Source of the DNA: Candidatus Contendibacter sp.
GTDB taxonomy: Bacteria > Pseudomonadota > Gammaproteobacteria > Competibacterales > Competibacteraceae
Assembly (NCBI GenBank): GCA_008933795.1
Contig: WBUJ01000024.1
Coordinates: forward strand, 1-35,534
Direction: 5' to 3'
DNA length: 35,534 bases
The position numbers and the translations under genes were made by a program. This document shows positions 1 through 35,534 of this stretch, piece after piece; within the stretch, counting starts at the first letter, position 1; each line of letters begins with the position of its first letter. The notes beneath the pieces are model-generated. The model was not told where the DNA came from. It did not search any database and saw only the letters and a list, made by a program, of their open reading frames with translations.

Positions 1-242
1 TGGCCCACATCCGTTTTCCGTTGCTGGGCGATCCGGTGTACGGCGGCAGACCGCGCTTGCCGCCGCAAGCATCGCCGCGTTGCATCGAGGCGATTCGGAA
101 CTTTCGGCGGCAGGCCCTGCACGCCGAGCGGCTGGCCCTGACTCATCCCGTCACCGGCGAGCGGTTGGAATGGCGGGCGGAAATCCCCGCCGATCTGGCG
201 GAATTATTGACGGCGTTGGGCGAAGACGCGGATCGGCGATAA
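1..242 (+). CDS. rluD: RluD-type 23S rRNA pseudouridine synthase, C-terminal end (partial)
   Basis: This is the 3' end of a gene cut by the window edge; it reads in frame from base 3 to a TAA at 240-242. The visible residues (AHIRFPLLGDPVYGG, then RQALHAERLALTHP) are the conserved C-terminal strand-helix of the RsuA/RluA pseudouridine synthase family, which isomerises uridines in 23S rRNA helix 69 in the case of RluD. The catalytic aspartate lies upstream and is not in the window. The TAA overlaps the ATG of the next gene by one base, so the two are translationally coupled. An rluD–pgeF (yfiH) order is also found in Escherichia coli, which supports RluD over RluA or RluC, although the fragment alone cannot separate the paralogues with certainty. 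Confidence 0.8.
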   Translation, partial: AHIRFPLLGDPVYGGRPRLPPQASPRCIEAIRNFRRQALHAERLALTHPVTGERLEWRAEIPADLAELLTALGEDADRR

Positions 243-988
243 TGAGTGAGCGACAACCCGAACATCTGATTTTTCCCAACTGGCCCGCGCCCGTTCAAGT
301 GCGCGCCATCAGCACGACCCGGCATGGCGGAATCAGTTCGCCACCCTACGATAGCCTGAACCTGGCCGAACACGTCGGCGACGATCCGGCTTGCGTCGCG
401 GCGAATCGTCGGCGGTTGGCGGCGGCGGTCGGCTACCTGGCCGAACCGGCTTGGCTGGAGCAGGTTCACGGTACGAATGTCATCGACGCCGGGACGATCC
501 GCGAACCGGTCGCCGCTGACGCTGCCTGGACCCGCGCCGCAGGCCGGCCCTGCGTGGTGATGACCGCCGATTGCCTGCCGGTGTTGCTGTGCGACCGCGC
601 CGGCACGATGGTTGCGGCGGCCCATGCCGGCTGGCGCGGGCTGGCGGGCGGCGTGATCGCCGCGACCGTGGGGGAAATGAAGGTGCCACCGACGGAATTG
701 CTGGCCTGGCTGGGGCCGGCGATTGGTCCCGATGCCTTCGAGGTGGGCGAGGAAGTGCGCGCCGCGTTCGTTGCCTTGGACGGGGCGAACGCGAGTTGTT
801 TTAAACCTTCCCCGGCCGGCCGTTGGCTGGCGGATATTTACGGCTTGGCGCGGCGACAGTTGCGGCGCTTGGGCGTGTCGGCGGTTTACGGGGGAGAATT
901 CTGCACGTTCGGCGAATCCGAGCGGTTTTTTTCCTACCGCCGCGAGAGTCGGACCGGACGGATGGCGACGTTGATTTGGTTGGGATAG
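242..988 (+). CDS. pgeF: PgeF/YfiH family multicopper-oxidase-like protein (peptidoglycan editing factor, purine nucleoside phosphorylase)
   Basis: The 248-residue protein starts at the ATG that overlaps the rluD stop (TAATG) and has the usual family length. Family motifs are visible in order: a QVHGTNV segment, TADCLPVLLCD, AAAHAGWRGL and WLGPAIGPDAFEVG, which carry the His/Cys metal-site residues. Members of this family remove incorrectly built (L-Ser for L-Ala) muropeptide precursors in E. coli and have purine nucleoside phosphorylase or adenosine deaminase activity in other bacteria; they were earlier called polyphenol oxidases or laccase-domain proteins. No signal peptide is present, so a cytoplasmic location is expected. 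A longer open frame reaches further upstream inside rluD, but the overlap start gives the family N-terminus. Which of the reported activities applies here cannot be told from the sequence. Confidence 0.92.
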   Translation: MSERQPEHLIFPNWPAPVQVRAISTTRHGGISSPPYDSLNLAEHVGDDPACVAANRRRLAAAVGYLAEPAWLEQVHGTNVIDAGTIREPVAADAAWTRAAGRPCVVMTADCLPVLLCDRAGTMVAAAHAGWRGLAGGVIAATVGEMKVPPTELLAWLGPAIGPDAFEVGEEVRAAFVALDGANASCFKPSPAGRWLADIYGLARRQLRRLGVSAVYGGEFCTFGESERFFSYRRESRTGRMATLIWLG

Positions 989-999
989 GGGGAAATAAG

Positions 1000-1037
1000 C
1001 CCTCACCCCCGGCCCCTCTCCCGGAAGGCGAGGGGAG
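1000..1037. repeat. GC-rich palindromic repeat, copy A
   Basis: The intergenic stretch between the convergent pgeF and tenA stops holds CCCTCACCCCCGGCCCCTCT followed by an imperfect palindrome (CCCCTCTCCC / GGCGAGGGG). The same element, in the opposite orientation, lies between purH and purD (13890-13930), and a diverged copy sits near 35489-35525. It is probably a dispersed chromosomal palindromic repeat; as a hairpin between two convergent genes it could also help end transcription, but there is no clear T-run. Confidence 0.6.
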
Positions 1038-1051
1038 TTATACGCGGTTTT

Positions 1052-1687
1052 TCAGGCGGTATCCCAAGCCGCATCCCAAGCCGCTTGAAAGAAGTCGTGC
1101 TCGCAGTGCATGGCGTAGCGGTAGGCGTCGGCGACGGCCAAGCTGTCCGGGGCATGGCGATCCAGCAGCCGTTCCAGCCGGGTGGCCAGTTGCTCGAAAT
1201 CGGCGCTGCCGTAGGTTTGAACCCAATCGCTGTAGGCGTGCGGCTCCCGTTGCTGGCCGGCCAGTTGTTGGCCGATCCAGGCGTACAGCCTCATGCAGGG
1301 GGTCATGGCCGCGACCGTGACGCCGGTTTCCTGGCCCCAGGCGGTGGCGAGCAGGAAATCGGTGTAGCGGCGGGTGGTCGGGCCGGGCGCACTTTGGTCC
1401 AGATTCAGCCCCCAGGCGGCGGCGACGCCGCGATGCAGTTCCAGTTCCTGGAGAACTCCGCCCGCCAGTTCGTGCAGTTCCCGGAAACCGGTCCAGTCGG
1501 GCGCCTTGGCGGCGGCGATGGCGTAGGCGCGGGCGAAGGCGTGCAGGTAGAACACATCCTGCCCGATGTACCCAGCAAAACGCGGGCGGGGCAGCGAGCC
1601 GTTGCCGATGCCTCGCACGAACGGTTGATCGAGACAGGCTTGGGCAAGGTCGGTGTTGGCTTGCCAGAGAGTGCGGGAAAGCGACAT
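1052..1687 (-). CDS. tenA: TenA/thiaminase II family protein
   Basis: A 211-residue protein of the all-helical TenA family, which hydrolyses aminopyrimidine compounds released from damaged thiamine so that they can be salvaged. The ATG at 1685-1687 is preferred over an ATG 17 codons upstream because it has an AAGGA-like ribosome site about 10 bases ahead and gives the standard N-terminus (MSLSRTLWQ). Visible family features are GYIGQDVFYL near residue 40, the catalytic-cysteine segment MTPCMRLYAWIG around residue 127-130, and the C-terminal EHDFFQAAWDAAW with the conserved glutamate. No thiamine genes lie nearby and no TPP riboswitch is visible in the 73 bases between it and the divergent methyltransferase gene. 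The exact substrate is unknown. Confidence 0.88.
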   Translation of the reverse strand: MSLSRTLWQANTDLAQACLDQPFVRGIGNGSLPRPRFAGYIGQDVFYLHAFARAYAIAAAKAPDWTGFRELHELAGGVLQELELHRGVAAAWGLNLDQSAPGPTTRRYTDFLLATAWGQETGVTVAAMTPCMRLYAWIGQQLAGQQREPHAYSDWVQTYGSADFEQLATRLERLLDRHAPDSLAVADAYRYAMHCEHDFFQAAWDAAWDTA

Positions 1688-1700
1688 CGCAACGGTTCCT

Positions 1701-1729
1701 TTATCAAACGGCTGTGGTCCCGATATTAT
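1701..1729 (+). promoter_or_regulatory. Possible sigma-70 promoter for the restriction-modification operon
   Basis: TTATCA (1701-1706) and TATTAT (1724-1729) are separated by 17 bases in the short divergent gap between tenA and the methyltransferase gene. They match 4 of 6 and 5 of 6 consensus positions. The methyltransferase ATG follows at 1761 with AAGGAG at 1748-1753. This is a match by eye only. Confidence 0.4.
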
Positions 1730-1760
1730 GCCGTGCATAGTGTCGCCAAGGAGAACGCCG

Positions 1761-4700
1761 ATGGCCCCCCGCGTCAGGAAAACCGTAGCCTCGCCGTCCG
1801 ACCCGCCCGAACCCGTCGCCGATTATCGTTTTGATGCGGCCCGCAAGAACATCCCGCCGGCGGGATTGGCGGCGCAGGGCAAGCTGGCGGAGCCGAGGCG
1901 CATCCGCTACGACTACGATCCGCACCGGCCGCCGCTGTTGCGCTTCGATGCCAGCGGGGCGGCGGATCGCGTGCCGGAATTGCTGGAAACGGCGCGGCGG
2001 CGGGCGTTGACCGAGGAGGAAACCCGGTGGTTGGCGGAGGCGCTGCGGGATCGGCAGCCGTGGTTGGAGTGGGCGGGCAAGCGGGAGCAGCGGTCTTTCG
2101 AGGTGGAGCCGGTGGCGCTGCACATTCACGAGCGCATCGCCGCGCAGGCCATCGTCAAGGTCGCGGCCCGGCAGGACGTGCAACGCGATCTGTTCGCCGA
2201 TCCGCAATTGAGTTATCGGGAAGCCGTCCAGTTCTACCAGCACGATATCGATTGGGCGAACCGGATGATTCTGGGCGATTCCCTGCAAGTGATGGCATCG
2301 CTGGCCCGGCGAGAGGAGTTGGCCGGGCGGGTGCAGATGATCTACATCGATCCGCCGTATGGGATCAAGTTCGCCTCAAACTTTCAGCCGGAAGTGGGCA
2401 AACGGGATGTGAAGGACAAGGAATCCGACCTGACCCGCGAGCCGGAAATGGTGAAGGCGTACCGCGATACCTGGACGCTGGGCGTGCATTCCTATCTGGC
2501 TTATCTGCGCGACCGGCTGATGGTGGCGAAGGAATTGCTGGCCGATTCCGGCTCCATCTTCTTGCAGATTTCCGATGAGAATTTGCATCGGGTGCGGTGC
2601 GTGATGGATGAGGTGTTTGGGGCGGAGAATTTTGTTGCTCAGATTTTCTTTCAGACAACGAGCGGTCGCCAAGAAGAGCATATTGATCGGGTCGGAAATT
2701 ATTTACTTTGGTATGCGCGTGACGCTCAGCATACCAAAACTTATAAGCTATTTATTCCCAAAGAAAGTTCCGAAGAGTTTTCAGCAGGTGATCTGCAATC
2801 ACAGGGTATAAGGTCTACTGGTTCGTTTGAGGTAAATTTGTTCGGTGGTATTTTCTTTCCGCAAACAAGTAATCATTGGAAGGTAACAGCCGAAGGTATG
2901 CGACGGATTGCGAATGCAGAGCGCGTATTGCAGATGCGGAATGTCATTCGTTTCAAAAGGCTGGCTTCAGATTTTCCAGTCAAGGCCCTTTTGGATGTTT
3001 GGACCGATGTATCTGGAGGTGCTGGCTTAGACAAAGTTTACGTTGTTCAAACGTCCTCCAAGATCATCGAACGTTGCCTCCTGATGACCACCGACCCCGG
3101 CGATTTGGTGCTTGATCCTACTTGCGGTTCCGGCACTACCGCCTACGTCGCCGAGCAATGGGGCCGGCGCTGGATCACCATCGACACCTCCCGCGTCGCG
3201 CTGGCGCTGGCCCGCCAGCGGCTCATCACCGCCAAGTTCGATTATTACCAGTTGCGACCCGCGAACGAGGCGGATTTGCGGCGCAATCCCAACGGGGCGT
3301 GGTTGGCTTCGCCGGATTCCCCCCCTCGATTGAGGGGGGGTGGCGCAACGCGCCGGGGGGGTTTAAATGCCGATGCGGGCGCCGCCGACCCTAACCACCC
3401 CGGCGCTGACGCGCCACCCCTCCTTGAAAAGGAGGGGAACAGGAAATTTACGCTGGATTGCGAAACCGTCCCGCACATTACCCTCAAATCCATCGCCCAG
3501 AACGCCGCGCTCGATCCGATCTTCGCCAAGCATCAACCCATCCTCGAAGAGAAACTGGCGGCGCTGAACGCGGCGCTGGCCGGCTGTGAAAATCTACGTC
3601 CGAAACTCGCCGCCAAGCTCGCCATCAAGGAAAAAACCGAAGGCAAGAAAGCCATCACCGAAGCCGACCGCCGCCGCTGGCTGTTGCCGCCCGCCCATCG
3701 CGATCCCAAGGCCAAGCTGACCGTCGATGCCCGCTTCGCCGGTTGGTACGAGTGGGAAGCGCCGTTCGATGCAGACCCGGACTGGCCGGAAACATTGCAA
3801 ACGGCGCTCGTCGCCTACCGCGCCGCGTGGCGAGCCAAAATGGACGAAATCAACGCCGCCATCGCCGCCAACGCCGACAACGAGGAACTGGTGGACAAGC
3901 CGCGCGTTCATCGCAACGTGGTGCGGGTATCTGGCCCGTTCACAGTGGAAGCGGTGATGCCCGCCGAGCAAAACCTGCACGACGATTCGCCCATCGAGGG
4001 CGTGATGGGCGAACTGGAGGGGTTCGATGGCAGGAGAGGGGAGGAGGTCGCCAACGCCGAAGCCTTTCTCGACCGGATGATTCGCTTGCTGGCACAGGAC
4101 GGCGTGCGTTTCCCCAACAACAAGACCGCCACCTTTACCCGCCTCTCGCCCATCGGCGAGGAATTCCTGCACGCCGAGGGCGAATGGTCGAACGGCGACG
4201 GCCAACCGCGCCAGGTGGCGGTGACCATCGGCCCGGAGTTCGGACCCGTCACGGCGTGGCAGGTGGAAAACGCCCTGACCCAAGCCTATCGCCGCCGGGT
4301 GTACCAGGATTTGGTCGTGGCCGGCTTTTCCTTCGACGCGGCGGCGCAGGCGCTCGTGCAGGACGACCCCAATCCGCAGGTCCGTTGCCACCTCGCCCAC
4401 ATTCGCCCCGACGTGAACATGGGCGGACTGCTGAAGGACACGCCCGACGCCCAACTGTTCACCGTGTTCGGCAGCCCGCGCACCCGGCTCGACCAAACGC
4501 CCGACGGACTGTTCACCGTCACCCTGGAAGGCGTGGACATCTACAACCCGGTGGACAACGCCATCCTCGCCACCCAGGTCGATAAGGTCGCGGCGTGGTT
4601 CGTCGATTCCGACTACGACGGGCGGACGTTCTGCATCACCCAAGCCTTCTTCCCCGACAAAAGCGCCTGGGACAAACTCGCCCGCGCCCTCAAGACTGTG

Positions 4701-4853
4701 GTGGACGAATCGGCCTTCGCCGCGCTGTCCGGCACCGTGTCGCTGCCCTTCGCCGCCGGTCCAAACCGCCGGGTGGCGGTCAAGGTTATCGACCCGCGCG
4801 GGAACGAAGTCATGCGGGTGTTTCGGTTGGACGGGGCGGGAGGGCGATACTGA
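1761..4853 (+). CDS. Beta-class site-specific DNA methyltransferase (Mod-like subunit of a Type III-like R-M system)
   Basis: A 1030-residue protein starting at the ATG that follows AAGGAG with ideal spacing. Motif IV is YIDPPYGIKF (DPPY at residues 197-200) and the S-adenosylmethionine motif I is LVLDPTCGSGTTAY (residues 452-460), so the order is IV before I, the beta class of N6-adenine or N4-cytosine methyltransferases. The region between them, roughly residues 289-435, should hold the target recognition domain and is visibly AT-rich, unlike both flanks. The C-terminal half (from about residue 560) has no motif I can name and is likely the part that binds the Res partner. Residues about 520-560 are encoded by a palindromic repeat (see 3317-3439). 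The gene is followed, with a TGATG overlap, by two small genes and then the helicase-nuclease, which supports a modification role in one operon. Specificity cannot be read from the sequence. Confidence 0.88.
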   Translation: MAPRVRKTVASPSDPPEPVADYRFDAARKNIPPAGLAAQGKLAEPRRIRYDYDPHRPPLLRFDASGAADRVPELLETARRRALTEEETRWLAEALRDRQPWLEWAGKREQRSFEVEPVALHIHERIAAQAIVKVAARQDVQRDLFADPQLSYREAVQFYQHDIDWANRMILGDSLQVMASLARREELAGRVQMIYIDPPYGIKFASNFQPEVGKRDVKDKESDLTREPEMVKAYRDTWTLGVHSYLAYLRDRLMVAKELLADSGSIFLQISDENLHRVRCVMDEVFGAENFVAQIFFQTTSGRQEEHIDRVGNYLLWYARDAQHTKTYKLFIPKESSEEFSAGDLQSQGIRSTGSFEVNLFGGIFFPQTSNHWKVTAEGMRRIANAERVLQMRNVIRFKRLASDFPVKALLDVWTDVSGGAGLDKVYVVQTSSKIIERCLLMTTDPGDLVLDPTCGSGTTAYVAEQWGRRWITIDTSRVALALARQRLITAKFDYYQLRPANEADLRRNPNGAWLASPDSPPRLRGGGATRRGGLNADAGAADPNHPGADAPPLLEKEGNRKFTLDCETVPHITLKSIAQNAALDPIFAKHQPILEEKLAALNAALAGCENLRPKLAAKLAIKEKTEGKKAITEADRRRWLLPPAHRDPKAKLTVDARFAGWYEWEAPFDADPDWPETLQTALVAYRAAWRAKMDEINAAIAANADNEELVDKPRVHRNVVRVSGPFTVEAVMPAEQNLHDDSPIEGVMGELEGFDGRRGEEVANAEAFLDRMIRLLAQDGVRFPNNKTATFTRLSPIGEEFLHAEGEWSNGDGQPRQVAVTIGPEFGPVTAWQVENALTQAYRRRVYQDLVVAGFSFDAAAQALVQDDPNPQVRCHLAHIRPDVNMGGLLKDTPDAQLFTVFGSPRTRLDQTPDGLFTVTLEGVDIYNPVDNAILATQVDKVAAWFVDSDYDGRTFCITQAFFPDKSAWDKLARALKTVVDESAFAALSGTVSLPFAAGPNRRVAVKVIDPRGNEVMRVFRLDGAGGRY
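3317..3439. repeat. Compound palindromic element lying in frame inside the methyltransferase gene
   Basis: This 123-base stretch (41 codons) is made of two inverted hairpin units. The left unit runs from TTCCCCCCCTCGATTG through GAGGGGGGG and TGGCGC to GGGGGGGTT; the right unit runs from AACCACCCC through GCGCCACCCC to CTCCTTGAAAAGGAGGGGAA and is an imperfect reverse complement of the left. It is translated in frame as a Gly/Arg/Ala/Pro-rich segment (PPRLRGGGATRRGG, then PGADAPPLLEKEG) with no stop. The composition is that of intergenic palindromic repeats rather than of a folded protein. An insertion is inferred; no uninterrupted homologue can be compared here. Confidence 0.7.
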
Positions 4854-5104
4854 TGCCGGTGATTTTCCGTTACAAGAGCTTCCGCTTTTTCTTCTTCTCC
4901 AACGAAGGAACACCGCCGGAACCGCCTCATGTTCACGTTCGTCAGGGCGGCGCCAGCGCCAAGTTCTGGTTACGGCCCGGAATCAGGCTGGCCGAAAGCT
5001 ATGGTTTTGATGCCCCCACTTTGCGGGAATTGGCCGGCATTGTTGAACAGCAACGCGAATTGATCGAGAGAACCTGGAATGAATACTTTAGCCATCTCGC
5101 TTAG
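4853..5104 (+). CDS. DUF4160 domain protein
   Basis: An 83-residue protein whose ATG overlaps the methyltransferase stop (TGATG). The N-terminus MPVIFRYKSFRFFFFSNEG followed by PPEPPHVHVRQGGASAKFWL is the DUF4160 pattern, with a conserved HVHV segment. The function of DUF4160 is unknown. It forms a tight pair with the next gene (26-base overlap), a DUF2442 protein; from memory these two families often occur side by side, and small overlapping pairs of this sort suggest a toxin-antitoxin-like or regulatory module, but nothing in the sequence proves it. Its place between the modification and restriction genes is unusual and is treated as a finding. Confidence 0.85.
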   Translation: MPVIFRYKSFRFFFFSNEGTPPEPPHVHVRQGGASAKFWLRPGIRLAESYGFDAPTLRELAGIVEQQRELIERTWNEYFSHLA

Positions 5105-5333
5105 GTTTGACGAAGATACGATGTGGGTCCAGCTAGCCGACGGGCGCATTATTGGCGTACCTCTGGCCTGGTTTCCCCGCCTGCTGCACGCTTCCCCCGA
5201 ACAGCGGCTCCGGTATGAAATCAGCGGCGGCGGCCAGGGATTGCACTGGGATGGGCTGGACGAGGACATTTCCGTGGTGGGACTGGTCGCCGGACGGGGC
5301 GATGTGACCCGACCCATGGCTGCGGCGGCGTAA
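5079..5333 (+). CDS. DUF2442 domain protein
   Basis: An 84-residue protein that starts inside the 3' end of the DUF4160 gene. It shows the DUF2442 features: an acidic, beta-rich N-terminal half (RFDEDTMWVQLADGRIIGVPLAWFPRL) and the typical end LHWDGLDEDISVVGLVAGRG. The fold is small and its role unknown. Because the start lies in the upstream gene, translation of the two is probably coupled, which fits two partners made in fixed ratio. The gene ends 15 bases before the Res-like gene, so one transcript from the methyltransferase promoter probably covers all four genes. Confidence 0.85.
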   Translation: MNTLAISLRFDEDTMWVQLADGRIIGVPLAWFPRLLHASPEQRLRYEISGGGQGLHWDGLDEDISVVGLVAGRGDVTRPMAAAA

Positions 5334-5348
5334 GCATCCCACAACGAC

Positions 5349-8300
5349 ATGATCCATAAACACGTAACTGCATCCACACAAACCGAAATCCCCATCCAGC
5401 CGGTCGCCAGACCCATCCTGTGCAGCCCGTTCGCTGAACCCGACCGGCACTGGGTCTACGACACGCAAACCGGCGAAGCCCGCCAGGAAGCGGGCCGCCG
5501 CCCGGCGTCGTACTGGTACAAAACCCAGCGCACCGGCTCGGCGCAACTGGCGCTGCTGGCCGAGGAGGAACGCGACGATCTGCCGCTGGTGAACCTGCTG
5601 CGCGAGGACGTGAAACACTGGCGCGAGGCGAACTACCGCAACGCTACGCCCGTCACCCGGCAACTGCTGTCGCACTGGTCCCGCGCCGACCGGCCTCGCC
5701 GCTTGTTCTTCTGCCAGCGCGAAGCGGTGGAAACGGTCGTCTACCTCAACGAAATTCTCGCCGCCGGCAAGAACCCCGGCTTCAAGCCCAAACTCTCGCC
5801 GGACGATTTCCGGGCGTTAACCGAAGGCGGCAAGCCCTCGTTCGTGCGGGAGCGGGAACCGAAGGTATTCCCGACGCTGGTGGACATACCGAACGAAGCC
5901 GGCCTGCTTCCACTGCGGCGCTACGGCTGCAAGATGGCCACCGGCAGCGGCAAAACCGTGGTCATGGCGATGCTGATCGCCTGGGCGTTTTGCAACCGGG
6001 GCCGCGCGCCCGGCGACGACCGCTTTCCCCACGCCGCGCTGGTGGTCTGTCCCAATCTGACCATCCACGAACGCTTGCAGGTGTTGCGCACCGACCGCGA
6101 AGACAGCTACTACCAGACTTTCGACTTGGTGCCCGCGCCGCTCGCGCCGGAATTGAAGAAGGGCAGGGTGCTGATCGGCAACTGGCACAAGTTCGCACCA
6201 GAGGGCCCGCATGTCGAAAACGGCAAGAGCTACGCGGTGGTGGACAAGGGCGAGGAGAGCGCCGACGCCTTCGCCCGGCGGGTGCTGGGCGATCTGTACG
6301 ACCGCGCGCCGCTCATGGTGCTCAACGACGAAGCGCACCACGCCTATCGCCCGAAATTGCTGGCGGGAACCGAGAAACTGTCCGCCGAGGAAAAGGCCGA
6401 GCGCGAGGAAGCGACCGTCTGGATCGCCGGGCTGGATCGCATCAACCAAGCGTGCGGCATTCGGTTCGTGGTCGATCTGTCCGCCACGCCGTTCTATCTG
6501 GCCGGCAGCGGCACTATCGAAGGCTCGCCTTTTCCCTGGCTGGCAGCCGATTTCGGGCTGGTGGACGCCATCGAATCGGGCATCGTCAAAATTCCCCGGC
6601 TGCCGGTTTCCGACACCACTGGTCGGCCGGAACCGAAATTCTTCCGGCTATGGCAAGCCATCGCCGCCGGTCTTCAGCCGGGCGAAAAGCTGCCGGGCGG
6701 CAAGCCCAAACCCGACGTGGTGTGGCGCGAAGCGCAAGACGCGCTGACCACGCTGGCAAGCCAATGGAAGGAACGCTTCGAGTACCTGCAAGCGGCCAAG
6801 CCGGGACAGGAGCACATTCCCCCGGTTCTGATCGTCGTCGCCGACAACACCGCCATCGCCGAGTTGTTCTACCGGAACATCTCCGGCGAGGAAACGGTGG
6901 AGATCATCAACGAGGATGACGACGGGGACGAGGAAACCGAGAAGAAGAAAGCCAAAACCCGAACGGTATTTGGAACTGGCCAACTGTTCCCCGAACTGTT
7001 CGCCAACCGCGAGGGTTTTCGCCCGACGCTGCGCATCGATTCCAAACTGCTGGCCGAAGCCGAGTCGGAAGACGCCAAAACCTCCCGCAAGGAAGCGGCC
7101 GAAACGCTGCGGCGGATCGTGGACACCGTCGGCAAGCCGGGCCAGCCGGGCGAACAGGTGCGCTGCGTGGTGTCGGTGCAAATGCTGACGGAAGGCTGGG
7201 ACGCCAGCAACGTCACCCACATTCTGGGCTTGCGCGCCTTTGGCAGCCAGTTGCTCTGCGAGCAAGTGGTTGGCCGTGGCTTGCGACGGATGGATTACGC
7301 GGTCGATCCGGCCACCGGCTTGCTGACCGAGGAGTACGTGGACATTTACGGCGTGCCGTTTTCAGTGATTCCGTTCCGGGGCCGCTCCACGTCCGCCGCC
7401 GCGCCGGAAGACAAGCCGAAGAACCACGTCCACGCCGACGATGCGCGCCGGCATTACGAAATCCGCTTCCCCATCGTGGAAGGCTACGCCTTCGCGCTGC
7501 GCAAGAACGCGATCAGGGCCGATGTCGCGGCCATCGAAAAACTGGTGCTGGCGCCCGACGCGACGCCCACGGCGGTTTTCGTCAAACCCCAGGTCGGCTA
7601 TCAACTCGGCAATCCGTCCGTCGCCGGCGGGTTCACCACTGCGACCCAGGATCGGGAAGCCTATTACGCCAGCACCCACCCGCAAACCATCCGGTTCGAA
7701 ATCGCCCGGCTGGTGACCGCCGCGCTGACCGAAGGCATCGAAGGCGCGACGCCGAAACTCAAGCTACAAGGCCGCCATCAACTGTTTCCGCAGGTCTATC
7801 GCATCGTGGACGACTACATCGCCCGCAAGGTGGATTTCCGGGGCTGTCATCCTTGCGAACTGGGCTTGGAACTCTACGTGCGCCGGATCGTCGAGCGGTT
7901 GACCGCCGCCATCGAACCGGACGCGGCCAGCGGCGAACCGCCGTTGCTGCCCCGGCTGAATCGCTACCAACCCATCGGTTCCACCGCCGGGGTGGATTTC
8001 AAGACCACCCGCCCGTGTGTGCCCACGATCCGTAGCCACATCAACCAGGTGGTCGCCGACACCGATTCCTGGGAACAGGCGGCGGTGTTCCGGCTGGAAC
8101 AGGCGCGGGATATCGTCGCGTTCTACGCCCGCAACGACCATCTGGAACTGTCTATCCCCTACGATTATCTCGGCGTCGCCCATGCCTATTTTCCCGATTT
8201 CGCCGTGCGGCTGACCGACGGGGTGACGCTGCTGCTGGAAATCAAGGGCGAGGAACGCGAACGGGACCGGGCCAAGCATCAGGCGGCGCGGCGCTGGGTC

Positions 8301-8426
8301 AGCGCGGCGAATTACTGGGGTCAACTTGGACGATGGGCGTTTCACGCCTGCAAGGACCCGCAGCGAGTGATCGACGAGATTCGGGTTTTCTCGCACCGCT
8401 CGACCGCGCCCGCCGCCAGCCCTTGA
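5349..8426 (+). CDS. Type III Res-like restriction helicase-nuclease (BPTD_3080-like family)
   Basis: A 1025-residue superfamily 2 translocase fused to a nuclease. The N-terminus (RPILCSPFAEPDRHW, then EAGRRPASYWY) resembles the proteins named BPTD_3080 family restriction endonuclease. Helicase motifs are Walker A ATGSGKT (residues 197-203), the DEAH box in LNDEAHH (327-330), SATPF (378-382), a TEGWD motif V and QVVGRGLRR motif VI. Near the C-terminus PDF (D950) and EIK (E964, K966) make a PD-(D/E)xK nuclease site. With the upstream methyltransferase this forms a complete Type III-like system in which the enzyme is expected to translocate from, and cut near, unmethylated sites. All catalytic motifs look intact. 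The start has no strong ribosome site and may depend on coupling to the DUF2442 gene 15 bases upstream. Confidence 0.88.
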   Translation: MIHKHVTASTQTEIPIQPVARPILCSPFAEPDRHWVYDTQTGEARQEAGRRPASYWYKTQRTGSAQLALLAEEERDDLPLVNLLREDVKHWREANYRNATPVTRQLLSHWSRADRPRRLFFCQREAVETVVYLNEILAAGKNPGFKPKLSPDDFRALTEGGKPSFVREREPKVFPTLVDIPNEAGLLPLRRYGCKMATGSGKTVVMAMLIAWAFCNRGRAPGDDRFPHAALVVCPNLTIHERLQVLRTDREDSYYQTFDLVPAPLAPELKKGRVLIGNWHKFAPEGPHVENGKSYAVVDKGEESADAFARRVLGDLYDRAPLMVLNDEAHHAYRPKLLAGTEKLSAEEKAEREEATVWIAGLDRINQACGIRFVVDLSATPFYLAGSGTIEGSPFPWLAADFGLVDAIESGIVKIPRLPVSDTTGRPEPKFFRLWQAIAAGLQPGEKLPGGKPKPDVVWREAQDALTTLASQWKERFEYLQAAKPGQEHIPPVLIVVADNTAIAELFYRNISGEETVEIINEDDDGDEETEKKKAKTRTVFGTGQLFPELFANREGFRPTLRIDSKLLAEAESEDAKTSRKEAAETLRRIVDTVGKPGQPGEQVRCVVSVQMLTEGWDASNVTHILGLRAFGSQLLCEQVVGRGLRRMDYAVDPATGLLTEEYVDIYGVPFSVIPFRGRSTSAAAPEDKPKNHVHADDARRHYEIRFPIVEGYAFALRKNAIRADVAAIEKLVLAPDATPTAVFVKPQVGYQLGNPSVAGGFTTATQDREAYYASTHPQTIRFEIARLVTAALTEGIEGATPKLKLQGRHQLFPQVYRIVDDYIARKVDFRGCHPCELGLELYVRRIVERLTAAIEPDAASGEPPLLPRLNRYQPIGSTAGVDFKTTRPCVPTIRSHINQVVADTDSWEQAAVFRLEQARDIVAFYARNDHLELSIPYDYLGVAHAYFPDFAVRLTDGVTLLLEIKGEERERDRAKHQAARRWVSAANYWGQLGRWAFHACKDPQRVIDEIRVFSHRSTAPAASP

Positions 8427-8434
8427 GGTTGGTT

Positions 8435-10474
8435 TCAGCCCGCCGGTGGCGGCAACGGGCAATGCTCGCCCTTCAACCGTTCCAGCCGCTGCCAAGCTTC
8501 CAGCACGCAGGCCACCGACCAAGCCTGCGCCGGCGCTCCGCGCGGCTGATGCGGCGGGGCGCCATCGAAAATCTCGCTGACCGTGCCCAGGCCGGCATCC
8601 AGCAGATGATCGCGGATCGGCTCCAGCCAGGCTTGTGCCTCCGCCGCGTGGCCGTGAACCCGATATTCCGCCAGGGCGTAATGGCCCAGCAGCCAGGCCC
8701 AGACCGGCCCCTGATGGTAGCCGCCGTCCCGTTCCCGGACATCGCCGAGGTAATAGGGCCGGAACTCGGCGTGGCGCGGCGCCAGCGAGCGCAGGCCGTA
8801 GGAGGTCAGCAGTTCCCGTCCGCACACTCGCGTCACCCCTTGCCGCGCGGCGTGATCGAGCGGGCTGTAATGCAGGCTGACGGCAAAAATCTGGTTCGGC
8901 CGGATGCGGGCGTCGTCGCCGTCGGGACCGTCCAGCACGTCGAACAACCCCTCGCCGTCCGGCTTGACGAAGCGGCGAAAACCCTGCCGAGCCTGGTCGG
9001 CCAGATCGTCGTAGAAAGTCGGCGACCGACCCAACTGGCGGGCGAATCCGGCCACGCTCCGAAGCGCGTTATACCAGAGCGCGTTGATTTCCACCGGCTT
9101 GCCGACGCGCGGCGTCACCACCCAATCGCCGATCTTGGCGTCCATCCAGGTCAGTTGCGTCCCCGGTTCGCCAGCGCGCAACAGACCGTCGGCCTCGTCC
9201 AGCCCAATGCCGTAACGGGTTCCAGTAGCGTGCCAAGCGATGATTTCCTGTAACACCGGGAAAGCCGTAGCCAAGGTTTCAGCATCGGCGCTGGCCTCCA
9301 GGTAGGCTCGCCACGCCTCGACATACCACAGCGCGGCGTCGGTGGTGTTGTAGGCCAGCGGTTCGCCGGCGGCGGGAAACAGGTTCGGCAACATGCCCCG
9401 GTCGGCGAAGCGGGCGAAGGTCAGCAGGATGCGGCGGGCGATCTCGCTCCGGCCGGTGGCCAGCGTCAGCCCCGGCAACGCGATCATGGTGTCGCGGCCC
9501 CAGTCGCCGAACCACGGGTAGCCGGCGATCACCGATTCGCCATCTGGCATATCGGGCAACGGCCGGCCGAACAGGAAGCTGTCGGCCGCCAGCGCCAGTT
9601 GCCGCACCCAGTCTGGCGCACCGCGCAATTCCGGTACGCGCGCCTCGGCCTGGGCCAGCAACTCGACTTCCCGGCCCAAAAAGCGCCGTAGCGCCGTCTC
9701 GAAATCCAGGGAAACCTCTTCATGCAGGCTGGCGACCACGCCGGTCCAGACGCCGGGGCGCAAGGTCAGCATCGCCTCGCCGAGGCAGAGATGGTGGTCG
9801 CGGTGCGCTAAGCCGCGCTCGTGTTCCACCGGCAGGTCGAAATTCTCGAACCAGCTCGCTCCGTCCACGATGACGCCGCCCACCGCCCAGAATCGCAGGG
9901 TAAAATCCGGGGTCCGAACCCGCCGCCGCGCCGGATCGGGCGCTTCCAGCACCGGCTGGAACTCGTCCATCCGGGTGCGGCTGTGATGATCGCGGCCGTT
10001 CACCAGCAAACGGACTCGCAAGCGCAAATCGCGGCCGGCGTCGACCGAGGCCAGCCGCCAAGCGACGTAGGTGGTATTCGCTCCGGGTTCCAGCCAGATG
10101 CGTTGCTCCAGCACGATGTTTCCCACCGCGAAGCGCCAGACCGGCATCCGCCCCTCCAACCGGAACGATTCGAGGTGGACATACCCCGACGGATGGACCA
10201 CGCCGCCGGCCCAGCGGTTGCCGAACAGCGGAATCTCCCGGTCGCCGTCCACCAGGGTAGCGTCGGCCTTGGCGAATGCGAGCCGGCGATCCAGCGGCGG
10301 CCGTACCGGCGCGATCAACAGCCCGTGATAGCGCCGGGTCAGGGTGCCGGCCACGGTGCCGGCGGCGTAACCGCCCAGTCCGTTCGCCAGCCACCATTCG
10401 CGCCGTTCCGCCTGCGCCAGATCGCCGCACAGCGCCCGGCCGCAGCGAATGAAATCGGGTAACTCGCCCGTCAT
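8435..10474 (-). CDS. Glycogen debranching enzyme (amylo-alpha-1,6-glucosidase family)
   Basis: A 679-residue protein with an N-terminal glycogen debranching domain (WWLANGLGGYAAGTVAGTLTRRYHGLLIAP) and a C-terminal (alpha/alpha)6 GDE-C domain marked by GYPWFGDWGRDTMIALPG, NTTDAALWYVEAW, QLTWMDAK and EINALWYNALR. Enzymes of this bacterial/archaeal type remove alpha-1,6 branches from glycogen in the cytoplasm. Length and motifs fit an intact enzyme. The gene converges with the restriction gene, the stops being only 8 bases apart. No other glycogen gene is in the window, so its pathway partners must be elsewhere. A role in storage-polymer turnover would fit a glycogen-accumulating lineage but this is inference. 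Confidence 0.9.
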   Translation of the reverse strand: MTGELPDFIRCGRALCGDLAQAERREWWLANGLGGYAAGTVAGTLTRRYHGLLIAPVRPPLDRRLAFAKADATLVDGDREIPLFGNRWAGGVVHPSGYVHLESFRLEGRMPVWRFAVGNIVLEQRIWLEPGANTTYVAWRLASVDAGRDLRLRVRLLVNGRDHHSRTRMDEFQPVLEAPDPARRRVRTPDFTLRFWAVGGVIVDGASWFENFDLPVEHERGLAHRDHHLCLGEAMLTLRPGVWTGVVASLHEEVSLDFETALRRFLGREVELLAQAEARVPELRGAPDWVRQLALAADSFLFGRPLPDMPDGESVIAGYPWFGDWGRDTMIALPGLTLATGRSEIARRILLTFARFADRGMLPNLFPAAGEPLAYNTTDAALWYVEAWRAYLEASADAETLATAFPVLQEIIAWHATGTRYGIGLDEADGLLRAGEPGTQLTWMDAKIGDWVVTPRVGKPVEINALWYNALRSVAGFARQLGRSPTFYDDLADQARQGFRRFVKPDGEGLFDVLDGPDGDDARIRPNQIFAVSLHYSPLDHAARQGVTRVCGRELLTSYGLRSLAPRHAEFRPYYLGDVRERDGGYHQGPVWAWLLGHYALAEYRVHGHAAEAQAWLEPIRDHLLDAGLGTVSEIFDGAPPHQPRGAPAQAWSVACVLEAWQRLERLKGEHCPLPPPAG

Positions 10475-10570
10475 CGGGTTTCTCCGCGATCCTGGAATTT
10501 TCCCCTTACGGGGCTGGTAACGCGCGGGTTTTCGCCCATTTCTCTTCCTCCATGTTGCGAACCGGTATCT

Positions 10571-10825
10571 TCAATGCTTGACGCCTTGCCATTCGTCCTG
10601 CTGCGGCGTCTGCAAATGCCAGCCGCGTTCCCGTAGATTCCGCAGCACGTCCGCCACGTCTTCCTGCGCCAGCTTGCGTTCCGGGAACAAGTCCAGATCC
10701 ATGACGTGAATCAGTTCGCCCAGCAGCTTCAGCAGGACCTCGGGGACGCGGGAGAAATCGCCCCTGGCGGCCAAGTAGAGGTAAGTATCCTGTTTCTTGC
10801 GGCTTTTATAAATCGCGCACTGCAT
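10571..10825 (-). CDS. ycgL: YcgL domain-containing protein
   Basis: An 84-residue protein starting at the ATG that gives MQCAIYKSRKKQDTYLYLAARGD, the hallmark N-terminus of the YcgL family; the end RGWHLQTPQQDEW also fits. The open frame continues further upstream, but that part overlaps the divergent carbonic anhydrase gene and has no family likeness. YcgL proteins are small alpha/beta proteins found almost only in gammaproteobacteria; their function is unknown. The gene is divergent from the carbonic anhydrase gene, with 76 bases between the two starts. Confidence 0.92.
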   Translation of the reverse strand: MQCAIYKSRKKQDTYLYLAARGDFSRVPEVLLKLLGELIHVMDLDLFPERKLAQEDVADVLRNLRERGWHLQTPQQDEWQGVKH

Positions 10826-10862
10826 CGGCGTCTCCGGGCGGGAAGGTTGGGAAACGACAGGG

Positions 10863-10868
10863 TATAAT
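10863..10868 (+). promoter_or_regulatory. Possible -10 element upstream of the carbonic anhydrase gene
   Basis: A perfect TATAAT lies 33 bases before the carbonic anhydrase ATG in the ycgL/carbonic anhydrase divergent gap. No good -35 is found 16-18 bases upstream, so recognition would need an activator or a weak -35. The call rests on one hexamer. Confidence 0.4.
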
Positions 10869-10901
10869 ACGAGGCTGATCAAGTTAACCGAGTGGTGCGG
10901 C

Positions 10902-11567
10902 ATGACCAATATCAACGAACTTTTGCAAGGTTTCCAGCGCTTTCGCGTCAAGCATTTTGAGCCGAATCGAGAACTGTTCAACCGGCTGGCGATGCAAGGG
11001 CAGACGCCACGCACGCTGTTGATCGGTTGCAGCGATTCGCGGGTCGATCCCGCTATTCTGACCGATTCCGCGCCCGGCGACCTGTTCGTGATACGCAACG
11101 TCGCCAATCTGGTTCCGCCCTACGAGACCGGCGGCCGCTACCACGGCACCAGCGCCGCCGTGGAATTCGCCGTCTGCAACCTGAAGGTGCATAACATCAT
11201 CGTGCTGGGCCATTCGCGTTGCGGCGGCATCAGCGCCTTGCTAAGCGGTTACGGCGAAAACAACGAGGGCGAGGGTTATATCGCGCCTTGGGTGCAAATC
11301 GCCGCGCCGGCTCGCGACGAGGTGTTGCAGCGCTGGCCGGACGCCAGCCGCGAGTTCAAGCAACGGGCTTGCGAGCGGGCCGGTGTGCGGATTTCGCTGA
11401 CCAATCTCATGACCTTCCCGTTCATCCGCCAACGGGTCGAGGAGAGTAGCCTGCATCTGTATGGCTGGTACTACGATCTCGAAAACGGCGAACTCATGCA
11501 ATACGATCCCGACAAGGACCGGTTCTACGATTTGTACTTTGGCCCGATGCCGGCGGACGCCGCCTGA
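10902..11567 (+). CDS. can: Beta-class carbonic anhydrase
   Basis: A 221-residue protein that interconverts CO2 and bicarbonate. The zinc-site residues are in place: C43 and D45 with R47 in IGCSDSRVDP, and H104 and C107 in VLGHSRCGG. The sequence EFAVCNLKVHNIIVLGH and the length match the Can/CynT-type beta class, which is cytoplasmic and dimeric or tetrameric. No signal peptide is present. Assignment to Can rather than another beta-class paralogue is by overall likeness only. It stands alone, divergent from ycgL and followed 85 bases later by the Uma2-family gene. Confidence 0.95.
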   Translation: MTNINELLQGFQRFRVKHFEPNRELFNRLAMQGQTPRTLLIGCSDSRVDPAILTDSAPGDLFVIRNVANLVPPYETGGRYHGTSAAVEFAVCNLKVHNIIVLGHSRCGGISALLSGYGENNEGEGYIAPWVQIAAPARDEVLQRWPDASREFKQRACERAGVRISLTNLMTFPFIRQRVEESSLHLYGWYYDLENGELMQYDPDKDRFYDLYFGPMPADAA

Positions 11568-11652
11568 GCGCGCTCTACCGTTTGGGTTCCCGCAGCGCGA
11601 TGCGGTCGGTCTCTTTAGCTTTCCGGTTAAACGATAGGGTTGGACCACGGCC

Positions 11653-12273
11653 ATGATTCCAGCACTGAACCTCCCCCCGATTTCCGTCGAGCATATCGAT
11701 CAGCGCGTTCGCCTGCACGGCATTGACTGGGAAGGCTACGAATCCTTCCTAGCCCTGCGCGGGGAACAAAGCGGCACGCGCGTGACGTACCTGGACGGAG
11801 AACTCGAACTGATGTCGCCCTCGATCAACCACGAGATCTTTAAAAAAACCTTGGCTCGCCTGCTGGAAGCCTACGCCGAAGAGAAGGGGATCGAGTTGAA
11901 CGGCTACGGATCGTGGACGGTCAAGTCCGCCAAGGACAAGCTGGGTGTCGAAGCCGATGAATGCTATGTCGTGGGGTTACGGGACGCCGAGCCGACCATT
12001 CCGGATATCGCCATCGAGGTAGTTTGGACCTCGGGCGGGATCGACAAGTTGGAAGTCTACCGGGGTTTGGGGGTGCCGGAAGTCTGGTTTTGGCAGAAAG
12101 GCGCGCTCCGGTTTTTTCTCCTTCGGGAGGATGGTTACCTCGCTAGCGCGAGAAGTCGTCTCCTGCCCGATCTCGACCCCGCGCTGATCGCCCGCTGCAT
12201 GGGCGAATCCAGCCAGACCCAGGCGGTGCGCGCCCTGCGCGCGGCGCTCCGGGACGCCGGTATTCGCAATTAA
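11653..12273 (+). CDS. Uma2 family (DUF820) nuclease-like protein
   Basis: A 206-residue protein of the Uma2/DUF820 family, which has a PD-(D/E)xK-like core. Visible elements are VTYLDGELELMSPS, EADECYVVG (E100, D102), IPDIAIEVVWTS (D118, E122) and DKLEVYRGLGVPEVWFW with K132. The family is abundant in cyanobacteria and some filamentous or environmental gammaproteobacteria, often in many copies per genome, and its biological role is not established. It sits between the carbonic anhydrase and purH genes, which look unrelated in function. The active-site residues appear present, so a metal-dependent nuclease is possible. Confidence 0.88.
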   Translation: MIPALNLPPISVEHIDQRVRLHGIDWEGYESFLALRGEQSGTRVTYLDGELELMSPSINHEIFKKTLARLLEAYAEEKGIELNGYGSWTVKSAKDKLGVEADECYVVGLRDAEPTIPDIAIEVVWTSGGIDKLEVYRGLGVPEVWFWQKGALRFFLLREDGYLASARSRLLPDLDPALIARCMGESSQTQAVRALRAALRDAGIRN

Positions 12274-12303
12274 CCTTCTCTCTCCGACGCAACGGAATTT
12301 CGC

Positions 12304-13884
12304 ATGAATTCAACAACCGCTCTTCCCATCCGCCGCGCCCTCTTCAGCGTTTCCGACAAGACCGGCATCGTGGATTTCGCCCGCGCCCTGGTCGAACGGG
12401 GGGTGGAGATTCTTTCCACCGGCGGCACCGCCAAGCTGCTGAGCGGCAACGGCGTTTCCGTCATCGAAGTCGCCGATTACACCGGCTTCCCCGAGATGAT
12501 GGACGGTCGCCTCAAAACTCTGCATCCGAAAATTCACGGCGGCTTGCTGGGCCGGCGCGGCGAGGACGACGGAGCGATGGTCGAGCACGGTATTCCGCCG
12601 ATCGATCTGCTGGTGGTGAATCTCTATCCGTTCGAGGCCACGGTCGCCAAGCCGAATTGCACCCTCGCCGACGCGATTGAAAACATCGACATCGGCGGGC
12701 CGGCGATGCTGCGGGCGGCGGCGAAGAATCACGCGGCGGTCACGGTGGTGGTGGATGCTGGCGATTACCAGCGGGTTCTGGCCGAAATGCGGGATCACGC
12801 CGGGGCCGTGAGCGCCGCTACCCGCTTCGATTTGGCGGTCAAGGTGTTCGAGCATACCGGCCGCTACGACGGCGCCATCGCCAACTATCTCGGTTCCATC
12901 AAGGCCGGGGGCGAGCGCGATCCGTTTCCGCGCACCTACAGCGTCCAGTTCCAGAAAGCTCAGGACATGCGCTACGGCGAAAATCCGCATCAGGGTGCGG
13001 CGTTCTACGTCGAGCCGAAGCCGGCGGAAGCTTGCATCGCCACCGCCCGCCAGTTGCAGGGCAAGGAATTGTCCTACAACAACGTCGCCGATACCGACGC
13101 CGCGCTGGAATGCGTCAAGGGCTTCGCCGCGCCGGCCTGCGTGATCGTCAAGCACGCCAATCCCTGCGGCGTGGCCATCGGTTTGAGCCTGCTTGAGGCT
13201 TACGACCGCGCCTATAAAACCGATCCGACCTCCGCCTTCGGCGGCATCATCGCCTTCAACCGTCCACTGGATGGCGCGACCGCCAAGGCGATTGTGGATC
13301 GGCAGTTCGTCGAGGTGATCATCGCCCCGGAGGTGACGCCGGAGGCGCTGGCCGCGACCGCTAGCAAGCAGAACGTCCGGGTGCTGGCCTGCGGCCACTG
13401 GGGTGATGTTCGCGCGCCGGGTTGGGACTACAAGCGGGTCACCGGCGGCCTGCTGGTGCAAGATCGTGACTTGGGCCGTGTGGCGGTGTCCGACCTGAAA
13501 GTGGTGACCAAACGGCAGCCGACCGACCGGGAAATGACTGACCTGCTGTTCGCGTGGCAGGTGGTGAAATTCGTCAAATCCAACGCCATCGTCTACGGCA
13601 AGGACGGCATGATTCTCGGAGTCGGCGCCGGGCAGATGAGCCGGGTGTTCTCGGCGAACATCGCTATCATGAAAGCGCGGGAGGAGAAGCTGGACTTGAA
13701 GGGCGCGGCGATGGCGTCCGATGCGTTCTTCCCGTTCCGCGACGGCATCGACCTCGCCGCCGAACAGGGTATCACCGCCGTCATCGAGCCGGGCGGTTCC
13801 ATGCGCGACAGCGAGGTGATCGCCGCCGCCGACGAGCACGACATGGCGATGGTGTTCACCGGAATGCGGCATTTCCGCCACTAA
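12304..13884 (+). CDS. purH: Bifunctional AICAR formyltransferase / IMP cyclohydrolase
   Basis: A 526-residue protein carrying out the last two steps of de novo IMP synthesis. The N-terminal MGS-like IMP cyclohydrolase domain shows [25 protein letters not shown] and [16 protein letters not shown]. The C-terminal AICAR transformylase domain shows [20 protein letters not shown], the KHANPCGVA catalytic segment and [12 protein letters not shown]. Length is standard and all key motifs are present. The gene is followed by purD after a 51-base gap occupied mostly by a palindromic repeat, so the two probably form a purHD operon. No purine riboswitch or clear PurR site is visible in the 30 bases between the Uma2 gene and purH. 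Confidence 0.97.
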
Positions 13885-13889
13885 CAATA

Positions 13890-13930
13890 CCTCCCCTCTC
13901 TCCCGCCGGGAGAGGGGCCGGGGACGAGGG
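13890..13930. repeat. GC-rich palindromic repeat, copy B, between purH and purD
   Basis: The gap holds CTCCCCTCTCTCCCGCCGGGAGAGGGG followed by CCGGGGACGAGGG. The core CTCTCCCG / CGGGAGAG can form a strong hairpin, and the whole is the reverse complement of the element at 1000-1037. Being inside a likely operon, it may tune purD expression or mRNA stability; there is no T-run to make it a simple terminator. Confidence 0.65.
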
Positions 13931-13935
13931 TTACC

Positions 13936-15231
13936 ATGAACATCCTGATCGTCGGCGGCGGTGGCCGCGAACACGCCCTGGCCTGGAAGGTCGCGCAATC
14001 CAGCCGGGTGAAACACGTCTACGTCGCACCGGGCAACGCTGGCACGGCGCGCGAACCCAAGGTCACCAACATCGCCATCACGGCGGATGATCCACCCGAC
14101 CTGCTCAAGTTCGCTCAAGGCCATCACGTGGATCTGACGATCATCGGGCCAGAAGTGCCGCTGGTGCTGGGCATCACTGACCGGTTCGCCAGCGCCGGCC
14201 TGCGCTGTTTCGGGCCGAGCAAAGCGGCGGCGCAACTGGAAGGCTCCAAGGCTTTCGCCAAGGATTTCCTGGCCCGTCACCACCTTCCCACCGCTCGCTA
14301 CCAGAGTTTCACGGATCCTGACGCAGCGGAAGCCTATATTCGCGAGATGGGCGCTCCCGTGGTGGTCAAGGCCGATGGGCTGGCGGCAGGCAAGGGCGTG
14401 ATTCTGGCCCAGAGCGAGGAAGAAGCCATCGCCGCCGCCCGGGGAATGCTGAGCGGCGCGGATTTCGGCAAGGCCGGCCAGCGGGTGGTGGTGGAAGAGT
14501 TTCTGCACGGCGAGGAGGCCAGCTTCATCGTCATGACCGATGGCGAGCATATCCTGCCGTTCGCGTCCTCACAGGATCACAAGGCCCGCGACAACGGCGA
14601 CCGTGGCCCCAACACGGGCGGCATGGGCGCCTATTCGCCTGCGCCGGTGATCACGCCGGAACTGCATGACCGCATTATGGCCGAGATCATCGAGCCGACG
14701 GTGCGCGGCATGGCGGCGGAAGGCAGCCGCTACGTCGGCTTTCTCTACGCCGGGGTGATGATTACCGCCGATGGTCCCAAGGTGCTGGAATACAACTGCC
14801 GGCTGGGCGATCCTGAAACTCAGCCCCTGATCATGCGCCTGCGCTCCGATCTGGTGGAATTGTGCAAGGCGGCGCTGGACGGACGGTTGCATGAGGTCCA
14901 GGCGGACTGGGACCCGCGCGCTGCGCTGGGGGTGGTGATGACCGCTGGCGGCTATCCGGGCCGCTACCGGCAGGGCGATGTCATCGCGGGCCTGCCGCCG
15001 CCCGACGAGGAACTGGGCGACGACGTGAAACTGTTCCACGCCGGAACGCAGGAAACCAAAGAGGGCCATATCGTCACCCACGGCGGGCGGGTGCTGTGCG
15101 CCACCGCGCTGGGCAGCACGGTCGCGGAGGCGCAGAATCTGGCCTATAACCTCGTCAAACGAGTGCGCTGGGATGGTGTCCATTACCGTACCGACATCGG
15201 TTATCGGGCCATCGCGCGGGAACGGAATTAA
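13936..15231 (+). CDS. purD: Phosphoribosylamine–glycine ligase (GAR synthetase)
   Basis: A 431-residue ATP-grasp enzyme that joins phosphoribosylamine and glycine in step two of purine synthesis. The N-terminus MNILIVGGGGREHALAWK, then IIGPEVPLVLGI, KADGLAAGKGV, EEFLHGEEASFIVMTDG, the GGMGAYSPAP loop and EYNCRLGDPETQ are all family signatures for substrate and ATP binding. The length equals that of the E. coli enzyme to within a few residues. It follows purH in the same direction; the start is directly after the copy-B repeat, which supplies a weak GAGGG ribosome site. Confidence 0.97.
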   Translation: MNILIVGGGGREHALAWKVAQSSRVKHVYVAPGNAGTAREPKVTNIAITADDPPDLLKFAQGHHVDLTIIGPEVPLVLGITDRFASAGLRCFGPSKAAAQLEGSKAFAKDFLARHHLPTARYQSFTDPDAAEAYIREMGAPVVVKADGLAAGKGVILAQSEEEAIAAARGMLSGADFGKAGQRVVVEEFLHGEEASFIVMTDGEHILPFASSQDHKARDNGDRGPNTGGMGAYSPAPVITPELHDRIMAEIIEPTVRGMAAEGSRYVGFLYAGVMITADGPKVLEYNCRLGDPETQPLIMRLRSDLVELCKAALDGRLHEVQADWDPRAALGVVMTAGGYPGRYRQGDVIAGLPPPDEELGDDVKLFHAGTQETKEGHIVTHGGRVLCATALGSTVAEAQNLAYNLVKRVRWDGVHYRTDIGYRAIARERN

Positions 15232-15265
15232 CGGGGTCGGATCGCTGGCCCGTTCTCCGAAAATC

Positions 15266-15293
15266 TTGACAGCGCCACTCGGCAGCGTAGATT
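15266..15293 (+). promoter_or_regulatory. Sigma-70-like promoter of the CopG/ParE operon
   Basis: A perfect TTGACA (15266-15271) and TAGATT (15288-15293) are 16 bases apart in the gap after purD. The antitoxin ATG follows at 15339. The operator-like palindrome lies directly downstream, where a bound antitoxin would block transcription start. Confidence 0.6.
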
Positions 15294-15294
15294 A

Positions 15295-15326
15295 CACCTG
15301 AATCCAGGTGAACCAACCTGAACCTG
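15295..15326. promoter_or_regulatory. Operator-like palindrome and repeats for the ribbon-helix-helix antitoxin
   Basis: CACCTG-AATC-CAGGTG (15295-15310) is a perfect inverted repeat, followed by two direct AACCTG copies (15315-15320 and 15321-15326). The four ACCTG half-sites just after the promoter fit the cooperative binding of several ribbon-helix-helix dimers in autoregulated toxin-antitoxin operons. Binding itself is inferred. Confidence 0.6.
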
Positions 15327-15338
15327 ACGAGGCCCGCC

Positions 15339-15596
15339 ATGGCGACTACTGCCTTCACGATCCGCACCAGCCCGGAAACCATGCGGCGGCTGGACCAACT
15401 GGCCGCCCAGGTTGACCGTTCGCGCAACTATCTCGCCAATCAGGCTTTGGAGGAGTTTCTGGAGCTGCGGGCCTGGCAGATTGAAAAAGTGCAGGCGGGC
15501 ATCGCCGCCGCCGAACGTGGCGAATTCGTCCCGGATCAGGAAATGGAAGGCATCTTCGAGCGCTACCAGGACGCCAAGCCGGATGCGGCGGAATGA
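15339..15596 (+). CDS. CopG/ParD-type ribbon-helix-helix antitoxin
   Basis: An 85-residue protein. The N-terminal part TAFTIRTSPETMRRLDQLAAQVDRSRNYLANQALEEFL is a ribbon-helix-helix DNA-binding domain (strand, then two helices). The rest (ERGEFVPDQEMEGIFERYQ) is the acidic, probably disordered tail that binds the toxin. It overlaps the toxin gene by four bases (ATGA), the normal antitoxin-first arrangement, and a matching palindromic operator stands upstream. It should neutralise the ParE-like protein and repress the operon. Confidence 0.9.
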   Translation: MATTAFTIRTSPETMRRLDQLAAQVDRSRNYLANQALEEFLELRAWQIEKVQAGIAAAERGEFVPDQEMEGIFERYQDAKPDAAE

Positions 15597-15880
15597 AAAT
15601 CCTCTGGACCCGCCCGGCGGCGCGAGATTTGGCGGCGATTCAGGATTATATCGCTCGGGACAACCCGACTGCCGCCTATCGCTTGGCGACTGCGATCCGG
15701 CGGCAGGTGCGGCAACTGGCGGATCATCCGCAGATCGGTCGGCCTGGCCGGCTGGACGGCACTCGTGAGCTGGTCATCAGCGATACGCCTTATCTGGTTC
15801 CATACCGTATCAGCGACCACCGGGTGGAAATTCTGGCGGTGTATCACGGGGCGCGACGCTGGCCCGAGCGATTCGATTGA
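15593..15880 (+). CDS. ParE/RelE superfamily toxin
   Basis: A 95-residue basic protein with the ParE pattern: ILWTRPAARDLAAIQDYIARDNPTAA, then PQIGRPGRLDGTRELVIS, TPYLVPYRI and the end VEILAVYHGARRWPERF. ParE-type toxins act on DNA gyrase, RelE types cut ribosome-bound mRNA; the sequence resembles ParE more, but the target cannot be settled from motifs. It is translationally coupled to the antitoxin by the ATGA overlap. The pair lies between purD and ubiU with no other mobile sequence. Confidence 0.9.
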   Translation: MKILWTRPAARDLAAIQDYIARDNPTAAYRLATAIRRQVRQLADHPQIGRPGRLDGTRELVISDTPYLVPYRISDHRVEILAVYHGARRWPERFD

Positions 15881-15973
15881 TGATGCCAAGGTTTATCCGT
15901 TGTATTTCATGAGCTTTTGTAATTGTTGACCGCCTAAACCGCTGCATCCGTTCCCCCAGAGAATAACCTCCAC

Positions 15974-17005
15974 ATGTCAATCTCCGCTCGATCCTCCGCC
16001 TCCAAACCCCTCGAACTGGTCTGTCCCGCTGGCAACTTGCCCTCGCTGAAGACCGCCGTCGATCACGGGGCCGACTCCGTCTATATCGGCTTTCGCGACG
16101 ACACCAACGCCCGCCATTTTCCCGGCCTGAATTTCGACGCCAAAACGGCGGCTCAGGGCGTGCAGTACGCCCACGCCAAGGGCCGGCGGGTGTTTGTCGC
16201 GCTCAACACCTTTCCGCAGCCCAGCGGTTGGGAGCGTTGGCAGCGAGCGGTGGATCATGCGGCGGAACTCGGCGTGGACGCGGTCATCGCCGCCGACATC
16301 AGCGTGCTGGATTACGCGGGTCGCCGGTATCCGAATTTGCCGCTCCATCTCTCGGTGCAGGGTTCCGCCACCAACTACGAAGCCATCCGCTTTTATCACG
16401 AGCAGTTCGGCATCCGCCGCGTGGTCTTGCCGCGCGTCCTGTCGTTGCCACAAGTGAGGCACGTTTTGGAGAACAGCCCGGTCGGTATCGAAGTTTTCGG
16501 TTTCGGCGGGTTGTGCATCATGGTGGAGGGCCGCTGTCTGCTGTCGTCCTACGTCACCGGCGAATCGCCCAACATGTGTGGAGTCTGTTCCCCGGCCAAG
16601 GCAGTGCGCTGGGAGGAAACGCCGCGCGGGCTGGAAACCCGCTTGGGCGGTTTGCTGATCGACCGCTACGCGCCGGGCGAGCCGGCCGGTTATCCGACCC
16701 TGTGCAAGGGCCGGTTTGAAGTGGCCGATCAGACCTATTACGCCATCGAAGAGCCGACCAGCCTCAATACCCTGGAACTGCTGCCGGAGTTGCAGGCCAT
16801 GGGCATTGCCGCCATCAAGATCGAGGGTCGCCAGCGCAGCCCGGCCTACGTGACCCAGGTCACCAAAGTCTGGCGGGCCGCGATTGACGCCTGCTGGCGC
16901 AATCCCGCCGCTTACGCCCCGAAACCGGAATGGCAGCGGGAACTGGGCAAGGTGTCGGAAGGCCACCAGACCACGCTGGGCGCGTATCACCGGACCTGGC
17001 AATGA
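15974..17005 (+). CDS. ubiU: Ubiquinone biosynthesis protein UbiU (U32 peptidase family)
   Basis: A 343-residue member of the U32 family. With UbiV and UbiT it allows oxygen-independent hydroxylation of the ubiquinone ring. The four cysteines of the E. coli 4Fe-4S site are matched in spacing: two in LCIMVEGRC (six residues between), one more in MCGVC (seventeen after the second), and one in TLCKGRF. The N-terminus LELVCPAGNLPSLKTAVDHGADSVYIGF is typical. The start at 15974 gives about ten extra residues before the family core. The gene is coupled to ubiV, whose reading frame begins at or near its stop. Finding all three ubiTUV genes together strongly supports this role over a peptidase. Confidence 0.95.
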   Translation: MSISARSSASKPLELVCPAGNLPSLKTAVDHGADSVYIGFRDDTNARHFPGLNFDAKTAAQGVQYAHAKGRRVFVALNTFPQPSGWERWQRAVDHAAELGVDAVIAADISVLDYAGRRYPNLPLHLSVQGSATNYEAIRFYHEQFGIRRVVLPRVLSLPQVRHVLENSPVGIEVFGFGGLCIMVEGRCLLSSYVTGESPNMCGVCSPAKAVRWEETPRGLETRLGGLLIDRYAPGEPAGYPTLCKGRFEVADQTYYAIEEPTSLNTLELLPELQAMGIAAIKIEGRQRSPAYVTQVTKVWRAAIDACWRNPAAYAPKPEWQRELGKVSEGHQTTLGAYHRTWQ

Positions 17006-17016
17006 GGGCGGCGACC

Positions 17017-17946
17017 ATGACCGAACGGCAACCGAAACTGGCGCTGGGACCGGTGCTGTACTACTGGCCCCAGGAAAAACTGCTCGACTTTTACGAGCGG
17101 ATGAGCGCCACGCCGGTGGACATCATCTATCTCGGCGAGACCGTCTGCTCCAAGCGCCGCGCTTTCAATGCCGACGAGTGGCTGGAACTGGCTGAACGGC
17201 TGAGCGCTGCCGGCAAGGAGGTGGTGCTGTCCACGATGGCATTGTTGGAGGCAGAATCGGAACTCAAGACTTTACGCCGCTTGTGCGAGAACGGCCGCTT
17301 TACCGTCGAAGCCAACGACATGGGCGCAGTGCGGCTGCTGTCCGAGCGGAAAGCGCCGTTCGTGCTGGGCACTGGGATCAACGTCTACAGTGACCAGACC
17401 TTGCGCTTTCTGACCGGGTTGGGCGCGAAACGCTGGGTGATGCCGGTGGAACTGTCGCGGGCGACGCTGGCTTCGATCCAGGCCGGGCGACCCGCGGGCG
17501 TGGAAACCGAGGTGTTCGTTTACGGTCGGTTGCCGCTGGCCTATTCCGCCCGCTGCTTCACCGCGCGGCATCACGATTTGCCCAAGGACGATTGCCAGTA
17601 TCGCTGTCTTGATTACCCGGAAGGGCTGACGTTGAGCACCCGCGAGGGGCAGGCGTTTCTGGCGCTGAACGGTATTCAGACCCAGTCGGCGCAGACCTGC
17701 AACCTGTTGCCGGAACTGGCGGAATTGCGGGAATTGAACGTAGACGTGCTGCGCCTTAGCCCGCAGCCGGAAGGCATGGAAACAGTCGTCGAGGCATTCG
17801 CCGCCTGTCTGCGCGGGGAGCGCGACCCGGTCGAAACGGCGCGGGCGCTCAATGCCGGGTTGCCGTATGGCGCTTGCGATGGCTATTGGCAGGGCCAGCC
17901 GGGATTAAGGCAGATTCAAGCCGCCGAACCACTCAACCGCTCGTAA
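17017..17946 (+). CDS. ubiV: Ubiquinone biosynthesis protein UbiV (U32 peptidase family)
   Basis: A 309-residue partner of UbiU. Its iron-sulfur cysteines are visible: one in ETVCSKRRAF (C44) and three in ARCFTARHHDLPKDDCQYRC, where the intervals of 12 and 3 residues match the E. coli protein. The ATG at 17017 is chosen because GAGGG lies nine bases ahead; an ATG at 17002 overlapping the ubiU stop would add five residues and cannot be excluded. The 3' end overlaps the 3' end of the convergent ubiT by 31 bases, so the two transcripts are antisense to each other there. Confidence 0.94.
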   Translation: MTERQPKLALGPVLYYWPQEKLLDFYERMSATPVDIIYLGETVCSKRRAFNADEWLELAERLSAAGKEVVLSTMALLEAESELKTLRRLCENGRFTVEANDMGAVRLLSERKAPFVLGTGINVYSDQTLRFLTGLGAKRWVMPVELSRATLASIQAGRPAGVETEVFVYGRLPLAYSARCFTARHHDLPKDDCQYRCLDYPEGLTLSTREGQAFLALNGIQTQSAQTCNLLPELAELRELNVDVLRLSPQPEGMETVVEAFAACLRGERDPVETARALNAGLPYGACDGYWQGQPGLRQIQAAEPLNRS

Positions 17947-18443
17947 ACCCCCATCAAGCCATTGGCGGCGCGCAGCAGTGGCGGCAGCGGCCCGCCGAGC
18001 GCCTCCGGGTCCATCCCGTCCAGCAGATTTTTCAATTCCAGCCCCAGGGCGGTATCGCCTTCCATCACCACTCGGCGGTTGAAAAACAGCGTGTCGGAAT
18101 CCTCGCGCCGGGTGGCCAGCGCCAGGAAATCGTAGATCGTGCCGCTGATGGTCAAATCCGGCGCTTGCTCATCTTGAGAGGGGACAAAACCGGCGGGACC
18201 GGCGTAGCGAAACCGGTATTCCACCTGGGCGTCGCGCACCTTGATCGCCAGCACCCGGTCGCGCAGGAACTCGAACTCGCCGCCTTGTTGAATCCGCCCG
18301 ACGAACAGCACGTTCAGCGCCGTAATCAGGGCGGTCGAATGCACCGGGCCGGGAATCAGCGTAAACGGCAACGCCAGCAGGGCGGGCAGGGTCGGACGGG
18401 GCGGAAACAGCGAATGAAGGGTGGCCTGGAAAGTAGCGTTCAT
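17916..18443 (-). CDS. ubiT: Ubiquinone biosynthesis accessory factor UbiT (SCP2 domain)
   Basis: A 175-residue protein with an SCP2-type lipid-binding domain, recognisable in EFEFLRDRVLAIKVRDAQVEYRF, PDLTISGTIYDFLAL, DTLFFNRRVVMEGDTALGLELKNLLDG. UbiT is thought to present the hydrophobic quinone intermediate to UbiU-UbiV during anaerobic synthesis. Its start lies 16 bases after the rho stop on the same strand, so it probably shares a transcript with rho, while its 3' end overlaps ubiV. Length and motifs fit E. coli YhbT. Confidence 0.92.
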   Translation of the reverse strand: MNATFQATLHSLFPPRPTLPALLALPFTLIPGPVHSTALITALNVLFVGRIQQGGEFEFLRDRVLAIKVRDAQVEYRFRYAGPAGFVPSQDEQAPDLTISGTIYDFLALATRREDSDTLFFNRRVVMEGDTALGLELKNLLDGMDPEALGGPLPPLLRAANGLMGVYERLSGSAA

Positions 18444-18459
18444 GACCTCGATAACCGCC

Positions 18460-19716
18460 TCAGCGCTTCATCGACTCGAAGAAGTCCTTGTTGGTCCTGG
18501 TGTTCTTGAGCCGCTCCAACAGGAATTCCATCGCCTGCAACTCGTCCATCGGATGCAGCAGCTTGCGCAGGATCCACATCTTCTGCAAATCGTCCGGATC
18601 GGCCAGCAGTTCCTCGCGGCGGGTGCCGGAACGGTTGATGTCAATGGCCGGGAACACCCGCTTCTCGGAAATCCGCCGGTCGAGATGGATTTCCATGTTG
18701 CCGGTGCCCTTGAATTCCTCGTAAATCACGTCGTCCATGCGCGAGCCGGTATCGATCAGCGTGGTGGCGATGATGGTCAGCGAGCCGCCTTCCTCAATGT
18801 TGCGCGCCGCGCCGAAGAACCGCTTGGGCTTTTGCAGGGCGTTGGCGTCCACGCCGCCGGTCAGCACCTTGCCGGAGGCCGGCACTACCGTATTGTAGGC
18901 GCGCGCCAACCGGGTGATGGAATCGAGCAGAATCACCACGTCGCGCTTGTGCTCAACCAGCCGCTTGGCCTTGTCGGACACCATTTCCGCGACTTGCGTG
19001 TGGCGGGTGGCCGGTTCGTCAAAGGTACTGGCGATCACTTCGCCGCGCACCGACCGCTGCATTTCGGTCACTTCCTCCGGCCGCTCGTCGATCAGCAGCA
19101 CCATCAGATAGCACTCGGGATGATTGGCGGCGATGCTTTGAGCGATGTTCTGCAACATCATGGTCTTGCCCGCCTTGGGTGGCGAGACGATCAGGCCGCG
19201 CTGGCCTTTGCCGATGGGCGCGATCAGGTCGATGACCCGCGCCGTGATGTCCTCGGTGCTGCCGTTGCCGCGCTCCAGCGTCAGCCGGTCGTCGGCGTGC
19301 AACGGCGTCAGGTTCTCGAACAGCACCTTGTTCTTCGAGGCTTCCGGCGGCTCAAAATTGATGTCGCCGACCTTGAGCAGGGCGAAGTAACGCTCGCCTT
19401 CCTTGGGCGGGCGAATCTTGCCGCTGACCGTGTCGCCGGTGCGCAGGTTGAAGCGACGGATCTGGCTGGGCGAGACGTAGATGTCGTCGGGACCGGCCAG
19501 ATAGGAACTGTCGGCGGAGCGCAGGAAGCCGAAGCCGTCCTGCAGGATTTCCAGCACGCCATCGCCGGAGATGTCCTCGCCGCTCTTGGCCAGCGCCTTG
19601 AGGATGGCGAAAATCACATCCTGCTTGCGCGATCGCGCCATGCCTTCGAGCTTCAATTCCTGGGCGATGGCGATCAGGTCGGCGGCGGATTTTTTCTTGA
19701 GTTCGGTGAGATTCAT
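18460..19716 (-). CDS. rho: Transcription termination factor Rho
   Basis: A 418-residue hexameric RNA helicase. The start ATG gives the usual [20 protein letters not shown]; an upstream in-frame extension of 31 codons is arginine/proline-rich and not family-like. Visible parts are the N-terminal helix bundle, the cold-shock RNA-binding domain ([34 protein letters not shown]), Walker A SPPKAGKT, the [14 protein letters not shown]alker B region, and [20 protein letters not shown] around the Q/R loops. The order rhlB / trxA / rho is the same as in E. coli, where Rho and RhlB are both involved in RNA fate. About 207 bases separate it from trxA; no leader peptide could be recognised there. Confidence 0.98.
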
Positions 19717-19923
19717 GGAATCAACAGGCTCGGGGCGACGGGCGCGACGGGCGCGCGTCCGTGGGGAGGAGTGAAGGGGTGCTCCTGGGTTGGAGGCCGA
19801 ACCGGACAAGGGCGGAGCAGTGCTGAGGAGTGATTGCGGGATGGATAACGGTCGTGGTGCGCAGTCTACGCTAGCACGGTCGCGAAGCGGCGTCTACCCT
19901 GGGGCGGGCGCCGTTCGCGCGAC

Positions 19924-20253
19924 TCAAGACAGGCTGCTATCGAGGAAGGCGACCAACTGCGATTTGGATACGGCGCCGACCTTGGTGGCCTCGACGTTGC
20001 CGTTGCGGAACAGCATCAGGGTGGGGATGCCGCGAATACCGTACTTGGGCGGAGTGGCTTGGTTTTCATCCACGTTCAGCTTGCAGATCTTGACGCGCCC
20101 CGCATAGTCGGCGGCGACGTCGTCCAGGATCGGCGCGATCATCCGGCAGGGACCGCACCACTCGGCCCAGTAATCGACCAGCACCGGTTGCTCGGCCTTG
20201 AGCACCTCGGCCTCGAAGGTGTCGTCGGTGATATGCACAATTTGCTCGCTCAC
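19924..20253 (-). CDS. trxA: Thioredoxin 1
   Basis: A 109-residue thioredoxin with [13 protein letters not shown] (active cysteines C33 and C36), the buried aspartate in VLVDYW and the cis-proline in RGIPTLMLF. It reduces protein disulfides in the cytoplasm. The start codon is GTG, with GGAG about eleven bases ahead, and the length matches E. coli TrxA (109 residues including the initiator). It is divergent from rhlB; the 258 bases between the two starts should hold both promoters, but I could not find a convincing pair of hexamers. Confidence 0.97.
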
Positions 20254-20511
20254 GGATACAAGGTCTCCAGTTTGGAATAGCAGGGGACGTGGTTCGCCAG
20301 GAAGGATGCATCGGGAAACACGGAGCCGGTCAAGCGGATGACGGAACGACCGTCGGGGGGCGGCCGCGAAAATCGGCGGCGCGCGGCGTTCAACGACGGA
20401 TATTGTGGCAAAATAATCAATCGGGGCACAAATTTCTTTTGGCTCATTTCAGCCCAAACCGGGCGCTCGCGCAAGCCCCCCACCCTGCTCACCCGGGATT
20501 ATCGCCAACCC

Positions 20512-21780
20512 ATGCAAACCGATCATCTGACCCACGTCCCGTTTTCCTCACTCGGCCTGACCAATTCGCTGCAGGAAAGCGTGGAAGACGCCGGCTTTGT
20601 CTACTGCACGCCGATTCAGGCCGCCACCCTGCCGCTGGCGCTCAAAGGCCAGGATATCGCCGGCCAGGCCCAGACCGGCACCGGCAAGACCGCCGCTTTT
20701 CTACTCGCCGCCTTGCATCACTTGATGGAAACTCCCGTCGCCGAGGACGCGGTCGGTCCCTGGGCCATCGTCATCGCCCCGACCCGCGAACTGGCGGTGC
20801 AGATCCATCGCGACGCCGAACTGCTCGGCCGCTATACCGGCCTCAGCTTCGTCGCCGTGTTCGGCGGCACCGGCTACGACTCCCAGCGCCGCCAACTCGA
20901 AGCCGGGGTGGACGTGCTGATCGGTACGCCCGGTCGCCTGATCGACTACTACAAACAGGGAGTTTACAAGCTCAACCACATCGAGGTGGTGGTGCTGGAC
21001 GAGGCCGACCGCATGTTCGATCTCGGCTTCATCACCGATATCCGCTACCTGCTGCGCAAGATGCCAGCGCCCGGCCAGCGCATCAACATGCTGTTTTCGG
21101 CCACCTTGAGCAACCGGGTCATGGAACTGGCCTACGAGCATATGAACAACCCGCAGGTGATCCGGATCGAGGCCGAGCACGTGACCGCCGACAAGGTGCG
21201 CCAAGCACTGTATCACGTTTCCGCTCACGACAAGATTGCGTTGCTGTTCGGGGTGCTGCGCCAGCAGGAACCCAAGCGCATCATGATCTTCGTCAACACC
21301 AAAAAGGCGGCGGATCGGGTCACCGGCTATCTGCTGGGCAACGGCTACGAGGCCGGCGTGCTGTCGGGCGACATTCCCCAGCCCAAGCGGCTGAAACTGC
21401 TGGAATCGTTTCAGCGCGGCGAATTGCCGATCCTGGTGGCGACCGACGTGGCGGCGCGCGGTCTGCACATCGCGGATGTCACCCATGTGATTAACTTCGA
21501 TTTGCCGCAGGAACGGGAAGATTACGTTCACCGCATCGGTCGCACCGCCCGCGTGGGCGCCAGCGGCGACGCCATCAGCTTCGCCTGCGAGCAGTACGTC
21601 TACTCGCTGCCGGAAATCGAGGATTTCATCGGCCAGAAGATTCCGGTGCTGCCGATGACCGAAGAACTGCTGGTGGAGTACAAGCCGCCCCGGCGGATGG
21701 AACGGCATCGGCCGCCGCTGGCGGGCGGCGAGCGCGGTCGCGGTCGCGCGCCGCACCGGCGGGCGCCCCACCGTGCCTGA
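20512..21780 (+). CDS. rhlB: DEAD-box ATP-dependent RNA helicase RhlB
   Basis: A 422-residue RNA helicase, close to the E. coli length of 421. Starting at MQTDHLTHVPFSSLGL, it shows the Q motif (TPIQAATLPLAL), AQTGTGKT, PTRELAVQI, the DEADRMFD box, SATLSN, and VATDVAARGLH with HRIGRTAR. The last 25 residues are rich in arginine and proline, as in RhlB tails that bind RNA or the degradosome scaffold. The frame is open for 58 codons upstream of this ATG, but that part is not conserved and covers the divergent promoter region. Its position opposite trxA and rho supports RhlB over RhlE or SrmB. Confidence 0.94.
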   Translation: MQTDHLTHVPFSSLGLTNSLQESVEDAGFVYCTPIQAATLPLALKGQDIAGQAQTGTGKTAAFLLAALHHLMETPVAEDAVGPWAIVIAPTRELAVQIHRDAELLGRYTGLSFVAVFGGTGYDSQRRQLEAGVDVLIGTPGRLIDYYKQGVYKLNHIEVVVLDEADRMFDLGFITDIRYLLRKMPAPGQRINMLFSATLSNRVMELAYEHMNNPQVIRIEAEHVTADKVRQALYHVSAHDKIALLFGVLRQQEPKRIMIFVNTKKAADRVTGYLLGNGYEAGVLSGDIPQPKRLKLLESFQRGELPILVATDVAARGLHIADVTHVINFDLPQEREDYVHRIGRTARVGASGDAISFACEQYVYSLPEIEDFIGQKIPVLPMTEELLVEYKPPRRMERHRPPLAGGERGRGRAPHRRAPHRA

Positions 21781-21807
21781 CCGGCAATCAGGTGGAACGG
21801 CGCGACC

Positions 21808-23331
21808 ATGACCACTTCCAGGTCGGACAAGGCCAGCGTCGCCAGCGGTCATCCGCGAGTGACTGAAGCCGCCGCCGAAATTCTGCGCGCCGGCGGCAAC
21901 GCCTTCGACGCGGTGGTCGCGGCCGGGTTTGCCGCCGCCGTGGCCGAGCCGGCGCTGACCAGTCTGGGCGGCGGTGGTTTCCTGTTGGCGCGCACCGCCC
22001 AGGGCCAGGCGACGCTGTTCGATTTCTTCGTGGACACGCCGGGTCGCGGCTTGCCAGCCGGTCAACTGGAGCCGCATTTTCTGCCGGTGATCGTGCGCTT
22101 TCCCGCCAGCGAGCAGATTTTCAACGTCGGCCTGGGATCGGTGGCGACGCCTGGAGCGCTGCGCGGCTATCTGCACGTCCACCGGCGGTTGGGCCGATTG
22201 CCGCTGCGGGAGGTGCTGGCGCCAGCCATTCATCTGGCTCGCGCGGGCGTGACGATCAACCACAAGCAGGCTTACTTTCTCGATCTGCTGACGCCGATCA
22301 TGACCCTGACCGCCACGGGCCGCGCGCTGTTCGAGCCGGACGGCCGTTATCTGGGCGAGGGCGACGTACACCGCAATCCGGACTTGGCGATGTTTCTGGA
22401 GACCCTACCCGCCAATGGCGAACGCGAGTTTTACGAGGGCGAACTGGCCCGGCGCATCGCGGCGGACATGGGTGCGGGTGGCGGATTGCTGACGGCCACC
22501 GATCTGGCCGCCTGCCGGGTGATCGAACGCGAACCGCTGTCGGTCCATTATCGCGGCTGTCGGCTGCTGACCAATCCGCCCCCCTCGTTTGGCGGTTCGT
22601 TGCTCGCCCTGGCGTTGCGGTTGCTGGAGGCGCGGGAAGTCGCTCCTCTCGGCTTCGGCTCGCCGGCCCATCTGGCGCTGCTGATCGCGGTGATGCGGGA
22701 AGTGGATCGTCGCCGCGCCGAGGGCTATCTGAGCCCGACCGACCTGGGTCAGCCGGGTCTGGCCGAAAGTCAGGCGCGGGTGCGCGTTGCCTCCGGCGGC
22801 ACCACCCACGTCAGCGTGTGCGACGCCGAGGGCAACGCCGCCAGCATGACCACCTCCAACGGCGAGGGTTCCGGCTATTTCGCGCCCGATACCGGCATCA
22901 TGCTCAACAACATGATGGGCGAGGACGACCTGCATCCCGAAGGCTTCCACGTCAGTCCGCCGGGGCTGCGGGTGGCTTCGATGATGGCGCCATCGCTGTT
23001 GTTGGCCGGTGATTCGGTACGATTGGCGCTGGGCAGCGGCGGCAGCAAGCGCATCCGCACCGCCCTGCTGCAAGTCATCGGCAACACGGTGGATTTTGGC
23101 ATGAGCCTTCGGGAGGCGGTCGAAGCGCCGCGCCTGCACTGGGACGGTCAGTGCGCCCAGGTCGAGCCGGGTTTCGCCGAGGCGGCGCTGGCGGCGCTGG
23201 CGGCGCGGTGGCCGATTAACCGCTGGACGATCCAGGACGTGTATTTCGGTGGGGTCCATACGGCGGCGCCGGGCGGCGAAGGCGCCGGCGATCCACGGCG
23301 CGGCGGTTGCGCCGCGACGGTCGGAGCGTGA
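21808..23331 (+). CDS. Gamma-glutamyltransferase family protein
   Basis: A 507-residue Ntn-hydrolase precursor. Signature parts are EILRAGGNAFDAVVAAGFAAAVAEP near the N-terminus, LGSVATPGALRGY, then GGTTHVSVCDAEGNAASMT, where T332 is the predicted autocleavage nucleophile, LNNMMGEDDLHP and GSGGSKRIRTALLQV. Cleavage would give subunits of about 331 and 176 residues. Classical enzymes are exported and degrade glutathione; this protein has no signal peptide and is shorter, so it may act in the cytoplasm on another gamma-glutamyl compound. It begins 27 bases after rhlB and is followed by a HAD phosphatase after 24 bases, so the three may be co-transcribed. Confidence 0.88.
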   Translation: MTTSRSDKASVASGHPRVTEAAAEILRAGGNAFDAVVAAGFAAAVAEPALTSLGGGGFLLARTAQGQATLFDFFVDTPGRGLPAGQLEPHFLPVIVRFPASEQIFNVGLGSVATPGALRGYLHVHRRLGRLPLREVLAPAIHLARAGVTINHKQAYFLDLLTPIMTLTATGRALFEPDGRYLGEGDVHRNPDLAMFLETLPANGEREFYEGELARRIAADMGAGGGLLTATDLAACRVIEREPLSVHYRGCRLLTNPPPSFGGSLLALALRLLEAREVAPLGFGSPAHLALLIAVMREVDRRRAEGYLSPTDLGQPGLAESQARVRVASGGTTHVSVCDAEGNAASMTTSNGEGSGYFAPDTGIMLNNMMGEDDLHPEGFHVSPPGLRVASMMAPSLLLAGDSVRLALGSGGSKRIRTALLQVIGNTVDFGMSLREAVEAPRLHWDGQCAQVEPGFAEAALAALAARWPINRWTIQDVYFGGVHTAAPGGEGAGDPRRGGCAATVGA

Positions 23332-23355
23332 AGCGAAAGGCGAGAGGTAAAAGAC

Positions 23356-24015
23356 ATGACATGGTTGAAGGATGTCCCGCCGACTGTGACTCAACCGGGC
23401 GGGGTCGAGATCAAACCGGTGTTGGCAGTTCCCCCTTGGGTGCAAGGGCTGATTTTCGACTGCGATGGCACCGTAGTTGACACCCTGCCCTTGCACTACG
23501 TGGCCTGGGAGGAAACATTTGCAGACTTGGAGCTGACGTGCCCGCTGGCGTTTCTGATCCGGCACAACGGCAAACCCACCGGCCAGATCGTGGCCCTTTA
23601 CAACGCGGAATTCGGCCAATCCATCGACGTTGACAAATTCACGGCGGACAAGGAACGGCGGACTTATGCCCTGCTGGAACAGGCGCGGCCACTGGAACCG
23701 GTAGCGACGCTGGCGCGGCATCATCAGGGCCGGTTGCCGATGGCGGTGGTGTCGGGCAGCAACCGCGCCAACGTGGAGCGGGCGCTGCGGGCGGCGGGGT
23801 TACGCGAGCTGTTTCCGGTGGTGTTGACCGCCGACGATGGTCTACCGCCCAAGCCGGCGCCGGATTTGTTTCTGGAGGCGGCCCGCCGGCTGGGGGTGGA
23901 GCCTGCGCTCTGTCAGGCGTTCGAGGACGCCGACGCCGGGCTGGAAGCGATTCGCCGCGCCGGGATGCTGGCGACGGACGTGCGGCCGTTCGGAGGGGGA
24001 TACCGGCACGAGTAA
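23356..24015 (+). CDS. HAD-superfamily phosphatase/phosphomutase-like protein
   Basis: A 219-residue subfamily IA HAD hydrolase. Motif I is IFDCDGTVVDTLPLHY (catalytic aspartates), motif II is the serine in AVVSGSNRANVE, motif III is the lysine in PPKPAPDLFLEA, and motif IV is FEDADAGLEAIRRAG. The cap is helical (residues about 50-110). The arrangement is like beta-phosphoglucomutase or the YqaB fructose-1-phosphatase group, but the substrate is not determined. An N-terminal stretch of about 30 residues precedes the first strand. A GAGAGG ribosome site lies just before the ATG. It converges with prlC, 9 bases between the stops. Confidence 0.88.
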   Translation: MTWLKDVPPTVTQPGGVEIKPVLAVPPWVQGLIFDCDGTVVDTLPLHYVAWEETFADLELTCPLAFLIRHNGKPTGQIVALYNAEFGQSIDVDKFTADKERRTYALLEQARPLEPVATLARHHQGRLPMAVVSGSNRANVERALRAAGLRELFPVVLTADDGLPPKPAPDLFLEAARRLGVEPALCQAFEDADAGLEAIRRAGMLATDVRPFGGGYRHE

Positions 24016-24024
24016 AGACGTTTC

Positions 24025-26064
24025 TCAGGCCGCGATCCCGCTCAGGCGCAGCAGCGGCTCGATGTGCGGCTCCCGACCCCGGAAGGCGATGAAGCTGGCC
24101 AGCGCCGGGCGCGAACCGCCCACTTCCAGGATGTTTTCCCGGAATCGCGTCCCGGTCGCGGCGTCGAAAATCCCGCTATCCTCGAAGGCGCTAAAGGCGT
24201 CCGCCGCCAGCACTTCCGCCCATTTGTAACTGTAATAGCCCGCCGCATAGCCGCCGGCGAAGATGTGGGTGAAGGCGTTGGCGAACCGGTTCCAGACCGG
24301 CGGGAGGATGACCGCCATCTGTTGGCGTATTTCGTCCAGCACCTCCAGCACCTGTCCGCCGCGCGCCGGGTCGTAGTCGCGGTGCAGGCGGAAGTCGAAC
24401 AGCCCGAATTCCAGTTGCCGCACCATCAAAATCCCGGCCTGGAAGTGCTTGGCCGCCAGCATCCGTTGATAGAGTTCGTCCGGCAGCGGTTCGCCGGTTT
24501 GGTAATGACTGGCCAGCAGGTCCAGCGCCTCCCGCGCCCAGCACCAGTTCTCCATGAACTGGCTGGGCAGTTCCACCGCATCCCATTCCACCCCGTGAAT
24601 GCCCGCCACTGGCAGATAATCCACCGTGGTCAGCAGATGGTGCAGGCCGTGGCCGAATTCGTGAAACAACGTCAGCACTTCGCTGTGGGTCAGCAGGGCC
24701 GGATCGGCGCCCACCGGCGGGGTGAAGTTGCCCACCAGATAGGCCGCCGGCAACCGCACTGTGTTAGCCAGCCGCCGCCGCGCCAGACCGCCGTCCATCC
24801 ACGCCCCGCCGCGCTTGTGGGACCGGGCGTACAGATCCAGATAGAACCGCCCGCGCCGCGTTCCCGCCGCGTCAACGATTTCGTAAACCCGCACCTCGGG
24901 ATGCCAGACTTCCACGCCGTCCAGCGGGCGAATGGCGATGGCGAACAGGCGTTCCGCCACCGCGAACAGTCCCGCCAGGACCCGAGGCAGCGGGAAGTAG
25001 GGCCGCAATTCCTCCTGCGACAGTTGATAGCGATGCTGGCGCAGCTTTTCCGCGTAATAGCCGATGTCCCAGGCGTGCAGGTCGTCCGCGCCGAACTGCT
25101 CGCGGGCGAAGGTGCGCAACTCGTCCAGTTCCCGTTGCGCCTGGGGCCGGGCGCGGCGGGCGAGATCGGCGAGGAAGTCCAGCACCTGATCCGGCGAGTC
25201 GGCCATCTTGGTCGCCAGCGAGTATTCGGTGTAATCGTGGAAGCCGAGCAACCGGGCCAGTTCGTGGCGCAGCGCCAGAATCCGCTCCATCACCGGCCCA
25301 TTGTCCCACTGGCCGCCGTTTGGCCCCTGCTCGGAGGCGCGGGTGCAATAGGCGCTGTACAGTTCCCGCCGCAGTTCGCGGTTGTCGGCATAGTTCAACA
25401 CGGGCAGGTAGGACGGCAGTTCCAGCGTCAGCAGCCAGCCGTCCAGCCCGCGTTGTTGGGCGGTCTGCCGGGCCAGCGCCCGCGCCGAGTCCGGCAGGCC
25501 GGCCAGTTGCGCTTCATCGGTCAGGAGTTTGGTCCAGGCTTGGGTGGCATCCAGCACGTTTTCCGAGAATTTGGCCCCAAGTTGCGCCAGTTCCTGCTGA
25601 ATGTCCCGGTAGCGGGCCTGTTGCTCTGGCAGCAGGGCGATGCCGGACAGCCGGAAATCGCGCAGGGCGTCGCTGATGACTTTGCATTGCGCCGGATCGA
25701 GCCGGGCGTACTCCGGCCCCTCGGCGATTTGCTGATAGGCACGATACAGTCCCTCGTGCTGGCCCAGTTCGCTGTAATAGGCGCTGAGCTTGGGCAGGCA
25801 GGCGTTGTAGGCCGCGCGCAGGGCCTCGGAATCGCAGACCGAGTGCAGATGGTTGACCGGCGACCACGCTTTGTTCAGCCGATCCTCCAATTCCTCCAAC
25901 GGACGAAGCAAATTGTCCCAACTATAAACAGCGTTCGTGGCCAGCAACCGTTCGAGATCGGCGCGATTTTCGGCCAGCCAGTGGTCGATAGCCGGTTCGA
26001 CGTGCTCCGGCTGGATCGCGGTGTAGGAAGGCAGGTCGGCGGAGGTGAGGAGCGGATTGGTCAT
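24025..26064 (-). CDS. prlC: Oligopeptidase A (M3 family zinc metallopeptidase)
   Basis: A 679-residue cytoplasmic peptidase, one residue shorter than E. coli PrlC. The zinc motif HEFGH is at residues 468-472 within LFHEFGHGLHHLL, and the third ligand region follows in VEWDAVELPSQFMENW. The N-terminus MTNPLLTSADLPSYTAIQPEHVEPAI and the C-terminal YSYKWAEVLAADAFSAFE are typical. It degrades short peptides, including cleaved signal peptides, downstream of ATP-dependent proteases. No sigma-32 promoter could be recognised upstream. The gene marks the left chromosomal flank of the integron region. Confidence 0.96.
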   Translation of the reverse strand: MTNPLLTSADLPSYTAIQPEHVEPAIDHWLAENRADLERLLATNAVYSWDNLLRPLEELEDRLNKAWSPVNHLHSVCDSEALRAAYNACLPKLSAYYSELGQHEGLYRAYQQIAEGPEYARLDPAQCKVISDALRDFRLSGIALLPEQQARYRDIQQELAQLGAKFSENVLDATQAWTKLLTDEAQLAGLPDSARALARQTAQQRGLDGWLLTLELPSYLPVLNYADNRELRRELYSAYCTRASEQGPNGGQWDNGPVMERILALRHELARLLGFHDYTEYSLATKMADSPDQVLDFLADLARRARPQAQRELDELRTFAREQFGADDLHAWDIGYYAEKLRQHRYQLSQEELRPYFPLPRVLAGLFAVAERLFAIAIRPLDGVEVWHPEVRVYEIVDAAGTRRGRFYLDLYARSHKRGGAWMDGGLARRRLANTVRLPAAYLVGNFTPPVGADPALLTHSEVLTLFHEFGHGLHHLLTTVDYLPVAGIHGVEWDAVELPSQFMENWCWAREALDLLASHYQTGEPLPDELYQRMLAAKHFQAGILMVRQLEFGLFDFRLHRDYDPARGGQVLEVLDEIRQQMAVILPPVWNRFANAFTHIFAGGYAAGYYSYKWAEVLAADAFSAFEDSGIFDAATGTRFRENILEVGGSRPALASFIAFRGREPHIEPLLRLSGIAA

Positions 26065-26374
26065 GGCGGGATTCCAGCATTGGGTTTCGTGAAGGCTCTT
26101 CGATTTTTTCTGGACTTGATCTTTTGGAGCGACTCCAGCCTGCCGAGCCGTTTGGAAGGTGTCTACAGAGATTTAAAAATCAATTAGTTAGGATCGTAGC
26201 CAGAACTTAGTCTGACTGGCTCCACAAGAACCGACGAAGAACCTGGCTTTTCGCAGAAAAATCCCAATGATTTTCATGCGATTCAAACGGATAATGCGAC
26301 TTTTCGCCGTTCCGACGATCTGGTGACGCCAGACAATGTGATGCTGCTGTTCGGCGTCTCTCTCGCATTTGACT
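26065..26374. other. Intergenic stretch without a gene, left end of the integron region
   Basis: No supported coding region lies here; an open frame on the minus strand (26187-26421) has no recognisable family and overlaps the TRIC gene. The stretch holds two small inverted repeats, AGCCAG...CTGGCT (26198-26221) and TCTGG-TGACG-CCAGA near 26315-26330, and a GTTAGGA box near 26187. The TRIC cassette would need an attC here, but the ACATAAC box expected from its start was not found. The sequence may be a decayed attC or unrelated flank. Confidence 0.5.
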
Positions 26375-26974
26375 CTAGGATTTGCGGAAGACGGGTAGGT
26401 GCAGGTCCCACCGGATGGCAAGCAACCGCACTGCCACCACCACGATCATTCCGGCCCCAAACGCCGGTGCACGTGGCATCCCGAGCGCGTGCAAAGCCAG
26501 GTACACAGCGACTCCCACGATGGCAGCCGTCGCATAGATCTCCCGCCGCAGGATGAGCGGTACCTGCGCCGTGATGACGTCTCTCAAGATGCCTCCGGTA
26601 ACGCCAGTCATCGTGCCCATCAGCACCACGATGAGCGGTGGGCACTGCGCCGCTTCCGCCAATTGGGCCCCAGAAAGCGCGAAAAGCGCCAGTCCCAGCG
26701 TATCGGCCACGAGGAGTGTGGCACTCGGCGGTGGCCATACCCGTACATACGCGACCGTCAACATAGCGGATGTGATGATGACGACGAGGTACCAGACATC
26801 GGTGACCCAGAAAATCGGGTGGCGGTCCAAGAGGAGATCGCGAAGGGTACCTCCTCCGATGGCTGTAATCGCCGCGACCACGATGACCCCGAGGAGGTCC
26901 AGATCCCGATCGCGTGCTGCAAGTACGCCGCTCGCGGCAAACACTGCCACGCCTGCAAGGTCAATGTAATACAA
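26375..26974 (-). CDS. TRIC/UPF0126 family membrane protein (possible fourth cassette)
   Basis: A 199-residue, strongly hydrophobic protein made of two UPF0126 repeats of about three helices each, plus a final helix. The duplicated signature is visible as AIGGGTLRDLLLDRHPIFWV and GVTGGILRDVITAQVPLIL. Members form trimeric intracellular cation (TRIC) channels or related transporters such as YicG in the inner membrane. The start is a TTG at 26972-26974, the only start in frame near the family N-terminus (MYYIDLAGVAVFAASG), with AGGA some twelve bases ahead. It lies directly after the third attC-like site and reads the same way as the other cassettes, but no attC closes it on the left, so cassette status is likely but unproven. 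Confidence 0.85.
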   Translation of the reverse strand: MYYIDLAGVAVFAASGVLAARDRDLDLLGVIVVAAITAIGGGTLRDLLLDRHPIFWVTDVWYLVVIITSAMLTVAYVRVWPPPSATLLVADTLGLALFALSGAQLAEAAQCPPLIVVLMGTMTGVTGGILRDVITAQVPLILRREIYATAAIVGVAVYLALHALGMPRAPAFGAGMIVVVAVRLLAIRWDLHLPVFRKS

Positions 26975-27007
26975 GAGTACGCGCCATCCTACATTGCCGA
27001 ACGTCGG

Positions 27008-27066
27008 ACATAACCGGCGCTGCGCGGCTTCATCGCGCAGCGTCCGTGTTGATGGATGGGTTGGGC
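27008..27066 (-). repeat. attC site 3 (between VOC and TRIC cassettes)
   Basis: Read on the minus strand, this 59-base site has an R'' box GCCCAAC (27066-27060) and an R' box GTTATGT (27014-27008). The R'' box is the exact reverse complement of the GTTGGGC box that begins the VOC cassette at 27510-27504. The interior folds as a 9-bp perfect hairpin, CGCTGCGCG / CGCGCAGCG. The spacers are asymmetric: about 13 unpaired bases after R'' and almost none before R', so the site may be partly decayed. Confidence 0.65.
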
Positions 27067-27099
27067 GTCATACGACACCGGCTGTGGTATGGCAGCCGA

Positions 27100-27483
27100 C
27101 TATGTTTCATAGGACGACACTTCGATGAGGTTGCTATCGGGGTCTCGAAAGTAAACGGACGTTATCGGGCCAAGGGCACCGGTGCGCGGAACTGGCCCTT
27201 CTTCGACGTTTATGCCGCACTTGCGTAAATGATCAATGACTGAGTGTGGCGCCTCAGCCGTAACGAAGCACAAGTCGGCTGAACCCGGAACGGGATGGTT
27301 CGCGTGAGGAACAAGAGGCGCATTTGCTGGATGCAGATTGATCTTCGATTGCCCGAAGACAAGTGCTCTCCGCCCTGAGCCAAACGTAACAGGCTCCATG
27401 CCAAGAACCGTTTGATAGAAGGAAATCGTCGCATCCATATCTTGCACGGTCAGCACGAAATGATCGAGGCGCTCAATTTGCAC
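27100..27483 (-). CDS. VOC (glyoxalase/dioxygenase fold) family protein, third cassette
   Basis: A 127-residue single-domain protein with two beta-alpha-beta-beta-beta modules of the vicinal oxygen chelate fold: IERLDHFVLTVQDMDATISFYQTVLGM at the N-terminus and VYFRDPDSNLIEVSSY at the C-terminus. H8 and the glutamate of LIEV are the usual metal ligands. Substrate unknown; relatives include glyoxalase-like and fosfomycin-resistance-like proteins, but no specific match can be claimed. The start is GTG with GGAG about seven bases ahead. It lies alone between attC 2 and attC 3 in a 496-base unit (27014-27509), a standard single-gene cassette size. Confidence 0.88.
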   Translation of the reverse strand: MQIERLDHFVLTVQDMDATISFYQTVLGMEPVTFGSGRRALVFGQSKINLHPANAPLVPHANHPVPGSADLCFVTAEAPHSVIDHLRKCGINVEEGPVPRTGALGPITSVYFRDPDSNLIEVSSYET

Positions 27484-27503
27484 GGGGACTCCAGGGGTTT
27501 GAC

Positions 27504-27585
27504 GCCCAACGTACCAATAACCGGACCGTAGACTGCGGAGCGCAGCGCAGCAGTTTACGGGTCCGAGTTTATTGGATTGTTATGC
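27504..27585 (-). repeat. attC site 2 (between the ParA cassette and the VOC cassette)
   Basis: On the minus strand this 82-base site runs from R'' GCATAAC (27585-27579) to R' GTTGGGC (27510-27504). The inner arms CCAATAA and TTATTGG pair, followed by further paired blocks around a GC-rich centre. The R'' box is the exact complement of GTTATGC, which starts the ParA cassette at 28857-28851, as expected for a cassette that closes into a circle. The stop codon of the upstream gene (27580-27582) lies within R'', a common trait of cassettes. Confidence 0.85.
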
Positions 27586-27975
27586 GCTTTTGTCATTGCC
27601 TGAAAACACATCGCCCCGAGTTGATGATGCACCAACCTTTTCTGTAATTAAGGACACAAGCTTTTCCTTGGTTTTCCACGTATAGCTTTTTCTTGTCTTG
27701 TCTAGACCATACTTTTTTATAACTGCGATAAGTTGGGCTACATCTAGTTTTTCCAGTTCTTCAACCAGTCTTTCGATTCCCTCAGCAGCGGCGATTGCAA
27801 TTGGATTTATATGCACATCAACTTTTCTTCTGGTTGTCCCCTGAGTAATATCTTCCGAGCCCAGTCTTACCAATTCGGCTAACAATGCCTTTAATTCGCT
27901 GTCTTTTTTAGACGCAGCAATCATTTCTCTTAAGATCGCCTTAGTCTCAGCAATATCAAGTTTAGACATATTCAT
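27580..27975 (-). CDS. Small protein of unknown function, partner of the ParA-like ATPase
   Basis: A 131-residue protein that I do not recognise. The start ATG has AGGAGATAC directly ahead and lies within the last codons of the ParA gene (14-base overlap), so the two are co-translated. The first 45 residues are helical and charged (DIAETKAILREMIAASKKDSELKALLAELVRLG), the middle is strand-like (RRKVDVHINPIAIA), and the C-terminal third (LDVAQLIAVIKKYGLDKTRK, then WKTKEKLVSLITEKV) is basic and looks like a small helical nucleic-acid or protein-binding module. ParA-type ATPases usually work with a small DNA-binding or cargo-adaptor partner; this protein fits that place, but no ParB motif is seen. 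AT-rich composition. Confidence 0.8.
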   Translation of the reverse strand: MNMSKLDIAETKAILREMIAASKKDSELKALLAELVRLGSEDITQGTTRRKVDVHINPIAIAAAEGIERLVEELEKLDVAQLIAVIKKYGLDKTRKSYTWKTKEKLVSLITEKVGASSTRGDVFSGNDKSA

Positions 27976-28822
27976 GTATCTCCTCTACTAATCGCATGAA
28001 TACTCGATCTAGACCTTGATATCCATACTTTTGCTTCAGTGTATTGGGCGTGTCATTATAATCTGCCGCTTCTTCTGCCTTTCCAGTCAAAGGAATTCTT
28101 GTCTTGAATATTCTCGGAAATGCGGCATCATTAGCATGTTTACTTTCTAGCGTTTCAATTGTTGTATTGTGAAGAGTTAAGTTGCTTCTGTATTTTGTTA
28201 TCACGATTCCAAGCGGTGTGATTCTTAAGTTTTCTTTTCGAGCAAACTGCGATACTTTGTTTGTGATCTGTGGAATGCCATAAGTAGACAAAATGTCCGG
28301 TATGGTTGGGATAATATAGTAGTCGCTTATGAAAATTCCGTTCAACGTGACTGTTCCAAGATTTGGAGGACAATCTACAAGAACAAAATCATAATCCGAC
28401 AATAGATGATTAATAGACTTCTTTAGGATTTCGGTGGGCTTAACTGTGTAGTTTGATGTGGTTGCAATTATCGCCATTTTATCTTGTATTTCGATTAGCC
28501 CAAGACTTGATGGGAGCAGATCAAGACCTTTTATTCCTCCGCTAACGTTTGAAACGTTTTTTACTATTGCTTTTTCTGGTACAAAAATGTTGGTGTCCAA
28601 TTGCGCATCTAGGAACAACTGCTTGAGAGTAAGTCCGTTCTTATCTCTTTCTTCCCATTCATCTTGATGAATCAATGAAACCGTTACGTTAGTTTGAGGA
28701 TCCAGGTCGATTACGAGTACCTTGTATTTGTATTCATAAGCCAGTATGTCTGCCAAAGCGAGGCAAGTAGTCGTTTTTCCAACTCCGCCTTTGAGGTTGA
28801 TCAGACTTATAACCGTTGCCAT
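27962..28822 (-). CDS. ParA/MinD-family ATPase (second cassette)
   Basis: A 286-residue protein with the deviant Walker A KGGVGKTT (LINLKGGVGKTTTCLALADIL), switch I KVLVIDLDPQTNVT and Walker B/switch region FVLVDCPPNLGTVTLNGI. These define the ParA group of dimerising ATPases that position plasmids, chromosomes or protein cargo. It has no N-terminal helix-turn-helix, so it is like chromosomal Soj or type Ib plasmid ParA. An AGGAG site lies well placed before the ATG. It shares a 1347-base cassette (27510-28856) with its small partner. A full partition system would need a centromere-like repeat array, and none is visible; its purpose on an integron is unknown. Strongly AT-rich compared with the chromosome. 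Confidence 0.92.
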   Translation of the reverse strand: MATVISLINLKGGVGKTTTCLALADILAYEYKYKVLVIDLDPQTNVTVSLIHQDEWEERDKNGLTLKQLFLDAQLDTNIFVPEKAIVKNVSNVSGGIKGLDLLPSSLGLIEIQDKMAIIATTSNYTVKPTEILKKSINHLLSDYDFVLVDCPPNLGTVTLNGIFISDYYIIPTIPDILSTYGIPQITNKVSQFARKENLRITPLGIVITKYRSNLTLHNTTIETLESKHANDAAFPRIFKTRIPLTGKAEEAADYNDTPNTLKQKYGYQGLDRVFMRLVEEIHEYV

Positions 28823-28850
28823 TTCACGATCTCCTTTGGTTCGCTTTCAC

Positions 28851-28908
28851 GCATAACGCCAACCATCAGCGGCGCGCGTTCAGCGTCCGCTGCATGGTTT
28901 TGTTAGCT
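28851..28908 (-). repeat. attC site 1 (between the TIR–ATPase cassette and the ParA cassette)
   Basis: This 58-base site is a textbook attC. On the minus strand R'' is AGCTAAC (28908-28902), R' is GTTATGC (28857-28851), and the arms ACCATGCAGCGG and CCGCTGATGGT pair with one extra base on one side, the kind of extrahelical base used for strand choice by IntI. R'' is the exact complement of GTTAGCT at 30468-30462, the start of the same cassette. The stop codon of the TIR gene (28903-28905) is inside R''. Confidence 0.92.
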
Positions 28909-30423
28909 ATTCTCTATTTTTTCGATGAGGCTGTTAGCCAAATCAGAGACAGAGCAGCGCCGCAAATCAATATGTCCAACATTTTGTGAAAGCCCTACAA
29001 TGTGAACATCGTCCATTAATACTGGCAAAAGATATATTTCGGTTCGTTTCCCCCTAGCCTCTTTTCCGATTTCCAATTCAAATTTGGTCCAGTCTTTTTC
29101 TGGATAATGCTTTGAAAGGAAGATAACCATATATTGAGCGTCATTCGAATAAACATCTGCAAGCTTCAACCTTAAGTCCGCGCCCCATAACTGGTGTTGA
29201 ATGTCAAAGTCGTAAAAAACTGTGTACCCGGCATTGTTGAGCGCATCTTTCAGCTCTTCAACAACAGGCCGATCCTCTCCCGCGAAGGAAACTGCTACAT
29301 CCCATGGGAAACCAGTCCTTCTCAATCGTATAGCCTTTCCTATTTCATCCATGCCAATCAGAGTCAGATAGAGTCCAAATGATGGATCCTCAATTGAAAT
29401 GCTATCCGAATCCTTGTTGAGATAGATAGCATCGTCGAGACCTCGCTCTTCAATGACTTCTGGCAAGTATTTTAGGCAATTGTGGAAAGATGTCGTCTTT
29501 TTTGCACGCTCTTTTGCATCGTCAATTGGGTTTAGTAGCCTCTGTTGTATTTCTTGTAGCTGTATCTCGCTTTTACCGATGATTGCGATACTTTTTATGA
29601 TATCAAAATAAGTATTGTGTACAGACCTTGCCTGCTGCTTTCCCTTGCATAGGCCGACCAATTTGTTATGGTACTTTCCTCGATAGATCCTAAGTACACC
29701 ATCCTTTATTTGGTCCATTCCACAATCTATTACTGCTCTATCTGAGACCGTCTTTAAAATCTTATTTCTGATACACGCGACCCGGCAGATGACCTGAATG
29801 GCCGAAGGGATACCATTAGACGCTGCGATAAACTGTTTCTTGGCTTGCGAGGAAAATTCAATATTTAGATGTCTCTCTCCTAACGATATTACTTCTGCAC
29901 AAAAATTGTCGTCCTGCTTTTTCATTTCATACACATCGTTCCGAATACCTAGCTCAGCGTCAACATCCAGCATTTTCTTGCTTGAACTAGCGATCCCGAT
30001 AATGAAGAAACGTATTCCAATTTCGTGCCAGCGTTTCAGTCGGTAGCCGATATCTTGTCGCACGCTTTCTTTGAGATGATGAAAATCATCCAGAACGACA
30101 ATGCCAGCAACCGCTAGATATTCTGTGATCTCGTCCATTGACTCTGCGATTGAAAATTCTTTGGCAAAAATACTTTCTATCTTTTCATGGGACGCATAGT
30201 CTCTCCCAGAAAGCCAGTGGGTATCACCTGGTCCGCGACCTGATTCATCTAATGCTTTTCGAGCCAAAGTGGTCTTTCCGCAACCGGACGGGCCGCTAAG
30301 GGTAATGTGCTTTCCACTTGTGAGAATGGATCCAACGATGTCCGAAAATTCACGTGGCTCAACGAAGGTCAAGACCGGAATTTCACTTTCATTGAATACG
30401 TCAGAGATATTGTAACCCTGCAT
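28903..30423 (-). CDS. ATPase with C-terminal TIR domain (first cassette; probable defence protein)
   Basis: A 506-residue protein. Residues about 20-220 form an AAA/STAND-type ATPase: Walker A GPSGCGKT (44-51), Walker B IVVLDDFHHL (108-117) and a sensor-like FFIIGIASS (139-147). A helical, winged-helix-like middle follows (about 225-365). Residues about 374-490 form a TIR domain: WDVAVSFAGEDRPVVEELKDAL, GYTVFYD, LWGADLRLKLADVY, MVIFLSKHY and WTKFELEIGKE, where E449 stands at the position of the NADase glutamate. Bacterial TIR domains often degrade NAD+ or make signalling nucleotides after phage infection; an ATPase sensor joined to a TIR effector is a known plan, although the TIR is more often N-terminal. 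AAGGA lies before the ATG. It is the first cassette after attI, the best-expressed place in an integron. Defence function is inferred. Confidence 0.9.
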   Translation of the reverse strand: MQGYNISDVFNESEIPVLTFVEPREFSDIVGSILTSGKHITLSGPSGCGKTTLARKALDESGRGPGDTHWLSGRDYASHEKIESIFAKEFSIAESMDEITEYLAVAGIVVLDDFHHLKESVRQDIGYRLKRWHEIGIRFFIIGIASSSKKMLDVDAELGIRNDVYEMKKQDDNFCAEVISLGERHLNIEFSSQAKKQFIAASNGIPSAIQVICRVACIRNKILKTVSDRAVIDCGMDQIKDGVLRIYRGKYHNKLVGLCKGKQQARSVHNTYFDIIKSIAIIGKSEIQLQEIQQRLLNPIDDAKERAKKTTSFHNCLKYLPEVIEERGLDDAIYLNKDSDSISIEDPSFGLYLTLIGMDEIGKAIRLRRTGFPWDVAVSFAGEDRPVVEELKDALNNAGYTVFYDFDIQHQLWGADLRLKLADVYSNDAQYMVIFLSKHYPEKDWTKFELEIGKEARGKRTEIYLLPVLMDDVHIVGLSQNVGHIDLRRCSVSDLANSLIEKIENS

Positions 30424-30461
30424 CTAATATTATCCTTGAAAGAAACGTCTGAATGCGCTGT

Positions 30462-30565
30462 AGCTAACATAAAGTAGACCGCCTAAACGACGCCTTATCT
30501 TACGTCAATCTTGACGTATAATCACGGTAAGCCTTGATCAACTTGTTGTTAAACCTAACAAGTTG
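30462..30565 (-). other. Presumed attI site and cassette junction
   Basis: The first cassette begins at the GTTAGCT box read on the minus strand at 30468-30462, the exact complement of the R'' box of its own attC. The attI should extend rightward from this box toward intI. A second consensus box, GTTAGGT (30559-30553, minus), lies 91 bases away within an inverted repeat AACTTGTT...AACAAGTT (30540-30547 / 30557-30564) and could be an accessory integrase site or an alternative crossover point. The right limit given here is approximate. Confidence 0.6.
30501..30518. repeat. Perfect inverted repeat next to the cassette junction
   Basis: TACGTCAA-TC-TTGACGTA is an 8-bp perfect inverted repeat and overlaps TATAAT (30517-30522) on the plus strand. 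It may bind a regulator or be part of attI. No LexA-type CTGT-N8-ACAG box was found between the junction and intI. Confidence 0.45.
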
Positions 30566-30576
30566 TATTCTGACAA
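30548..30576 (-). promoter_or_regulatory. Possible cassette promoter (Pc-like)
   Basis: On the minus strand TTGTCA (30576-30571) and TTTAAC (30553-30548) are separated by 17 bases and read toward the cassettes. The matches are 5 of 6 and 4 of 6. The position between intI and the first cassette fits a Pc of a chromosomal integron, but the -10 is weak and overlaps the AACTTGTT inverted repeat. Confidence 0.35.
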
Positions 30577-30657
30577 CAAATCCAATTAGCTTATCGAAAG
30601 CGTCACCTCTGGCCTCGGCAAGGCACGATTTTCCGTCACGAAAACGAGCCGCCCGCC

Positions 30658-31650
30658 ATGAGAAACATTAAAGTGGCAGCGGTTATGAATGTCAAGCCCA
30701 AGTTGCTCGATCAGGTTCGCGCAAAAATCCGTATCAAGCACTACAGCATTCGCACCGAGTAAGCCTACGTGGATTGGATTCGGCGCTACATCCTGTTTCA
30801 CGGCAAGCGGCACCCTCAGGAGATGGGTAAACCGGAGGTCGAGCAGTTTCTGTCTCACCTAGCCGTGGAGCGCAATGTAGCCGCTTCCACCCAGAATCAG
30901 GCGCTGAGCGCTATCCTGTTCTTGTACAAGGAGGTGCTGGAAAAGGACATCGACTGGCTGGACAACATGGAGCGGGCCAAGCGTCCCGCCCGCCTGCCAG
31001 TCGTCCTTACCGCCGCCGAGGTGCGCGCCGTGCTGGCCCACCTGGAAGGCCGCCCCCGCCTCATGGCCAACCTCCTCTACGGCGCTGGCTTGCGGCTGAT
31101 GGAGTGTGTCCGCCTCCGGGTGAAAGACCTTGATTTTGAATACCGGCAAATTACCGTGCGGGATGGCAAGGGCCAGAAAGACCGGTTAACCATGCTACCG
31201 GACGCCTTGGTGGGACCGCTGCAAACCCACTTGGCCGATGTCAAGATTCTGCACGAACAGGATTTACGGGCAGGATTCGGCGATGTCTACCTGCCGTTCG
31301 CCCTGGCCCGAAAATATCCCAATGCCGGCCGGGAGTGGGGCTGGCAATACGTGTTTCCCGCCTCGCAACGCTCCATCGACCCGCGCTCCAACATCGAACG
31401 CCGCCATCACCTTGATGAGCAAACCTTGCAACGGGCGTTTAAGAATGCGGTGCGCGCCAGTGGCGTCGCCAAGCCCGCTTCCTGTCATTCGCTGCGCCAC
31501 AGTTTCGCCACGCATCTGCTGATGTCGGGCTACGACATCCGCACCGTGCAGGAATTGCTGGGCCACAAGGATGTCAGCACCACCATGATCTACACTCACG
31601 TCCTCAATCGCGGCGGCAAGGGCGTGGTCAGCCCGCTCGATGCCATCTGA
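30658..31650 (+). pseudogene. intI: Integron integrase IntI, interrupted by an in-frame stop
   Basis: From the ATG at 30658 the frame encodes 34 residues ending HYSIRTE, then a TAA (30760-30762), then continues in the same frame as [18 protein letters not shown] to the end. Integron integrases normally read TEQAYVDWI here, so a single CAA-to-TAA change explains it. The rest is complete: arginine in [11 protein letters not shown] (codon 31093), the lysine loop [11 protein letters not shown], the integron-specific insert [39 protein letters not shown] and the tyrosine in MIYTHV (codon 31591). A protein might restart at GTG 30769 or ATG 30823 but would lack the first core-binding helix. The gene reads away from the cassettes, as in known integrons. 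Probably recently inactivated. Confidence 0.88.
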
Positions 31651-31669
31651 TCAAACCCGTGACGTTCCA

Positions 31670-32308
31670 ATGGATTCCAATCAAATTCACCAGCTTTTCG
31701 CCCGCCTGCGAGCCGCTCGCCCCCAGCCGACCACCGAACTGCGCTATCTCGGCCCGTTCGAGTTGCTGATCGCGGTCATCCTGTCGGCGCAAGCCACCGA
31801 TAAAAAGGTCAACGAAGCCACCGAACGGCTGTTCGCGGTCGCCAATACCCCGCAGGCCATCCTGGAGCTGGGCGAGACGGGGTTGAAGGACTACATCAAG
31901 ACCATCGGCCTGTACAACACCAAGGCCGCCAACCTCCGCAAAACTTGTACCCTGTTGCTGGAACGACACGGCGGCGAGGTGCCGCGCGACCGCGAAGCCT
32001 TGGAAGCCTTGCCGGGCGTGGGCCGCAAGACCGCCAACGTCATCCTCAACACCGCCTTCGGCGAACCGACGATTGCTGTCGATACGCATATCTTCCGGGT
32101 CGCCAACCGCACCGGACTAGCGCCGGGCCAGACCGTGCGGGAGGTGGAAGAGGGTTTGCTGGCGGCGACGCCGGAGGCATTCCGGCAGGATGCTCACCAC
32201 TGGCTGATCCTGCACGGCCGTTATGTCTGCACCGCCCGCAAGCCGCGCTGTCCGGACTGCCCGATCCACGATCTTTGCGAGTATCCGGACAAGAGCGAGG
32301 TGAACTGA
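31670..32308 (+). CDS. nth: Endonuclease III
   Basis: A 212-residue DNA glycosylase/AP lyase that removes oxidised pyrimidines. The catalytic lysine K120 is in LPGVGRKTANV and the aspartate D138 in AVDTHIFRV. The 4Fe-4S cysteines C187, C194, C197 and C203 have the exact E. coli numbering and spacing. The ATG at 31670 is chosen because it gives the E. coli-like start; an ATG ten codons upstream would overlap the intI end. No strong ribosome site is visible before either. The gene sits 19 bases after intI and overlaps the next start (TGATG). It is the right chromosomal flank of the integron. Confidence 0.96.
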   Translation: MDSNQIHQLFARLRAARPQPTTELRYLGPFELLIAVILSAQATDKKVNEATERLFAVANTPQAILELGETGLKDYIKTIGLYNTKAANLRKTCTLLLERHGGEVPRDREALEALPGVGRKTANVILNTAFGEPTIAVDTHIFRVANRTGLAPGQTVREVEEGLLAATPEAFRQDAHHWLILHGRYVCTARKPRCPDCPIHDLCEYPDKSEVN

Positions 32309-32739
32309 TGTTTGGCAACGACCGCGACCGCCTGCGTCGCTACTACTGCACGGTCTGGGACAAGGCCAATGCCGGCCAGCCATTGGAGCCGCTGGAGCGG
32401 ATCATCGCCGAGGCGATCCGAGCGCATCCCGAATACCAGCCGGTGCTGACCGACGCCGAAACCGCGCTGAGTCGCGAGTACACCCCCGAACTGGGCCAGA
32501 CCAACCCGTTCCTGCACTTGGGCATGCACATCGCCATTCAGGAGCAACTGGGCAGCAACCGCCCGGCCGGCATTCTCGACGTGTACCAGCGCCTGTGCCG
32601 GCGCGCGGGCGATGCCCACGCCGCCGAGCATTGGATGATGGAGTGTCTGGGCGAGACCCTGTGGGAGGCCCAGCGCGCCGGGCGGGAACCGGACGAGCGG
32701 GCTTATCTGGAGCGACTTCGGCGGTTGGCGCGACCGTGA
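32308..32739 (+). CDS. DUF1841 family protein
   Basis: A 143-residue protein whose ATG overlaps the nth stop by one base. The sequence MFGNDRDRLRRYYCTVWDKANAGQPLEPLERIIAEAIRAHPEY and NPFLHLGMHIAIQEQL, with AEHWMMECLGETLWEAQRAG, is the DUF1841 pattern. It is soluble and mostly helical, with conserved histidines (HLGMH, AEHWMMECL) that could bind metal. Function unknown. Coupling to nth suggests a shared transcript. It converges with acuI, whose stop is 25 bases on. Confidence 0.88.
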   Translation: MFGNDRDRLRRYYCTVWDKANAGQPLEPLERIIAEAIRAHPEYQPVLTDAETALSREYTPELGQTNPFLHLGMHIAIQEQLGSNRPAGILDVYQRLCRRAGDAHAAEHWMMECLGETLWEAQRAGREPDERAYLERLRRLARP

Positions 32740-32764
32740 GCCACCGGCGGACGGGACGGCCCGT

Positions 32765-33748
<984 letters not shown>

Positions 33749-33761
33749 GGGGTGTTCTCCA

Positions 33762-34355
33762 TCAGGGATGGGCTGTTTTCCGCAAGGGCGGATCGGCCTC
33801 TTTGGGAGGAGGCGCCGCTTGGCTCGCGGCCAGCGATTCCAGGAACCGGTTCTCCGCCGCCAGCCAGAAGTCGAACGCCGAACCGTACTGGCTTCCCGCC
33901 GCCTCCCAAAGCTGATAGGCCGTCTTGCGAATCTGTTCCAGGTAATCCGCCGGCGAGAACGTCTCGAAAACTCTGGCCATGGCCTCCTTCTGGCCAAGGC
34001 GGGCGCCGGCGGTGCGCGCCGCCGACTCTGTGAGCAGACGCAGATGCTTTTCCGCGGCCAACCAGTAATCCATCGAACGTTCCTGCTGCTCGCTGCTGGC
34101 CGACCACATGCAGCGGGCCAATTCGCGAACGCGATAGAGATACAGGGCGCGCAGAGCCGAAGGCCAAGCGGCGGCCGTCTCTAGAACGGAAGCGGCGGCG
34201 GCGTTGGTCCGACGAACCGAATCGGCCGTCAGTTCGACGACCATCCGCTCGGCCATTTCCCAGAAATCGAGGGTCGTCCGACCGAACTCGTTGCCAGCCG
34301 ACTGCCAGAGGTGATAAGCGAGGTTGCGAATCTCGGGCTCCAGATCGTTTTCCAT
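33762..34355 (-). CDS. Protein with three DUF2934-like repeats
   Basis: A 197-residue protein with three copies of a short helical motif of the DUF2934 type: [20 protein letters not shown] with DFWEMAER (about residues 9-37), [20 protein letters not shown] with YWLAAEKH (75-104), and [20 protein letters not shown] with DFWLAAEN (141-169). DUF2934 usually occurs once in small proteins; its role is unknown. No signal peptide or membrane helix is seen. The tail is rich in proline and alanine. It precedes acuI by 13 bases. A terminator for the gene further upstream separates it from the DUF2189 gene. Confidence 0.75.
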
Positions 34356-34470
34356 AGGTATGGATGGTCCTCTATCTTTGGGTGGTGATGCAACGGGGCG
34401 CGCCTTGCCGACACAGCGGCGAGGCGCGCGATGTCCGAACGGCTACAACCATAACTGTAGCTGATAGCTC

Positions 34471-34499
34471 AAAAAGTAAAACGCCGGCTTTCGCCGGCG
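34471..34499 (-). terminator. Rho-independent terminator after the DUF2189 gene
   Basis: Read on the minus strand, a perfect 7-bp stem CGCCGGC / GCCGGCG with a GAAA loop is followed by TTTTACTTTTT. It begins 20 bases after the stop of the DUF2189 gene (34519) and points in the same direction. Confidence 0.88.
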
Positions 34500-34518
34500 C
34501 TCGCGTTTCCAGCTTTGT

Positions 34519-35319
34519 TCAGAGTGGTTGCTGTTCGAGATCGCCGTCCTCGACCAAGTCGCGGTAGGCGTGCCAGGTGGCATGACCGATCAACGGCAAA
34601 GCCAGCGCCAAGCCGAGATAGAAAGTGAGCAGGCCGATGCCGGTGAAGATCACGATCAGCGCCGCCCACAACACCATCGGTCCCGGATTGGCCCTCACGG
34701 CGGTGAGGCTGGTCAGCACCGCCGTGACGAAGTCGGTCTTGCGGTCCAGCATCATTGGAATGGAGACCACGCTGATGGCGAACACAGCGGCGGCGATGAT
34801 CGCCCCCACCAGCACGAAGACCAGCAGGAAGGTCAAGCCGCTGCCCGAGAAAAACAGTTGTGCGGCCGAATTGTCGAGGGTCAGGTTGCGCCCGCCGACG
34901 ATGACGCCGAACAACAGCGCCGATAGCCGGGCCCAGACGATCATCAACAGGCCAACGAGTCCCCCAAACATCAGAATGGGCGTTGCGTTGCGCTGCCAGG
35001 CCATCAGCGCGTGTCCCAGGGTTGCCGGCTCGCCCGCTTCCAGCCGGCGGCTGAGGTCGTACAAGCCCATCGCCAGGAACGGGCCAGCCAGCAGAAAACC
35101 AGTGGTCAGGGCCAGCGCGTACTGGAACTGGGCATCGACCAGATAGACCAGGAAATAGCCCATGACCACGAAGATCAGGCCATAGGAAATGCTGGCCGCA
35201 GGCGCCCGCCACAGGTCTTTCCAGCCAGCGCCGAGCCATTCCCAAGGCTGGTCGATGGAGACGATGCGAACCTTGGGCGTGGTCAGCGAACTTTCGATCA
35301 CAGGAATGGAAGCAACCAT
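34519..35319 (-). CDS. DUF2189 family membrane protein
   Basis: A 266-residue inner-membrane protein. A soluble N-terminus of about 40 residues (VRIVSIDQPWEWLGAGWKDLWRAP) is followed by about six hydrophobic segments, including SYGLIFVVMGYFLVYLV, ALTTGFLLAGPFLAMGLYDL, ILMFGGLVGLLMIVWARL, TFLLVFVLVGAIIAAAVFAI and MVLWAALIVIFTGIGLL. The LAGPFLAMGLYDLSRRLEAGE segment is characteristic of DUF2189. Function unknown; relatives are sometimes near cytochrome c oxidase genes, which are not seen here. Start ATG has GGAGGG about seven bases ahead. A clear terminator follows. Confidence 0.88.
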   Translation of the reverse strand: MVASIPVIESSLTTPKVRIVSIDQPWEWLGAGWKDLWRAPAASISYGLIFVVMGYFLVYLVDAQFQYALALTTGFLLAGPFLAMGLYDLSRRLEAGEPATLGHALMAWQRNATPILMFGGLVGLLMIVWARLSALLFGVIVGGRNLTLDNSAAQLFFSGSGLTFLLVFVLVGAIIAAAVFAISVVSIPMMLDRKTDFVTAVLTSLTAVRANPGPMVLWAALIVIFTGIGLLTFYLGLALALPLIGHATWHAYRDLVEDGDLEQQPL

Positions 35320-35488
35320 CTCTATCCCTCCTTCAATTCATGGTTACGATGCGTCACTATTCGAGTTTGGCGCAGGTGACATCGGCGTGGTCGGCGCTAT
35401 CCCCATCGGCCTCGTTTCAAGGTGACCATGCAAATGAGAAAGAGTTGCAACAACGACAAAAGAATGCCGCAAACTTTCGAGGTGAAGA

Positions 35489-35525
35489 CACCCTCCACCT
35501 TGCGGGGGAGGGTCGGGGTGGGGGA
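35489..35525. repeat. GC-rich palindromic repeat, copy C, at the window edge
   Basis: ACCCTCCACCTTGCGGGGGAGGGT followed by CGGGGTGGGGG resembles, in reverse complement, the copies at 1000-1037 and 13890-13930, but with a different loop. The rest of 35320-35488 shows no supported gene; short open frames there have no family likeness. Confidence 0.5.
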
Positions 35526-35534
35526 TGAAACGGT

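Follow-up and report, generated by a model that had tools for sequence, protein, structure and literature searches.

A small chromosomal integron beside nth in Candidatus Contendibacter, with a likely inactive integrase and cassettes predicted to encode a TIR–AAA protein and a ParA pair

The interval between prlC and nth on a contig of Candidatus Contendibacter sp., which we analysed as a single 35.5-kb stretch (35,534 nucleotides; hereafter the window), is, judged from its sequence, a small sedentary chromosomal integron with three whole cassettes and a fourth, likely incomplete one. We are confident in an overall explanation in which the integron is held on its nth side, its array was built by insertion at attI, its integrase is likely dead and its fourth cassette likely truncated. 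The element is of an ordinary kind in a new place, a further case of the known sedentary chromosomal integrons. We found an integrase gene, intI, beside the array, an attI region, co-oriented attC sites, complementarity between the R'' box and the start box of each cassette, and a load that differs in a close relative (Table 1).

Table 1 Features of the integron and its flanks in the window (positions are those of the window; boxes are given as start / R'')
Feature	Position	Strand	Basis
32-bp dispersed repeat	26213..26244	.	12 of 13 other G000 matches to the flank
IS630-type transposase gene, inner fragment, 105 bp, abutting cassette 4	26244..26348	+	copies elsewhere
Cassette 4, membrane-protein gene and attC reduced to R'' box	26349..27001	-	GTTCGGC 27002-26996 / GCCGAAC 26355-26349
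Membrane protein, 199 aa, Gly_transporter, two matched stretches	26375..26974	-	PF03458, 148.8 bits
attC3	26996..27066	-	covariance model, 50.3 bits, the window's best
Cassette 3, VOC-fold gene and attC3	27002..27509	-	GTTGGGC 27510-27504 / GCCCAAC 27066-27060
VOC (glyoxalase superfamily) protein, 127 aa	27100..27483	-	PF00903, 49.3 bits
attC2	27504..27585	-	covariance model, 27.3 bits
Cassette 2, ParA and partner genes and attC2	27510..28856	-	GTTATGC 28857-28851 / GCATAAC 27585-27579
ParA partner, 131 aa	27580..27975	-	no Pfam family
ParA-type ATPase, 286 aa	27962..28822	-	PF13614, 141.5 bits; matches solved ParA/Soj chains
attC1	28851..28908	-	covariance model, 42.9 bits
Cassette 1, TIR-AAA gene and attC1	28857..30467	-	GTTAGCT 30468-30462 / AGCTAAC 28908-28902
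TIR-AAA gene, 506 aa, AAA+ ATPase then C-terminal TIR	28903..30423	-	PF00004; PF13676, 61.3 bits
attI region and platform leader	30469..30660	-	homology comparison with G007 and G026
intI, integron integrase gene	30658..31650	+	TIGR02249; in-frame TAA at 30760-30762
nth, endonuclease III gene, anchored side	31640..32308	+	TIGR01083, 272.5 bits

The initial annotation had deduced three cassettes from three minus-strand pairs of start and R'' boxes; within each pair the boxes are indeed exact reverse complements. A covariance model built from 38 attC sites of other loci, with the window excluded, scored all three proposed sites strongly, at the junctions and on the strand that had been proposed, and rejected none. 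Of the window's 25 matches they were the top three (E = 6.6e-10, 3.4e-8 and 1.4e-4), ahead of a next best match of 11.7 bits (E = 0.53). A search of the whole genome gave 23 matches at E <= 1 from the 150 candidates scored out of 6162, and attC2 was missing from them. The three boundaries thus stand, and we found a further pair of boxes that is evidence for a fourth. Start and R'' boxes match in all four cassettes in their true order, the sole one of 24 assignments to give four matches. The same rule holds in the array of a relative (genome G007, locus L119) for 8 of 9 consecutive attC pairs, drawn from 10 of 11 minus-strand sites, with the ninth off by 2 bases.

That the three sites are chance hairpins lying among ordinary chromosomal genes seems to us vanishingly improbable. 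The consensus for attC boxes is RYYYAAC/GTTRRRY, from which the attC1 boxes and one attC2 box depart, and loose motif scans are noisy; against this stand the model scores, on which we rejected the idea, together with the matched boxes, the attI junction and the different load in a relative. A loose motif scan of the window gave many false sites and missed attC3. Rfam returned nothing at gathering scores in the 35.5-kb window.

The attI region was located independently of attC, because in two relatives, G007 and G026 (L120), similarity to the window stops within the start box of the first cassette. In both, homology begins at 30466, within the GTT of that box, although G007 and G026 are alike on the cassette side of attI, so that the two comparisons are only partly independent. 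This loss of homology and the matched boxes support the original proposal that the array arose by cassette insertion, in which the integrase would have inserted circular cassettes at attI. A consensus scan of 30400-30800 found no sigma-70-like Pc promoter.

The platform had also been described as complete, a description that fails at both ends of the element: no more than the R'' box is left of the last attC, and the intI frame is broken at codon 35, so that the integron lacks the uninterrupted integrase frame of an active one. The product of intI is likely dead. The remainder, open from a GTG at 30769, encodes 293 amino acids and scores 462.5 bits against the integron integrase profile TIGR02249 (cut-off 265). 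The orthologue in G007 is 98% identical and its frame is open. We counted 9 synonymous and 3 non-synonymous changes on the window branch, the stop included, and 10 and 2, respectively, on the G007 branch, with 6 changes not polarised. We infer that the stop is recent, because the frame is otherwise intact and the changes on the window branch are mostly synonymous. The array is therefore predicted to be frozen unless a second integrase acts on its attC sites in trans.

Some integrase function could survive through restart at GTG 30769 or read-through of the stop, or if the stop is an assembly error. We consider it quite unlikely, however, that the integron is still active through a shorter integrase from that GTG or through read-through. 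Such activity would fit the little non-synonymous change on the window branch and the match of the 293-residue frame to positions 24 to 314 of the 315 in the integrase profile. Yet relatives conserve the segment ahead of the stop, which lies within the N-terminal SAM-like domain (the shortened product matches the profile of this domain only from position 24 of 85 onwards), and by eye no ribosome site precedes the GTG.

Rescue from elsewhere in the genome has a somewhat better claim. A second integron integrase, an open frame of 486 amino acids, lies on contig C314 with attC sites on the expected side. The attC1 and attC3 sites resemble C314 sites at 81% and 91%, and similar cassette ORFs were seen by eye on C314 and C308. 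The two integrases are only about 50% identical, however, and attI sites are usually integrase-specific. Maintenance and reshuffling of the array in trans by the C314 enzyme is accordingly a tentative possibility, below an array frozen by loss of its own integrase.

The side of the element that serves as platform anchor is nth, because the adjacency of intI and nth recurs and prlC lacks an integron in two relatives. Of 30 nth loci, 5 have intI next to nth, among them the window's own, and these come from three genera; the adjacency is thus a minority state. We detected neither intI nor attC in the 9-12 kb upstream of prlC that were covered in G007 and G004. The initial annotation's placement between prlC and nth therefore applies to this contig alone. 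Despite its 98% identical intI, G007 carries an array of at least 10 attC sites that, in the part on its contig, encodes none of the window's cassette proteins. The integrase gene was presumably exchanged between species and then lost again. In tblastn searches (limit 1e-8), none of the five cassette proteins had a counterpart in the 21 further integron, prlC or nth loci that we compared, several of which, the G007 array among them, are cut by contig ends. The same genes in the same order but without attC sites, an arrangement that would speak against an integron, were likewise absent from the relatives among these 21 loci.

At the opposite end, cassette 4 is likely truncated and the distal end of the array broken. 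The covariance model detected no attC at the end of this cassette, and a putative attC4 is read from seven bases, a match expected by chance at about 0.3 to 1%. By order-1 resampling, the chance of a GCCGAAC in the 275 nt that follow the last ORF is 0.013, and within 60 nt it is 0.0026. The adjoining IS630-type fragment is 84% identical to a copy in G000 (C7), 82% to one in G007 (C55; 101 bp) and 75% to one in G026 (C1), the last of which matched the IS630 model NF033545. A rearrangement probably broke the distal end, leaving the IS630-type fragment behind and fusing the array to prlC, a join that would have trapped cassette 4. Misassembly of the contig at this junction strikes us as unlikely: the junction does lie within repeats, namely the IS630 fragment and the 32-bp repeat, and prlC in G007 has another neighbour, a pilB-like gene, but in the window's own genome the pilB-like gene sits on a different contig, preceded by other genes, so that the break is seen from both sides.

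The load had been described as free of resistance genes, and among the families searched (Pfam and NCBIfam) we likewise found none. The VOC protein of cassette 3 scored far under the cut-offs of all Fos-type resistance models in NCBIfam.

The first cassette encodes a TIR–AAA protein that we predict to act in phage defence through NADase activity. The PADLOC candidates PDC-S59 and PDC-S66 match it and all 33 sequences of its family alignment, in which the Walker motifs, W445 and E449 are invariant, the window's sequence included. E449 occupies the position that we take to be that of the TIR catalytic glutamate. The solved structures that the protein matches include the NAD hydrolase AbTIR. Its predicted model matches the AAA+ folds of ORC/Cdc6 and clamp loaders (TM-scores normalised by query length, 0.31 to 0.45 among the matches listed). 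A Pantoea relative (25% identity) has a CBASS phospholipase and further TIR genes as neighbours; this one neighbourhood and the fusion to an AAA domain suggest phage defence. The ATPase would sense infection and the TIR domain would deplete NAD. Considering the best few candidates per genome, and counting the window's own genome within both sets, we found no full-length match outside that genome in 369 genomes of the class or, at a limit of 1e-60, in 398 of the phylum; five partial matches in the class search covered the TIR part or the ATPase part alone.

We also considered, and rejected, a general rule that first cassettes are defence genes: PADLOC matched 1 of 10 other first-position ORFs, nine of them taken from 27 arrays by their short distance to the first attC and one from L121. 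The rule had been suggested by the window's TIR–AAA gene and by the first cassette of G007, which encodes a type II methylase and a restriction enzyme.

The second cassette carries a ParA-type ATPase gene and, directly downstream and overlapping it by 14 bases, a partner gene; the pair is predicted to position or partition DNA. Distant homologues of the partner, found by profile search, are encoded behind ParA homologues in the same order on three plasmids, whereas plain tblastn of the partner against plasmids gave no match. In the class the partner was found in 1 of 369 genomes, the window's own. A fold search with its model (mean pLDDT 74.2) returned no solved fold at E <= 0.001. Viral contigs held no relative of either the TIR–AAA protein or the ParA partner. 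The defence and partition roles are both predicted solely from protein families and gene neighbours.

The closest known kin of the element are the ilvD integrons of Xanthomonas. In the portion of that study available, intI is fixed beside a housekeeping gene with dynamic cassette loads, nearly every genome keeps the integron, many intI genes are inactive owing to stop codons, frameshifts or deletions, and the intI of X. arboricola was apparently replaced by recombination beside a conserved neighbour (ilvD 97.1% vs intI 68.2%) (PMC12444791). As far as that portion goes, the integron described here shares the housekeeping-gene neighbour, the changing load, the disrupted intI and the presumed exchange of intI beside a conserved neighbour. 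It differs in its anchor (nth), its host family, its three or four cassettes, a distal end broken by an IS630-type remnant and the occurrence of intI at nth in a minority of loci.

The accessible text of a 2008 survey counts nearly one third of intI genes as pseudogenes and reports more than one intI in about a fifth of integron-bearing bacteria (PMC2426708). Like those pseudo-integrons, the present genome combines an interrupted intI with a second one; unlike them, as far as they are described there, it has a 98%-identical intact orthologue, which points to a recent stop. Anti-phage cassettes occur in chromosomal and mobile integrons according to a review whose accessible text does not mention TIR (PMC12409362), and our TIR–AAA gene would similarly be a defence gene carried as a cassette, as predicted from sequence alone. 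Integron cassettes from plant microbiomes encode TIR proteins too, interpreted in the part of that report at hand as host-immune effectors (PMC11089894); for the cassette-borne TIR protein described here, the AAA fusion and the CBASS-side relative point instead to phage defence.

A bolder combined reading, which we find doubtful, is that integrase loss fixed a new solitary phage-defence AAA–TIR fusion of 506 amino acids in first position and that ParA and its 131-residue partner form an undescribed two-gene module for mobile defence or DNA positioning, travelling both as a cassette and on plasmids. The element adds, besides those at ilvD in Xanthomonas, a further integron tied to a single housekeeping gene. 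Together with the close relative whose integrase is intact, it forms a pair that could show the effect of integrase loss on an array, and two of its cassettes have testable predicted functions: a TIR–AAA protein in defence and a ParA–partner module with relatives on plasmids.

Scanning the window with filters off, an attC covariance model made from 38 aligned sites of at most 74 bases, none of them from the window, returned 25 hits. The three attC sites proposed in the initial annotation were its three best matches, on the minus strand, and the fourth-best hit scored 11.7 bits; the three cassette start boxes (30468-30462, 28857-28851 and 27510-27504) and the three R'' boxes also lay exactly where they had been placed. 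A strict motif rule, applied to 37 reference arrays beside other intI genes that were picked for the DNA available upstream of intI, found 63 sites on the expected strand versus 0 on the other, with at least one in 27 of the arrays; the 38 sites used for the model came from this set. The end of attC3, read as the start of cassette 4, has an exact partner 20 nt past the stop of the last ORF. The window scan found no attC at the end of cassette 4, so at most the R'' box of that site is left.

Features of the integron and its prlC-side flank, in window coordinates
Feature	Position	Strand	Covariance-model score (bits)
intI	30658-31650	plus	
attC1	28908-28851	minus	42.9
attC2	27585-27504	minus	27.3
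attC3	27066-26996	minus	50.3
GTTCGGC, end of attC3	27002-26996		
GCCGAAC, partner of GTTCGGC	26355-26349		
IS630-type transposase gene fragment (105 bp)	26348-26244		
32-bp dispersed repeat	26213-26244		

The attI region of the window could be aligned to those of two relatives, G007 from the same genus and G026 from a different genus in the family. Homology starts at 30466 in both, within the GTT that opens cassette 1, and this comparison proves the first cassette boundary. On the cassette side of attI the window is unlike both relatives; these are alike there, so the two comparisons are not fully independent. The first cassettes of G007 (locus L119, about 8976-9004) and G026 (locus L120, about 14050-14080) both begin, at attI, with the same short palindrome, GTTCGTC...GACGAAC. 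In the G007 array the start/R'' rule is kept in 8 of 9 consecutive pairs. Its first position (L119 7029-8757) holds a two-gene restriction–modification unit, made up of a gene for a DNA methylase and one that matches a PADLOC type II restriction enzyme model (254.9 bits). The G026 array contains four copies of a short repeated element adjoining attC-like boxes (L120 4569, 7349, 8786 and 13882).

The window intI matches the integron integrase family and has an in-frame TAA as codon 35; the G007 gene, 98% identical, has an open frame. The stretch ahead of the stop lies in the conserved N-terminal domain, which has a DNA-binding role, so the window gene is likely dead. Polarised with G026, 9 synonymous and 3 non-synonymous changes (one of them the stop) fell on the window branch, compared with 10 and 2 on the G007 branch, and 6 changes remained unassigned; until recently, then, the window gene was probably constrained. 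Given this stop and the reduced end of cassette 4, the platform is not the complete one that had been claimed. Contig C314 of this genome encodes a second integron integrase, open over 486 aa and flanked on the expected side by attC sites. The genome as a whole gave 23 attC hits at E ≤ 1, two of them inside the window, and contig C308 has three more strong sites. The cassettes of the window could therefore still move in trans, which is the chief alternative to an array that is fully frozen. The C314 integrase (locus L121, 7904-9364) is extended at its N terminus by about 170 aa, ahead of the integrase domains. The C308 sites, accompanied by cassette-like ORFs (locus L213, 13769-16836), are separated from a pilB-like gene by about 10 kb, and 160-aa cassette ORFs on the two contigs look alike by eye. 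Elsewhere in the window, 1653-8426 holds two long ORFs, with a type III methylase match (PADLOC, 548 bits) and a weak type III restriction subunit match.

Compared with G007, the window differs at 11/167 fourfold sites in intI, 28/107 in nth and 79/317 in prlC (Fisher test, intI versus nth p = 1.1e-5, versus prlC p = 2.8e-7), and where intI gives way to nth, identity drops from about 97% to 83%. From this lower divergence and the drop we infer that the intI–attI segment was recently exchanged between species. The G004 intI looks like a mosaic gene, its body differing at 45/84 fourfold sites and its last 37 codons at 2/19 (p = 0.0007); that tail showed no difference from nth (22/107, p = 0.53). 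The G004 protein (locus L123, 4227-5204) is 66% identical to the window's overall, with no amino-acid difference over the last 37 codons, which are near-identical at the DNA level too.

The integron had been assigned a site between prlC and nth, which describes this contig; in relatives the nth side recurred, and the prlC side did not in the two compared. Searches located nth in 37 of 39 family genomes. Of 30 nth loci in which intI was sought by tblastn, five, spread over three genera, have it directly upstream (the window's own genome, G004, G007, G022 and G012, the last counted although a contig end cuts its intI), G001 has a weak 21-codon remnant (E = 0.023), and 24 gave nothing. Alignments to the window enter the intI 3' end by about 66 bases in G001 and 30 bases in G002, and would fit loss of the platform there. 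Upstream of prlC, neither intI nor attC was found in the stretches examined in G007 and G004. The G007 prlC neighbour is a pilB-like gene; in the window genome the pilB-like gene lies on C308, where it has other genes upstream. Between cassette 4 and prlC lie the transposase fragment and the dispersed repeat, and we infer that a rearrangement broke the array's distal end and joined it to prlC. Another 12 matches to the repeat occur in the window genome, and relatives contain more.

The load is as first described: a TIR–ATPase, a ParA pair, a VOC protein and a membrane protein in cassettes 1–4. The 506-aa AAA–TIR product of cassette 1 is predicted to be an infection-sensing, NAD-consuming defence protein. 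Among 5.8 billion proteins (7,999 candidates scored), 270 match at E ≤ 0.001, counting the window protein itself, and most of the 120 listed matches are on contigs under 10 kb. In 33 aligned proteins of the 270, the Walker motifs and TIR residues W445 and E449 are invariant, and all 33 match PADLOC candidate families PDC-S59 and PDC-S66. The structure model, which averages pLDDT 85.4 and is weak along a stretch of the TIR part, resembles ORC/Cdc6-like AAA+ proteins. Relatives occur on eight plasmid records, none reaching 60% identity and five covering at least 80% of the length; in the three contexts inspected, the relative adjoins a CBASS phospholipase and additional TIR genes (Pantoea), sits among integrases and MazF (Acetobacter) or has another TIR gene nearby (Gloeothece).

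Cassette 2 encodes ParA and a 131-aa partner, which had 11 hits in the protein search. ParA homologues of about 48% identity occur on four plasmid records (limit 1e-40), two of them from Methylocystis. In all three plasmids examined (one from Methylocystis, the others from Caballeronia and Rhizobium), the ORF behind the homologue is a distant relative of the partner (31.8 to 37.2 bits). Near the Methylocystis pair (locus L220, 1-5923) are multiubiquitin, E2-like, ThiF-like and Fic genes, then type IV secretion genes. The cassette 3 VOC protein falls below every resistance cut-off, and cassette 4 encodes a Gly_transporter family membrane protein.

One study describes Xanthomonas integrons beside an ancestral ilvD anchor, with many intI genes inactivated; in X. 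arboricola, recombination has apparently replaced the intI (PMC12444791). The window's integron resembles these in having a gene as anchor, a likely inactivated intI and an apparent intI swap. Other reports give nearly a third of intI genes as pseudogenes in an early survey (PMC2426708), anti-phage activity of integron cassettes as established (review, PMC12409362) and cassette-encoded TIR proteins as already reported (PMC11089894). A limited literature search found no published account of an nth-linked integron. The kind of element is already known, and what is new in this integron is its specific load and its anchor, nth.
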